From: Acidobacteriota bacterium
GTDB lineage: Bacteria; Acidobacteriota; UBA6911; RPQK01; JAJDTT01
Length of the DNA stretch: 44,297 bases
Direction of reading: 5' to 3'
Assembly (NCBI GenBank): GCA_028874215.1
Contig: JAPPLF010000103.1
Location: forward strand, 1 to 44,297
Under the pieces are notes generated by a model. The model worked only from the letters and a program-made list of their open reading frames with translations, did not search any database and was not told where the DNA came from. Every line of letters begins with the position of its first letter. The stretch's first letter is position 1. The position numbers were made by a program, and so were the translations under genes. Shown piece after piece: positions 1-44,297 of the stretch.

Positions 1-15
1 CACCGTGGCGTTTTT

Positions 16-70
16 GGTGGTTATTTACCACCCCCCCCCCCCCCCCGGTTGGGGGGGGCTTAACCCCCCC
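16..70. repeat. Hairpins and homopolymer runs at the left edge
   Basis: A 6-bp inverted repeat (GGTGGT, 16-21; ACCACC, 27-32) runs into a 16-base C run (31-46). A G8 run (51-58) and C7 run (64-70) separated by cttaa follow. They lie just after the stop of the minus-strand lyase-like gene (110), so they could act as a terminator. The long homopolymers are also where assemblies commonly break or err, so exact run lengths should not be trusted. Confidence 0.4.
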
Positions 71-109
71 GCTCCAGCCGCCGCTCCAGCCGGCGGGGGA
101 GCTTTCCTC

Positions 110-2455
110 TTACCTCTCCGACATCCAATTCCGGTGGCGCAGGTCGTATTCCCGATCCCCAATGAGGCTGGGAAAGCTCCAAATCTCACGCTGGATCTCT
201 CCCGACAGGATCTTCGACCGCTCCAGCAGCGACAGCAACTGGTAGACGCGGGACTCGACCAGCGGGAAATAGGCCCCGATGTTGTAGGAACCCTGGGCGC
301 CGGGCCTGGTGCTCAAGACTGGCCAGACTCCTTTCTCGTTCTGTTGAGCCAGGATTTCCCCCAACTCCTCACCGGCAAACCGGGAAACGGACTCGGCCAG
401 TTGGGCCCGGGTCAGGCGGACGGGCCCGGGCCGCGGTCCGTCCCGGCGCTTTCGTAGTTCCGGTTCCAGCCGCGGCCCATCGGGCCTCTTCATGAATAAG
501 GACCAGGGAAAATCCTCTTCCGAAAGCTGATCCGGGTTGGCCCACACCGCCGAACCGGTGTTCAGGAAGGCCGCCCGATCCTGAGGGGTGTCCAGGAAAT
601 AGGTCTTCCAATTCTTGAGGTCCACGGCGATGGGGCGGCCGGTCCTGTGGTCCACCAGTTGGCTTCGCATCGGCACTCTCTCTCCGCCCACGTTCACCTC
701 AATCAGAGCGCTCTTCTCCCAGTCGAGGTAACGGGCGACCGGTTCCAGGTATTTCCGGTCACGGGTCAGGTCATAAAGGAAGAAGAGGTTCTCACAGGCG
801 CGGACGCTGGACCCGGAAGAAAGGCCCGGAGGGTGGTAGACCCGGGATCAGACCGGCTGGTTCCGCCCGTCGTAAGCCAGGGCCCAGCCGTAGGTCGGGG
901 GACCCAACTGGGCCGCGAGATGCCACTCGCCGTTGCGAACGATGGCGTCCCGGTACTTGTCCGAGCCGGTCAGGTGATGGGCCAACTGCATCACGCGAAG
1001 CTGGTTGCGCTGGTTCCCGTTGTCGAACTCGGCCCCGTGGGGGTCCTGGTTGCGGTTCTCGCTGCGGCCTTCCTTCAGGTTGTAGGTGTAGCCCCAACTG
1101 CCGTTGGGGTTCTGGGCCGTGAGGATGAAGTCGGCCGAGCGCCGGAAGCCCTCCAGCCACCGCTCCTCCCGCGTCACCAGGTAAAGCCGGGCCATGAAGA
1201 GGGCGGCCTGGCTCTGGCGGCCGTCCTGAAAAGTGGGATAGTCGCGGTGGACGGTCCGCCGGTGGGAAGTGAGGACCTCTCGCCGGGGTGTCGGCCGACC
1301 GCCGGTGTGACGGTCGTAATGGTTGACCCAGTAGCCCTCCGGCTGCTGGGCCGACAGCAGCCATTCTCCCGCCTTCCGGGCCACTTCCAGGTAGCGCTGG
1401 TCCCCCAGTACCTGATACGCGTACAGGAAGAGTCGTCCCGCTCCCGGCGTGCCGTTCCTGCCGTGGGCCAGCTCCATGAAATGGTCCAGGCCGGGATGGA
1501 AGTAGGTGCGGTAGCTGGTTTCCCCCGGCAGCAGGTGAGGCCAAGCGTAGAGGATGGCGCTCCAGGCTCCATCGATTTGGAGCCGGCTGATGAAATCCAG
1601 GTGGCGGCAGACGGCGTCCGTGACCCGCACCGCCGCCTTCTCCGGCAGGTGCGTTTCCCGGCCCCGTAGCGCCAGCATCTCCTGGACCGTCATGTCGCTG
1701 ATCTTCAGCTCGTCGAAGCGCGCCCCGGCAGTCTGCAGGACGACCCGGGGATCGAGGCCCTCTCGGCCCACTCCCCCATAGTAGGAAGCTCCCAGAAACA
1801 GAATGTGGAAGCGTTCCATCTCCAGGGGCTTGTCCACCGAGAGACTCCGGAGCCGGCCATCCAGGGCCAGCCAGAGCCGCCCCTTCCGGTCGTCCCACGA
1901 AAACAGCAGATGATGCCAGTCCTCGGCCTCCAGTTCGGAAACCGGAAAGTCGAGGGCGCCCACCACCTCGCCGTCTCCTTTCCAGTGGCGGCCGGCCCAG
2001 GAGAGCCTCAACCGGTTGTCGCTCGTCTTCCACAGTTCCAGGTCGCGGCGCACGGCGGCCGCTGAGAAGAGGCAGTGCCTGAGCCCGTCCCGCCAGATGT
2101 TCCGTCCCGGTTTGCTTCGGACCCAAAACTGGACGGTCCCGCGGTCCGGTCGCATGTTGCCGTGGGCCCGAAGGTTGATCTGGGCTCCCGGGATGTCGAT
2201 CTCGATCCCGCCGCCGATCCTGCCGGGAACCGAAGCGTCGTAGTTGCGTCCGGCCGCGCCCATCCCGTCGCGCTCGTAGTCGGGCTGGATGCCGCCGGGT
2301 GCGTCAAAGCGGGCCAAGAGGGTGGTGTGCCGGTCCCGCTCCACGGGAGCGCCCACCCAATCGGGAAGATCGGTCGTGGTTTGAACCGGCCGGCCGCCGG
2401 CCGGAAGAGTGGACGCCAGGAGGAGAGTTGCCGCCAGAAGATTCTTCGTCGAAAT
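110..2455 (-). pseudogene. Interrupted LamG-like plus toroid (pectate-lyase-like) secreted protein
   Basis: One reading frame runs from about 2356 to a TAA at 110-112 but is cut by an in-frame TGA at 848-850. Past the TGA the same frame continues with good coding sequence for 51 codons before the next possible start at 697, so the two parts (502 and 195 residues) are one gene. The N-terminal part, roughly residues 20-200, looks like a LamG/concanavalin-type domain. The rest, from about residue 245, has the repeated Trp- and Gly-rich helices of an alpha/alpha toroid (motif AQNPNGSWGY), as in pectate lyases and other polysaccharide-active enzymes. The TGA sits where the local context (QPV-stop-SRVYHPP) suggests Trp (TGG). 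Upstream, a good signal-peptide-like stretch (KNLLAATLLLAS) lies in a different frame near 2405-2450 with ATT, not ATG, where a start would be expected, implying a frameshift near 2386-2404. The substrate is unknown and the lyase label is tentative. Decay or assembly error could explain the lesions. Confidence 0.6.
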
Positions 2456-2476
2456 GGTGTCCTCGGATCGAGTCGT

Positions 2477-4501
2477 TCAGCGCATCAGATAATCCCAGCG
2501 TGCAGCCGCTCCCTTGACGACTTGGGGAACATCCTGGGACAGCAGGTATCCTTGATCCAGGAGCGCAAGGGCGACTGCGGCGACGCGGCCCAGGTACTCT
2601 TCCCGGCTCCCGTACCTTTCCTGGATGGAAAGGCGCGGGTCACCCGCCTCGAGTCGCTCCCGCTTGGTCCGGGCGAAGGGAATCCAGGAGCCACGGAAGC
2701 TGCAAATTTCCGTCGGCGGCCCCTTTCCAGGGCCGAAGAGGTTCCATCCCGTGTAAGTGGCCAGGGGCACCGCTACTTCCGGAAGGCGAATCCCCGCCAA
2801 CTCGTTGCCGTCGGCGTCGACCTTGGGGACCAGGATCGGAAAGGGTTCGCCGACTCGAGGCGGCTGGATGCTCACGATGCCCTCGGAACGAAACCGGGGA
2901 CCGTAATTCACCCGGTACGCCCGGTGGATTCGGGTGGGCGCCCGAACTCCCGGCAAACGGGGAAAGTCGAACTCGGGAAAGGGGACCAGTGTGTCCTGGT
3001 CCAAGCGCGGGTAGCGGCTGGGGGGCGGGGTCGTGCCCTCCGCCACCCAGCGGTCCAGGGCCAGGAGCAGGGCGCGCATCGTCCAGCGAATCTCCAGCGG
3101 ATTGTTGAGGTGTTCTCCCGTCGTCCGGTCGGGAGGGAAGCGTCCCGGGGAGTGCTGGCTGCCGGTGAAGAGATAGTGGCGAACCTGATCCATCGGCTCC
3201 ACGTCCCCGGTTCCGTCCACGGTGGTGTGAATCAGGGAAGAGGCGCGGCCCCAATACTCGTACGACGAGTTGGTGTAGAAGATCTTGGGGCAGAGTTCAG
3301 GCCGGGCAAAGTGGATCAGCAGCCCGTCGGTCCGGCCGGTCACCGGGTCGGTCTGGGCCGTGCCGGTGAAGGGAAAGATGTCGGTGGGATAGAAGAAGTT
3401 GGCGAAGGGCTGGGCGTCCCGGGACGGCTGGGCGAAGCGGTGGTTGAAGCTGCCCCGTCCCGCACCCGCCACGTGCGGCATGAGTCCGTCGAAGACCCGC
3501 CGGTTCTGCTCGTCCTCGTTGAAACCGTGGTAGAGGAAGGTCCGCAGGAACCGGCCGCTCTGGGAGCTGCCGTACCCCAGGGCCCGGTTCAGGGCGCCCC
3601 GGGGAATGGAGAGCACCGGATCGTCCTCGTACTTGAGGTGGGAGATCATGTCCCGCACCGCTGTGGGGCCCAGTCCTACCAGGGGCGGGTCCTGGGCCCG
3701 GTAGACCACTTCGTAGATCCTGTGGGGCTCGAATCCGCCTTCCAGCAGCACGTGGGTCGGGTCGGGCACCGGCCGGCCCCCCTCCATGCGGGCGAATCTC
3801 CAGCGCTCGCGGGGAATCGTCTGGCGCTCACCCTCGACGGCATCCCGGACCGTCATCGAATTCTCGGGGTCGTCGGGATCGGACACGGGATAGGGAATAT
3901 GCCTGCGGTCCGAGAGCAGGCGGTGTTCGACGTGGGTCTTGGGCACGAAGTCGCACCTCACCAGTCCGGTGATGGGGCCTTCCGGATCCCGGGCGACGGC
4001 CGGATACACACGAACGTTTCCGGGAGTGTGCGGTGGGTCCAACTGCCAACCCAGCCAGAGGAGCGTGAAACCGCGGCGCATGAGAAATCCGTCCCCGAAG
4101 TCCTCGCGGACCTTGGGATCGCGTCTGAACCGGGCCAGGCTGAAGAAGCCCAGCATGTTCTTCCCGCCCCGGTTGGAGACCTCGTAGAGCAGCGCGCCGT
4201 TGCCTCGCTCCACCCGGACCGGCTTCATCATCACGAAATCGGAGGAGAACTCCACCTCACCCCGATCATTGCGAGGGGCTTTCCGGATGTCGGTGATGAT
4301 CCGGTTGGGCCCCAGTTCGGGATCGACGGCGAAGTGCACCCGTCCAGTGATCCTCTCGTAGGGGCCCACGAGGGGATAGGGCTCACCCCCCAGCAGCGAA
4401 TCCCTCTCCTGGATCTCCACCCGCACGACGCGTGCCCAGAGCGGACTCATGAAGATCAGGAATGAGGAGATGGCAATGAAAAGGCGGGACATACGAATCA
4501 T
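2477..4501 (-). CDS. Secreted alpha/beta hydrolase (large 'hydrolase_10' type)
   Basis: This 674-residue protein opens with a clear Sec signal (MIRMSRLFIAISSFLIFMSP..LWA). An N-terminal beta-rich region containing GPYERITGRVHFAVDP precedes a large alpha/beta hydrolase domain. The likely nucleophile is in YGSSQSGRFLR around residues 305-312, followed by HVAGAGRGSFNHRFAQPSR, which is characteristic of the family called alpha/beta hydrolase domain-containing protein (Abhydrolase_10). These are large secreted or periplasmic esterase-like proteins with mostly unknown substrates. It ends in TGA at 2477-2479, close upstream of the broken lyase-like gene, with which it probably was co-transcribed. 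Length and motifs look complete. The family call is firm, the substrate unknown. Confidence 0.8.
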   Translation of the reverse strand: MIRMSRLFIAISSFLIFMSPLWARVVRVEIQERDSLLGGEPYPLVGPYERITGRVHFAVDPELGPNRIITDIRKAPRNDRGEVEFSSDFVMMKPVRVERGNGALLYEVSNRGGKNMLGFFSLARFRRDPKVREDFGDGFLMRRGFTLLWLGWQLDPPHTPGNVRVYPAVARDPEGPITGLVRCDFVPKTHVEHRLLSDRRHIPYPVSDPDDPENSMTVRDAVEGERQTIPRERWRFARMEGGRPVPDPTHVLLEGGFEPHRIYEVVYRAQDPPLVGLGPTAVRDMISHLKYEDDPVLSIPRGALNRALGYGSSQSGRFLRTFLYHGFNEDEQNRRVFDGLMPHVAGAGRGSFNHRFAQPSRDAQPFANFFYPTDIFPFTGTAQTDPVTGRTDGLLIHFARPELCPKIFYTNSSYEYWGRASSLIHTTVDGTGDVEPMDQVRHYLFTGSQHSPGRFPPDRTTGEHLNNPLEIRWTMRALLLALDRWVAEGTTPPPSRYPRLDQDTLVPFPEFDFPRLPGVRAPTRIHRAYRVNYGPRFRSEGIVSIQPPRVGEPFPILVPKVDADGNELAGIRLPEVAVPLATYTGWNLFGPGKGPPTEICSFRGSWIPFARTKRERLEAGDPRLSIQERYGSREEYLGRVAAVALALLDQGYLLSQDVPQVVKGAAARWDYLMR

Positions 4502-4549
4502 TAGAGTCTCGGTGGGAGATCGGAGTCAAGAAGGTGGAAGGGCTGCGGC

Positions 4550-4568
4550 GAGAGCCGTCGCGGCTCTC
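4550..4568. terminator. Inverted repeat between two minus-strand genes
   Basis: GAGAGCC (4550-4556) and GGCTCTC (4562-4568) form a perfect 7-bp stem with a 5-base loop. It lies 18 bp past the stop of the serine hydrolase gene (4586) and before the start of the alpha/beta hydrolase (4501). There is no T-run on the minus strand, so intrinsic termination is uncertain. Confidence 0.35.
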
Positions 4569-4585
4569 CCTGCCGGCCGAATGTC

Positions 4586-5629
4586 TTAGCGGCCCGTGTG
4601 TGGCTTGACGGCGTTCGGGTCGACGGAGGCGACGGCGAGACGTGACATCCGGGCCAGGATCTCGCGGCCGGACCGGTCGCCCGGATCGTCGCTCAGAGCG
4701 AAGGCGGAGATGACCACCGGCCCAACGGGCAACTCGACGATTCCCGAGTCGGCGGCGATCCGCCGGCTTCCTCCGTACTTGTTGGCTACGGGGATGCCTT
4801 CTCTGACGTACTTGGCAATGGTTCGTTTATGGGTGGAGGCGCGCATCAAGTCCAACATCTCGCCGGTATCTTCCCGGCTCGCCAACTCGCCGCCATACAG
4901 CTTGGCCAGAAGCGATCCGATGTCGCGGGGACCGCAGACATTGTTGTTCAGCGAATCGGAGTAACCCAAGCCATCGTCGAACTTCCCGGCGCGCATGTGT
5001 TCCAGGATCCGGGCATCGTTTTTTCGAGAGATGGGAGCGTCAGCCAGACCGACGATCAGGTAATGCCATCGGCCCAGCTCCATGGAAGCCCGGGTGTTTT
5101 TCAGTCCCAGTTCCCCCAGAAACCGGTTGACCGCCTCCAGCCCCACCTTGTGTATTACCAGGTCGGTGGCCATGTTGTCGCTGTGCACCATCATCAGACG
5201 GCAGTACTCGCGCAAGGTGAGGGAGACCGGCCCGTCGCGGCGCTTGAGGACGCCGCTGCCGTGGGTCGAAATGTCCTGGGGCAGAGTTTCCTTGGCGTCC
5301 AGGTCCAACGAGCCGGCTGCCGCCTGCCGGTAAAGTTCGATCATGACCGGCAGTTTGATCACGCTGGCCGGCGGAAAACGCTGGTCGCCGTTCCAGGAAT
5401 ACTCGGCGCCATCGGCCAGGTTTCTGGCGAAGAAGCCGATCCTCCCGCCGAACCGGTTTGCCATCGCATCCAGATCTTCTCGAGGGAATTGGGTCTTGGG
5501 AGGGTTGCCGGAGGCAATTGCCCCCAGGACCAGACCAAAGGTCAGCAGAAGAATGAATCTGGCCTTGCCGTCGGGAGAGGCGTGCTCCGGCGAGGTGGAA
5601 GAGGCTGTCTTTCCGGCTTCCCGTCTCAA
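4586..5629 (-). CDS. Class A beta-lactamase-like serine hydrolase
   Basis: A 347-residue protein with a hydrophobic N-terminal segment (about residues 24-39) and a serine beta-lactamase/transpeptidase-like fold. The active-site motifs are spaced as in class A enzymes: S89-V-I-K92 (SxxK) and S150-D151-N152 (SDN), 61 residues apart. The KTG region appears as NKYGG, so the middle residue differs from classic lactamases. Such proteins are often annotated simply as serine hydrolase, and penicillin hydrolysis, a cell-wall peptidase role or another amidase role are all possible. The only plausible start is TTG at 5629, which overlaps the TGA of the upstream DUF1501 gene in the string TTGA, indicating translational coupling. 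No ATG or GTG occurs in frame before the signal segment. Confidence 0.8.
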   Translation of the reverse strand: MRREAGKTASSTSPEHASPDGKARFILLLTFGLVLGAIASGNPPKTQFPREDLDAMANRFGGRIGFFARNLADGAEYSWNGDQRFPPASVIKLPVMIELYRQAAAGSLDLDAKETLPQDISTHGSGVLKRRDGPVSLTLREYCRLMMVHSDNMATDLVIHKVGLEAVNRFLGELGLKNTRASMELGRWHYLIVGLADAPISRKNDARILEHMRAGKFDDGLGYSDSLNNNVCGPRDIGSLLAKLYGGELASREDTGEMLDLMRASTHKRTIAKYVREGIPVANKYGGSRRIAADSGIVELPVGPVVISAFALSDDPGDRSGREILARMSRLAVASVDPNAVKPHTGR

Positions 5630-7074
5630 GCCAGGAGCTTCTCGATCACGTGGCCGCCGACATCGGTAAGGCGGAAGTCGCGGCCCTGGTAGCGGTAGGT
5701 GAGCTTGGTGTGATCGATTCCCAGCAGGTGAAGGATCGTGGCCTGGACGTCGTGGACTTCCACCTTGTCCTTGGTCACGAAGAATCCCAGGTCGTCCACT
5801 TCACCGATGGTCTGACCGGGCTTGATGCCGCCGCCGGCGAACCACATGGGGAAGTTGTCGATGTGGTGGTTGCGGCCGACACTCTCCCGGAATTCCGCCA
5901 TGGGGGTTCGTCCGAACTCGCCGCCCCAGATGACCAGCGTGTCCTCCAACAGGCCGCGCTGCTTGAGATCGGTGATGAGGGCGGCGGAGGGACGATCGGT
6001 CTCCATCGACACCTCGTCGATCCTCTCGCTCAGGTTCCCGTGATGGTCCCAGCCGGTGTGGTAGAGCTGGACGAAACGGACGCCCCGCTCGATCATGCGG
6101 CGGGCCAGCAGGCAGTTGGTGGCGTACGACGGTTCGCCCGGCGTCACTCCATAGAGGTCCAGGGTGGCCTGGCTTTCGCTGCTCAGGTCCATCAGCTCGG
6201 GGCCGCTGGTCTGCATGCGGAAGGCCATCTCGTAGGAGGCGATCCGGGTGGCGATTTCCGGGTCGCCGTATTCCTTCTCATGCATCCGGTTCAGATCCTG
6301 GATGGCGGCCAGCTTTGCCCCCTGACGCTGGATCGAGACACCCTTGGGACTGGCCAGATTGGGAATCGGAACGGCCGAGCGCAGGAACTCGACGCCCTGG
6401 TATGCCGTGGGCAGAAATCCGCTGCTCCACATGAAGGCGCCGCCCATCAGGTCCGCCTCCCCCGATCGGAGGACCACGAATCCGGGGAGATCCTTCGACT
6501 CGCTGCCCAGTCCGTAACCCACCCAGGAGCCCATGCTGGGCAGTCCGAAGCGGGTCGATCCGGAGTTGCAGAAGAGCTTGGCGGGAGCATGATTGAAGTT
6601 TTCGGTCACGACCGATTGGACCAGGGCCACGTCGTCCACGACCTTGGCCATCTGGGGGAACACTTCCGAAACCCAGGTGCCCGACTGTCCGTGCTGGGCG
6701 AATTTCCGTTTTGGACCGAGCAGTTTGGGCTTCACCTTGGTGAAACGTTCCATGAACGCGAAGCGCTTGCCCTCCAGGATGGAATCGGGTGCGGTCTGGC
6801 CGTTCAACCGGGCCAGTTCCGGCCGGTAGAGCCAGGTCTCGAACTGACTCGGCCCGCCGGCCATGAAGAGGTAGATCACCCGTTTGACCTTGGGTTCGTA
6901 GTGGGGTTGCCGGAGGGCGAGGGGGTTCCTGGCGCGGCTGTCGCCGGCGGCGAACATTTTGCCGTCGCTCAACAACTGGCCCAAGGCAACGTTGGCCAGA
7001 CCGACGAAGCACCGGTCGAAGAAATGGCGCCGTGTCTGACCGATAAGCTGGAGCCCGTAATTCGTCATTTCCAT
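5626..7074 (-). CDS. DUF1501 domain-containing protein
   Basis: A 482-residue member of the DUF1501 family, related to sulfatase/alkaline-phosphatase-fold proteins. It starts at ATG 7074 behind an AGGAAGG ribosome site. The N-terminus (QTRRHFFDRC) resembles a twin-arginine motif but lacks a strong hydrophobic stretch. Family landmarks are YLFMAGGPSQFETW near residue 70, IWGGEFGRTPM and GRNHHIDNFPMWFAGGG near residues 380-415, and the C-terminal VQATILHLLGIDH. DUF1501 genes nearly always sit next to PSD1/DUF1553 genes, and here the PSD1 gene ends 28 bp upstream. The pair is abundant in Planctomycetota, Verrucomicrobiota and some Acidobacteriota and is linked by association to polysaccharide or sulfated-glycan use. 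The biochemical role is not established. Confidence 0.9.
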   Translation of the reverse strand: MEMTNYGLQLIGQTRRHFFDRCFVGLANVALGQLLSDGKMFAAGDSRARNPLALRQPHYEPKVKRVIYLFMAGGPSQFETWLYRPELARLNGQTAPDSILEGKRFAFMERFTKVKPKLLGPKRKFAQHGQSGTWVSEVFPQMAKVVDDVALVQSVVTENFNHAPAKLFCNSGSTRFGLPSMGSWVGYGLGSESKDLPGFVVLRSGEADLMGGAFMWSSGFLPTAYQGVEFLRSAVPIPNLASPKGVSIQRQGAKLAAIQDLNRMHEKEYGDPEIATRIASYEMAFRMQTSGPELMDLSSESQATLDLYGVTPGEPSYATNCLLARRMIERGVRFVQLYHTGWDHHGNLSERIDEVSMETDRPSAALITDLKQRGLLEDTLVIWGGEFGRTPMAEFRESVGRNHHIDNFPMWFAGGGIKPGQTIGEVDDLGFFVTKDKVEVHDVQATILHLLGIDHTKLTYRYQGRDFRLTDVGGHVIEKLLA

Positions 7075-7102
7075 CCCGACCTTCCTCTTGGGCCTCGGCC
7101 TG

Positions 7103-9670
7103 TCATTCCCGGGTGAAAAACTCGTCTACGTTGAGCAGCACGCTGGCCGCCATGTACCAGACCGCCTCCTCCTGGCCCTTCTTTCCGTCCGGCATGGCAA
7201 GGCTCAGAATCTCTTCCGTCTCCGCCGGATCGGCGCCAAACTCCTGGCGCTGGGTGGTCAACAGGCGCTCCAGCCGGGCTTTCTCCTGGGGCCGGGGCGT
7301 CCGGGTCAGGCAGATTCTGAAGAGATGGTCGAGGCGTTCCGAGTCCGTGCCGTCCGGAAGCTCTCTGAGCACTCTGTAGGCCAGGCCTTGGGCGAACTCG
7401 TGAAATCCTTCGTCGTTCAGAAGCGTCAGGGCCTGCAACGGCGTCGTCGACCGGTTTCGGCGGGTGACCGTCAACATGGCGTCCGGGCTGTCGAAGACGG
7501 CCAGAGCCGGGTGGGGACTGAGTCGCCAGTAGTAGGTGTACAGTCCTCGCCGATACCGGTCCTGCCCCTTGCTTTCCGGCCATCGCTCATGGCTCCCGTC
7601 GGGCCTGGCGCCATTCTTGATGATGACCCAGGGGGGTTGCGGCGGGTACACGCTCGGCCCGCCGATCTTCGGCGCCAGGAGGCCGCTCGCCGACAACGCC
7701 AGGTCGCGAATCACTTCCGACTCGACGCGCAGCCGGTTCTGCCGCGCCAGCAGGCGGTTGCGGGGGTCCTCCTGCCTGAGATCGGGGCGGTGCCGGGACG
7801 ATTGCCGATAGGTGGCCGAGGTGGCAATGAGGCGATGGATGGCCTTCAGGCTCCAGTCCTGAGCCACGAACTCCGAGGCCAGCCAGTCCAGGAGCCGGGC
7901 GTGGGAGGGAGGGGTGCCCTGGGTTCCGAAATCGTTGCTGGTCTCGACGATTCCAGTACCGAAATACCGCTGCCAGATCCGGTTGACGGTGACCCGCGGC
8001 GTCAGGGGATTCTTCTCGTCCACGAGCCAGTGGCCCAGGTCCAGGCGAGTGTAATTCTCACGTTCGGGCAACGGCGGCAGCACGGCCAGGGTTCCGGGCC
8101 AGACCTGAATCCCCTTCTGCAGGAAATCGCCTCCCAGCAGTACGTGGGTCGGACGGGGTTCGGGCAACTCCCGCATGACCAACGTGCTGGGGATGTCGGG
8201 CTTCAGCTCCCCGACGGTTGCCAGCGCTTTCGTTCGTTCCTGATGTCCCGCATCCTGCCGGAAATAGGCGCGCCGCGTGTACCTCTGCTGCTCCGGATGG
8301 CGTTCCGCGATGGGAATCTTCAGAGCGGCCAGATGGCCCGGGGTCAGCTTGGCTCGGGCTTCTTCGTCCAGGTTGGCCTCCCACTCCTCCTGCCTGGAAA
8401 CCAACAGTTCCTCGTACTTCTCGTTTTCCTCCCGCATCGCCTTGAGCTGGGCCTGGATGGCATCACGCCGCGCAAATTGTTCGGGGGTGCCGAACTCCAT
8501 GATCGGCTCGTAGGCGCGGGCGCGTCCGGCTTGGTTCTTGTACTCGCCGCTCAACTCGTCGATGTTGTTGAAGAAGGAGAAGAACCGGTAGAACTCCCGT
8601 TGGGAGACGGGGTCGTACTTGTGGTCGTGGCAGCGGGCGCAGCCCAGGGTCAGACCCAGAAAGACGACGCCCGTGGTATGCACCCGGTCGACCACCGCCT
8701 CGACGCGGTACTGTTCGAAGTCGATGCCCCCCTCCAGATTCAACTGGGTGTTGCGGTGAAATCCCGTGGCGATGACCTGGTCCCGGGTGGGCTCGGGCAT
8801 CAGGTCGCCGGCGATCTGCTCGATCACGAACTCGTCGTAGGGAAGATCGCGGTTCAGGGCCTCGATCACCCAGTCCCGGTATTTCCAGATCTTGCGGGGC
8901 AGGTCGTTGTTGTAGCCGTCCGAGTCGGCGTAGCGGGCCAGATCGAGCCAATGGCGTCCCCAGCGCTCGCCGTAGTGCGGCGACCCCAGCAATCCGTCGA
9001 TGAGCCGTTCATAGGCGTCCGAGCGCGTATCTTCCAGAAATGCGTCCACCTCCTCGGGGCGGGGCAACAGTCCGACCAGGTCCAGATAGGCCCGGCGGAT
9101 CAGGGTGGCCTTCTCCGCTTCCGGCGATGGTTTCAAACCTTGCTGATCGAGGCGGGCGAGGATGAAGCGGTCGATGGGATTGCGCACCCAGCCGGCGTCG
9201 GACACTGCCGGTTCCGCGGGACGCCGGATGGGCTGGAACGCCCAGTGTTTCGACGGGTCCTCCATGGCCCTGGCCCGGTCCGGCGCCGGGTCGGGCCAGG
9301 GAAGCCCCATCCGGATCCAACGGACCAGCGCCGAAACCTCCTGATCGGCCAGCGCCTCCCCTGGAGGCATCTTCAAATCGCCCTGCCGCCTGATGGCGTG
9401 GACGAGAAGGCTCTCCCCGGGCAGGCCCTCGGCCACGGCTTCGCCCCGGTTTCCACCCTTGAGGAGCCCCTCCCGGCTGTCGGTGGAGAGGCCGCTGGTG
9501 GGCAGCTTGTCGTTGTGACAGCCGGAACACTTGTTCCGCAGGACCGGACGGATCCGGTTTTCGAAGAATTGGATCTGGTCCGCGGAAAACCGCGCCGTCT
9601 CCGCCGCGGCGAGCAGATGGAAACAACTGCAAGCAGTGAGGATCAAGACTGTTAGGAGAAGGCGAACCAT
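7103..9670 (-). CDS. PSD1 and planctomycete cytochrome C domain protein (DUF1549/DUF1553)
   Basis: An 855-residue secreted protein. A signal peptide (MVRLLLTVLILTACSCFHLL) is followed by a heme-binding CxxCH motif, C48-S-G-C51-H52, in the PSCyt1 domain. The large DUF1549 (PSCyt2) region follows, with a second CARCHDHKYDP motif that could bind heme or metal. The C-terminal DUF1553 (PSD1) region contains NRIWQRYFGTGIVET and RRNRSTTPLQALTLLND, both typical. Length is normal for the family. It is first in a tight minus-strand operon: PSD1, 28-bp gap, DUF1501, 4-bp overlap, serine hydrolase. A c-type cytochrome role in the periplasm is likely. The electron donor and substrate are unknown. Confidence 0.92.
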   Translation of the reverse strand: MVRLLLTVLILTACSCFHLLAAAETARFSADQIQFFENRIRPVLRNKCSGCHNDKLPTSGLSTDSREGLLKGGNRGEAVAEGLPGESLLVHAIRRQGDLKMPPGEALADQEVSALVRWIRMGLPWPDPAPDRARAMEDPSKHWAFQPIRRPAEPAVSDAGWVRNPIDRFILARLDQQGLKPSPEAEKATLIRRAYLDLVGLLPRPEEVDAFLEDTRSDAYERLIDGLLGSPHYGERWGRHWLDLARYADSDGYNNDLPRKIWKYRDWVIEALNRDLPYDEFVIEQIAGDLMPEPTRDQVIATGFHRNTQLNLEGGIDFEQYRVEAVVDRVHTTGVVFLGLTLGCARCHDHKYDPVSQREFYRFFSFFNNIDELSGEYKNQAGRARAYEPIMEFGTPEQFARRDAIQAQLKAMREENEKYEELLVSRQEEWEANLDEEARAKLTPGHLAALKIPIAERHPEQQRYTRRAYFRQDAGHQERTKALATVGELKPDIPSTLVMRELPEPRPTHVLLGGDFLQKGIQVWPGTLAVLPPLPERENYTRLDLGHWLVDEKNPLTPRVTVNRIWQRYFGTGIVETSNDFGTQGTPPSHARLLDWLASEFVAQDWSLKAIHRLIATSATYRQSSRHRPDLRQEDPRNRLLARQNRLRVESEVIRDLALSASGLLAPKIGGPSVYPPQPPWVIIKNGARPDGSHERWPESKGQDRYRRGLYTYYWRLSPHPALAVFDSPDAMLTVTRRNRSTTPLQALTLLNDEGFHEFAQGLAYRVLRELPDGTDSERLDHLFRICLTRTPRPQEKARLERLLTTQRQEFGADPAETEEILSLAMPDGKKGQEEAVWYMAASVLLNVDEFFTRE

Positions 9671-9720
9671 GGCCCTAGCCTACCACTGTTCCATCACCGC
9701 GTTCCATTGCATCGGGGACG

Positions 9721-9738
9721 GGCCTCCCGCCGGGAGCC
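9721..9738. repeat. Short inverted repeat between two minus-strand genes
   Basis: CTCCC (9724-9728) pairs with GGGAG (9732-9736), and GG/CC extends it with a one-base bulge. It lies between the stop of the second alpha/beta hydrolase (9784) and the PSD1 start (9670), so it may end the upstream transcript. There is no T-run. Confidence 0.3.
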
Positions 9739-9783
9739 GCACTCTGCCGGCTCGATGGAATCGGGGGTGGCGTTCCACGAATC

Positions 9784-11004
9784 TCATCTTTCGTAACCCG
9801 CGAAATCAATCGGTGTCTCGACCAGCCACTTGTGCAGGAACCGCTGCCAGGCCGGATCGATGTGGGGTCCGTTGGCCGAGTGTCCGTCCGGCGTGGGCAC
9901 GTATTCGTATCGTTCCCGGACTCCGAGAAATTCGTAGACTTCCGCCGCCCGGTTGCAGTAACCCTCGTTGTGCAGGTCGGCCATGCGCCCGCCGATGAGC
10001 ATGAAGGCCCGGGGTGCGCACATGGCCATCAGTTCGTGGTGATTGCGCTCGAGTCCGGGCCGACCCACATCGGGGTTCAGCAGGCTCAGGACGGTGCCGC
10101 GCAGGTCGTGTATTGGGTAATCGTGCGTGCGGATGCCTGGGAACCGTTTCAGCCAGTCCAGGTACCAGTGTTTGAACCAGTTGGTCCTGCCGTTGAGGGC
10201 GACTCCCGGATCGAAAGAGACCGTCGCCTTGATCTCGGGGACGAGGGCGGCGGCGTAGATGGCCGCCTTGGCGCTCAGGGAGAATCCCATGAAACCGATC
10301 CGGTCCGCGTCCACCTCCGGCAGGGAACTCAGGTATTCCACCTCCCGAGAGACGTCGTGGACCATCTTGCCCATGGGCAGCCAGTGTCCGAATCGGGAAT
10401 AGAGTGTCTCGTGCACCCCGTTGCGAAAGCTCCGGCCCTCCCGGTACTTCTTGATGAAGGATTGGCTGGTCAGGACCACGAAGCCGCGGCGCGCCAGGTA
10501 GCTGCCCCACCATTGCTCTGGCGCATCGTAGTCGGAACTGGTGGCCGCCCAGGCGATGACGGCCGGAAACGGACCGGATCCCTGGTTCGTGGGCATCAGC
10601 AAGAGGTGGTCCTGGTAGAAATCGACCTCCATGGCAAGTCCCAGGTGGATCCTTGTATAGCCGTCACGCTCCTGGCGACTGTAAACCTGGGTCTTCGTGA
10701 TGTCCCCGAACCAGCGGCGGTCCTCCGGTGCGGGACTCAGCTTGCCCAGAATCCGTGTCCAGACCCGAACCAGCTCGGGTCGCCGGAGCACGTCCCAATC
10801 CTCCGCTGACTCGATCTTCCGTCCGTCTTCAGAAACCAGAGCCGAGGGGATCTCCATCAGGTGCTGCCCTGGTTGCGGGGAGGGCCCTCGAACCCAAGGG
10901 TGGTACGTGAGCCTTCCCAGGTTTCCGGTCTCCCCCGGCGCCAGCGAAGTCAGAATGAATCCCAACAGGCCCGCGAGGACCGATTTCCTAAATTTCCGTC
11001 TCAC
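9784..11004 (-). CDS. Secreted alpha/beta hydrolase (dienelactone-hydrolase/acetylxylan-esterase-like)
   Basis: A 406-residue alpha/beta hydrolase. The frame is open further upstream, but GTG at 11004 is the best start: it follows a GAGGGG ribosome site and begins a proper signal peptide (RRKFRKSVLAGLLGFILTSLAPG). The nucleophile elbow is G-F-S242-L-S, with Ser in place of the usual final Gly. A later LIGGRMADLHNEGY segment and DGHSANGPH near the C-terminus supply the probable acid and His. The overall layout (VHDVSREVEYLSSLPEVDADRIGFMGFS) matches secreted carbohydrate-esterase-like or dienelactone-hydrolase-like proteins. Its neighbourhood of glycan enzymes fits an esterase acting on plant or algal polymers, but this is inference. 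Confidence 0.82.
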   Translation of the reverse strand: MRRKFRKSVLAGLLGFILTSLAPGETGNLGRLTYHPWVRGPSPQPGQHLMEIPSALVSEDGRKIESAEDWDVLRRPELVRVWTRILGKLSPAPEDRRWFGDITKTQVYSRQERDGYTRIHLGLAMEVDFYQDHLLLMPTNQGSGPFPAVIAWAATSSDYDAPEQWWGSYLARRGFVVLTSQSFIKKYREGRSFRNGVHETLYSRFGHWLPMGKMVHDVSREVEYLSSLPEVDADRIGFMGFSLSAKAAIYAAALVPEIKATVSFDPGVALNGRTNWFKHWYLDWLKRFPGIRTHDYPIHDLRGTVLSLLNPDVGRPGLERNHHELMAMCAPRAFMLIGGRMADLHNEGYCNRAAEVYEFLGVRERYEYVPTPDGHSANGPHIDPAWQRFLHKWLVETPIDFAGYER

Positions 11005-11074
11005 TCGGTTCCCCTCACTTGTGCAAAATATGCAGGGGCGCCCCTTGTGAGCGCCCTCGTTCGTCTGTTGAGGA

Positions 11075-11092
11075 GGGACGACTTTCCAGTCG
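11075..11092. repeat. Dispersed hairpin repeat, copy at 11.08 kb
   Basis: CGACT (11079-11083), loop TTCC, AGTCG (11088-11092), preceded by TTGAGGAGGG. It lies 69 bp past the last stop of the RelE-like remnant. The same TTGAGGAGGG string recurs near 24661, and GGAGGGACGACTT recurs near 11998. It belongs to the family described in the findings. Confidence 0.5.
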
Positions 11093-11160
11093 ATTCTTCT
11101 ACCTCTCCTGCCTCTTCCCTGGTTCCTCTTTCCTCGAATTCCCACACTCTCTCACGAGCA

Positions 11161-11427
11161 TCAGCGCTGGATTTTCTTGTACACGTCACGCCGGTGGCCG
11201 ATCGCCACGACGAGGATTTCAATGCGAGATTCGATGAGTCGATAGATGATGCGGTAACGTCCGGTGCGCCAGGCACGCAAGCCCGTCAAGCCAAGGCGTA
11301 GCCGTTTGCCGTGTTACGGGTCCTGACTGAGTTTCTGCAGGGTTTCACGAATACGCTTTCGGACAGTTGGATCGAGTTTCCTGATCGCACGTGCGGCACT
11401 GGCTGCATACTTGATAGTCCATGTCAA
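11161..11427 (-). pseudogene. RelE/ParE-type toxin with an in-frame stop
   Basis: Reading from TTG 11427, the frame gives a full-length 88-residue RelE-family toxin except for a TAA at 11314-11316. Before it is TWTIKYAASAARAIRKLDP..ETLQKLSQDP. After it the same frame continues HGKRLRLGLTGLRAWRTGRY..RIIYRLIES..VVAIGHRRDVYKKIQR and ends at TGA 11161-11163. The start TTG overlaps the stop TGA of the upstream antitoxin-like gene (TTGA), the usual coupling in such operons. The TAA replaces a probable Tyr codon (TAC/TAT; many relatives read DPYxHGKRL). The product, if made, is about 37 residues and should lack the RNA-cleaving residues. Loss of the toxin while its partner survives is a common fate. 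A base-call error is the alternative. Confidence 0.8.
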
Positions 11428-11918
11428 TCCCAGACGTCCTCGTGGCTCATCAGATTGCCCGCTGCTGCTTCCGCCAAGCCCTGTCTGATCGATTTCGTCA
11501 ACTCTTGGTCCGCCAGGATTTCCCAAGGTTCGATGGAACCGAAAACCTTGGCAAGCCACGAACTTCGAGCAAAGAGGTGAGGCTTCTCGTCATATTCCCT
11601 GGACTCGATGCAGTCAACGAACTCCGAACGAGGGAAGGTGACTCTGACCGGGATGGTGGTTTGAACACCACCATCGACAAGCCATTCCAACTCGATGGCT
11701 TCTCCTCGTTCCCGAGTTTTTGCCGCGGTCACGAACAAGACGGATCCAGGTTGCGGTTCATCCACACCACGATTCTCGATGACTTTGTTCAACCACACCT
11801 CGTATGCTTTCCTCCACTTCTCATCCATCAAGAAGAGAGCTTGTCCGAGTGGAATGTCCTCGAAACGCAGGTGCCTCATGATCTCATCGTCTTTCGTTAC
11901 GCGAGCAACCCAGACCAA
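11424..11918 (-). CDS. Antitoxin-like protein, possibly chimeric
   Basis: A 164-residue protein immediately upstream of the RelE-type toxin remnant. Its last 40 residues (SIEPWEILADQ, LTKSIRQGLAEAAAGNL, SHEDVWD) look like the C-terminal tail of RelB/Phd-type antitoxins that wraps the toxin. The first 125 residues do not look like a Phd or ribbon-helix-helix domain. They resemble, from memory, the front part of an uncharacterised family containing a KPHLF..W motif (here DEKPHLFARSSWL). The protein may therefore be a fusion of a foreign N-terminus to an antitoxin tail. The start is uncertain: TTG 11918 is the best visible, without a good ribosome site, and the frame is open back to a TAA about 36 bases upstream with no ATG or GTG. 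Confidence 0.5.
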   Translation of the reverse strand: MVWVARVTKDDEIMRHLRFEDIPLGQALFLMDEKWRKAYEVWLNKVIENRGVDEPQPGSVLFVTAAKTRERGEAIELEWLVDGGVQTTIPVRVTFPRSEFVDCIESREYDEKPHLFARSSWLAKVFGSIEPWEILADQELTKSIRQGLAEAAAGNLMSHEDVWD

Positions 11919-11988
11919 ACTCGCATGGTCATAATTGTACGCTTGTAAGAGTTAACGTTTCTATCCACAAAAAGACGAACCGCTACGA

Positions 11989-12038
11989 GGGGGATTGGAG
12001 GGACGACTTAATAGTCGCCCATTTCGCCAATCTCCCCC
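11989..12038. terminator. Two-tier hairpin after the sulfatase gene
   Basis: An inner stem CGACT (12004-12008)/AGTCG (12013-12017) with loop TAAT sits inside an outer stem, GGGGGATTGG (11989-11998) pairing with CCAATC-T-CCCCC (12027-12038). It begins 24 bp past the sulfatase stop on the minus strand, so it could end that transcript. It shares GGAGGGACGACTT with the copy at 11.08 kb. Together these two copies flank the toxin-antitoxin remnant. Confidence 0.5.
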
Positions 12039-12061
12039 GCCATCCCTCAAGCGTGTTCCAG

Positions 12062-13843
12062 CTACCGACGGTGTTCCCCTGGTTCTTCCCCTTTCTTTCC
12101 TCTTTCCACCTTCCTTCTCCCCCCGCCGGCAAGAATCTCCAGCGCCAGGGAGCGGAACTCCTTCATCCTTCTCGTCCACAACTCCTTCAATCGGCGCACC
12201 TTGCCCGGATGCTCCGAGGCCAGATCGGTGGTTTCGGTGCGGTCGGCTTCCAGGTCGTAGAGTTCCCACGGCCCTTCCGGACCTTCCGAAACCAGCTTCC
12301 AGCGACCGGACCGCACCGCCCGGTTCTTCTCGTGGTACCACCAGAGATGGTCGCGAGCGACTGCGCCATCTTTGGCGAAAACGGGAAGAAGGCTCTTTCC
12401 GGGAAGGGGAGGAGCCGCAACCGGTTCGCCGTTCGAGTTCCGCCAGTCCGATAGTCCGACCATCTCCAGGACAGTGGGGACGAAGTCGATGACATGGCCC
12501 ACATTGTGGCGGAGTTCGTTGCGGGAAGAGATGCCGCGGGGCCAGTGCACGATCATCGGCGTGGCGATGCCGCCCTCGTGGACCCACATCTTGTGGCGCC
12601 GGAAGGGGGTGTTGGCGACGGTCGACCCACCCGGACCCAGGCACAGGAAGGTGCCGGCCGAGCCCGGTTCCGCATCCGGGTCGTGGCCGTCGCTGCGGAC
12701 GATGAGCTCGCAACTGGCGCCGTTGTCCGAGAGGAAGAGGATCAACGTGTCCTCGAAGGCGCCCATGCGGCGAAGTTGATCCAGGACCCGCCCGATCTCC
12801 CGGTCCATGCTGTGGATCATGGCGGCATGGATGGCCATCTTCGCCGCTTGAAACTCGCGCTGCTCCAGGGTCAGCCGGCTCCAGGGAAGCGGCCGGTCCA
12901 CCTCGCCCGGTCCCAGCGCCTCCAGGGTTCCGGGGAATTCCCGGATCGGCCCCACGCCGGGTTCCATTTCGGGCAGCCGGCCGGAGACGATGCCCATTTC
13001 CCGGATCCGCCGCCACCGGTCCAGGCGAATTTCAGCCCAGTCGCGCCGGTACCGGTCGCGGTAGCGGGAGATGTCCCCGGGCAGGGCGTGGAGTGGGAAA
13101 TGGGGTGCGGTGAATGCCAGGTAGTGGAAGAAGGGCCGGCCGCCGAATTCGGCCGCATGTTGCCTGAGGGTCCGGATGGCGTGATCGGCAATGGCGGTGG
13201 TGGCGTAGTAGCCGCTGCCGGGCTCGATGGGCGGCAGTTCCCGATCGTCCTCCCAGTGGACCTGCGGATTGAAGAACCGTCCCTGGTCCCGCAGGTAGTA
13301 GGAGCGATGAAATCCGTTGGCCACGGGCATCCCGTCGATGTGCCACTTGCCCGAGTGGTAGGAGCGGTACCCGAGCGGCCGGAGCATATCGGGAAGCAGG
13401 CGGGCCCAATCCGGACGTTCGCCCCTTCCGCCGGGGACACCGGGCAATTTATCCCGTCCCACCTGCTGGGCATAGTAACCGGTGAGCAGCGCGGCGCGGG
13501 TGGGCCAGCACCTCGCCGTGTTGTAGAACTGGGTGAAGCGGAGGCCGCCTCGGGCCAATCCGTCCAGGTTCGGCGTCTCGATCTCGCCCCCGTAGCACCC
13601 GAGATCGGAAAATCCCAGGTCATCGGCCAGGATGACCATGATGTTGGGACGGTTGGGCTCTGTCAGGACAAGGAACAGTATCGTGCATAAAGCACAAAAT
13701 GGCAGAAAAGCACCAAGCACCAAATTCCAAACGGCATGCGGCCGCCCGGGTACAAAACGCCGGGGGTGTGTCTCGGTGTCACGGGGATTGGATTCAGAGA
13801 ATTCAGATTTCATCCGGGCGTCGACGTGAGGACTCCTCGGCAT
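12062..13843 (-). CDS. Type I sulfatase (arylsulfatase family)
   Basis: A 593-residue sulfatase of the S1 class. The metal-binding front is NIMVILADDLGFSDLGCYGG (D74, D75), and the formylglycine site is C112-W-P-T-R116 within ARCWPTRAALLTG, so it carries the CxPxR core needed for Cys-to-formylglycine conversion. Further family motifs are KWHIDG (the G.WH block), FLSDNGAS and the C-terminal WKLVSEGPEG. A hydrophobic segment at residues 40-60 acts as signal or anchor. ATG at residue 11 is an alternative start. The final 20 residues are basic and low-complexity and lie over a repeat region. The gene faces away from the propeller-protein cluster starting at 13956, which suggests a shared divergent control region and removal of sulfate from a glycan handled by that cluster. 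The substrate cannot be read from sequence. Confidence 0.93.
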   Translation of the reverse strand: MPRSPHVDARMKSEFSESNPRDTETHPRRFVPGRPHAVWNLVLGAFLPFCALCTILFLVLTEPNRPNIMVILADDLGFSDLGCYGGEIETPNLDGLARGGLRFTQFYNTARCWPTRAALLTGYYAQQVGRDKLPGVPGGRGERPDWARLLPDMLRPLGYRSYHSGKWHIDGMPVANGFHRSYYLRDQGRFFNPQVHWEDDRELPPIEPGSGYYATTAIADHAIRTLRQHAAEFGGRPFFHYLAFTAPHFPLHALPGDISRYRDRYRRDWAEIRLDRWRRIREMGIVSGRLPEMEPGVGPIREFPGTLEALGPGEVDRPLPWSRLTLEQREFQAAKMAIHAAMIHSMDREIGRVLDQLRRMGAFEDTLILFLSDNGASCELIVRSDGHDPDAEPGSAGTFLCLGPGGSTVANTPFRRHKMWVHEGGIATPMIVHWPRGISSRNELRHNVGHVIDFVPTVLEMVGLSDWRNSNGEPVAAPPLPGKSLLPVFAKDGAVARDHLWWYHEKNRAVRSGRWKLVSEGPEGPWELYDLEADRTETTDLASEHPGKVRRLKELWTRRMKEFRSLALEILAGGGRRKVERGKKGEEPGEHRR

Positions 13844-13955
13844 TGTCCGATTTCCTCGTGGATGCTTGAATTTGATCGTACGTTACACTGTCGGTACTGA
13901 CAACGACTGCGGCACGGGGTTAGTCCGGATCTGCCCCAATCATTCCAGGTCAACG

Positions 13956-15527
13956 ATGGTTTCACCTATGGAAAACAGACTCGACCGGCGGCGGCGCTGG
14001 ACCAGATCCCGCAGAGACTTCTTGAGAATCTCCTCACTCGGGTTAGGGTCGCTGCCGTTGATTCAACCGGCACGGATTATGGCGTCCGGCGCCCGCCGGT
14101 CGTCTCCGCAAGTGCGCGAGATCGGGTCGCGGCTCGAGCTGTTCGTGGACGACTGGCTGATCGAGACCATGAAGGGGGTGGATCTGAAGCTGCACCGTCC
14201 CGTCCCCCGGGAGGTGGTCCTCGAGTTCGATCGTCCCTGGGAGGGCTCCCTGAGTTACGCCCCGGTCTACATGAAGGAGGGAGACCGCTACCGGCTCTGG
14301 TACCGGGGAGGCGGCGTATGGGACGGGATCCGGGCTGATCGGCGCCCGGAGCCGTGCACCTGCTATGCCGAGAGCCGCGACGGCATCCATTGGGAGAGGC
14401 CGGTCCTGGGGATCCACGAAACCCGGGGCATCCGCGGATTCGAGCCCTCCAGAGACAACAACATCGTGATCCACGGAAGCACCGCCCAGCACGTCTGTGT
14501 CTTCAAGGACAGCAACCCGGCGGCGCCCGAGCACGAACGCTACAAGGCCATCGGCCTCTCGTCCGGGTTCGACCCGCCGGGGACGCTCCGCGGCCTGGTC
14601 TCGCCGGACGGACTTCACTGGACGGTGCTGGACAGGGACCCCATCCTCACCGCCACCGGCGACGACCACTGGCCCCATTTCGACTCCCACAACACAGCCT
14701 TGTGGGATCCCAATCTCGGGCAGTACGTGGCCTACATGCGGGGAATGGACCCGCGGTTCGGAGTCTTCGAGACCTACCCGCCCGGAATCCGCTCCATCCG
14801 GCGCAGCGTTTCTACCGACTTCAGAACCTGGTCCAAGCCGCAGTTCATCGAGTTGGGCGATGCTCCCGTCGAGCATCTCTACATGAACGCTTGCGACCTG
14901 TACTACCGGGCGCCCCACCTCTACCTCATGTTTCCCAAGCGCTTCTTCCCGAAACGCAAGGTCCGCCAAGACTGGACAGCGAGCGGGATTTCCGAGAGCG
15001 TGTTCATGACCAGCCGCGACGGCATCCACTGGGACCGGCGTTTCATGGAGGCGTTCCTGCGCCCCGGGCCCGACCCGGACAACTGGACCGACCGGAACAT
15101 GTACAAGGGGGTCGGCATCGTGCCCACCGGTCCGGCGGAGATGTCCATCTACTACGTCGAGCACTATCGGCACCCCTCGGTCCGGCTGCGGAGGGGGACT
15201 CTCCGCATTGACGGATTCGTGTCGGTGAACGGAGGCTATTCCGGCGGGGAGCTCCTGACGCGGCCCCTTGTTTTCCAGGGCAGGGAGTTGGCCCTGAACT
15301 ACGCCACTTCGGCGGCGGGCAGTCTGCGGGTGGAGGTTCAGGACGGTCAGGGAAAGCCCGTAGACGGCTTTGGGCTGGCCGACTGCGGGGAACTCGTGGG
15401 GGACGAGATCGAACGGGTCGTCGCCTGGCGGCCTGGACGCGATTTGAGTTCGTTGTCGGGGACGCCCGTCCGGCTGCGGTTCGCCGTGAAAGACGCGGAC
15501 CTGTATTCCATTCGGTTCCGGACCTGA
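13956..15527 (+). CDS. Tat-exported five-bladed propeller protein (GH43/GH32-like), paralog 1
   Basis: A 523-residue protein starting at ATG 13956 (AGGT seven bases upstream); ATG 13968 is a close alternative, and the frame is open upstream to 13866. A Tat signal (RSRRDFLRISSLGLGSLPL) precedes a five-bladed beta-propeller of the kind seen in GH32/43/117/130-related proteins. Blade motifs of the type S-x-D-G-x-x-W recur: SRDGIHWERP, SPDGLHWTVL, STDFRTWSKP and SRDGIHWDRR. Conserved acidic candidates for catalysis are VDDW (64-67), ERYKA and VEHLY. The last 110 residues form a beta-rich module ending DADLYSIRF. The same architecture is repeated at 17302 and 20664. It is the first gene of a plus-strand run and is divergent from the sulfatase. 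The enzymatic function is inferred from fold only. Confidence 0.75.
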   Translation: MVSPMENRLDRRRRWTRSRRDFLRISSLGLGSLPLIQPARIMASGARRSSPQVREIGSRLELFVDDWLIETMKGVDLKLHRPVPREVVLEFDRPWEGSLSYAPVYMKEGDRYRLWYRGGGVWDGIRADRRPEPCTCYAESRDGIHWERPVLGIHETRGIRGFEPSRDNNIVIHGSTAQHVCVFKDSNPAAPEHERYKAIGLSSGFDPPGTLRGLVSPDGLHWTVLDRDPILTATGDDHWPHFDSHNTALWDPNLGQYVAYMRGMDPRFGVFETYPPGIRSIRRSVSTDFRTWSKPQFIELGDAPVEHLYMNACDLYYRAPHLYLMFPKRFFPKRKVRQDWTASGISESVFMTSRDGIHWDRRFMEAFLRPGPDPDNWTDRNMYKGVGIVPTGPAEMSIYYVEHYRHPSVRLRRGTLRIDGFVSVNGGYSGGELLTRPLVFQGRELALNYATSAAGSLRVEVQDGQGKPVDGFGLADCGELVGDEIERVVAWRPGRDLSSLSGTPVRLRFAVKDADLYSIRFRT

Positions 15528-15552
15528 CGCCGGCACGGGCTGGGAGGGAAAG

Positions 15553-17292
15553 ATGAGACTGCATCGCTGGTTGACGCTCCTTTTCGGTGTCATGTTCGCA
15601 ACCGTCGCCTGCTCTCCCCAGGGAGGAGGCGAAGGCGGCGGCGCCGAAGGGACGGTCTTCCCCAAGGACCGGAAGCGGCGGATCCTCTACTACGACGCCG
15701 CCTCGCAGGAAACCTGGGGTTACATCGACCAGGGCCGCAAGATCCCATACACGAAGCTGATCGCCGACATCACCGACCATCAGGCCTTCCTCGACGCCCG
15801 CACCAACATGACCTTCGGCACCCAGGTGGACACCTACGTCTTCCACGTCGGCAATGGCGCGGACCCTCCCTACAACACCTCGACGGAGATGCTCTGGCCC
15901 TGTTTCAGTTCCTACGAGGAGGTGCGGGACCTGGTCATCGAAGCCTGCCACGCCCGCGGAATGGAGGTGTGGGCCTCCCTGAGGATGAACGATCTGCACG
16001 CATCCTGGCGGTCCGTCTCCCTCCATGACCTGGACGATCCCTTCAAGATCGAGCATCCGGAGTTCCTGCTGGCCCCTGAAAGCAGTCGGCACCTGGCCTC
16101 CGAACTGACCGAACACATGCTGTGGTCTGGGTTCAACTTCGTCCATCCGGAGGTCCGGCAACACCGGCTGGACTTCATCGAGCGGACCGCCGCCGCCCAT
16201 GATTTCGACGGCTACGAGCTGGACTTCAACCGCATGGGCATCAGTTTCCCGCTGGGACAGGAGCGGCAAAACGCGCACCTGTTGACCGAAATGATGCGCG
16301 AGGCGCGGCAGCGGCTGGATACCGTGGGGGAGCGGCGGGGACGTCCCTACACCCTGGCCGTCCATGTCGTGGACTCCCTGGAACGGTCGCAGGAGCTGGG
16401 CATGGAGGTCGATGTGTGGGTCCGGGAGGGGCTGGTGGACGTGCTGCTTGTGGGCATGGGCCACCTCCCCAGCCGGCTGCGGCTGGACCAGTTCCTGAGT
16501 CTGGGGCGGGCCCACGGGGTTCCCGTCTACGCCACCCTCAACGGCAACTCCTATCGGGCCGGGGCCTGGGAGGGGCTCTACGGTCGGCCGGTGTTTCGGG
16601 AAGGCATGCGGGCCAGCGCCGCCTATTACCACCAGGAGGGTGCGGACGGCATCTATCTGTTCAACTACGCCAACGAGCCGACCCAGGAACTGACCCGGGA
16701 GGAGTTCGTCTCGGCCCTCAGCGAACTGGGGGAGGCCCAGACTCTGGCGGGCAAGAACAAGGTCTATGGCATCCACTCCACGGCCCACACCGGAGGACCC
16801 ATCATCCAGGGGTCCGAGTCGGCCCTCCTGCCCGTGGTCCTGGATCGGGTGGAGACCAAGCTGCCGCTGCTGATGGGACCGGACGCCGACGATGAGAACG
16901 CCCGCTTCCGCATCAGCCTCTGGACGGCCGACAGTCGAGAGGACACCCGCATCTGGGTCCGGCTGAACCACACCCTGCTTGCCGCGCCGACCCGGGAGGA
17001 GCCCTGGTATCACCTGGACGTTCCCGCCAGGATCATGCGCAGCGGCAACAACGAGTTGGGCATCATATCGGACGTTCCGGCGGGAGGACCGTTCCCCGGG
17101 ATCGTGGCTCCACCCGGCGTCAAGCGAAAGGACTGGCTGGGTTGGAAACGGAACGAGGGGACCCTGGTGGACGAGTTCGCGGAGGGTCGATTGGTTCGGG
17201 ACCCGGATACGGCAGGTAGAGACGGACCCGACAAGAGGCGTCCGGTGATCGTGCACCAGATTTTCGTGACCGTGGAATATCCGAATCGGTAG
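15553..17292 (+). CDS. TIM-barrel glycoside-hydrolase-like lipoprotein
   Basis: A 579-residue protein with a lipobox signal (FGVMFATVAC, Cys20), so it is likely anchored in a membrane. Residues 35-390 look like a TIM barrel of the GHL10/family-10-glycosylhydrolase-like superfamily. Strand-end motifs include GMEVWASLRMNDLH, FDGYELDFNR (D219, E222 and D224 as candidate acids) and ADGIYLFNYANEP. Residues beyond 400 form a beta-sandwich-like extension carrying a further region of Asp-rich strands. It starts 25 bp after paralog 1 and 9 bp before paralog 2, so all belong to one transcript. I cannot match it to a named family. Hydrolase activity on a polysaccharide is the likeliest role. Confidence 0.65.
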   Translation: MRLHRWLTLLFGVMFATVACSPQGGGEGGGAEGTVFPKDRKRRILYYDAASQETWGYIDQGRKIPYTKLIADITDHQAFLDARTNMTFGTQVDTYVFHVGNGADPPYNTSTEMLWPCFSSYEEVRDLVIEACHARGMEVWASLRMNDLHASWRSVSLHDLDDPFKIEHPEFLLAPESSRHLASELTEHMLWSGFNFVHPEVRQHRLDFIERTAAAHDFDGYELDFNRMGISFPLGQERQNAHLLTEMMREARQRLDTVGERRGRPYTLAVHVVDSLERSQELGMEVDVWVREGLVDVLLVGMGHLPSRLRLDQFLSLGRAHGVPVYATLNGNSYRAGAWEGLYGRPVFREGMRASAAYYHQEGADGIYLFNYANEPTQELTREEFVSALSELGEAQTLAGKNKVYGIHSTAHTGGPIIQGSESALLPVVLDRVETKLPLLMGPDADDENARFRISLWTADSREDTRIWVRLNHTLLAAPTREEPWYHLDVPARIMRSGNNELGIISDVPAGGPFPGIVAPPGVKRKDWLGWKRNEGTLVDEFAEGRLVRDPDTAGRDGPDKRRPVIVHQIFVTVEYPNR

Positions 17293-17301
17293 GGGGGAAT
17301 C

Positions 17302-18927
17302 ATGCGCGCCCTCGGACGAATTCCGCTGTTTGGGCTGGGGATCCTGTTCTGCCTCGTCTCCACCGCCGGATCGGCCCTGGGTCAGGCGGAGACCCGGATC
17401 AAGGAACCACCGGGCCGCTTCGACGGGACGGGGCACATCGTCACCGGCGACAAGCTCTCCGCTTCCAAGTACGTGAAGGGGACCTCCATCGAGGGCTCTT
17501 GGGCGGTGTTGCCGACTCCGCCTCTCGAGATCGGGAACCGGCGCCAGTTGCTCATGGACGGCTACGTCGTCGAGGACCTGGCCGGCTGCCGCAGGGTGGT
17601 CCATCGGCCGCGGCGGCACCCGGACAACCCCCTCATCACCGGCGGCGCCTCACCGGACCACAGGCAGACCCACGTGGTGAGCACTCCCAGTGTCGTCTAC
17701 GACCGGGAGCGGGGCCTCTACCGCATGTGGGCCAACGGCTACCGGATGTATCGCACCGCAGGCCAACACTTCGGACTCTATTTCGAGTCGCGGGACGGAT
17801 TGACCTGGACGGCGCCCGACCTGAAGCTGCACCGGATCGAGGGTCTTTCGGCTCCCAACATCTTCTTCACCCAGCCGGGACGGAGCGCCTCCATCGCGGT
17901 CACCGAGTTGCCCGCCGAATGGCGCCGCAAGGGGCGCTATCTGCTGGCTTACCACAGCGGAGAACTGGGACGGAACCCCGCCACCCTGCAGATGCCCGGC
18001 GGAGGAATGGAGGTCCGGATCGCCCTGAGCGAAGACGGCATCCACTTCCGGGACCAGGAGGAGAACCCCATCTTCCGGGGCCAGAGCGACTGTGAGAACC
18101 AGATTCTCTACAACCCGGAGCGGAAGGTCTTCATGCTCTACCGGAGGCCGCCCATCAATGCCAGCCGAATCCGGAAGATCGCCTATTCGGAAAGCTCCGA
18201 TCTCGTCAACTGGACCCAACCCGCCGTGATCCTCAGGCCCGACGAACTGGACCCCTCCTCGTTCTATGGAATGACGGTGGCGCGCTACGAAGGGCTCTAC
18301 CTGGGATTTCTGGAGAATTTCTACTACAAGCAGCCGTTCGACGTGGAATCCAAGCCGGCCAAGCACATGCAGATCGACATCCAGTTGGCCTGGAGCCGGA
18401 ATGGCATCCACTGGGAGCGCCATCCGGCCCGTCCTCTCTTCCTGGAGACGGGACCCGCCGGCACCTACGACTGGGGCATGGTCTTTCCGCCGGTGGGCCT
18501 GATCCAGCGGGAGGACCGGCTCGACTTCTACTACGTGGGGCGCGAGCAGCTCCATGTCCGCATGCCGGGCAACTCGCACATCTGCCTGGCCACCCTGCGC
18601 AGGGACGGCTTCGTCTCCATCGAGGCGCCCCAGGAGGGGTTTCTCCTGACCCGGCCCCTCAAGCACCCGGGCGGACGGTTGCACATCAACGCGAAAACTT
18701 CCGCCACCGGCTCCATCCGGGTGGCCGTCCGGAGTGGAGACGGCGAACTGGACGGGCAATGGCTGCCGGAGTGGGACTACGACCGGTCCCGCACCTTCAC
18801 CGGCGATTCCACCGACCACGTCATGGTCTGGAATGAAATGGAGGACCTGGAATCACTCAGTGGAAAGAGTATCCGCCTCCAATTCTGGCTGCGAGAAGCT
18901 CATCTCTTCTCGTTCTGGTTCGAGTAG
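17302..18927 (+). CDS. Secreted five-bladed propeller protein, paralog 2
   Basis: A 541-residue protein with a Sec signal (LGILFCLVSTAGSALGQ). It is the most divergent of the three related proteins: the N-terminal block is IGNRRQLLMDGYVVEDLAGC rather than VDDWLIE. The blade motifs SRDGLTWTAP, SEDGIHFRDQ, SSDLVNWTQP and SRNGIHWERH are kept, as is the C-terminal module (RRDGFVSIEAP, TSATGSIRVAV, HLFSFWF). Compared with its paralogs it has a 50-residue N-terminal extension rich in Lys and Ser. It sits 9 bp after the lipoprotein gene and 15 bp before the Asp-box gene. The divergence suggests a different sugar or linkage. Function is inferred from fold. Confidence 0.7.
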   Translation: MRALGRIPLFGLGILFCLVSTAGSALGQAETRIKEPPGRFDGTGHIVTGDKLSASKYVKGTSIEGSWAVLPTPPLEIGNRRQLLMDGYVVEDLAGCRRVVHRPRRHPDNPLITGGASPDHRQTHVVSTPSVVYDRERGLYRMWANGYRMYRTAGQHFGLYFESRDGLTWTAPDLKLHRIEGLSAPNIFFTQPGRSASIAVTELPAEWRRKGRYLLAYHSGELGRNPATLQMPGGGMEVRIALSEDGIHFRDQEENPIFRGQSDCENQILYNPERKVFMLYRRPPINASRIRKIAYSESSDLVNWTQPAVILRPDELDPSSFYGMTVARYEGLYLGFLENFYYKQPFDVESKPAKHMQIDIQLAWSRNGIHWERHPARPLFLETGPAGTYDWGMVFPPVGLIQREDRLDFYYVGREQLHVRMPGNSHICLATLRRDGFVSIEAPQEGFLLTRPLKHPGGRLHINAKTSATGSIRVAVRSGDGELDGQWLPEWDYDRSRTFTGDSTDHVMVWNEMEDLESLSGKSIRLQFWLREAHLFSFWFE

Positions 18928-18942
18928 GAGGGGAAACCCCAA

Positions 18943-20667
18943 ATGAAAAGAGTGAACCTGAACCGACGCCGTTTCCTCAGCCGGACCCTGGGCGCCGGCG
19001 TCCTCGCCTCTGTCGCCCCGGCTCTTCACGGAGCCGCGTTGTCCGCACCGTCCCCCAGCCGCCGCAGCCGAATGCGCTCCCTCGACGCCGTTGCCGACCG
19101 GCAAGTCACGGTCTGGCGGCCCCAGGGGCGCTTCACCAAGAACCCCGACCTGATCCGGTTTCCCGGCGGGAAGCTGATGCTGGTCTACAACGACTGCGAC
19201 GCCCACTGGCCGCAGGAGACGACCCGGCTCACGACCCTCGAAAGCCATGACAATGGAAAGACCTGGGGGACTCCCCGGGTCGTCTCGGAGGCGGACCCTC
19301 GAAAGGGCGAGGAGCGCTGGGTGACCCCGCGGATCAGCCGCCTCAGCGACGGGCGGCTGGTCATCATCTGCGACCAGAACGACTTCAGCCACATCCACGA
19401 GGACCAGCCCCCCGGGATCTGGAGCTGGTTCAGTTCGGACGAGGGGCGGACTTGGAGCGTGCCCCGGCTGACAGGGGTTCCCGGTTTCGAGCCGGACCGG
19501 ATCGTGGAGCTGCCGGACGGAACCCTGCTCATGGCCTCCCAGATCTTCTTCAAGGCCACGCGCAAGATCGGCGTCCTGGTCATGCGCTCCACCGACGGCG
19601 GGATGACCTGGAAGGACCGGAGCATCGTCGCGGCCGACACGGTCCACCATCATTCGGAAGCCGCCATCGTGGTCCTTTCCGACGGCTCCCTCGCCTGTGT
19701 GCTGAGGGAGAGCAACCATCACGGCTATCCCTCGTACCTCTGCTTCTCCAACGACGGGGGCCGGAACTGGAGCCGGCCCGAACCCATGCCCTTCGCGGGA
19801 GACCGTCCCTACGCCAAGCAACTGCCCGACGGACGGGTCCTGGTCACCTACCGGAACCGGTCGGGGAACCGGGGCACCCACGCCTGGATCGGAGACCTGC
19901 GCCGCAATCCCGGATTCCAGCCGGGCGGAGTCCACTACCACGACCGGGTAAAGCTCGAATCGGGGGAACTGCGCGTCGATGACGTTCCCGGCGGCGTGAC
20001 CCAGTACATTCTTCTTCCTCCCGAGAACTTCCGGAGCGACCTGTTTCTGGAAGCGGTGCTTCGAGTCGAGGGACCAACGGATCAGCCCGTCGCCTCCTTG
20101 GAGATCGGCCGTCTGGAACGGAGGCTGGACGTCTGCAGCAACGGCCTCCGGCTCTACGCGCCCAAGCGGGACCTGGGACCCGACCGGGCCAGCGGCGGCC
20201 GCATCGACCTGAAGCACGAACTGGACATGACGAAGCCGAGAAACGTCCGGCTCAACGCCTGGAAGGGCCTGTTCACCGTCCAGGTCGACGGCAAGGTGGT
20301 CATGAGCCGGGCTCTCTACAACGACTTTCCGCTGCTGGAGACGTGGTTCGGACGGGCGGAGAACGGCAAAGGAACGAGTTGGTGGAGCCGCGCCGCCTAC
20401 CAGGTCAGCAACGACACCGAGCCGCATCACCAGTGGGAGTGGCGGGCCGACAGCGGCGAGCATCCCGACCAGTACCAGTTGGACCACATGCTGGAGCTCC
20501 ACGCCAATACGCCTTCCGCCACCCACCGGCCCGACAACGGATACTCCTCCTGGGTGGAGCTGGAGGACGGACGGATTTTCATGGTGGACTACAGCAACCG
20601 GGGCGACCCCCGGACCAAGGCCCATCTCTACGGGGTGTATTTCTCACCCGGGGACTTCCTCACATGA
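18943..20667 (+). CDS. Tat-exported Asp-box propeller protein (exo-alpha-sialidase-like)
   Basis: A 574-residue protein starting with a twin-arginine signal (NRRRFLSRTLGAGVLASVAPAL). The propeller carries four clear Asp-box motifs (S-x-D-x-G-x-T/N-W) near residues 101 (SHDNGKTWG), 164 (SSDEGRTWS), 216 (STDGGMTWK) and 269 (SNDGGRNWS), and an N-terminal FTKNPDLIRFPGG block typical of sialidase-family (BNR) proteins. A second beta-rich region, about residues 340-480, resembles a LamG-type sugar-binding or structural insert (TVQVDGKVVMSR). The final part (GYSSWVELEDGRIFMVDYSNRG) returns to propeller-like sequence, so the LamG-like part may be inserted in the last blade. It overlaps the next gene by ATGA. 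Sialidase activity is possible but not shown, because the arginine triad cannot be assigned with confidence. Confidence 0.75.
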   Translation: MKRVNLNRRRFLSRTLGAGVLASVAPALHGAALSAPSPSRRSRMRSLDAVADRQVTVWRPQGRFTKNPDLIRFPGGKLMLVYNDCDAHWPQETTRLTTLESHDNGKTWGTPRVVSEADPRKGEERWVTPRISRLSDGRLVIICDQNDFSHIHEDQPPGIWSWFSSDEGRTWSVPRLTGVPGFEPDRIVELPDGTLLMASQIFFKATRKIGVLVMRSTDGGMTWKDRSIVAADTVHHHSEAAIVVLSDGSLACVLRESNHHGYPSYLCFSNDGGRNWSRPEPMPFAGDRPYAKQLPDGRVLVTYRNRSGNRGTHAWIGDLRRNPGFQPGGVHYHDRVKLESGELRVDDVPGGVTQYILLPPENFRSDLFLEAVLRVEGPTDQPVASLEIGRLERRLDVCSNGLRLYAPKRDLGPDRASGGRIDLKHELDMTKPRNVRLNAWKGLFTVQVDGKVVMSRALYNDFPLLETWFGRAENGKGTSWWSRAAYQVSNDTEPHHQWEWRADSGEHPDQYQLDHMLELHANTPSATHRPDNGYSSWVELEDGRIFMVDYSNRGDPRTKAHLYGVYFSPGDFLT

Positions 20668-22199
20668 CCTCGCGTCCGGCACGGGGCTGGTTGTTGGCCG
20701 CCGGCCTGCTCTTCTGCGGGCTGTTTTCGACGGGCTTCCCGGCTCCCTCCGAAGTGCGGGAAGTGGGAAGCGAGCTCCAGCCTCTCTGGGACGACTGGCT
20801 GATCGAAAGCCTGGAGAACGTCCGGCATGTTCTTCACCGGCCGGAGCCGCGGGAGGTCGTTCTGCGGCGCGACCGTCCCTGGGAGGACCACGCCATCTAC
20901 AATCCGGTGGTCATCAAGGACGGATACCGGTACCGGATGTGGTATCGGGCCCGGGCGGTGGAGAAACCGATCCTGACCGCCTACGCCGAGAGTCTGGACG
21001 GGATCCATTGGGTGAAGCCCAAGCTGGGCCTCATCGAGCACGACGGGTCGAGGGAGAACAATCTCGTCTGGCCGGTGCCCGGGGGCATCGGCCGGTCCGT
21101 CTCCGTCGTCAAGGACGGAAACCCCGAGGCGGACCCTCAGGAGCGCTACAAGGCCATCACCAACCAGGGGACCAAGCTGCCTTCGGGCCGGGAGATCGCC
21201 TTGCTGTACGGCCTGGTCTCCCCCGACGGCCTGCGCTGGCGCATGGTCCGGCAGGGACCCATCGTCGTGCCGCCGCTGGGAGACGGGGCCTTCGATTCCC
21301 ACAACATCATTCTGTGGGACGAAGCCCGGGGGCGCTATTCCATCTACGCCCGGGGCTGGTACCGCCGCGGAAGCAGGCCGCTGGACGGAAAGACGGTGGG
21401 CAGGGGACCCTACCATGTCCTGATCGGGCGCCCCTCGGGAGTGGTCGAGAAAATCAGCCGGATCCGGGACATCCGCCGTTTCACTTCAAAGGACTTCCGG
21501 AACTGGTCCGAGCCCGAGTACATCGGTCTCGGCGAGACGCCGCTGGAGCACCTCTACAAGAACTCGGCCGTGCCCTACTATCGGCGTCCCGACCTGATCC
21601 TCATGTTCCCGAAACGGTATCACCCCACCCGGAAGTTTCACGCCGACTGGCCGGCGCCCGGACAGTCGGAGGTGGTTTTCATGTTCAGCCGGGACGGCGT
21701 GAATTTCGACCGGCGCTTCATGGAGGCGTTCCTCCGGCCCGGCCCGAACCCCTTGAACTGGCATGAACGGGCCATCCAGGTGGGCCCGACGCTGGTCCCC
21801 ACGGCACCGGGCGAGATGTCTCTGTACTACGCCGAGCAGGGCAAGACGGACCAGGTCCGGATCCGCCGCGCGGTACTTCGTGAGGATGGATTCGTGTCCC
21901 TTCGCGCTCACTACCCGGGAGGTGCCGTTCGAACCCGGCCCTTCGTGTTCTCCGGGTCGAGGCTGTTCCTCAACTACTCGACCTCCGCAGCCGGAAGCAT
22001 CCGGGTGGAGATCCAGGATGAGGCGGGCAATCCGTTCCCAGGCTACTCCCTTGAGGATTGCCCGGAGATCTACGGGGACGAAATCGAACGGGAGGTGAAG
22101 TGGCGGGCCGTTTCCAGCGTCGAGAGCCTCGCGGGTCGTTCGGTCCGTCTCATGATCTCCATGAGAGACGCCGACCTTTACTCCCTTCGTTTCCGGTAG
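20664..22199 (+). CDS. Secreted five-bladed propeller protein, paralog 3
   Basis: A 511-residue protein starting at ATG 20664, which overlaps the TGA of the upstream gene (ATGA). The frame is open upstream but a normal signal peptide (RGWLLAAGLLFCGLFSTGFPAP) begins here. It aligns along its length with paralog 1: VGSELQPLWDDWLIESLENV against IGSRLELFVDDWLIETMKGV, then SLDGIHWVKP, SPDGLRWRMV, SKDFRNWSEP, SRDGVNFDRR, TPLEHLYKNS and the tail DADLYSLRFR. Paralogs 1 and 3 are clearly closer to each other than to paralog 2. It is the last gene of the cluster and is followed by hairpins at 22203-22261. Likely a glycan-active or glycan-binding propeller; substrate unknown. Confidence 0.72.
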   Translation: MTSRPARGWLLAAGLLFCGLFSTGFPAPSEVREVGSELQPLWDDWLIESLENVRHVLHRPEPREVVLRRDRPWEDHAIYNPVVIKDGYRYRMWYRARAVEKPILTAYAESLDGIHWVKPKLGLIEHDGSRENNLVWPVPGGIGRSVSVVKDGNPEADPQERYKAITNQGTKLPSGREIALLYGLVSPDGLRWRMVRQGPIVVPPLGDGAFDSHNIILWDEARGRYSIYARGWYRRGSRPLDGKTVGRGPYHVLIGRPSGVVEKISRIRDIRRFTSKDFRNWSEPEYIGLGETPLEHLYKNSAVPYYRRPDLILMFPKRYHPTRKFHADWPAPGQSEVVFMFSRDGVNFDRRFMEAFLRPGPNPLNWHERAIQVGPTLVPTAPGEMSLYYAEQGKTDQVRIRRAVLREDGFVSLRAHYPGGAVRTRPFVFSGSRLFLNYSTSAAGSIRVEIQDEAGNPFPGYSLEDCPEIYGDEIEREVKWRAVSSVESLAGRSVRLMISMRDADLYSLRFR

Positions 22200-22202
22200 G
22201 AG

Positions 22203-22261
22203 GGGGGACATTCTTGTCCCCCATTCCTCATCACTCAAGGAGCGGGGGATTTCCTACCCCC
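22203..22261. terminator. Tandem hairpins after the propeller cluster
   Basis: The first hairpin is GGGGGACA (22203-22210), loop TTCT, TGTCCCCC (22215-22222). The second is GGGGG (22244-22248) and CCCCC (22257-22261) around ATTTCCTA. They start 4 bp after the stop of the last propeller gene and so probably define its transcript end, though no T-run follows. Sequence and loop type match the dispersed hairpin family of this window. Confidence 0.55.
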
Positions 22262-22333
22262 ACTTCCGGTCCTCCATTTCCACATGCTCATTCCGCCGGG
22301 TGTTCGCCGACTCGCCTCCTGGAAAGCGGTATT

Positions 22334-22364
22334 TGTGTAGATCGCTGTGTAATATAATGTGTAG
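22334..22364 (+). promoter_or_regulatory. vapBC promoter with three 12-bp-spaced operator repeats
   Basis: TGTGTAG (22334), TGTGTAA (22346) and TGTGTAG (22358) lie exactly 12 bp apart. A perfect TATAAT -10 box (22353-22358) sits between the second and third repeats. The vapB ATG follows at 22376, so the expected transcript has a leader of only about 10 bases and no clear ribosome site. The AT-rich repeats contrast with the GC-rich surroundings. By analogy with other VapB/VapBC complexes this is a likely self-repression operator. Confidence 0.6.
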
Positions 22365-22375
22365 AGTGTGACGCG

Positions 22376-22576
22376 ATGGCAACGAACCTTGGAATAGATC
22401 CGGATCTGCTCGAACAAGCCTTGGCGGTCAGTGGCGAAAAGACCAAGAAGGCCACCGTCAACCGCGCCTTGCGGGAATTCATTGCCCGCCGTAGTCAGGA
22501 ACGACTGCTCGGTCTGTTTGGCACACTGGATTGGGACGACGACTACAACTACAAGCGCGAGCGTTCCCGTCAGTGA
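22376..22576 (+). CDS. vapB: VapB-family antitoxin
   Basis: A 66-residue protein, MATNLGIDPDLLEQALAVSG.., with the N-terminal strand and helices of a short VapB-type antitoxin (KTKKATVNRALREFIARR forms the DNA-binding and dimer part). The C-terminal residues LFGTLDWDDDYNYKRERSR resemble the toxin-wrapping tail of this group, in which aromatic and basic residues block the PIN active site. Its TGA overlaps the GTG start of the toxin gene (GTGA), so the pair is translated together. Function: neutralises VapC and, with it, represses the operon. The pair looks intact, unlike the RelE module at 11.2-11.9 kb. Confidence 0.88.
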   Translation: MATNLGIDPDLLEQALAVSGEKTKKATVNRALREFIARRSQERLLGLFGTLDWDDDYNYKRERSRQ

Positions 22577-22977
22577 ACCTGTTCGTGGATACGAGTGTCT
22601 GGTCTATTGCACTCAGGCGTGATTCGCCGCCGGACGTTTCCGAGGTGCGGCGCCTCCGGGAGGCACTCGTCGGGGGCACGGTCTACACGACCGGACTCGT
22701 GCTTCAGGAATTGTTGCAGGGTTTCCACGGTCCGCGCGCCCGGACACAGCTCATCGACCGCTTCTCGGCCATGGCCATGATCGTCCCGACGCGCGGTGAT
22801 CACATCTCCGCGGCCCGCCTGCGCAACGAATGCCGTCGCAACGGCATACAGGTCGGAACCATCGATGCGCTGCTCGCACAGCTCTGCATCAGCCACAAGC
22901 TCGTCATGTTGTCGACCGACCGGGATTTCATTCATATCGCAGAGTACACGCCACTCCGGCTGTGGAGGGCGGACTAA
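22573..22977 (+). CDS. vapC: VapC-family PIN-domain ribonuclease toxin
   Basis: A 134-residue PIN-domain protein starting at GTG 22573, which overlaps the antitoxin stop. The frame is open upstream, but MNLFVDTSVW is the canonical start. All metal-binding acids of the family are present: D6 (FVDTS), E46 (LQELLQG), D98 (TIDAL) and D116/D118 (STDRDF). VapC enzymes cleave specific structured RNAs, often tRNA or rRNA, with Mg2+ or Mn2+ when released from VapB. The full motif set suggests an active toxin. Confidence 0.92.
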   Translation: MNLFVDTSVWSIALRRDSPPDVSEVRRLREALVGGTVYTTGLVLQELLQGFHGPRARTQLIDRFSAMAMIVPTRGDHISAARLRNECRRNGIQVGTIDALLAQLCISHKLVMLSTDRDFIHIAEYTPLRLWRAD

Positions 22978-23067
22978 CCCTGATTTCTACCCAGGTCGCT
23001 ACGAAATTGACGAACACAAATCATTTTTTAGCATTGACGCGTGTTTTCCAAAGGTTGCTCCGGGACA

Positions 23068-23088
23068 GAATCCCCGGCAGGGGAATTC
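23068..23088. repeat. Hairpin between vapC and the Kelch-like remnant
   Basis: TCCCC (23071-23075), loop GGCA, GGGGA (23080-23084), with GAA/TTC extending the stem around a bulged A. It lies between convergent features, the plus-strand vapC and the minus-strand remnant, and may end transcripts from one side. The segment 22978-23107 otherwise shows nothing recognisable. Confidence 0.3.
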
Positions 23089-23107
23089 CTCGCTCCACGA
23101 CAGTGGG

Positions 23108-23346
23108 TCAGTCGTAACTGGACGGTACGATCGTCTCGAAGTGAAGGCGCTTGCCGCTCCGCATGCTGGCGCCGCCGACCAATAGCAGCCGCCTGCCGTA
23201 GGGCAGCATGCGGTGAAAGAACCGGTCGTCCTGGAGCCGGGCTGCGATCCTCCACACGCCATCAGCGGTCTCCAATACCTGGACGTTGCCGTTGTAGGTG
23301 CTGACGATGCGACGACTCCGATATTCTCGCGCCGGGAAAGGACTTG
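23108..23346 (-). pseudogene. C-terminal remnant of a Kelch-like propeller protein
   Basis: On the minus strand an open stretch of about 78 codons ends at TGA 23108-23110 and is preceded in frame by a TGA near 23346, with no start codon at its head. The translation (REYRSRRIVSTYNGNVQVLE.., FFHRMLPYGRRLLLVGGAS, GKRLHFETIVPS) looks like the last Kelch/galactose-oxidase-type blade and C-terminal strand of a propeller protein. The rest of the gene is absent, so this is probably a fragment left by a deletion or rearrangement next to the vapBC insertion. Confidence 0.55.
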
Positions 23347-23406
23347 GAATTCATACTATTGACATTGATCCAACATGGTCGTCTCTCCTTGGTTTGGGGG
23401 CTAAGA

Positions 23407-24627
23407 TCAGGCGATCTTGATCAGCCTTTCGCCGTAGCGGATGAGGAAAGCGGCATCGGCCGCTGCGACGCCGTACTGACGGCCGGCCGCCAGCGGAGGA
23501 TTCTCGGCCAGCTTCTCGAAGCGGCTCGAGGCGCGCAGGACATCGGTTCCCTGTCTCATTGAGAAAAAATAGATCTGGTCTCCCGCGCCGATGGGGGAGA
23601 CCCAGTTCTGGCCTTGGAGCCGCCGGGTCCAGAGCTCTTCTCCGGTGGCCAGGCTCAGGCAATAGGCGACACCGGACTTGTTGACGAAATAGGCCTGGTC
23701 CCGATAGACCAGCGGCGAGCAGAAATAGGTGGTGGCGTTCGCGGCTCTCCACAGGATTGAGGGGCCGGCCTCGTCCTCTCCCGGGAAGCGAATGGCCAGG
23801 TTGTGCCCCCTCTTGCTGGAGCCGACGATGGCGCCGCCGGGGAAAGGAGTCGGGGAGGGGACCCGGTTCCCTTCCAATCCGTCCAGGCTCCAGAGCATCT
23901 TTCCGTCCCGGCTGCGAAAGGCGTCGAGCCGGTCGCCGCTTCCGGCCAGAATGATCTCTTGGTTCCGGTACCGGCAGACGGCCGGCGTGCTCCAGGCGAT
24001 GCCTTGGGGCCGCTCCGTTCTCCAGAGGTTCTCCCCGGTTTTCTTGTCCGCCGACAACAGGAAGCTGGGACCGCTGTGGGCCGCCAGCGCCACGACACCG
24101 TTCTCCGTGAGCCGCAAGGAGCTGCCGATGCCGTGACGCCCCTGGAACTCGCCGTACTCCTCGACCAGGCTTCGTTGCCAGCGAATCTCGCCCGCATGGC
24201 TGAGCGCCATGAACTCCCCGGTCTCGAAGAAGACGTAGACGGAATCGGCGTCCGCGGCGGGCGTCGGGGCGGCCTTGCTGACCATGTTGCTGACCTTGAT
24301 CCGCTGGGTCGGCGAGACGTTCCTCCGCCAGAGGAGTTCTCCCGTCTCCAGACTCAGCGACAGGATCGAAAGAGTCTCCTTGTAGGGACCCTCCAATGCC
24401 GTCAGAAACACCTGAGAGCCATGGAGCACCGGACTCGACTGGCCGTATCCGGGAAGTGGCGTGTCCCACGCCAGGTTCTTCCCGGGGGACCACTCGAGCG
24501 GATAGCCGTTTCCCGATGCCTGGCTCGTCCCCTCCCCGCGAAACCCCGTCCACCGGGCGGCTTGGGAGGGAACGGCAAGGCAGGCCGCAAGAAATCTCCG
24601 GCGTGAGTGGTGCGGCATTGGTTTCAT
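23407..24627 (-). CDS. PQQ-type beta-propeller repeat protein (BamB-like fold)
   Basis: A 406-residue secreted protein starting at ATG 24627 behind AAGAGGAA. The frame is open further upstream, but the Tat-type signal (HSRRRFLAACLAVPSQA) begins here. The body is an eight-bladed propeller with repeated tryptophan-docking strands of the form D..TGE.LWR, for example LETGELLWRRN, KKTGENLWRTE, RDGKMLWSLDG and ATGEELWTRRL. This is the fold of PQQ-dependent dehydrogenases and BamB, but no PQQ-binding or Ca2+ residues can be assigned. It lacks a lipobox, so it is unlikely to be BamB itself. Such secreted propellers are common and poorly characterised in these lineages. The frame is intact despite degenerate surroundings. 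Confidence 0.8.
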   Translation of the reverse strand: MKPMPHHSRRRFLAACLAVPSQAARWTGFRGEGTSQASGNGYPLEWSPGKNLAWDTPLPGYGQSSPVLHGSQVFLTALEGPYKETLSILSLSLETGELLWRRNVSPTQRIKVSNMVSKAAPTPAADADSVYVFFETGEFMALSHAGEIRWQRSLVEEYGEFQGRHGIGSSLRLTENGVVALAAHSGPSFLLSADKKTGENLWRTERPQGIAWSTPAVCRYRNQEIILAGSGDRLDAFRSRDGKMLWSLDGLEGNRVPSPTPFPGGAIVGSSKRGHNLAIRFPGEDEAGPSILWRAANATTYFCSPLVYRDQAYFVNKSGVAYCLSLATGEELWTRRLQGQNWVSPIGAGDQIYFFSMRQGTDVLRASSRFEKLAENPPLAAGRQYGVAAADAAFLIRYGERLIKIA

Positions 24628-24660
24628 ATGGCGGTTCCTCTTTCTGGATCTACGACTCGT

Positions 24661-24680
24661 TTGAGGAGGGGGGCATTCAC
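24661..24680. repeat. Half copy of the dispersed hairpin repeat
   Basis: TTGAGGAGGG followed by GGGCATTCAC. The first ten bases match the left side of the 11.08-kb copy exactly, and GGAGGGGGG..CATTC matches the left arm at 22.2 kb, but no right arm is present. Confidence 0.35.
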
Positions 24681-24815
24681 GGTTGAAGCTCCAACGCAGG
24701 CCGACCCGTGCCAACCGTCCCGGGCGTCCATGTAGGTGTAACCGGCCGGAGGAGGCGAATGCAGTTCCTTCCACGGGAGCCTGTCCATCCTGGGGCGCCG
24801 AACAGAAATTAACGC

Positions 24816-24836
24816 TATTGAAAATCAATTTCAATA
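24816..24836. promoter_or_regulatory. Fur-box-like palindrome upstream of the dCache sensor
   Basis: TATTGAAA (24816-24823) and TTTCAATA (24829-24836) are perfect inverted arms around ATCAA. The 21-bp element is strongly AT-rich in a GC-rich region and matches the general pattern of Fur-family operators. It lies about 160 bp before the dCache gene and about 190 bp before the PQQ-propeller start on the other strand, so either could be controlled. The intergenic stretch 24628-24995 shows no other clear feature apart from the half repeat at 24661. Confidence 0.45.
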
Positions 24837-24995
24837 AGAAATTTTCCGGCGGCTTTTTGATCGCTGGATTCAGCCGAATATCGCCTTGCCCGGGACCGGC
24901 TTCGATTGATCCGGTACACCCCGAGGGGTAACATGAACCTCAGCAGTTGGTGGTGGAAGTCCTGCCGCGCCATACGCAAAACCGGAGGTGGGCCC

Positions 24996-26099
24996 ATGGC
25001 TGAACAGACCAGATCCAAGATACGTATCCGGCCCAGGATTTTGATCCTCTTCCTGCTTTTGGGGATCCCACCCTTGATCATCGGACATGTGGTGCTGATC
25101 AACGGCGCACGTACGACCTACACCGAGGTGGTGGCCAACCACTTCAGCGAGTCGGCCGACAGCGCCCAGACCCAGCTCATGAACTACCTGGAGCGGATCA
25201 GCAACGAGGTGGGCAACCTGACCCGCGTGTCCGAGATCCTGGAGGCCGTGTCCGCTTCCAACCGGAACCGGTTGGAAGGGACCGAACTCGACAGCCAAGT
25301 GGAGAAAAGGGAAGGGGATTGGCTGACCCAGGATCCGGAAAACTCCCGGTTGCAGTCCGGGATCCTGAACAACGAGGCGTCCCGATTTGTCCGCAAGTTC
25401 AACAGCATCACCGCCGATTTCCGGGAGATTTTGGTGACCGATGCCCTGGGGCGCCTGGTCGCCGCCAGCAACAAGACCAGCGACTATTTTCAGGGAGACG
25501 AGCGGTGGTGGCAGCGCGCCTATCAGGAGGGGCAGGGAAACCCCTTCCACGGAGACATCCAGTTCGACGAGAGCGCCAACGTCTACGGTATGGAGATCGC
25601 CTACCCGGTTCGAGATCCCGCCTCGAACGAGGTCATCGGTGTGATCAAGGCAATCGCTGACGCCCACGAGATCTCGGCGCTGGTGGGTGCGACCCGGTTG
25701 GGGCCGAACACCGAGGCGGTGATCATCGCAGCCGACGGCACGGGGATTCTGGGCCCGGAACGGACGGTGCGCTACCGGTTCCCGGAGGCCGTCTCTCTGG
25801 AACAACCGGGCCGGCGCTTCGTCGAAGCGACCGAAATTCGGGCTTTGCCGGCGGAGGAACGCCAAGTCTTTTTGGGATTGCCGCAGTTTCGGATCAGGGA
25901 TCGGATGGCGGAGTTGGACTGGATTCTGGTGGTTCAGGAGCCCTACGAAGAGGTCTATTCCCCCTTTCGGAACCTGAACAGCTGGTTCATTTATTTCGCC
26001 GTGTTCGGCGTCGCGTTGGTGCTGGTTCTGGCGTTGATCTTTTCCCGAATCCTCTCCGGTCCCGTGATCGAGGCCGACCCCCATCTGGAGCGAATCTGA
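24996..26099 (+). CDS. Orphan double-Cache sensor protein without output domain
   Basis: A 367-residue membrane protein starting at ATG 24996 behind GGAGGTGG, a very good ribosome site. A first transmembrane helix (ILILFLLLGIPPLIIGHVVL, about residues 15-35) is followed by a 260-residue periplasmic dCache domain, with YFQGDERWWQRAYQEGQG and EIAYPVRDPASNEVIGVIKA as recognisable ligand-pocket and linker strands. A second helix (FIYFAVFGVALVLVLALIF) ends near residue 348. Cache receptors normally continue into HAMP and a kinase, cyclase, methyl-accepting or PP2C domain. Here the sequence stops within the first HAMP residues (SRILSGPVIEADPHLERI), and the next 34 bp before the downstream ORF contain no continuation. 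It may be truncated or may signal through a partner. The ligand is unknown. Confidence 0.75.
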   Translation: MAEQTRSKIRIRPRILILFLLLGIPPLIIGHVVLINGARTTYTEVVANHFSESADSAQTQLMNYLERISNEVGNLTRVSEILEAVSASNRNRLEGTELDSQVEKREGDWLTQDPENSRLQSGILNNEASRFVRKFNSITADFREILVTDALGRLVAASNKTSDYFQGDERWWQRAYQEGQGNPFHGDIQFDESANVYGMEIAYPVRDPASNEVIGVIKAIADAHEISALVGATRLGPNTEAVIIAADGTGILGPERTVRYRFPEAVSLEQPGRRFVEATEIRALPAEERQVFLGLPQFRIRDRMAELDWILVVQEPYEEVYSPFRNLNSWFIYFAVFGVALVLVLALIFSRILSGPVIEADPHLERI

Positions 26100-26133
26100 C
26101 CACGGCCGATCTCCGCTCGAATTCGATTGAAGG

Positions 26134-27090
26134 ATGATTCGTACCGTCCTCGGAGAGATACCGGAAGACAAACTCGGACCCGCGCTGGCCCACGAGCATC
26201 TCTACTGCAACATCGCCCGCCACTCCGGCAACCTCGACAACGCCATGATTGACTGGGAGTTGATCGTCCGCGAACTGGGTTCGTTCAAGGCAGCCGGCGG
26301 ACGGGGCATTCTGGAGGTGACCCCGGTGGACCTGGACGGAGACGCCGAGGCCCTGCGCCGGATCAGCGAGGCGTCCGGCGTCCACATCGTTCGCGGCATC
26401 GCCTTCTACCAGGAGGACAGTTACCCCGCGTGGCTGCAAACGGCCACCGTCGATGAGATCGAGGACTTCTTCGTTCGGGAGATCGAGGAGGGCGGGGCGG
26501 GCATTCCGGCCGGCTTCATCGGCGAGATCGGAAGCCACAACCGGCCCGAACCTGATTTCCTCGGATACCGTCTGACGGAAGGAGAGACCCGGGTGTTTCA
26601 GGCGGCCGCCGGTGCCCAGAAAAGGACCGGCGCCCTCATCTCCACCCACGCCGCCCTGGGACGGGCGGGCCATGCCCAGTTGAACGTTCTGGAGGCTGCG
26701 GGAGCCGACCTGTCCCGCGTGGTCATCGGGCATTGTGACGCCCACTACCACGACGACGAGGAAAAGGACCTGGAATACTATCTGCCCATTCTGGACCGGG
26801 GCGCTTACGTGGAATTCGATCTCATCGGCTGGGTCGATGAGTGGCCCGGCTGTCCGACCGATGAGATCCGGGCCCTCCGTCTGGCCTCGCTGGTCCGATT
26901 GGGTTACCAGGACCAACTGCTGGTGGCCACAGATACCTGCCGTCTCTCCCACCTGCGGGCGAACGGCGGTAGGGGATACGATTATTTCTGGAGCGATTTT
27001 CTGCCGCGACTGCGGCGGGAGGGAGTCGGACAGGACGCCGTGGACGCCATCCTGATCCGTAATCCCGGCCGGGCGGCGAACATTTCCTGA
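26134..27090 (+). CDS. Phosphotriesterase-family hydrolase
   Basis: A 318-residue amidohydrolase-superfamily TIM barrel of the phosphotriesterase (PTE/PHP) family. It starts MIRTVLGEIPEDKLGPALAH with the metal motif H20-x-H22 (AHEHLY). Later ligands fit the family order: GFIGEIGSH (bridging residue, Glu rather than the carboxylated Lys of classic PTE), STHAALGRAG, VVIGHCDAHY and the catalytic VATDTC. The Glu is usual for the lactonase-like and PHP-type members. The substrate is probably a lactone or other ester of a sugar or natural product. It is 34 bp after the dCache gene and 56 bp before a sugar-isomerase-like gene. Confidence 0.85.
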   Translation: MIRTVLGEIPEDKLGPALAHEHLYCNIARHSGNLDNAMIDWELIVRELGSFKAAGGRGILEVTPVDLDGDAEALRRISEASGVHIVRGIAFYQEDSYPAWLQTATVDEIEDFFVREIEEGGAGIPAGFIGEIGSHNRPEPDFLGYRLTEGETRVFQAAAGAQKRTGALISTHAALGRAGHAQLNVLEAAGADLSRVVIGHCDAHYHDDEEKDLEYYLPILDRGAYVEFDLIGWVDEWPGCPTDEIRALRLASLVRLGYQDQLLVATDTCRLSHLRANGGRGYDYFWSDFLPRLRREGVGQDAVDAILIRNPGRAANIS

Positions 27091-27146
27091 GTTGACGATT
27101 GAAGGTCCGTGACGATTTGATCCGCTGACTAACAAGGGGGAATCGG

Positions 27147-28220
27147 ATGAAGAGAAGGAAGTTTTTTCGAAATGCCGGCAGCGCTCTGGGAGGAGTCGCG
27201 GCCTATGGGCTGACCTCGTCCGCCGGGGAAGCCCGGCCGGCGGCGGGGCCCCCGGCGGAAATGGACCGGTACCGGTTCAAGCTGGGGATGTACCTGCCCG
27301 AGCTTCAACTCCCCTTCGACGAGGCGTTGGCCACGGCCAAGGAGATCGGCGTGGAGTCGGTCTGGTTCAACCGGCTCAAGGATGAGGTCGATGTCGCCCG
27401 GATGAGTGACGCCGAGGCGGACCGCATGGCGGAACGGGTGCAGCGCCAAGGGCTGGAGATCTTCCTGCTGAGTGCCGGCTCCAGCTTCAAGCACATTCAC
27501 CTGACCGACCTGAAGAAGGACAAGCTCACCGAGCACGAAGGGTTCCGAACCCACTTGGCGGAGCTGGAGCGGTGCATGGAGATCGCCTCCCGGATCGGCG
27601 TCGGCGCCGTGGGGTCCTTCACCTTCGCCTGGCCCGGAGAGTACAAGGCGGGCAAGCCGACCTGGCCCATGCGCTGGCTGACCCGGGGCGGGTACATCGC
27701 CAGGGTCGACATGGAGAAGCTGGTGGAGGCCTTCACGCTGGTGGCGGATGCGGCCGAGAAGCACGGGGTGGACGTGGCGCTCTCCATGATGCCCTGGAAC
27801 TACACCAACACCACCGGCAACTTCCGGCGGGTGGTGGAGGCCGTGGGGTCCTCCCGGTTGAAGGTCATGTGGGGGCCGGCCGACAACTTCAATTCGGGCG
27901 AATGGGACGTGGCCACGGCCGGATTCAACAACATTCGCCCCTACCTGCACGGCCTGCACCTGAAGGACCTTCACGTCATGGACGGCCTGAACCTGAAGTT
28001 CGAGTATCGAGCCTTGGGCGCCGGCGACGTGGACTACCCGGAGATCCTCCGCCGGTTGCAGGACCATCGTTCGGATGCGGTCCTGTCGCTGGCGACCCAC
28101 TTCATTCCACCGGGCGGAACCCGGATCGATGCCATGAAGATCAACTACCAGAGGCTCAGCGGGATGATCCGGAAGGTCCAGGCTGAAAACATTTCCAACC
28201 AAGAGGGAGGGAAGGCATGA
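27147..28220 (+). CDS. Tat-exported sugar phosphate isomerase/epimerase-like protein
   Basis: A 357-residue protein of the AP-endonuclease-2/xylose-isomerase-like TIM-barrel family. A twin-arginine signal (KRRKFFRNAGSALGGVAAYG) precedes the barrel. The usual features are present: FDEALATAKEIGVESVWFNR near residue 60, GVGAVGSFTFAWPG, KHGVDVALSMMPWNYTN, and LRLKDLHVMDG-like sequence (GLHLKDLHVMDG) near residue 275 with metal-ligand candidates. The normal role of cytosolic relatives is aldose/ketose isomerisation or epimerisation. Export by Tat is frequent in PVC and Acidobacteriota members. ATGA overlap (28217-28220) couples it to the oxidoreductase gene. Confidence 0.83.
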   Translation: MKRRKFFRNAGSALGGVAAYGLTSSAGEARPAAGPPAEMDRYRFKLGMYLPELQLPFDEALATAKEIGVESVWFNRLKDEVDVARMSDAEADRMAERVQRQGLEIFLLSAGSSFKHIHLTDLKKDKLTEHEGFRTHLAELERCMEIASRIGVGAVGSFTFAWPGEYKAGKPTWPMRWLTRGGYIARVDMEKLVEAFTLVADAAEKHGVDVALSMMPWNYTNTTGNFRRVVEAVGSSRLKVMWGPADNFNSGEWDVATAGFNNIRPYLHGLHLKDLHVMDGLNLKFEYRALGAGDVDYPEILRRLQDHRSDAVLSLATHFIPPGGTRIDAMKINYQRLSGMIRKVQAENISNQEGGKA

Positions 28221-29518
28221 AAAGCGTCACCCGCCGGGAATTCATGAACGTGTCGGTCGCCGGCGCGGCCACAGTCTCGTCTCTGGCGGCCACGGCCCGC
28301 CGGGTTTCGGCCAACGACCGGGTCGTAGCGGCCGTCATCGGACTTCGGGGCATGGGTCGCGTCCACGTGAGCCGTCTCGTGGAGGTCCCGGATGCCGTCT
28401 GCGCCACCCTTTGCGACGTGGACCAGAGCATGTTGGAGCGGGAGTCCAAGAAGGTCCGCGACGCCACCGGACAGTCGCCCAAGTTGGTCAAGGACTTCCG
28501 GCACGTCCTGGACGACTCCTCCATCGACGCCGTAGTGATCGCCACGCCCCATCACTGGCACGTCCCCATGGCGGTCCGGGCCCTTCGAGCCGGCAAGGAC
28601 GTCTACCTGGAGAAGCCGGGCTCCCACGTCTTTCGGGAAGGACGCGTCCTGGTCGATACGGTGGAGGAGACCGGGCGCATCGTCCAGCACGGCACGCAGA
28701 TGCGCTCCAGCCGGGTCACGGCCAAGGCCCGTGAACTCCTGGACGCGGGGGTCATCGGCGAGGTCAAGATGTCCAAGGCCTGGAACAAGCAGCGGCACAA
28801 GCACCGGAAGGCGGTGCCGGACGTCCCGGTCCCGGCGGGAGTCGACTACGACATGTGGCTGGGTCCCGCGCCCAAGCGGCCCTTCAATCCCAACCGCTTT
28901 CACGGTTACTGGAACTGGTATCGCGACTACGGCAACGGGGACATCGGGGGAGACGGCATTCACGACCTGGACATGGCGCATTTCGGCCTCGCTCCCCAGA
29001 CCCATCCGGTCCGGATCACGGCGCATGGGAGCCGGGTCCACGTGGAGGGCGTGGAGCGGGAGTTTCCCGACAACATGATGGTGGCCTACCACTTCGCCGA
29101 GGGTAAGGTGCTCATCTACGAAGACCGGGCCTGGACCCCCTACGGAAGTTTCGGCGTGGACAGCGGCAACGCCTTCTACGGAACCGAGGGATTCATGGTC
29201 TTCTCCCGCCGGGGTTTCTTCCAGGTCTACCTGGGCCGAAAGGAAGAGAAAGGCCCCTCCATGGGAGTCGGAGAAGCCGTCCGCGACCGGGGCAAAGGCA
29301 CGCACCTGTCCAACTTCCTGGACTGCGTCCGGACCCGCAACCAACCGTTGGCCCCCGCCCTTCAGGTCCATCGGTCCTGCGCGCTGGTCCACCTGGGCGA
29401 GGTCGCCTACCGGACGGGCAAGGTGCTGGAGTTCGATCCGGAGACCGAGACCATCACCAATCACCCGGGCGCCAACCGGCTCTTGACAAAAGATTACCGT
29501 GGCCCGTGGTCGGTGTGA
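28217..29518 (+). CDS. Tat-exported Gfo/Idh/MocA-family oxidoreductase
   Basis: A 433-residue NAD(P)-dependent dehydrogenase of the Gfo/Idh/MocA family. A Tat signal (TRREFMNVSVAGAATVSSLA) is followed by the Rossmann fold (VVAAVIGLRGMGRVHVSRL, a variant of GxGxxG), the conserved EKPGSH motif (family EKP) near residue 133, and a C-terminal alpha/beta domain beginning around residue 150 (MSKAWNKQRHKHRKAVPDVP). The substrate-binding region has DGIHDLDMAHFGL. It shares an ATGA start with the isomerase gene upstream. The pair probably oxidises and rearranges a sugar or inositol-like compound in the periplasm; the exact substrate cannot be inferred. Confidence 0.9.
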   Translation: MKSVTRREFMNVSVAGAATVSSLAATARRVSANDRVVAAVIGLRGMGRVHVSRLVEVPDAVCATLCDVDQSMLERESKKVRDATGQSPKLVKDFRHVLDDSSIDAVVIATPHHWHVPMAVRALRAGKDVYLEKPGSHVFREGRVLVDTVEETGRIVQHGTQMRSSRVTAKARELLDAGVIGEVKMSKAWNKQRHKHRKAVPDVPVPAGVDYDMWLGPAPKRPFNPNRFHGYWNWYRDYGNGDIGGDGIHDLDMAHFGLAPQTHPVRITAHGSRVHVEGVEREFPDNMMVAYHFAEGKVLIYEDRAWTPYGSFGVDSGNAFYGTEGFMVFSRRGFFQVYLGRKEEKGPSMGVGEAVRDRGKGTHLSNFLDCVRTRNQPLAPALQVHRSCALVHLGEVAYRTGKVLEFDPETETITNHPGANRLLTKDYRGPWSV

Positions 29519-29524
29519 CAGGAA

Positions 29525-29629
29525 CGGCGATATCCTTGTCGCCGAACGGAGCGGCGAAATCCTTGTCGCCGAACGGGGCGGCGATATCCTTATCGCCGAA
29601 TGGGGCGGCGATATCCTTATCGCCGAATT
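29525..29629 (+). repeat. Four-copy 27-bp tandem hairpin repeat
   Basis: Copies begin at 29525, 29552, 29579 and 29606, an exact 27-bp period. Each is a hairpin, CGGCGA..TCGCCG, around ATCCT. In copies 3 and 4 the stem is perfect (GGCGATA, TCCT, TATCGCC). The array starts 7 bp after the oxidoreductase stop. As 27 is a multiple of 3, it is open in several frames (reading as nine-residue repeats), but nothing suggests a gene. Copies differ by one or two bases and the last two are the most alike. Confidence 0.85.
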
Positions 29630-29751
29630 CCGAACCAACAAATGAACTCAACAACCAACGGCGGACCCCAACCCGCCCTCCGGAACGACCACTCTTCCCT
29701 CTGGAAATTGAAACTTCGAGTCTGAATCTCGGTCTATCCTAGGAGCGCAAA

Positions 29752-30492
29752 GTGACACAACAGAACGACAATCCAGGACTCTGCACCCGGGAAAGATCCA
29801 CTGGAACCGGTCCCGCCATCTGGCTGGCCGGCGATCCGGCGGACCTGGAAAAGTGGCTGCCGCTGGGAGCGGCGGGCATCGTCACCAACACGGTGGTCCT
29901 GAACCAGATGGTCCAGAAGTACGGCCAGATCGTGGACGTCGCCCAGCGCTACCTGGACATCACCGACAAACCGGTGGTGATGGAGATCGACGGCCACTCC
30001 ACCGAAGAGCTGCTCCGCGTCGGCGAGGTCTTCACCCGCATGTCGGACCGGATCATCCTCAAGATCCCCTGCACCGTCCACGGCCTCGGCGCCTTCCGCG
30101 AACTGAAGCGCCAGGGCGTCGAGACCTTCTGCACCACCGTCTTCTCCCTGACCCAGGCGGCGGCCGTGGCCCAGGCCGGCGCCACCCACATCCTCCCCTT
30201 CTGCGAGCCGGTCAAGGAGGTGGGAGGCGATCCCACCCAGTTGGTCCGGGAGTGTGTGGCCATGTTCCGGGGTTGGGAGCACCGCCCGTTCATCACCGCC
30301 GCCCTGGTCCGCTCCGCCGACACGGCGTACCGGGCGCTCCGGGACGGCGCCGACGGCATCATCATCTTCTGGAACATCTTCCAGGAAATGATGAAACATC
30401 CCCTGACGGAGACCTGGAACCAGACCTTTCTGGACGAGTGGAACGCCATGCACGATGCGGGACTGCTGAATGGCGTGCCGGTGGAGCATTGA
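29752..30492 (+). CDS. Transaldolase/fructose-6-phosphate aldolase-like protein
   Basis: A 246-residue TIM-barrel protein of the transaldolase (FSA/TalC) group. It starts at GTG 29752 after AGGAG. The Schiff-base lysine is K104 in ILKIPCTVHG, aligned with Lys85 of FSA, and GVETFCTTVFSLTQA, GATHILPFCEPV and ITAALVRSADTAYRAL are the usual later strands. The N-terminal TTNPT motif is altered (IVTNTVVLNQ), and the first 25 residues are extra. The enzyme probably exchanges or cleaves dihydroxyacetone units in sugar metabolism. The altered motif suggests a different substrate from FSA. It follows the sugar module but is separated by the repeat array. Confidence 0.8.
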   Translation: MTQQNDNPGLCTRERSTGTGPAIWLAGDPADLEKWLPLGAAGIVTNTVVLNQMVQKYGQIVDVAQRYLDITDKPVVMEIDGHSTEELLRVGEVFTRMSDRIILKIPCTVHGLGAFRELKRQGVETFCTTVFSLTQAAAVAQAGATHILPFCEPVKEVGGDPTQLVRECVAMFRGWEHRPFITAALVRSADTAYRALRDGADGIIIFWNIFQEMMKHPLTETWNQTFLDEWNAMHDAGLLNGVPVEH

Positions 30493-30515
30493 TCCGTCGA
30501 TTCCGAGGCTGAACC

Positions 30516-31532
30516 GTGAACCAGCGCTACTCGCGTCAGATCCTCTTCCCTCCCATCGGCGCCGGGGGACAGGAACGCCTGGCCCGGTCGAGGGTGGTGA
30601 TCGTCGGCTGCGGGGCCCTGGGCAGCGTGGCCGCGGAGCAGTTGGTCCGAGCCGGAATCGGCTCCTTGCGCCTGATCGACCGCGACTTCGTGGAAGAGAG
30701 CAATCTGCAGCGGCAGTGCCTCTTCACTGAGGACCATGCCCGCCTGGCCCTGCCCAAGGCGGTGGCGGCCGAGTCGATTCTCGGCGCCATGAACTCCCAA
30801 GTCACGGTCGACGGCGTGGTCGAGGACCTGACTCATCGAAACGCGGAGGCTCTCTGTGCCGGCAGCGACCTCATTCTGGACGGCACCGACAACTTCGAAA
30901 CCCGGTACCTGTTGAACGACTACTCCCTCCTTACCGGCCGGACCTGGGTCTATGGAGCCTGCGTCGGCAGTTACGGAACGGCCTTCGCGTTCCGCCCCCG
31001 GGTCACGCCCTGCCTCCAGTGCCTCTTTCCGCAGCCGCCGGCGCCCGGCAGCGCCGAGACGTGCGACACCAGCGGCATCCTGGCGCCGGTCGTCCATATC
31101 GTGGCCTCCTACCAGGTCGCCCAGGTTCTGAAGATTCTGGTGGGCGCCGAGCCGGCGTCCACCATGCTGAAGGCGGATGTCTGGGAGAACCGGATGAAAC
31201 TGGTCTCGCTGGAGGGTGCGCGCGTCCCGGACTGTCCCTGTTGCGGGGCGCTCGAGCTGCGCTTTCTGAAGGGAACGGAGGGGCGCCGTTCGGTTCGACT
31301 CTGCGGCCGGAACGCGGTCCAGGTCCAGGCGGGCGGAGACTCGCGAACGGACCTGTCCCGAGTCGCCCGGCGGCTCCGGCCCAGTGGCAGCGTGAGCCTG
31401 AACGACTATATGATGAAATTGGAGGTCAACGGCTACGAGCTGGCTCTGTTCCGCGACGGACGGGCCATTATCCGGGGAACGGAGGACGAGAAGGAGGCCC
31501 GGGCCATCTACGCTCGCTACATTGGCTGTTAG
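30516..31532 (+). CDS. ThiF/MoeB/HesA-family E1-like adenylyltransferase
   Basis: A 338-residue ATP-dependent activating enzyme. The nucleotide site is VVIVGCGALGSV (residues about 27-38), with the conserved NLQRQCLF Arg block, DGTDNFETRYLLND and a zinc site made by CLQC (about 167-170) and CPCC (about 240-243). The likely catalytic Cys is in ETCDTSGILAP. A short extra C-terminal domain (residues about 265-338) ends in LFRDGRAIIRGTEDEKEARAIYARYIGC, as seen in a subgroup of ThiF-like proteins. No ThiS or MoaD partner is encoded nearby. Role: activation of a sulfur-carrier protein, or an uncharacterised reaction. Confidence 0.85.
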   Translation: MNQRYSRQILFPPIGAGGQERLARSRVVIVGCGALGSVAAEQLVRAGIGSLRLIDRDFVEESNLQRQCLFTEDHARLALPKAVAAESILGAMNSQVTVDGVVEDLTHRNAEALCAGSDLILDGTDNFETRYLLNDYSLLTGRTWVYGACVGSYGTAFAFRPRVTPCLQCLFPQPPAPGSAETCDTSGILAPVVHIVASYQVAQVLKILVGAEPASTMLKADVWENRMKLVSLEGARVPDCPCCGALELRFLKGTEGRRSVRLCGRNAVQVQAGGDSRTDLSRVARRLRPSGSVSLNDYMMKLEVNGYELALFRDGRAIIRGTEDEKEARAIYARYIGC

Positions 31533-31542
31533 AGGTGCAATC

Positions 31543-32472
31543 ATGTTGGAGAAACTACGGAGATCATGTCGGTGGCGCGGTTGGTTCACTGTCGGGGCGG
31601 GGTTTCTGGCGACCACTCTTGTGATGCCGTCGCTGGCCCGGGAGTCGGGTGACGAGAAGGCCCGGAAGGTGATCGACGCGGCGGTGACGGCCATGGGGGG
31701 CGATGCCTACCTGCAGGTCCGGAACTCCCAATCGTCCGGCCGGTACTTCTTCTTCCGGAAGGGCCGCAAGGGATTCACGCGGTATCGGGACTGGACCGTC
31801 TACGATCCCGTCAAATCCCGTCACGAAAGGGGGAAGAACGAGAAGGAGCAGTTCGTCGCCGTTCACAACATGGAGTTGAACAAGGGTTGGACGCTGGAAG
31901 GCGAATTCGAGGTCGAGGAGATTCCGGACAAGGAACTGGATTCGTGGTTGAAGGCGGTTCGGAAGGACCTCAACTTCATCATCAAGCAGCGCCTCGACGA
32001 AGAAGGAATGAGCCTCTACTACTACGGGCCCGACGACATCGCGGGACAGGGCGAGTTCGAGGCGGTGGAGTTTCTGGATGCCTCCAACAACTCGGTGGTG
32101 GTCTTCTTCAACCTGAGCAGCCACCTTCCCGAAAAGGTGGAGAACGAGTACACGGACGACACCGGGTTGCGCCACAAGTCGGAGTGGGAGTTCTATAACT
32201 GGCACACCATCCAGGGAGTTCACACCCCCCTGCGGACGGACATCTACCTGGACGGAGAAATTTCGCAGCAGTTCTTCATTGAAGACCTGGCCTACAACCT
32301 GCAGATTCCCGAATCCCAATTCCTGGAGCCGGCCATCGACGAGAAGAAGAAGTCCAAGTGGGAAGAGAAGATGGCCAAGCGGCTGAAGAAGCAGGAAGAG
32401 CGGGACGCCAAGGCGCAACGGGAAGCGGAGAAGGAGCGGGAGAAGAGAAGAAAGGGCCGGCGGAGCGACTGA
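31543..32472 (+). CDS. LolA/outer-membrane lipoprotein-sorting-like protein
   Basis: A 309-residue exported protein, starting at ATG 31543 with GAGGTG upstream and a signal peptide (WFTVGAGFLATTLVMPSLA). The core has the LolA-like pattern of alternating strands around a hydrophobic half-barrel (VRNSQSSGRYFFFRKGRKGF; FFNLSSHLPEKVENEYTDD). A highly charged helix of about 45 residues ends the protein (KKKSKWEEKMAKRLKKQEE..), probably a coiled coil. Paralogs with this tail are common in Acidobacteriota-type genomes and have no known function. It precedes lpxC by 187 bp. Confidence 0.6.
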   Translation: MLEKLRRSCRWRGWFTVGAGFLATTLVMPSLARESGDEKARKVIDAAVTAMGGDAYLQVRNSQSSGRYFFFRKGRKGFTRYRDWTVYDPVKSRHERGKNEKEQFVAVHNMELNKGWTLEGEFEVEEIPDKELDSWLKAVRKDLNFIIKQRLDEEGMSLYYYGPDDIAGQGEFEAVEFLDASNNSVVVFFNLSSHLPEKVENEYTDDTGLRHKSEWEFYNWHTIQGVHTPLRTDIYLDGEISQQFFIEDLAYNLQIPESQFLEPAIDEKKKSKWEEKMAKRLKKQEERDAKAQREAEKEREKRRKGRRSD

Positions 32473-32532
32473 TCCCGGCCGGAATACCACGGCCCCTGAC
32501 GGCGTTTACCATTAAACGGTATGTGTCCTGCG

Positions 32533-32550
32533 GTCCACACCATTGTGGAC
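32533..32550. repeat. Perfect hairpin between the LolA-like gene and lpxC
   Basis: GTCCACA (32533-32539), loop CCAT, TGTGGAC (32544-32550). It lies 61 bp past the LolA-like stop and 110 bp before lpxC. There is no T-run. It may end the upstream transcript. The rest of 32473-32659 shows nothing definite. Confidence 0.4.
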
Positions 32551-32659
32551 TCCAGGTCACACTCCGCGCTCCCCGCAGCGGCGTTCGAATTACGAAATCC
32601 ACTGAAAATAAAGGCTTTCCTCGTTTTTGGCCTGAAACGTGCAACACGGTGCAGGCCAG

Positions 32660-33538
32660 ATGCAGAGGACCATCCGCCGGCCGTTCAAACTCAAAGGAAT
32701 CGGGCTCCACACCGGATGCCGGGTGGCGGTCGAATTGAAGCCCGCGCCGGCGGGGACCGGCGTCGTCTTCCGCCGCGTCGACCTGCAGGGTTTCGAGATC
32801 GAGGCCTCCCGCCGGTACGTCTCGCGCGTGGTCCTGGCCACGACCCTCATGAAACGCGGAGTGATGCTCTCGACGGTGGAGCATCTTTTGTCGGCCGTCT
32901 ACGGCCTCGGCCTGGACAACCTCTACATCGACATCGATTCCCTGGAGGTCCCGATCCTGGACGGGTCGTCTCAGCCCTTCGTGGAGGGGTTTCAGGGTGT
33001 CGGGATCGAGGAGCAGGATGCTCCTCGGACCTTCATCAAGGTAGAAAAGCCGATCCGGCTGACGGACGGGGAGAAGTTCGTCTCCATCGAGCCTTCGCCG
33101 GTTTTTCGCGTGACCTACGAGATCGATTTCACCCATCCCGTCATCGGCCGCCAACGGCTGGACCTGGAGGTGACCCCTGAGGTCTACGCACGGGAGATCT
33201 CTTTTTCCCGGACCTTCGGTTTCTATCGTGAAGTCCGCCAGCTCCTGGACAACAATCTGATCCGGGGCGGCTCCTTCGAAAACGCGGTGGTCTTGAGCGA
33301 CGACGGCGTCATGAGCGGTGAGCTCCGGGCGCCCGACGAGTTCGTTCGCCACAAGGTCCTGGATCTGATCGGCGACGTCTCCCTCTGCGGCAGCCCGGTG
33401 ATCGGGCATGTCCGGGCCTACAAGGCCGGACACGCTCTGCACACGGCTCTGGCGACGGCGTTGTTTCGAAACGCGTCCCGCTGGCGTGTCGCCGAATCGG
33501 AGCTGGATCCGGCGGTGGCGAGTGCCGCCGCCGGCTGA
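32660..33538 (+). CDS. lpxC: UDP-3-O-acyl-N-acetylglucosamine deacetylase
   Basis: LpxC removes the N-acetyl group in the first committed step of lipid A synthesis. The 292-residue protein starts at ATG 32660 (MQRTIRRPFKLKGIGLHTG). The in-frame upstream GTG at 32639 would add seven residues. All zinc and catalytic residues are in place and spaced as in E. coli (H79, H238, D242, H265): H75 (VEHLLSA), H231 and D235 (HKVLDLIGD) and H258 (KAGHALHTAL). The EVPILDGSSQPF motif also matches. It shows the organism makes LPS-type lipid A. Confidence 0.96.
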   Translation: MQRTIRRPFKLKGIGLHTGCRVAVELKPAPAGTGVVFRRVDLQGFEIEASRRYVSRVVLATTLMKRGVMLSTVEHLLSAVYGLGLDNLYIDIDSLEVPILDGSSQPFVEGFQGVGIEEQDAPRTFIKVEKPIRLTDGEKFVSIEPSPVFRVTYEIDFTHPVIGRQRLDLEVTPEVYAREISFSRTFGFYREVRQLLDNNLIRGGSFENAVVLSDDGVMSGELRAPDEFVRHKVLDLIGDVSLCGSPVIGHVRAYKAGHALHTALATALFRNASRWRVAESELDPAVASAAAG

Positions 33539-33578
33539 GTTTGACCGCCGGCGGCAAAAGTCGCCGTACCCCTTCCAC

Positions 33579-33584
33579 TATAAT
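33579..33584 (+). promoter_or_regulatory. Putative -10 box before the amidase gene
   Basis: A perfect TATAAT at 33579-33584, nine bases before ATG 33593. No -35 match is visible at a normal distance. If used, the transcript would be nearly leaderless. Confidence 0.35.
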
Positions 33585-33592
33585 TGCGCCTG

Positions 33593-35302
33593 ATGCCGTG
33601 TCCTCCGCTGTGCGCTTCCGGAATTCGGGGTGAATCGGGGAGGGGGTGTCCGTTTCCCTGCCTCAAACGCCTGTTCCGTGTGGCCGCGGCCGCCGGTTGG
33701 ATGCTGGTCTTTCTCGGCCCCGAATTGCCAGCCCAGAATCGGGGAGAGCTGCTGCTGGACCTGGGGAGTCAAAGGGCGGCGGTGGCGATGGAACGGCGGT
33801 CCGGCAAGTCGTACGTCAGCCTCAAGAACCTGATTTCCGCCCTCCGGCTCGAAGGCTGGGAGTCGAATGACCGGTTCAATCTGTCCGGTCCCGGGGGAGA
33901 GCTCCTTTTTCTGGACGGGAGACCGCTGGTACGGGGGGGAGTCGACTATCTGCTCATGTCCTCCGCGGCATGGAAGAAAGGCCCTTCCGACTGGTACATC
34001 CCGGAGGATTTCCTGATTCGGGCGCTGGCGCCGGTCCTACCGGGGCGTTTCTCCAAGACCGGCGCAGCCAGGTATCGGTTCGAACCCCGGGATCTGAACC
34101 GGGTGAAGGTGGAGGTGACGAATCACCCCAGTCACGTCCGGATCGAGTTCACCACCAGCCGGCCGGGTCCGATCCGGGTCCACGACCGGCGGGGCTACGT
34201 CGAAGTGGAGTTCGGGCCTTATCGGGTTCGTCCCGGCGCCAAGCGGGGAACCGCTTCGTCCCGTCTGGTGTCCGCGCTGCAGTTCAACTCCCGGGACCCC
34301 TTCGGAACGTTCCGCATCCACAAGGGTCAGGACTATCGCCGGTACCGCGACGTCGGAGCCAGCGGCGCCTCGAGCAGGGTCGTGGAGATCCACGGCAGTA
34401 TGCGGAGGGCTCCGGCCAGCGCCTCGAGAGCGGTCCCGGCCACTGCCGGAAGTCCCGATCCGGCTCCGGCGCGGCGATCCCGTCTCAGCACGACCCGGCG
34501 CCCGCGGGAGAGGCCGGTCATTGTCGTCGATCCGGGTCATGGCGGAAGCGATTCCGGAGGCATCTGGGAAGGAGATCTGGGGGAGCAGGGGTTTGTCGAG
34601 AAGGATCTGGCCCTCCAGTTTGCGCTGCAGTTGCGAGACGAATTTCGGAAACGGGGCCTGGAGGTGGTTCTGACCCGGGACCGGGACGTGAATCTCTCCG
34701 CGGCCCAGCGTAGCGCCGTGGGCAACTCCAATCGAACTCGAGCCTACCTGAGCCTCCATCTGGGACGTGCGCCGGACGCAGAGATGCGGGGCGGCGTAGT
34801 CTATTTTCATGGGAAACCCCCAGTCATACCTCCGCCGGAGCCGGAGGAACCGGACGAGGAGTCGTTGGCTCTCCAGGACGGCGAGACTCCGGACCTGCCG
34901 CAACCGGAATCGGAAACCGGGGAGACCGAGGAGGAGGAGAACGCCGTCGAGATCGTGGTGAGCCAACCGGAACCCGAACCGAAGCCCGAAGAGCAGGGAA
35001 AGTTCGTTCTCTGGGAAATGGGCCAGGAACGATACCAGCCGCGAAGCCGGGATCTGGCCGCGGCGGTTCAGGAGAGCCTGAATCAAGCTTACGAGGTTGA
35101 GAATCAGGTCATCGAAGCCCCATTGACGGTGCTGCAGCCGGTGGCGGCCGCGGGAATCGTCGTCGAGTTCGGGCAATTGACCAACGCGGTGGACCGGTTG
35201 AACCTGACCTTGCAACTCTTCCAACAGCGTCTGATTTCGGCCTTGGCTTCGGGGGTCGTTGCCTTCCTGGAAGGCCCTTCTGACGGGAGTGATCCGGAAT
35301 GA
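33593..35302 (+). CDS. Secreted N-acetylmuramoyl-L-alanine amidase with acidic insertion
   Basis: A 569-residue amidase_3 (AmiC/LytC-like) protein that cuts the bond between MurNAc and the stem peptide. A hydrophobic signal segment lies near residues 28-45. An N-terminal beta-rich region (AMIN-like, about 45-240) precedes the catalytic domain, which starts VIVVDPGHGGSDSGG. Zinc ligands are His (DPGHGG), Glu (VEKDLALQ) and His (YLSLHLG); the catalytic Glu is in VVEFGQLTN. Between the second His and the catalytic Glu lies an insertion of about 60 residues rich in Pro, Glu and Asp, residues about 407-468. ATG 33593 is preferred over TTG 33584. It overlaps the next gene by ATGA. Confidence 0.88.
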   Translation: MPCPPLCASGIRGESGRGCPFPCLKRLFRVAAAAGWMLVFLGPELPAQNRGELLLDLGSQRAAVAMERRSGKSYVSLKNLISALRLEGWESNDRFNLSGPGGELLFLDGRPLVRGGVDYLLMSSAAWKKGPSDWYIPEDFLIRALAPVLPGRFSKTGAARYRFEPRDLNRVKVEVTNHPSHVRIEFTTSRPGPIRVHDRRGYVEVEFGPYRVRPGAKRGTASSRLVSALQFNSRDPFGTFRIHKGQDYRRYRDVGASGASSRVVEIHGSMRRAPASASRAVPATAGSPDPAPARRSRLSTTRRPRERPVIVVDPGHGGSDSGGIWEGDLGEQGFVEKDLALQFALQLRDEFRKRGLEVVLTRDRDVNLSAAQRSAVGNSNRTRAYLSLHLGRAPDAEMRGGVVYFHGKPPVIPPPEPEEPDEESLALQDGETPDLPQPESETGETEEEENAVEIVVSQPEPEPKPEEQGKFVLWEMGQERYQPRSRDLAAAVQESLNQAYEVENQVIEAPLTVLQPVAAAGIVVEFGQLTNAVDRLNLTLQLFQQRLISALASGVVAFLEGPSDGSDPE

Positions 35303-35883
35303 GCGAGCTGCGGATCGCGCTCTCCCTGTTCCTGTTGATCATCATCGCTCTGGGAGTCGGGTACTACCTCACCGAGGCGGAGTTGCAACGGCAGCGAAGA
35401 GTCGGCCTGGAGGAGCCGCAGGTTACGGAGCCGGTTCGCATGCCGTCCCGCTCAGGAACTTCCTCGCGTGAAATGGAGGTTCGTGTCTTCTTCTGCGCGC
35501 CCGGCGCCACGGCTCCCGGCGAAGGGTTTCTCGTGTCCGAAGATCGCACCGTCCTGCAAACGGGTGAGCCGGTGTTCAATGCGCGGCAGATCGTGGACGA
35601 ACTGATTCAGGGCCCCGAGGAAGAGGGTGTCCCGATCTTTCGGCAAGACGCCACGATTCGGCAGATCTTCGTTCTGGAGGACAAGACGGCGGTGGTGGAC
35701 ATCAGCCGCAAGACGGCCGAGAACCTGGCCGGCGGGATCCGAATGGAATTGTGCGCCATCCATTCCATCACCAGGTCGCTGGTCGAGAACCTGGGGGAGA
35801 TCGATCAGGTCCGGTTCCTGGTGGGGGGGAAGCCGGAACTCACGCTTTCCGGCCACGTTTCCATAGGGGAACCCTTCCTGTAA
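35299..35883 (+). CDS. GerMN-domain membrane-anchored protein
   Basis: A 194-residue protein with one N-terminal transmembrane helix (residues about 5-27) and a GerMN domain at 60-190. The motif pattern VRVFFCAPGATAPGE.., IVDELIQGPEE, AVVDISRKTAENL and AIHSITRSLVENLGEIDQVRFLVGG is characteristic. In spore-formers GerM helps septal peptidoglycan assembly. In diderm bacteria the domain is usually found with amidases and probably acts in cell-wall remodelling. The ATGA overlap with the amidase gene supports this. Confidence 0.88.
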   Translation: MSELRIALSLFLLIIIALGVGYYLTEAELQRQRRVGLEEPQVTEPVRMPSRSGTSSREMEVRVFFCAPGATAPGEGFLVSEDRTVLQTGEPVFNARQIVDELIQGPEEEGVPIFRQDATIRQIFVLEDKTAVVDISRKTAENLAGGIRMELCAIHSITRSLVENLGEIDQVRFLVGGKPELTLSGHVSIGEPFL

Positions 35884-35916
35884 CATGGCCCCTCCCGGGC
35901 GGAGAGACGACTGACA

Positions 35917-36720
35917 GTGATGAATCGCAGAAACGACGGACGGCGTCCCGACGATTTGAGGCCGGTGAAAGTCACCACCGGCTTTACCAGGCATGCGGAA
36001 GGATCGGTCCTGATGGAGTGCGGAGACACCCGGGTCCTCTGCACGGCAAGCGTCGAGAAGAAGGTCCCCCCCTTCTTGCGGGGAGCCGGCCAGGGTTGGA
36101 TCACCGCCGAGTATGGGATGCTTCCCCGGTCGACCCACACCCGCATGATTCGCGAAGTGGCCAAGGGAAAGCTCTCCGGGAGGAGCCAGGAGATTCAGCG
36201 CCTGATCGGGCGGTCGTTGCGGGCGGTCGTGGACCTTCACCTCCTGGGAGAGCGAACCATCTGGTTGGACTGTGACGTGCTTCAGGCGGACGGGGGCACC
36301 CGCACCACCTCCATCACCGGGGCTTTCCTGGCCCTGGCCCTGGCTCTGGATCGGTTGCATGGGGAACGGACTCTTCAGGAGCCGGTCCTCCTGTCTCCCG
36401 TGGCCGCGGTTAGCGTGGGAATCCTGGGAGACGAACCGGTGTTGGATCTGAACTACCGGGAAGATTTCGCCGCCGAAGTGGACATGAACGTGGTCATGAC
36501 CGGTCAGGACGAGTACGTCGAGGTCCAGGGGACCGCGGAAGGAACTCCCTTCGGCCAGGGACAACTGGATCGGCTCCTGGAATTGGCCCGCGGCGGAATC
36601 CGGCAACTGATCTCCAGGCAGCGGGCCGTATTGGAAGACACGACGGAAGATGCCGCCCGGCTGTTCCGTCCCGATCCCGCCTCCAATCGTTTTGCGATTC
36701 CTGTTGGCAACTCGAAATAA
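35917..36720 (+). CDS. rph: Ribonuclease PH
   Basis: A 3'-5' phosphorolytic exoribonuclease that trims tRNA 3' ends. The 267-residue sequence contains [20 protein letters not shown]-like front sequence, MLPRSTHTR (phosphate-binding region), [15 protein letters not shown] and [13 protein letters not shown]-like sequence. GTG 35917 or the adjacent ATG 35920 is the start. The last 15 residues ([20 protein letters not shown]) extend beyond the family norm and overlap the rdgB gene. Confidence 0.95.
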
Positions 36721-37279
36721 GGGAAAGGTGGCGGAGGTCCTCCACGCCCTGGAAGGACTCCCGGTCCAGGTGGATCTGCTGCCGGACCATTCACGGATCC
36801 CCGAGCCGGAAGAAACCGGCCTGACCTTCCGTGAAAATGCGGCCCTCAAGTCCCGCTACTACTCCCGTCTCACGGGTGTCCCCACTCTCTCGGAGGATTC
36901 CGGACTGGCCGTGGAGGTGCTGGACGGACGTCCGGGCGTCCATTCGGCCCGCCTGGCCCCCAACGACGGCGAGCGAATCCGGACCCTGCTGAAGCTGATT
37001 GCGGACGCCGATCCGGAGTGGCCCGATTCCCGTCCCCGGGCCCGCTTCGTCTCGGCGATGTGCCTGTCCCTGCCGGAGGAGCGCATCCAGGTACAGGGCG
37101 AGGTCTGGGGACGGATCGTTCCCGAGGCCCGGGGCGAAAACGGCTTCGGCTACGACCCGGTTTTCCTCTATCCGCCGCTGAACCGGACCTTCGCCCAACT
37201 CACCATCGAGCAGAAGAGCCGGATCTCCCATCGATCCCGGGCATTGCGGAAGCTTCGGGCCCGGCTCAAGGCATTCTGA
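36692..37279 (+). CDS. rdgB: XTP/dITP diphosphohydrolase (HAM1/RdgB family)
   Basis: A nucleotide-pool-cleaning pyrophosphatase for non-canonical purine triphosphates. Key motifs are [12 protein letters not shown] at the start, [21 protein letters not shown] and [14 protein letters not shown] 36692 begins the sequence exactly where homologs start ([11 protein letters not shown]), giving 195 residues and 29 bp overlap with rph. ATG 36650 would add 14 residues and increase overlap to 71 bp. Coupling with rph is common in this lineage. Confidence 0.93.
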
Positions 37280-37285
37280 TTCGAA

Positions 37286-39358
37286 TCAGCCTGCCGCCCC
37301 AATGGCCTGCTTCAGTTCTTCCGGCGTGTGAACCGGCCTCCGGCAGACGAAGTTCCGGCAGACGTAGGCTGCGGCCCCGCCGTCGATGGAAGTTTTTCCC
37401 GCCAGGAGGGGGATCTGGTATCCAATGCCATCGTCCTCGCCTGACGCGACCGCCAGGATCTTGTTGGGCAGGTACTGATCCCTCACCACCTGGACCAGCG
37501 GGGCCCGCTGTGTTTCGCTCCCGACCACGGCGATCTCGTGAACCGGGCCCAGGTAGTGGTCCAGGGCCTGTAGCCAGTAGCCGAACGCCAGCGGATGGCG
37601 TTCCAGGGCCAGGGAGACTCGCCGGAGCATGCTCTCCGCCTTCTCCAGGTAGCCGGATCGCCCCAACAGCTTGTGGAGCCGGAGCAGGTTCAGGCAGGAG
37701 ACGGCGTTCCCGCTGGGGGTGGCATTGTCCATGAACTCCTTGTGGCGAATCACCAGGCGTTCGTGGTTCCTGGAGGTGAAATGGAAGTCTCCTTGCTCAG
37801 CGTCCCAGAACAGTTCCAACTGGGCATCCGTGACTTCGGCGGCGCGGTCCACCCAGACCGGATCGCCGGTGGCCTGGTACAGGGCCAGCCAACCCTCGAC
37901 CACTTGGGCGTAGTCATCGAGATAGCCGTTGAGGCGCGCCCGGCCCATGGTCCAGCTCCGGTGAAGGCGGTGGCCGGTCCACATCTCCGAATAGAGGAAC
38001 TCCCCGTTCCTCAAGCTGATTTCCAGGTACTCGGAACTGTCGAAGGCGAAGGCGGCCTCGGCGAAAGCGGTGAGCATCATGCCGTTCCAGGAAGCCAGGA
38101 CCTTGTCGTCCAGCCCCGGCCGGATCCGCTTCCTCCGGATCGCGAACAGCCGCCGTCTGGCCCCCGCCAGGAGCCGGTCCAACTCTTCGGGCGCCATCCC
38201 CAGACTCTCGGCGTAGGGTTTCCGTTCCAGCCGGGGGTGCAGGATGTTGGAGCCCTCGAAGTTTCCGTGGGAGGTGACGTCGTAGTAGTCGCAGAAGATC
38301 CGCGCGGTCTTCGAATCCAGGGCGGATTCCACCTCTTCGAGGCTCCAGACGTAGAACTTCCCTTCGTGGCCTTCGCTGTCGGCGTCCTCGGCCGAGTAGA
38401 AGCCGCCTTCTTCGTTATCCCACATCTCCCGCTGAACGTAACCCAGGGTCTCGTCGACGATCTGCCGGTAGAAACGGTTGTCCGTCAGTTGCCAGGCCTC
38501 CAGGTAGACGCGCGCCAGGAGCGCGTTGTCGTAGAGCATCTTCTCGAAGTGGGGCACCAGCCAGCGGTCGTCCACCGAGTAGCGGTGGAACCCGCCGCCC
38601 AACTGGTCGTAGATCCCGCCCCGGGCCATCTCGTTGAGCGTCACGTCGACCATCCGAAGGGCGGAGGTTCGTTCGGTTCTCCTGCAATAACGCACCAGGA
38701 ACGCGAGAACCATGGAACTGGGGAACTTGGGGGCTTGCCCGAAGCCGCCCAGGCGATGGTCGAACTGCTGGTAGCAGCGATCGTGGGCCTGATCCAGGAT
38801 CTTCGAGTCCAGGTCGCCCGGGGCCAGTCCCCACGAAAAGGCCTCTTCCAGCCGTTGCAGCGTCCGGCTCCGCCCGGCTTCGATCTCCTGGCGGCGCTCC
38901 ACGAAGGCGTCCTTCACGCCCTGGAGGATGCGGGCAAAGCCGGGACGTCCATAGCGGTCCTCGGGAGGAAAGTAGGTTCCCCCATAGAAGGGGACCAGGT
39001 CCGGCGTCAGGAAGACCGTCAACGGCCAACCGCCGCTCCCGGTGGTCATCTGGACGAAGCTCATGTAGATGGAGTCCACGTCGGGCCGCTCCTCCCGGTC
39101 GACCTTGATGTTGATGAATCCCTCGTTCATCAGGGCGGCGATGCGCTCGTTCTCGAAGGATTCGTGCTCCATGACGTGGCACCAGTGACAGGAGGAGTAT
39201 CCGATGCTCAGCAGAATGGGCTTGTCCTGTTCCTTCGACTTGTACAGGGCATCGTCATTCCAGGCATGCCAGTCCACCGGGTTGTAGGCGTGTTGGATCA
39301 GATAGGGACTGGTCTCGTCAATCAGCCGGTTGGGGCGGTGAGTGCCGAATGCGGTCAT
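37286..39358 (-). CDS. DUF255 thioredoxin-like protein (YyaL/SPATA20 family)
   Basis: A 690-residue protein starting at ATG 39358 after AAGGGAG. The frame is open upstream. Residues about 1-165 form a thioredoxin-like domain with C57-H-W-C60 in [14 protein letters not shown]. The remaining 500 residues form an alpha/alpha toroid like six-hairpin glycosidases ([30 protein letters not shown]). The family (YyaL in bacteria, SPATA20 in animals) is widespread with unsettled function. It is convergent with rdgB, with only 6 bp between stops. Confidence 0.92.
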
Positions 39359-39401
39359 GTTCGAGCTCCCTTGAAAGCTGGGTCCTGCGCTTTGGATCCG
39401 T

Positions 39402-40115
39402 TCATTGGGCGCCGATCGACCCCGGGACGCCGGCGGGAGCCGAGGCCGGCCGGCTCCGGTAGACGGTGGGGTCCGCAACACCGGCGCGGGCGAAGGCGCC
39501 GGATCGCTCCCTGCAGGTCCCGCACCGGCCGCAGTGCAGATCCTCACCCCGGTAGCAGCTCCAGGTCAGACCGAACGGAACGTCCAACCGGGTCCCGAGG
39601 CGGACGATGTCGACCTTGGTGAGGTGCAGGAACGGGACCGTCAGTTCGATGGGCTCGTAGTGGCAAAGGCCGGCGGTCCTGGCCAGAGCCCGGACGAATT
39701 CGGGGCGGCAGTCGGGATAGACCTCGTGGTCTCCGGCATGGGCGGCGTAGGCGACCGTGCCGCAATCGGAAGAGATGGCCCAGGCCAGGGCCACCGCCAG
39801 CATCAACATGTTGCGGTTGGGGACCACGGTGACCTTCATGCTCTCCGGATCGTACTCCCCCGACGGGACCTCGACGTCCGGGCTGGTGAGGGCGCTCCCC
39901 GCCAGGAATCCCGTGACCGCGGAAAGATCGGCGCTCTTGAAGGAAACTCCCACCCGGGCGCAGATTCCGGCGGCTGCGCCGAGTTCCTTTCGATGCCGTT
40001 GTCCGTAGTCGATGCCCAGAGCCTGGACGTGATGCCCCTGGGAGAGAAGCTGATACAGAAGCGTGGTGGAGTCCATCCCTCCCGAAAGCGTCAGAACGAC
40101 TCGTTTTCGAACCAC
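39402..40115 (-). CDS. queC: 7-cyano-7-deazaguanine synthase
   Basis: QueC makes preQ0, the precursor of queuosine, from 7-carboxy-7-deazaguanine, ammonia and ATP. The 237-residue protein has the ATP pyrophosphatase loop [13 protein letters not shown] (residues 11-23), [28 protein letters not shown] and the zinc-binding cluster [15 protein letters not shown] near the C-terminus. The GTG start at 40115 follows AGGGAAG. QueD, QueE and QueF are not in this window. Confidence 0.95.
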
Positions 40116-40165
40116 GGCTTCCCTTCGCTCAACCGGCCCATGCAGAGATTAGCACAGGGGGGGAG

Positions 40166-40227
40166 CGGCGGTTTCCAACCGCCGAACTCCGGTGGAGCAT
40201 GGAGGAATGGGAGACTTCCAGTCACCC
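40166..40227. terminator. Tandem hairpins after the symporter gene
   Basis: The first is CGGCGGTT (40166-40173), loop TCC, AACCGCCG (40177-40184). The second, at 40209-40227, is GGG-A-GACT, loop TCC, AGTC-A-CCC. They lie 41 bp past the symporter stop on the minus strand and upstream of queC. Both carry the TTCC-type loop of the dispersed family. They may mark the end of the symporter transcript. Confidence 0.55.
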
Positions 40228-40267
40228 ACGAAACGCGTTCGGTCAAGGCTACTCCGGAAGCCGGCGG

Positions 40268-41890
40268 TCAGGAAACCGCTGCTCCTTTCCTCATACACCG
40301 CTGGATCCAACTGACCACGCAGCCGGCCGCCAGGCCCACGGGAAGCGATACCGGCAGGATCCACTGAAAGCTGAAGTCCACGATTCCGGTCCGTTCCGAC
40401 AACGGAACCCAACCCAGGTCCAGGGTCATCTGGTTCAGCGAACCCCAGTAGGCCACGCAGGCCGCCGCCAGAAGGGCCGCCAGCGACCCTGCGATAGTTC
40501 CCGAAGCGGTGGAGAAGGGTACGAATATGGCGAGAAAGAAGAGCAGAAAGAGGGCGCCGACGTACAGATGAAGGGTGCGTTGCGCGATTTCCACGAAGTT
40601 GCCCGGCACGTTTCCCACCACGAACGAGGATCCCAGGACCACGATCAGTCCAATGGCGAGAGCCAGCGCCTGCGAGAGACGGACGCGCGCGATTTCGCTC
40701 AGTGCGCGCCGCCGGAACCGGCCGACGAAATCGGTCACCACCACCGCCGTGAGCGAATTGACTCCGGAGTCGACACTCGACATGGCCGCGGCGAAGAGGC
40801 CGGAAATCACGAGGCCCGATACGCCGATGGGAAGCAGGTGAACGATGTAGTAGGGAAACACTCGATCGGCATCGACGCCTGCGGGCAGGAGTTCCGGGCG
40901 AGCCTCGAAGAAACCCAGCAGTGAGAAGGCCACCAGGGCCAGAATCACGTTCACCAGGATGCCGGCGAACGAATTCAGCAAAAAAGACCGCCGCGCCGCC
41001 TTGACGTCCCGAACCGACATGAAGCGTTGGACCGCGGTCTGATCGCCTCCGGCCGTGCAGACCCACCAGAGGGTTCCCGACACGATGGACCAGAACGCCG
41101 TGACCCGGACGTTGGGGTCCAGGCTGAACAGGGGTTGAGTGTCCCAGGAGGGGCTCCATTCGGTGGGGAACCAACCGAATCCGCCGAGGCGAACCGTCAC
41201 CGTGATCACCACCAGCAGCGCCCCGCCGCACAGGAGGCAGAACTGCAGGAAGTCCGTGATGACCACGGCCCGCAGACCGCCGAAGGACGCATAGGTGATG
41301 GCCACGGCTCCGATCACCAGTGCCACGTAGGGAAGCTTGTCCTGCTCGAGACCCAGCATCAGAAGCATGGCTTGAGCGCTCAGGTGGATGAGCAGCGACA
41401 TCCAGGTCAACCGGAGCATGATGAACAGGACGGCGCCGGTCAGGCGGACGCTCAGGCCTTTTTTCTGCTCCAGCAGTTCGTAGGCGCTGATCAGCCGAAA
41501 GCGCATGTAGGCCGGGACGATCAGGTAACCCACGATGAGGTAGTAGAAGGGAATCGAGAGAGACGAAGTCAGGATGGCGGGCCCCTTTCCGTAGACTTCG
41601 CCCGGTGTGGCCAGGAAGGAGATGGTGCTGAAGAGGGTCACGAACATGGAGATGCCGATGAGCCCCGGGTTCATGGTCCGGTTGCCCACGAAGTACTCGT
41701 CCAGGCTCTTCTGGCGCCGCCGGTAGTACCAGCCCAGGGAGATCATCCCCAGGGCGTAGACTGCGATGATGACTCCGTCGATCCAGTGCAGGCCGCTGCC
41801 CGCGAAGCCGGCCGCCGCCGCGCCGGCCTCGGGCTGACCCAGTACCTGCCCCATGGACAGGGTTGCCGCCGCCAGGAACCACTTCATCAT
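40268..41890 (-). CDS. Sodium:solute symporter family protein
   Basis: A 540-residue membrane protein of the SSS (solute:sodium symporter) family. The start is the first ATG of ATGATG at 41890, with AGGTGA upstream. About 13 hydrophobic segments are visible, beginning DGVIIAVYALGMISLGWYY. The family hallmarks GLRAVVITDFLQFCLL and SGLFAAAMSSVDSGVNSLTAVV (Na+-site helix) are present. The substrate is unknown: sugars, sialic acid, amino acids and carboxylates are all handled by this family. It is 29 bp after the PhyH-like gene, with which it is probably co-transcribed. Confidence 0.92.
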   Translation of the reverse strand: MMKWFLAAATLSMGQVLGQPEAGAAAAGFAGSGLHWIDGVIIAVYALGMISLGWYYRRRQKSLDEYFVGNRTMNPGLIGISMFVTLFSTISFLATPGEVYGKGPAILTSSLSIPFYYLIVGYLIVPAYMRFRLISAYELLEQKKGLSVRLTGAVLFIMLRLTWMSLLIHLSAQAMLLMLGLEQDKLPYVALVIGAVAITYASFGGLRAVVITDFLQFCLLCGGALLVVITVTVRLGGFGWFPTEWSPSWDTQPLFSLDPNVRVTAFWSIVSGTLWWVCTAGGDQTAVQRFMSVRDVKAARRSFLLNSFAGILVNVILALVAFSLLGFFEARPELLPAGVDADRVFPYYIVHLLPIGVSGLVISGLFAAAMSSVDSGVNSLTAVVVTDFVGRFRRRALSEIARVRLSQALALAIGLIVVLGSSFVVGNVPGNFVEIAQRTLHLYVGALFLLFFLAIFVPFSTASGTIAGSLAALLAAACVAYWGSLNQMTLDLGWVPLSERTGIVDFSFQWILPVSLPVGLAAGCVVSWIQRCMRKGAAVS

Positions 41891-41919
41891 GCTTTGAGTC
41901 ACCTGGTGAGAAATTCCGG

Positions 41920-42717
41920 CTAGTCGGCCACCCAGTGACGGTAGAGCGGCTTGACCCGCGCCGGCAGAGACTCGTAGACGGACGCCGGAACCGGGACCTG
42001 CTCGTTTTCGTCTCCTCCCGTCTCGTCCACCATTTGCGTGCGCTCGATCGAGCCGGGTCTCAGGATATCGATGTTGAGCCACCAGGGAGCGTATCGGACC
42101 GCCATTCCAACGCGGGGACGGCCGCTCCGATTGGGAGCCGTCGAGTGCCAGAGCCGGCTGTCGAAGATCAGCACGCTGCCGGCCCGTCCGGTGGCGTGGA
42201 TCTCGGTGGGATACGCGCGGGTGGGATCGACGCCGTTCTCGCCGGTGGGGTTGTTGGGAGACCGGTGACTTCCGGGCACGACCAGCGTGCCCCCGGTCTC
42301 TGCCGAGAAGGACGAAAGCATCCAGATGGTGGTCAGGTGGGCGACCATGTCGGGGTAGGGCGCCGGGATGTGGCCGGCGCTGTTCTGGTTGAAGGGCCAG
42401 TCGGCGTGCCAGCGGCCCCGCTCGTTCCCCGGATAGTTGATGATGGCCGTAGTGAAGGAGATCCGTACCGGCTTGCCCAGAAGGGCTTCTGCGATAGCCA
42501 GGATTCTCCGGTCCGCGAGATAGGGGCTGAAGGACTGATCGAAGGCCAGAAGCCCGGTCCGGGCGCCCACGCCCTGAATCCTGACGGACCCGCCACTGGA
42601 TTCCACCGCCGACCGGACGCTCCGGCGGATGTCGCGAACCCGGGACTCGGGGATGATCCCATCCAGGACGCACCACCCGTCCAGCTTCAAGTGGTGCAAC
42701 GCTTTATCCAGGTTCAT
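41920..42717 (-). CDS. Phytanoyl-CoA dioxygenase-family protein
   Basis: A 265-residue Fe(II)/2-oxoglutarate-dependent oxygenase. The start is ATG 42717 (MNLDKALHHLKLDGWCVLDG); the frame is open upstream but this is where homologs begin. The metal triad is H104-A-D106 (GRWHADWPF) and H191 (LWHSTAPNRSGR), with R200 as the likely 2-oxoglutarate ligand. The domain is complete. Members hydroxylate a wide range of small molecules. Coupled with the symporter, it may act on an imported compound. No signal peptide is visible, so it is cytosolic. Confidence 0.9.
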   Translation of the reverse strand: MNLDKALHHLKLDGWCVLDGIIPESRVRDIRRSVRSAVESSGGSVRIQGVGARTGLLAFDQSFSPYLADRRILAIAEALLGKPVRISFTTAIINYPGNERGRWHADWPFNQNSAGHIPAPYPDMVAHLTTIWMLSSFSAETGGTLVVPGSHRSPNNPTGENGVDPTRAYPTEIHATGRAGSVLIFDSRLWHSTAPNRSGRPRVGMAVRYAPWWLNIDILRPGSIERTQMVDETGGDENEQVPVPASVYESLPARVKPLYRHWVAD

Positions 42718-42786
42718 AAGCCGTGTCCGCGGTTCATTTCCAGAGTCACAACCCGACAAAGATAACATGGTGGCCGTCGCTGGGAA

Positions 42787-42817
42787 GTGTAGAGGGAGGA
42801 GTGCCGTCCTCCTACAC
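42787..42817. repeat. Hairpin upstream of the PhyH-like gene
   Basis: GTGTAG (42787-42792) pairs with CTACAC (42812-42817), and GAGGA (42796-42800) with TCCTC (42807-42811), around a GTGCCG loop with a bulged AGG. It may belong to the dispersed hairpin family. The remaining sequence between 42718 and 42963 is AT-rich near 42860-42900 and shows no tRNA or clear att core. Confidence 0.35.
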
Positions 42818-42963
42818 ACCTCTATAGAATCCAGGGGTATCCACAGAGATCCCGGAATATCTTATAAGTGTTTGATTTTCTTTAGTTTAGACCGGTTCTC
42901 ACCCTGTTTCGGCCTCCCCTGACGTCCCTTGATATCCCACTCCATCCCGTTTATTATGGCGTA

Positions 42964-44199
42964 GTGAATGATGTACATAGTTCTCCCGCTCCGCTCCGAA
43001 AAACCAAGCCGAAGGGCCGCCACCCCCACAAGGCGCTTTCCGCCGCCTTCGTGCGCTCCGCCCCACCGGGCAAACACTGCGACGGCAACGGATTGTACCT
43101 CTACGTCAGGCCGAACGGAGCCCGAAGCTGGATCCAACGCCTCGTCATCCGCGGTCGGCGCCGCGACTTCGGTCTCGGCGGTGTGGCGCTGGTGTCCCTC
43201 GCCGAGGCCCGCGAGAAGGCGCGGGCCAACCGCAAGCTGGCCCGCGAGGGGGGGGATCCCCTGACCGAGAGACGCCGCACGCGGAACATGCCGACCTTCG
43301 CCGAAGCCGCCGAGCGGGTGGTGGAGCAGAAGCGGTCCGGCTGGCGCTATCCGAGGCAGGCCCACGACTGGATGGTGAGCCTGCGGCGCTACGCCTTTCG
43401 CCGCATCGGCCGGATGCCGGTCTCGGAGGTGACGAGCGGCGATGTCCTGGAGATCCTCACCCCCATCTGGCACGTGAAGTCACACACGGCCCAGATCGTG
43501 CGCCAGCGCATGCGCACGGTCCTGGAGTGGGCCGTGGCGATGGAATACCGGACCGACAACCCCTGCGACCGCGTCGTGTCGGTCCTCGGAGCACAGGACG
43601 CCGTGGTGCGGCACAGGCCGGCCTTGCCGCATCGCGAGGTGGGGGCGGCCCTCCGGAAGGTGTGGGCCTCGAACTCGGCGCCCGTGTCCATGCTGGCCTT
43701 CGAGTTTCTGGTGCTCACGGCGGCGAGGTGGGGCGAGGTGCGGTGGGCCGAGTGGCCGGAGATCGATCCGGCGCGAAGGACGTGGACGGTTCCCGGAACC
43801 CGCATGAAGACCAAACGGGAGCACCGGGTGCCGCTGTGTGGCCGGGCGATGGAGATTCTGGAGGAAGCACGGACGCTGGAGGATGGAGACGCCCGGTTGA
43901 TCTTCACCCGGGAGGGCGGAAAGCCCCTCGGCGCCGGCCGGTTGCGCAAGCTGTTGCGCTGGAACCAGATCGCAGCCGTGCCGCACGGGTTCCGGTCGAG
44001 TTTCCGGGACTGGGCGGCGGAGGAGACGGATCATCCACGCGAGGTGGTCGAGGCGGCGCTGGCGCATGTGGTGAAGAACAAGGTCGAGGCGGCGTACCGG
44101 CGCACGGACCTGTTCGAGCGGCGGCGCGTGCTCATGGAGGACTGGGCGGGCTATCTGGCTGGCGAAAGCTGGCAACTGGTGTCCGGTCGGCGGCGTTGA
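42964..44199 (+). CDS. Tyrosine-family integrase (P4-type, with arm-binding DUF4102 domain)
   Basis: A 411-residue site-specific recombinase. An N-terminal arm-binding domain (DUF4102: LYLYVRPNGARSWIQRLVIRGRR.., GVALVSLAEAREKA) is followed by a core-binding domain and the catalytic domain. All active-site residues are visible: R255 (TAARWGEVRW), K282 or K284 (MKTKREHRVPL), H341-x-x-R344 (PHGFRSSFRDW), H368 (ALAHVVKN) and Y378 (AAYRRTD). The GTG start at 42964 is uncertain. It catalyses integration of phages, islands or integrative elements. No tRNA or clear direct repeat is visible beside it, and its partner genes lie beyond the window end. Confidence 0.93.
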   Translation: MNDVHSSPAPLRKTKPKGRHPHKALSAAFVRSAPPGKHCDGNGLYLYVRPNGARSWIQRLVIRGRRRDFGLGGVALVSLAEAREKARANRKLAREGGDPLTERRRTRNMPTFAEAAERVVEQKRSGWRYPRQAHDWMVSLRRYAFRRIGRMPVSEVTSGDVLEILTPIWHVKSHTAQIVRQRMRTVLEWAVAMEYRTDNPCDRVVSVLGAQDAVVRHRPALPHREVGAALRKVWASNSAPVSMLAFEFLVLTAARWGEVRWAEWPEIDPARRTWTVPGTRMKTKREHRVPLCGRAMEILEEARTLEDGDARLIFTREGGKPLGAGRLRKLLRWNQIAAVPHGFRSSFRDWAAEETDHPREVVEAALAHVVKNKVEAAYRRTDLFERRRVLMEDWAGYLAGESWQLVSGRRR

Positions 44200-44297
44200 G
44201 CCGCCGTGGTGGTTCCCCCGGCCGGCTTCGGGAGCTGGCGTTCGAGTTGGCATCCGGGAGGTCGGTTTTGACCGCTGAAAAGTGTCGTGTCGTGCCC

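Follow-up and report, generated by a model that had tools for sequence, protein, structure and literature searches.

A syntenic exported gene cluster of an Acidobacteriota bacterium joins GH156-like and sialidase-fold proteins to members of a multi-copy propeller family

The window analysed here is the whole of contig JAPPLF010000103.1 (44,297 nucleotides), which belongs to the genome of an uncultured Acidobacteriota bacterium (5.7 Mb, 97.5% complete). Five intact open reading frames run in one direction on its forward strand, at positions 13956-15527 (P0001), 15553-17292 (P0002), 17302-18927 (P0003), 18943-20667 (P0004) and 20664-22199 (P0005); the gaps between them are 25, 9, 15 and -4 bp, so the close packing described in the initial annotation is borne out. 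P0001, P0003 and P0005 are members of one propeller family (paralogs 1, 2 and 3, respectively), P0002 is a TIM-barrel protein and P0004 is a BNR/Asp-box protein. As the initial annotation had recognized, paralogs 1 and 3 are close (50% identity) and paralog 2 is distant (27% identity to each). Export signals, read by eye, are of the Tat type in P0001 and P0004 and of the Sec type in P0003 and P0005; P0002 carries a lipobox. The cluster is real and is under purifying selection: dN/dS relative to congeners is 0.10-0.24 across the five genes (paralog 3 of congener G003 being cut by a contig end). A sulfatase gene, P0006, lies at 12062-13843 on the reverse strand and is transcribed away from the cluster; the junction between the two (13844-13955), initially put at about 110 bp, measures 112 bp.

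None of P0001, P0003 and P0005 matched a Pfam or NCBIfam model above its cut-off; P0003, for example, reached 21.5 bits against an NCBIfam GH130 model for which the cut-off is 450. When 75 members of the family were searched, Pfam returned one weak GH32N match (E=0.0034) and the best NCBIfam result was again a GH130 model (E=6.8e-8). A search of the PDB with P0001 as a single sequence found nothing. The AlphaFold2 model of P0001 (75-sequence input; pLDDT 89.6) shows a five-bladed propeller of the kind typical of GH130, GH32, GH43, GH117 and GH137, followed by a C-terminal β-sandwich. The solved structures closest to this model are BT_0996 (GH137) and members of GH130, GH43 and GH117, together with a GalNAc deacetylase, all with Z scores of 21-25 and identities of 10-17%. 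Because the Z scores are too even among GH137, GH130, GH43 and GH117, we assigned the propellers to no family. P0001 resembles these four families and GH32 in its five-bladed fold, in a conserved aspartate (Asp65) at the start of the propeller and in further acidic residues; it differs in its low identity, in reaching none of the family models, and in the conserved C-terminal β-sandwich. Judged by the Pfam and NCBIfam models and by fold, the propellers are an undescribed family, with no clear home in GH137, GH130, GH43 or GH117.

Some of these matches bear on the chemistry: instead of being hydrolases, the propellers might act as phosphorylases or deacylases, like the GH130 enzymes or the F. 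plautii GalNAc deacetylase, which share their fold class. Profile matches to GH130 structure 7fip (E=1e-8) and to the deacetylase 6n1a (E=8e-7), Z scores of 24.6 and 22.8, respectively, and weak matches of 12 of the 75 members to a β-1,2-mannobiose phosphorylase model are consistent with this idea. However, the GH130 match is confined to profile positions 74-127, and an exported location would make phosphorolysis unlikely. We regard this alternative as very improbable.

Acidic residues are retained in the propellers, which upholds the initial annotation on this point. Across the 75 members, which come from many phyla, Asp218 is present in all, Asp65 and Arg279 in 74 each, Asp243 in 70 and Glu306 in 57. 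Among 105 near-full-length paralogs from the window's own genome, Asp65 is kept in 98, Asp218 in 104, Asp243 in 72 and Glu306 in 29. Both P0001 and P0005 carry Asp65, Asp243 and Glu306; P0003 has the two aspartates without Glu306. The initial annotation had proposed the motifs VDDW, ERYKA and EHLY as catalytic. Of these, only the first Asp of VDDW and the EHLY motif show good conservation across phyla; ERYKA was rejected as a catalytic motif, its Glu194 being a glutamate in 35/75 members across phyla and in 22/105 paralogs of this genome. By these alignments, Asp65, Asp243 and Glu306 are better catalytic candidates.

The initial annotation correctly described a propeller family of a secreted cluster, with no known activity, and missed that the three genes are part of a set of about 113 loci in this genome (after merging of pieces; 118-119 open reading frames if fragments are included). 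Each of three congeners has at least 40 members, and first-look candidates number 159-200 per congener versus 175 in this genome. In 33 counted genomes of other phyla, between 1 and 34 copies were found (E≤1e-20, with at most 49 candidates scored), and few others among 396 Acidobacteriota genomes hold true members. A tree of 210 sequences places the propellers of this genome in several genus-only groups, the largest of 43 sequences (41 of them from this genome), and in many smaller groups that are mixed with other phyla. The family therefore expanded within the lineage and also comprises several older lineages; the three paralogs of the window fall into three separate groups of this tree. We found no published description of this expansion in the literature searched. 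Most of the genes stand alone (76 of 90 places in the genome), and operon-like conserved surroundings were rejected as a general property of the family: the neighbours are mixed, with 104/187 on the same strand. One explanation for these features is that the propellers are mainly proteins for glycan binding or surface display, not enzymes, and are so numerous because the glycans to be recognized, of a host or of the community, are varied. The rarity of Glu306 among the paralogs of this genome and the abundance of single genes point in that direction; the near-invariance of Asp65, Asp218 and Arg279 across phyla, and the fact that the fold matches of P0001 are nearly all enzymes, argue against it. 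We consider a mainly binding role to be rather unlikely.

P0002 has no Pfam match. It can instead be compared with EnvSia156 (PDB: 6rzd), the founding member of GH156: a phmmer search gave E=5e-29, and the GH156 family profile matches P0002 across its whole TIM barrel (E=1.5e-75). Arg144, Asp147, His149, Arg227 and Asn371 of P0002 correspond to Arg129, Asp132, His134, Arg202 and Asn346 of EnvSia156, in which Arg129, Arg202 and Asn346 form the carboxylate triad and His134 is the acid catalyst (PMC6811678). A candidate counterpart of the catalytic base Asp14 is Asp48, one residue off in the alignment. P0002 further differs from EnvSia156 in being a lipoprotein, in having His271 in place of Arg246, and in its many paralogs, which number about 20 or more in each genome. 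By sequence, P0002 is clearly related to this exosialidase, and exosialidase activity is predicted. The initial annotation's 'TIM-barrel lipoprotein' was right as to fold and missed this identity.

This genome has more than 20 GH156-like genes, and each of the four species of the genus, this one included, has about 20 or more (with at most 23 candidates scored); outside the genus, one gene each was found in 3/56 other genomes. Two of these three carriers, G022 and G035, also hold propellers (hand-computed hypergeometric P of about 0.011). Both expansions, that of the propellers and that of the GH156-like genes, occur in every congeneric species sampled, four in total, and are absent from most other Acidobacteriota. 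Elsewhere in the window's genome, GH156-like genes adjoin propellers at C31, C108 and C16.

P0004 matches BNR_2 (E=6.7e-23). Its model has a pLDDT of 57.7 overall, the propeller part being better; in a Foldseek search the top match was the Dfer_1899 structure (PDB: 5hx0), and sialidases occupy almost the entire top list. Although this model is of low confidence, we assign P0004 the fold of GH33 sialidases, with which it shares the six-bladed Asp-box class; the earlier 'Asp-box propeller' call thus holds for the fold and had not extended to GH33. P0004 departs from these sialidases in a long insert that precedes the last blade and in the first Arg of the sialidase triad, which was not seen where the motif normally places it (the sequence at position 65 is TKNPDL). 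Of the residues expected in a GH33 active site (an arginine triad, a Tyr/Glu nucleophile pair and an Asp), Glu239, Arg255, Arg304 and Arg306 are possible partners.

The neighbourhood is conserved: the order GH156-like gene, paralog 2, BNR gene and paralog 3 is kept in four of four congeneric species. This genome and G002 have an intact paralog 1; in G001 and in G003 it has become a pseudogene. Its remnants correspond to residues ~104-174 and ~419-523 in G001, and to residues ~103-195 and ~501-523 in G003; they have large internal deletions and lie at L055 11159-11665 and L056 5048-5353. Directly upstream of the cluster, both G002 and G003 encode a TonB-dependent receptor of the Oar-like type (PF25183 and PF13620), with an additional gene beyond it; the next feature is the sulfatase in G002 and, in G003, the contig end, which is reached before any sulfatase. 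The 529-residue product of the additional gene (G002, L119 4274-5860) had no Pfam or PDB match. Both the receptor and this gene are missing from the locus here and in G001. G003, to which most genes are closest when compared by dS, has both, and this makes their loss the simplest reading. A 61-bp block at 13809-13869 is 80% similar to part of the interior of the additional gene, as expected of a deletion remnant. The 112-bp junction is therefore best read as the site of a deletion, and the short divergent region is probably a derived state; it thus offers no evidence for a functional pair of sulfatase and cluster.

These comparisons bear on the proposal of the initial annotation that the sulfatase works with the five genes, in a self-contained locus for a sulfated or otherwise decorated glycan. 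P0006 is intact, with a strong PF00884 match (E=8.6e-50) and a kept formylglycine motif of CxPxR type (CWPTR), and it adjoins the cluster both here and in G001. On the other hand, it is about 5.7 kb from the cluster in G002, where the receptor and the additional gene intervene. Proximity to propellers was scored genome-wide for three families at three distances, with P values left uncorrected for that number of trials. Enrichment is modest for sulfatases, 10/27 of which have a propeller within 5 kb (4.7 expected, P=0.012; not significant at 10 kb), and for GH156-like genes, 8/26 of which have one within 3 kb (3.2 expected, P=0.010). For TonB receptors it is not significant: 11/42 have a propeller within 5 kb, against an expectation of 7.3. 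Among the direct neighbours of propeller genes that were scanned, 2/118 are sulfatases. We rejected the sulfatase as a fixed partner, and P0006 is probably a neighbour and not part of the functional unit; a sulfated-glycan locus is improbable. Nor is the description as self-contained supported, in view of the receptor beside the cluster in G002 and G003 and the decay of paralog 1 in G001 and G003.

Like the SusC/SusD loci of Bacteroidota, this cluster groups exported glycan enzymes, and in G002 and G003 a TonB receptor stands beside it. It differs in that there is no SusD and in that the receptor is Oar-like (PF25183 with CarboxypepD_reg) and absent from the locus here. The initial annotation had already observed that a SusC/SusD pair is missing: the single SusD match in the genome is on another contig. 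Genome-wide, there are about 42 Oar-like receptors (PF25183).

The data establish homology, predicted folds, residue conservation, synteny, purifying selection and copy numbers; activity, substrate and host are inferences. On balance we favour, by a modest measure, an exported glycan-trimming enzyme set: the sialidase-type proteins would trim terminal nonulosonic acids and the propellers would cut further linkages. Most likely, P0002 would cleave off a nonulosonic acid at the glycan terminus, sialic acid or a similar sugar, with inversion through a His/Asp mechanism, and P0004 would act on, or bind, the same kind of terminus. P0001 and P0005 are predicted to hydrolyse neighbouring linkages, most likely through Asp65, Asp243 and Glu306; P0003, which lacks Glu306, may be a variant form or may serve in binding. 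The roughly 113 propeller copies would supply a wide set of specificities, and import would probably have proceeded through an Oar-type receptor of the kind still adjacent to the cluster in two congeners. Several observations weigh against glycan trimming: the offset of Asp14 in P0002, the P0004 triad without its first Arg at the usual motif, the mostly singleton propellers with mixed neighbours, and the poor retention of Glu306 in this genome. Furthermore, NanE was not found in the genome and NanA matches were below cut-off, which makes the standard catabolic pathway improbable for any Neu5Ac that is set free: the sugar may be something other than Neu5Ac, may be taken off to expose what lies beneath, or may be used by another route.

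As a glycan locus, the cluster is of a general kind that is already known; what is new is the undescribed family of propellers, how large it has become, and the fact that GH156-like genes have expanded along with it. A more far-reaching proposal, which we advance tentatively and hold to be possible more than probable, is that the propellers constitute a new family of glycoside hydrolases, spread over many phyla and multiplied to about 113 copies in this genome, which, with the expanded GH156-like set, attacks a nonulosonic-acid-bearing host glycan unexplained by existing families. Because the propellers are widespread and exported, have a confidently predicted fold and conserved acidic residues, and match no family model, they are a direct target for the discovery of new enzyme activity, and the joint expansion suggests a first substrate class: sialosides, Kdn and nonulosonates related to them, with or without sulfation. 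It is unusual for a single genome to hold about 113 paralogs, and such a set allows the evolution of specificity to be tested. As for the host, a sponge habitat of the genus is suggested solely by the record names COS4 and APA, which look like codes given to samples of Coscinoderma and Aplysina. In symbionts of sponges (these two among those studied), GH33, a sialidase family, is reported to be enriched, as are glycoside hydrolases in some Acidobacteriota (PMC8163846). If the genus does dwell in sponges, our findings bear on how a symbiont feeds on, or remodels, its host's matrix.

The flanks of the locus contain several other genes. At 5626-9646, a DUF1501 protein adjoins a PSCyt1/PSCyt2/PSD1 protein, a pairing typical of Planctomycetota, and at 9784-10857, close to the sulfatase, there is an α/β hydrolase with a glucuronyl-esterase-like match (PF22244). 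Downstream of the cluster, the start of a short open reading frame (22645-22977) resembles a PIN-type toxin; G002 has an AbrB-like small open reading frame downstream of its own cluster (L119 18811-19035), and the two may represent a toxin-antitoxin module. At the contig end, the open reading frame at 43051-44199 begins with HCDGNGLYLYVRPNGARSWI, which looks like a tyrosine-recombinase integrase and may mark the boundary of a mobile element.
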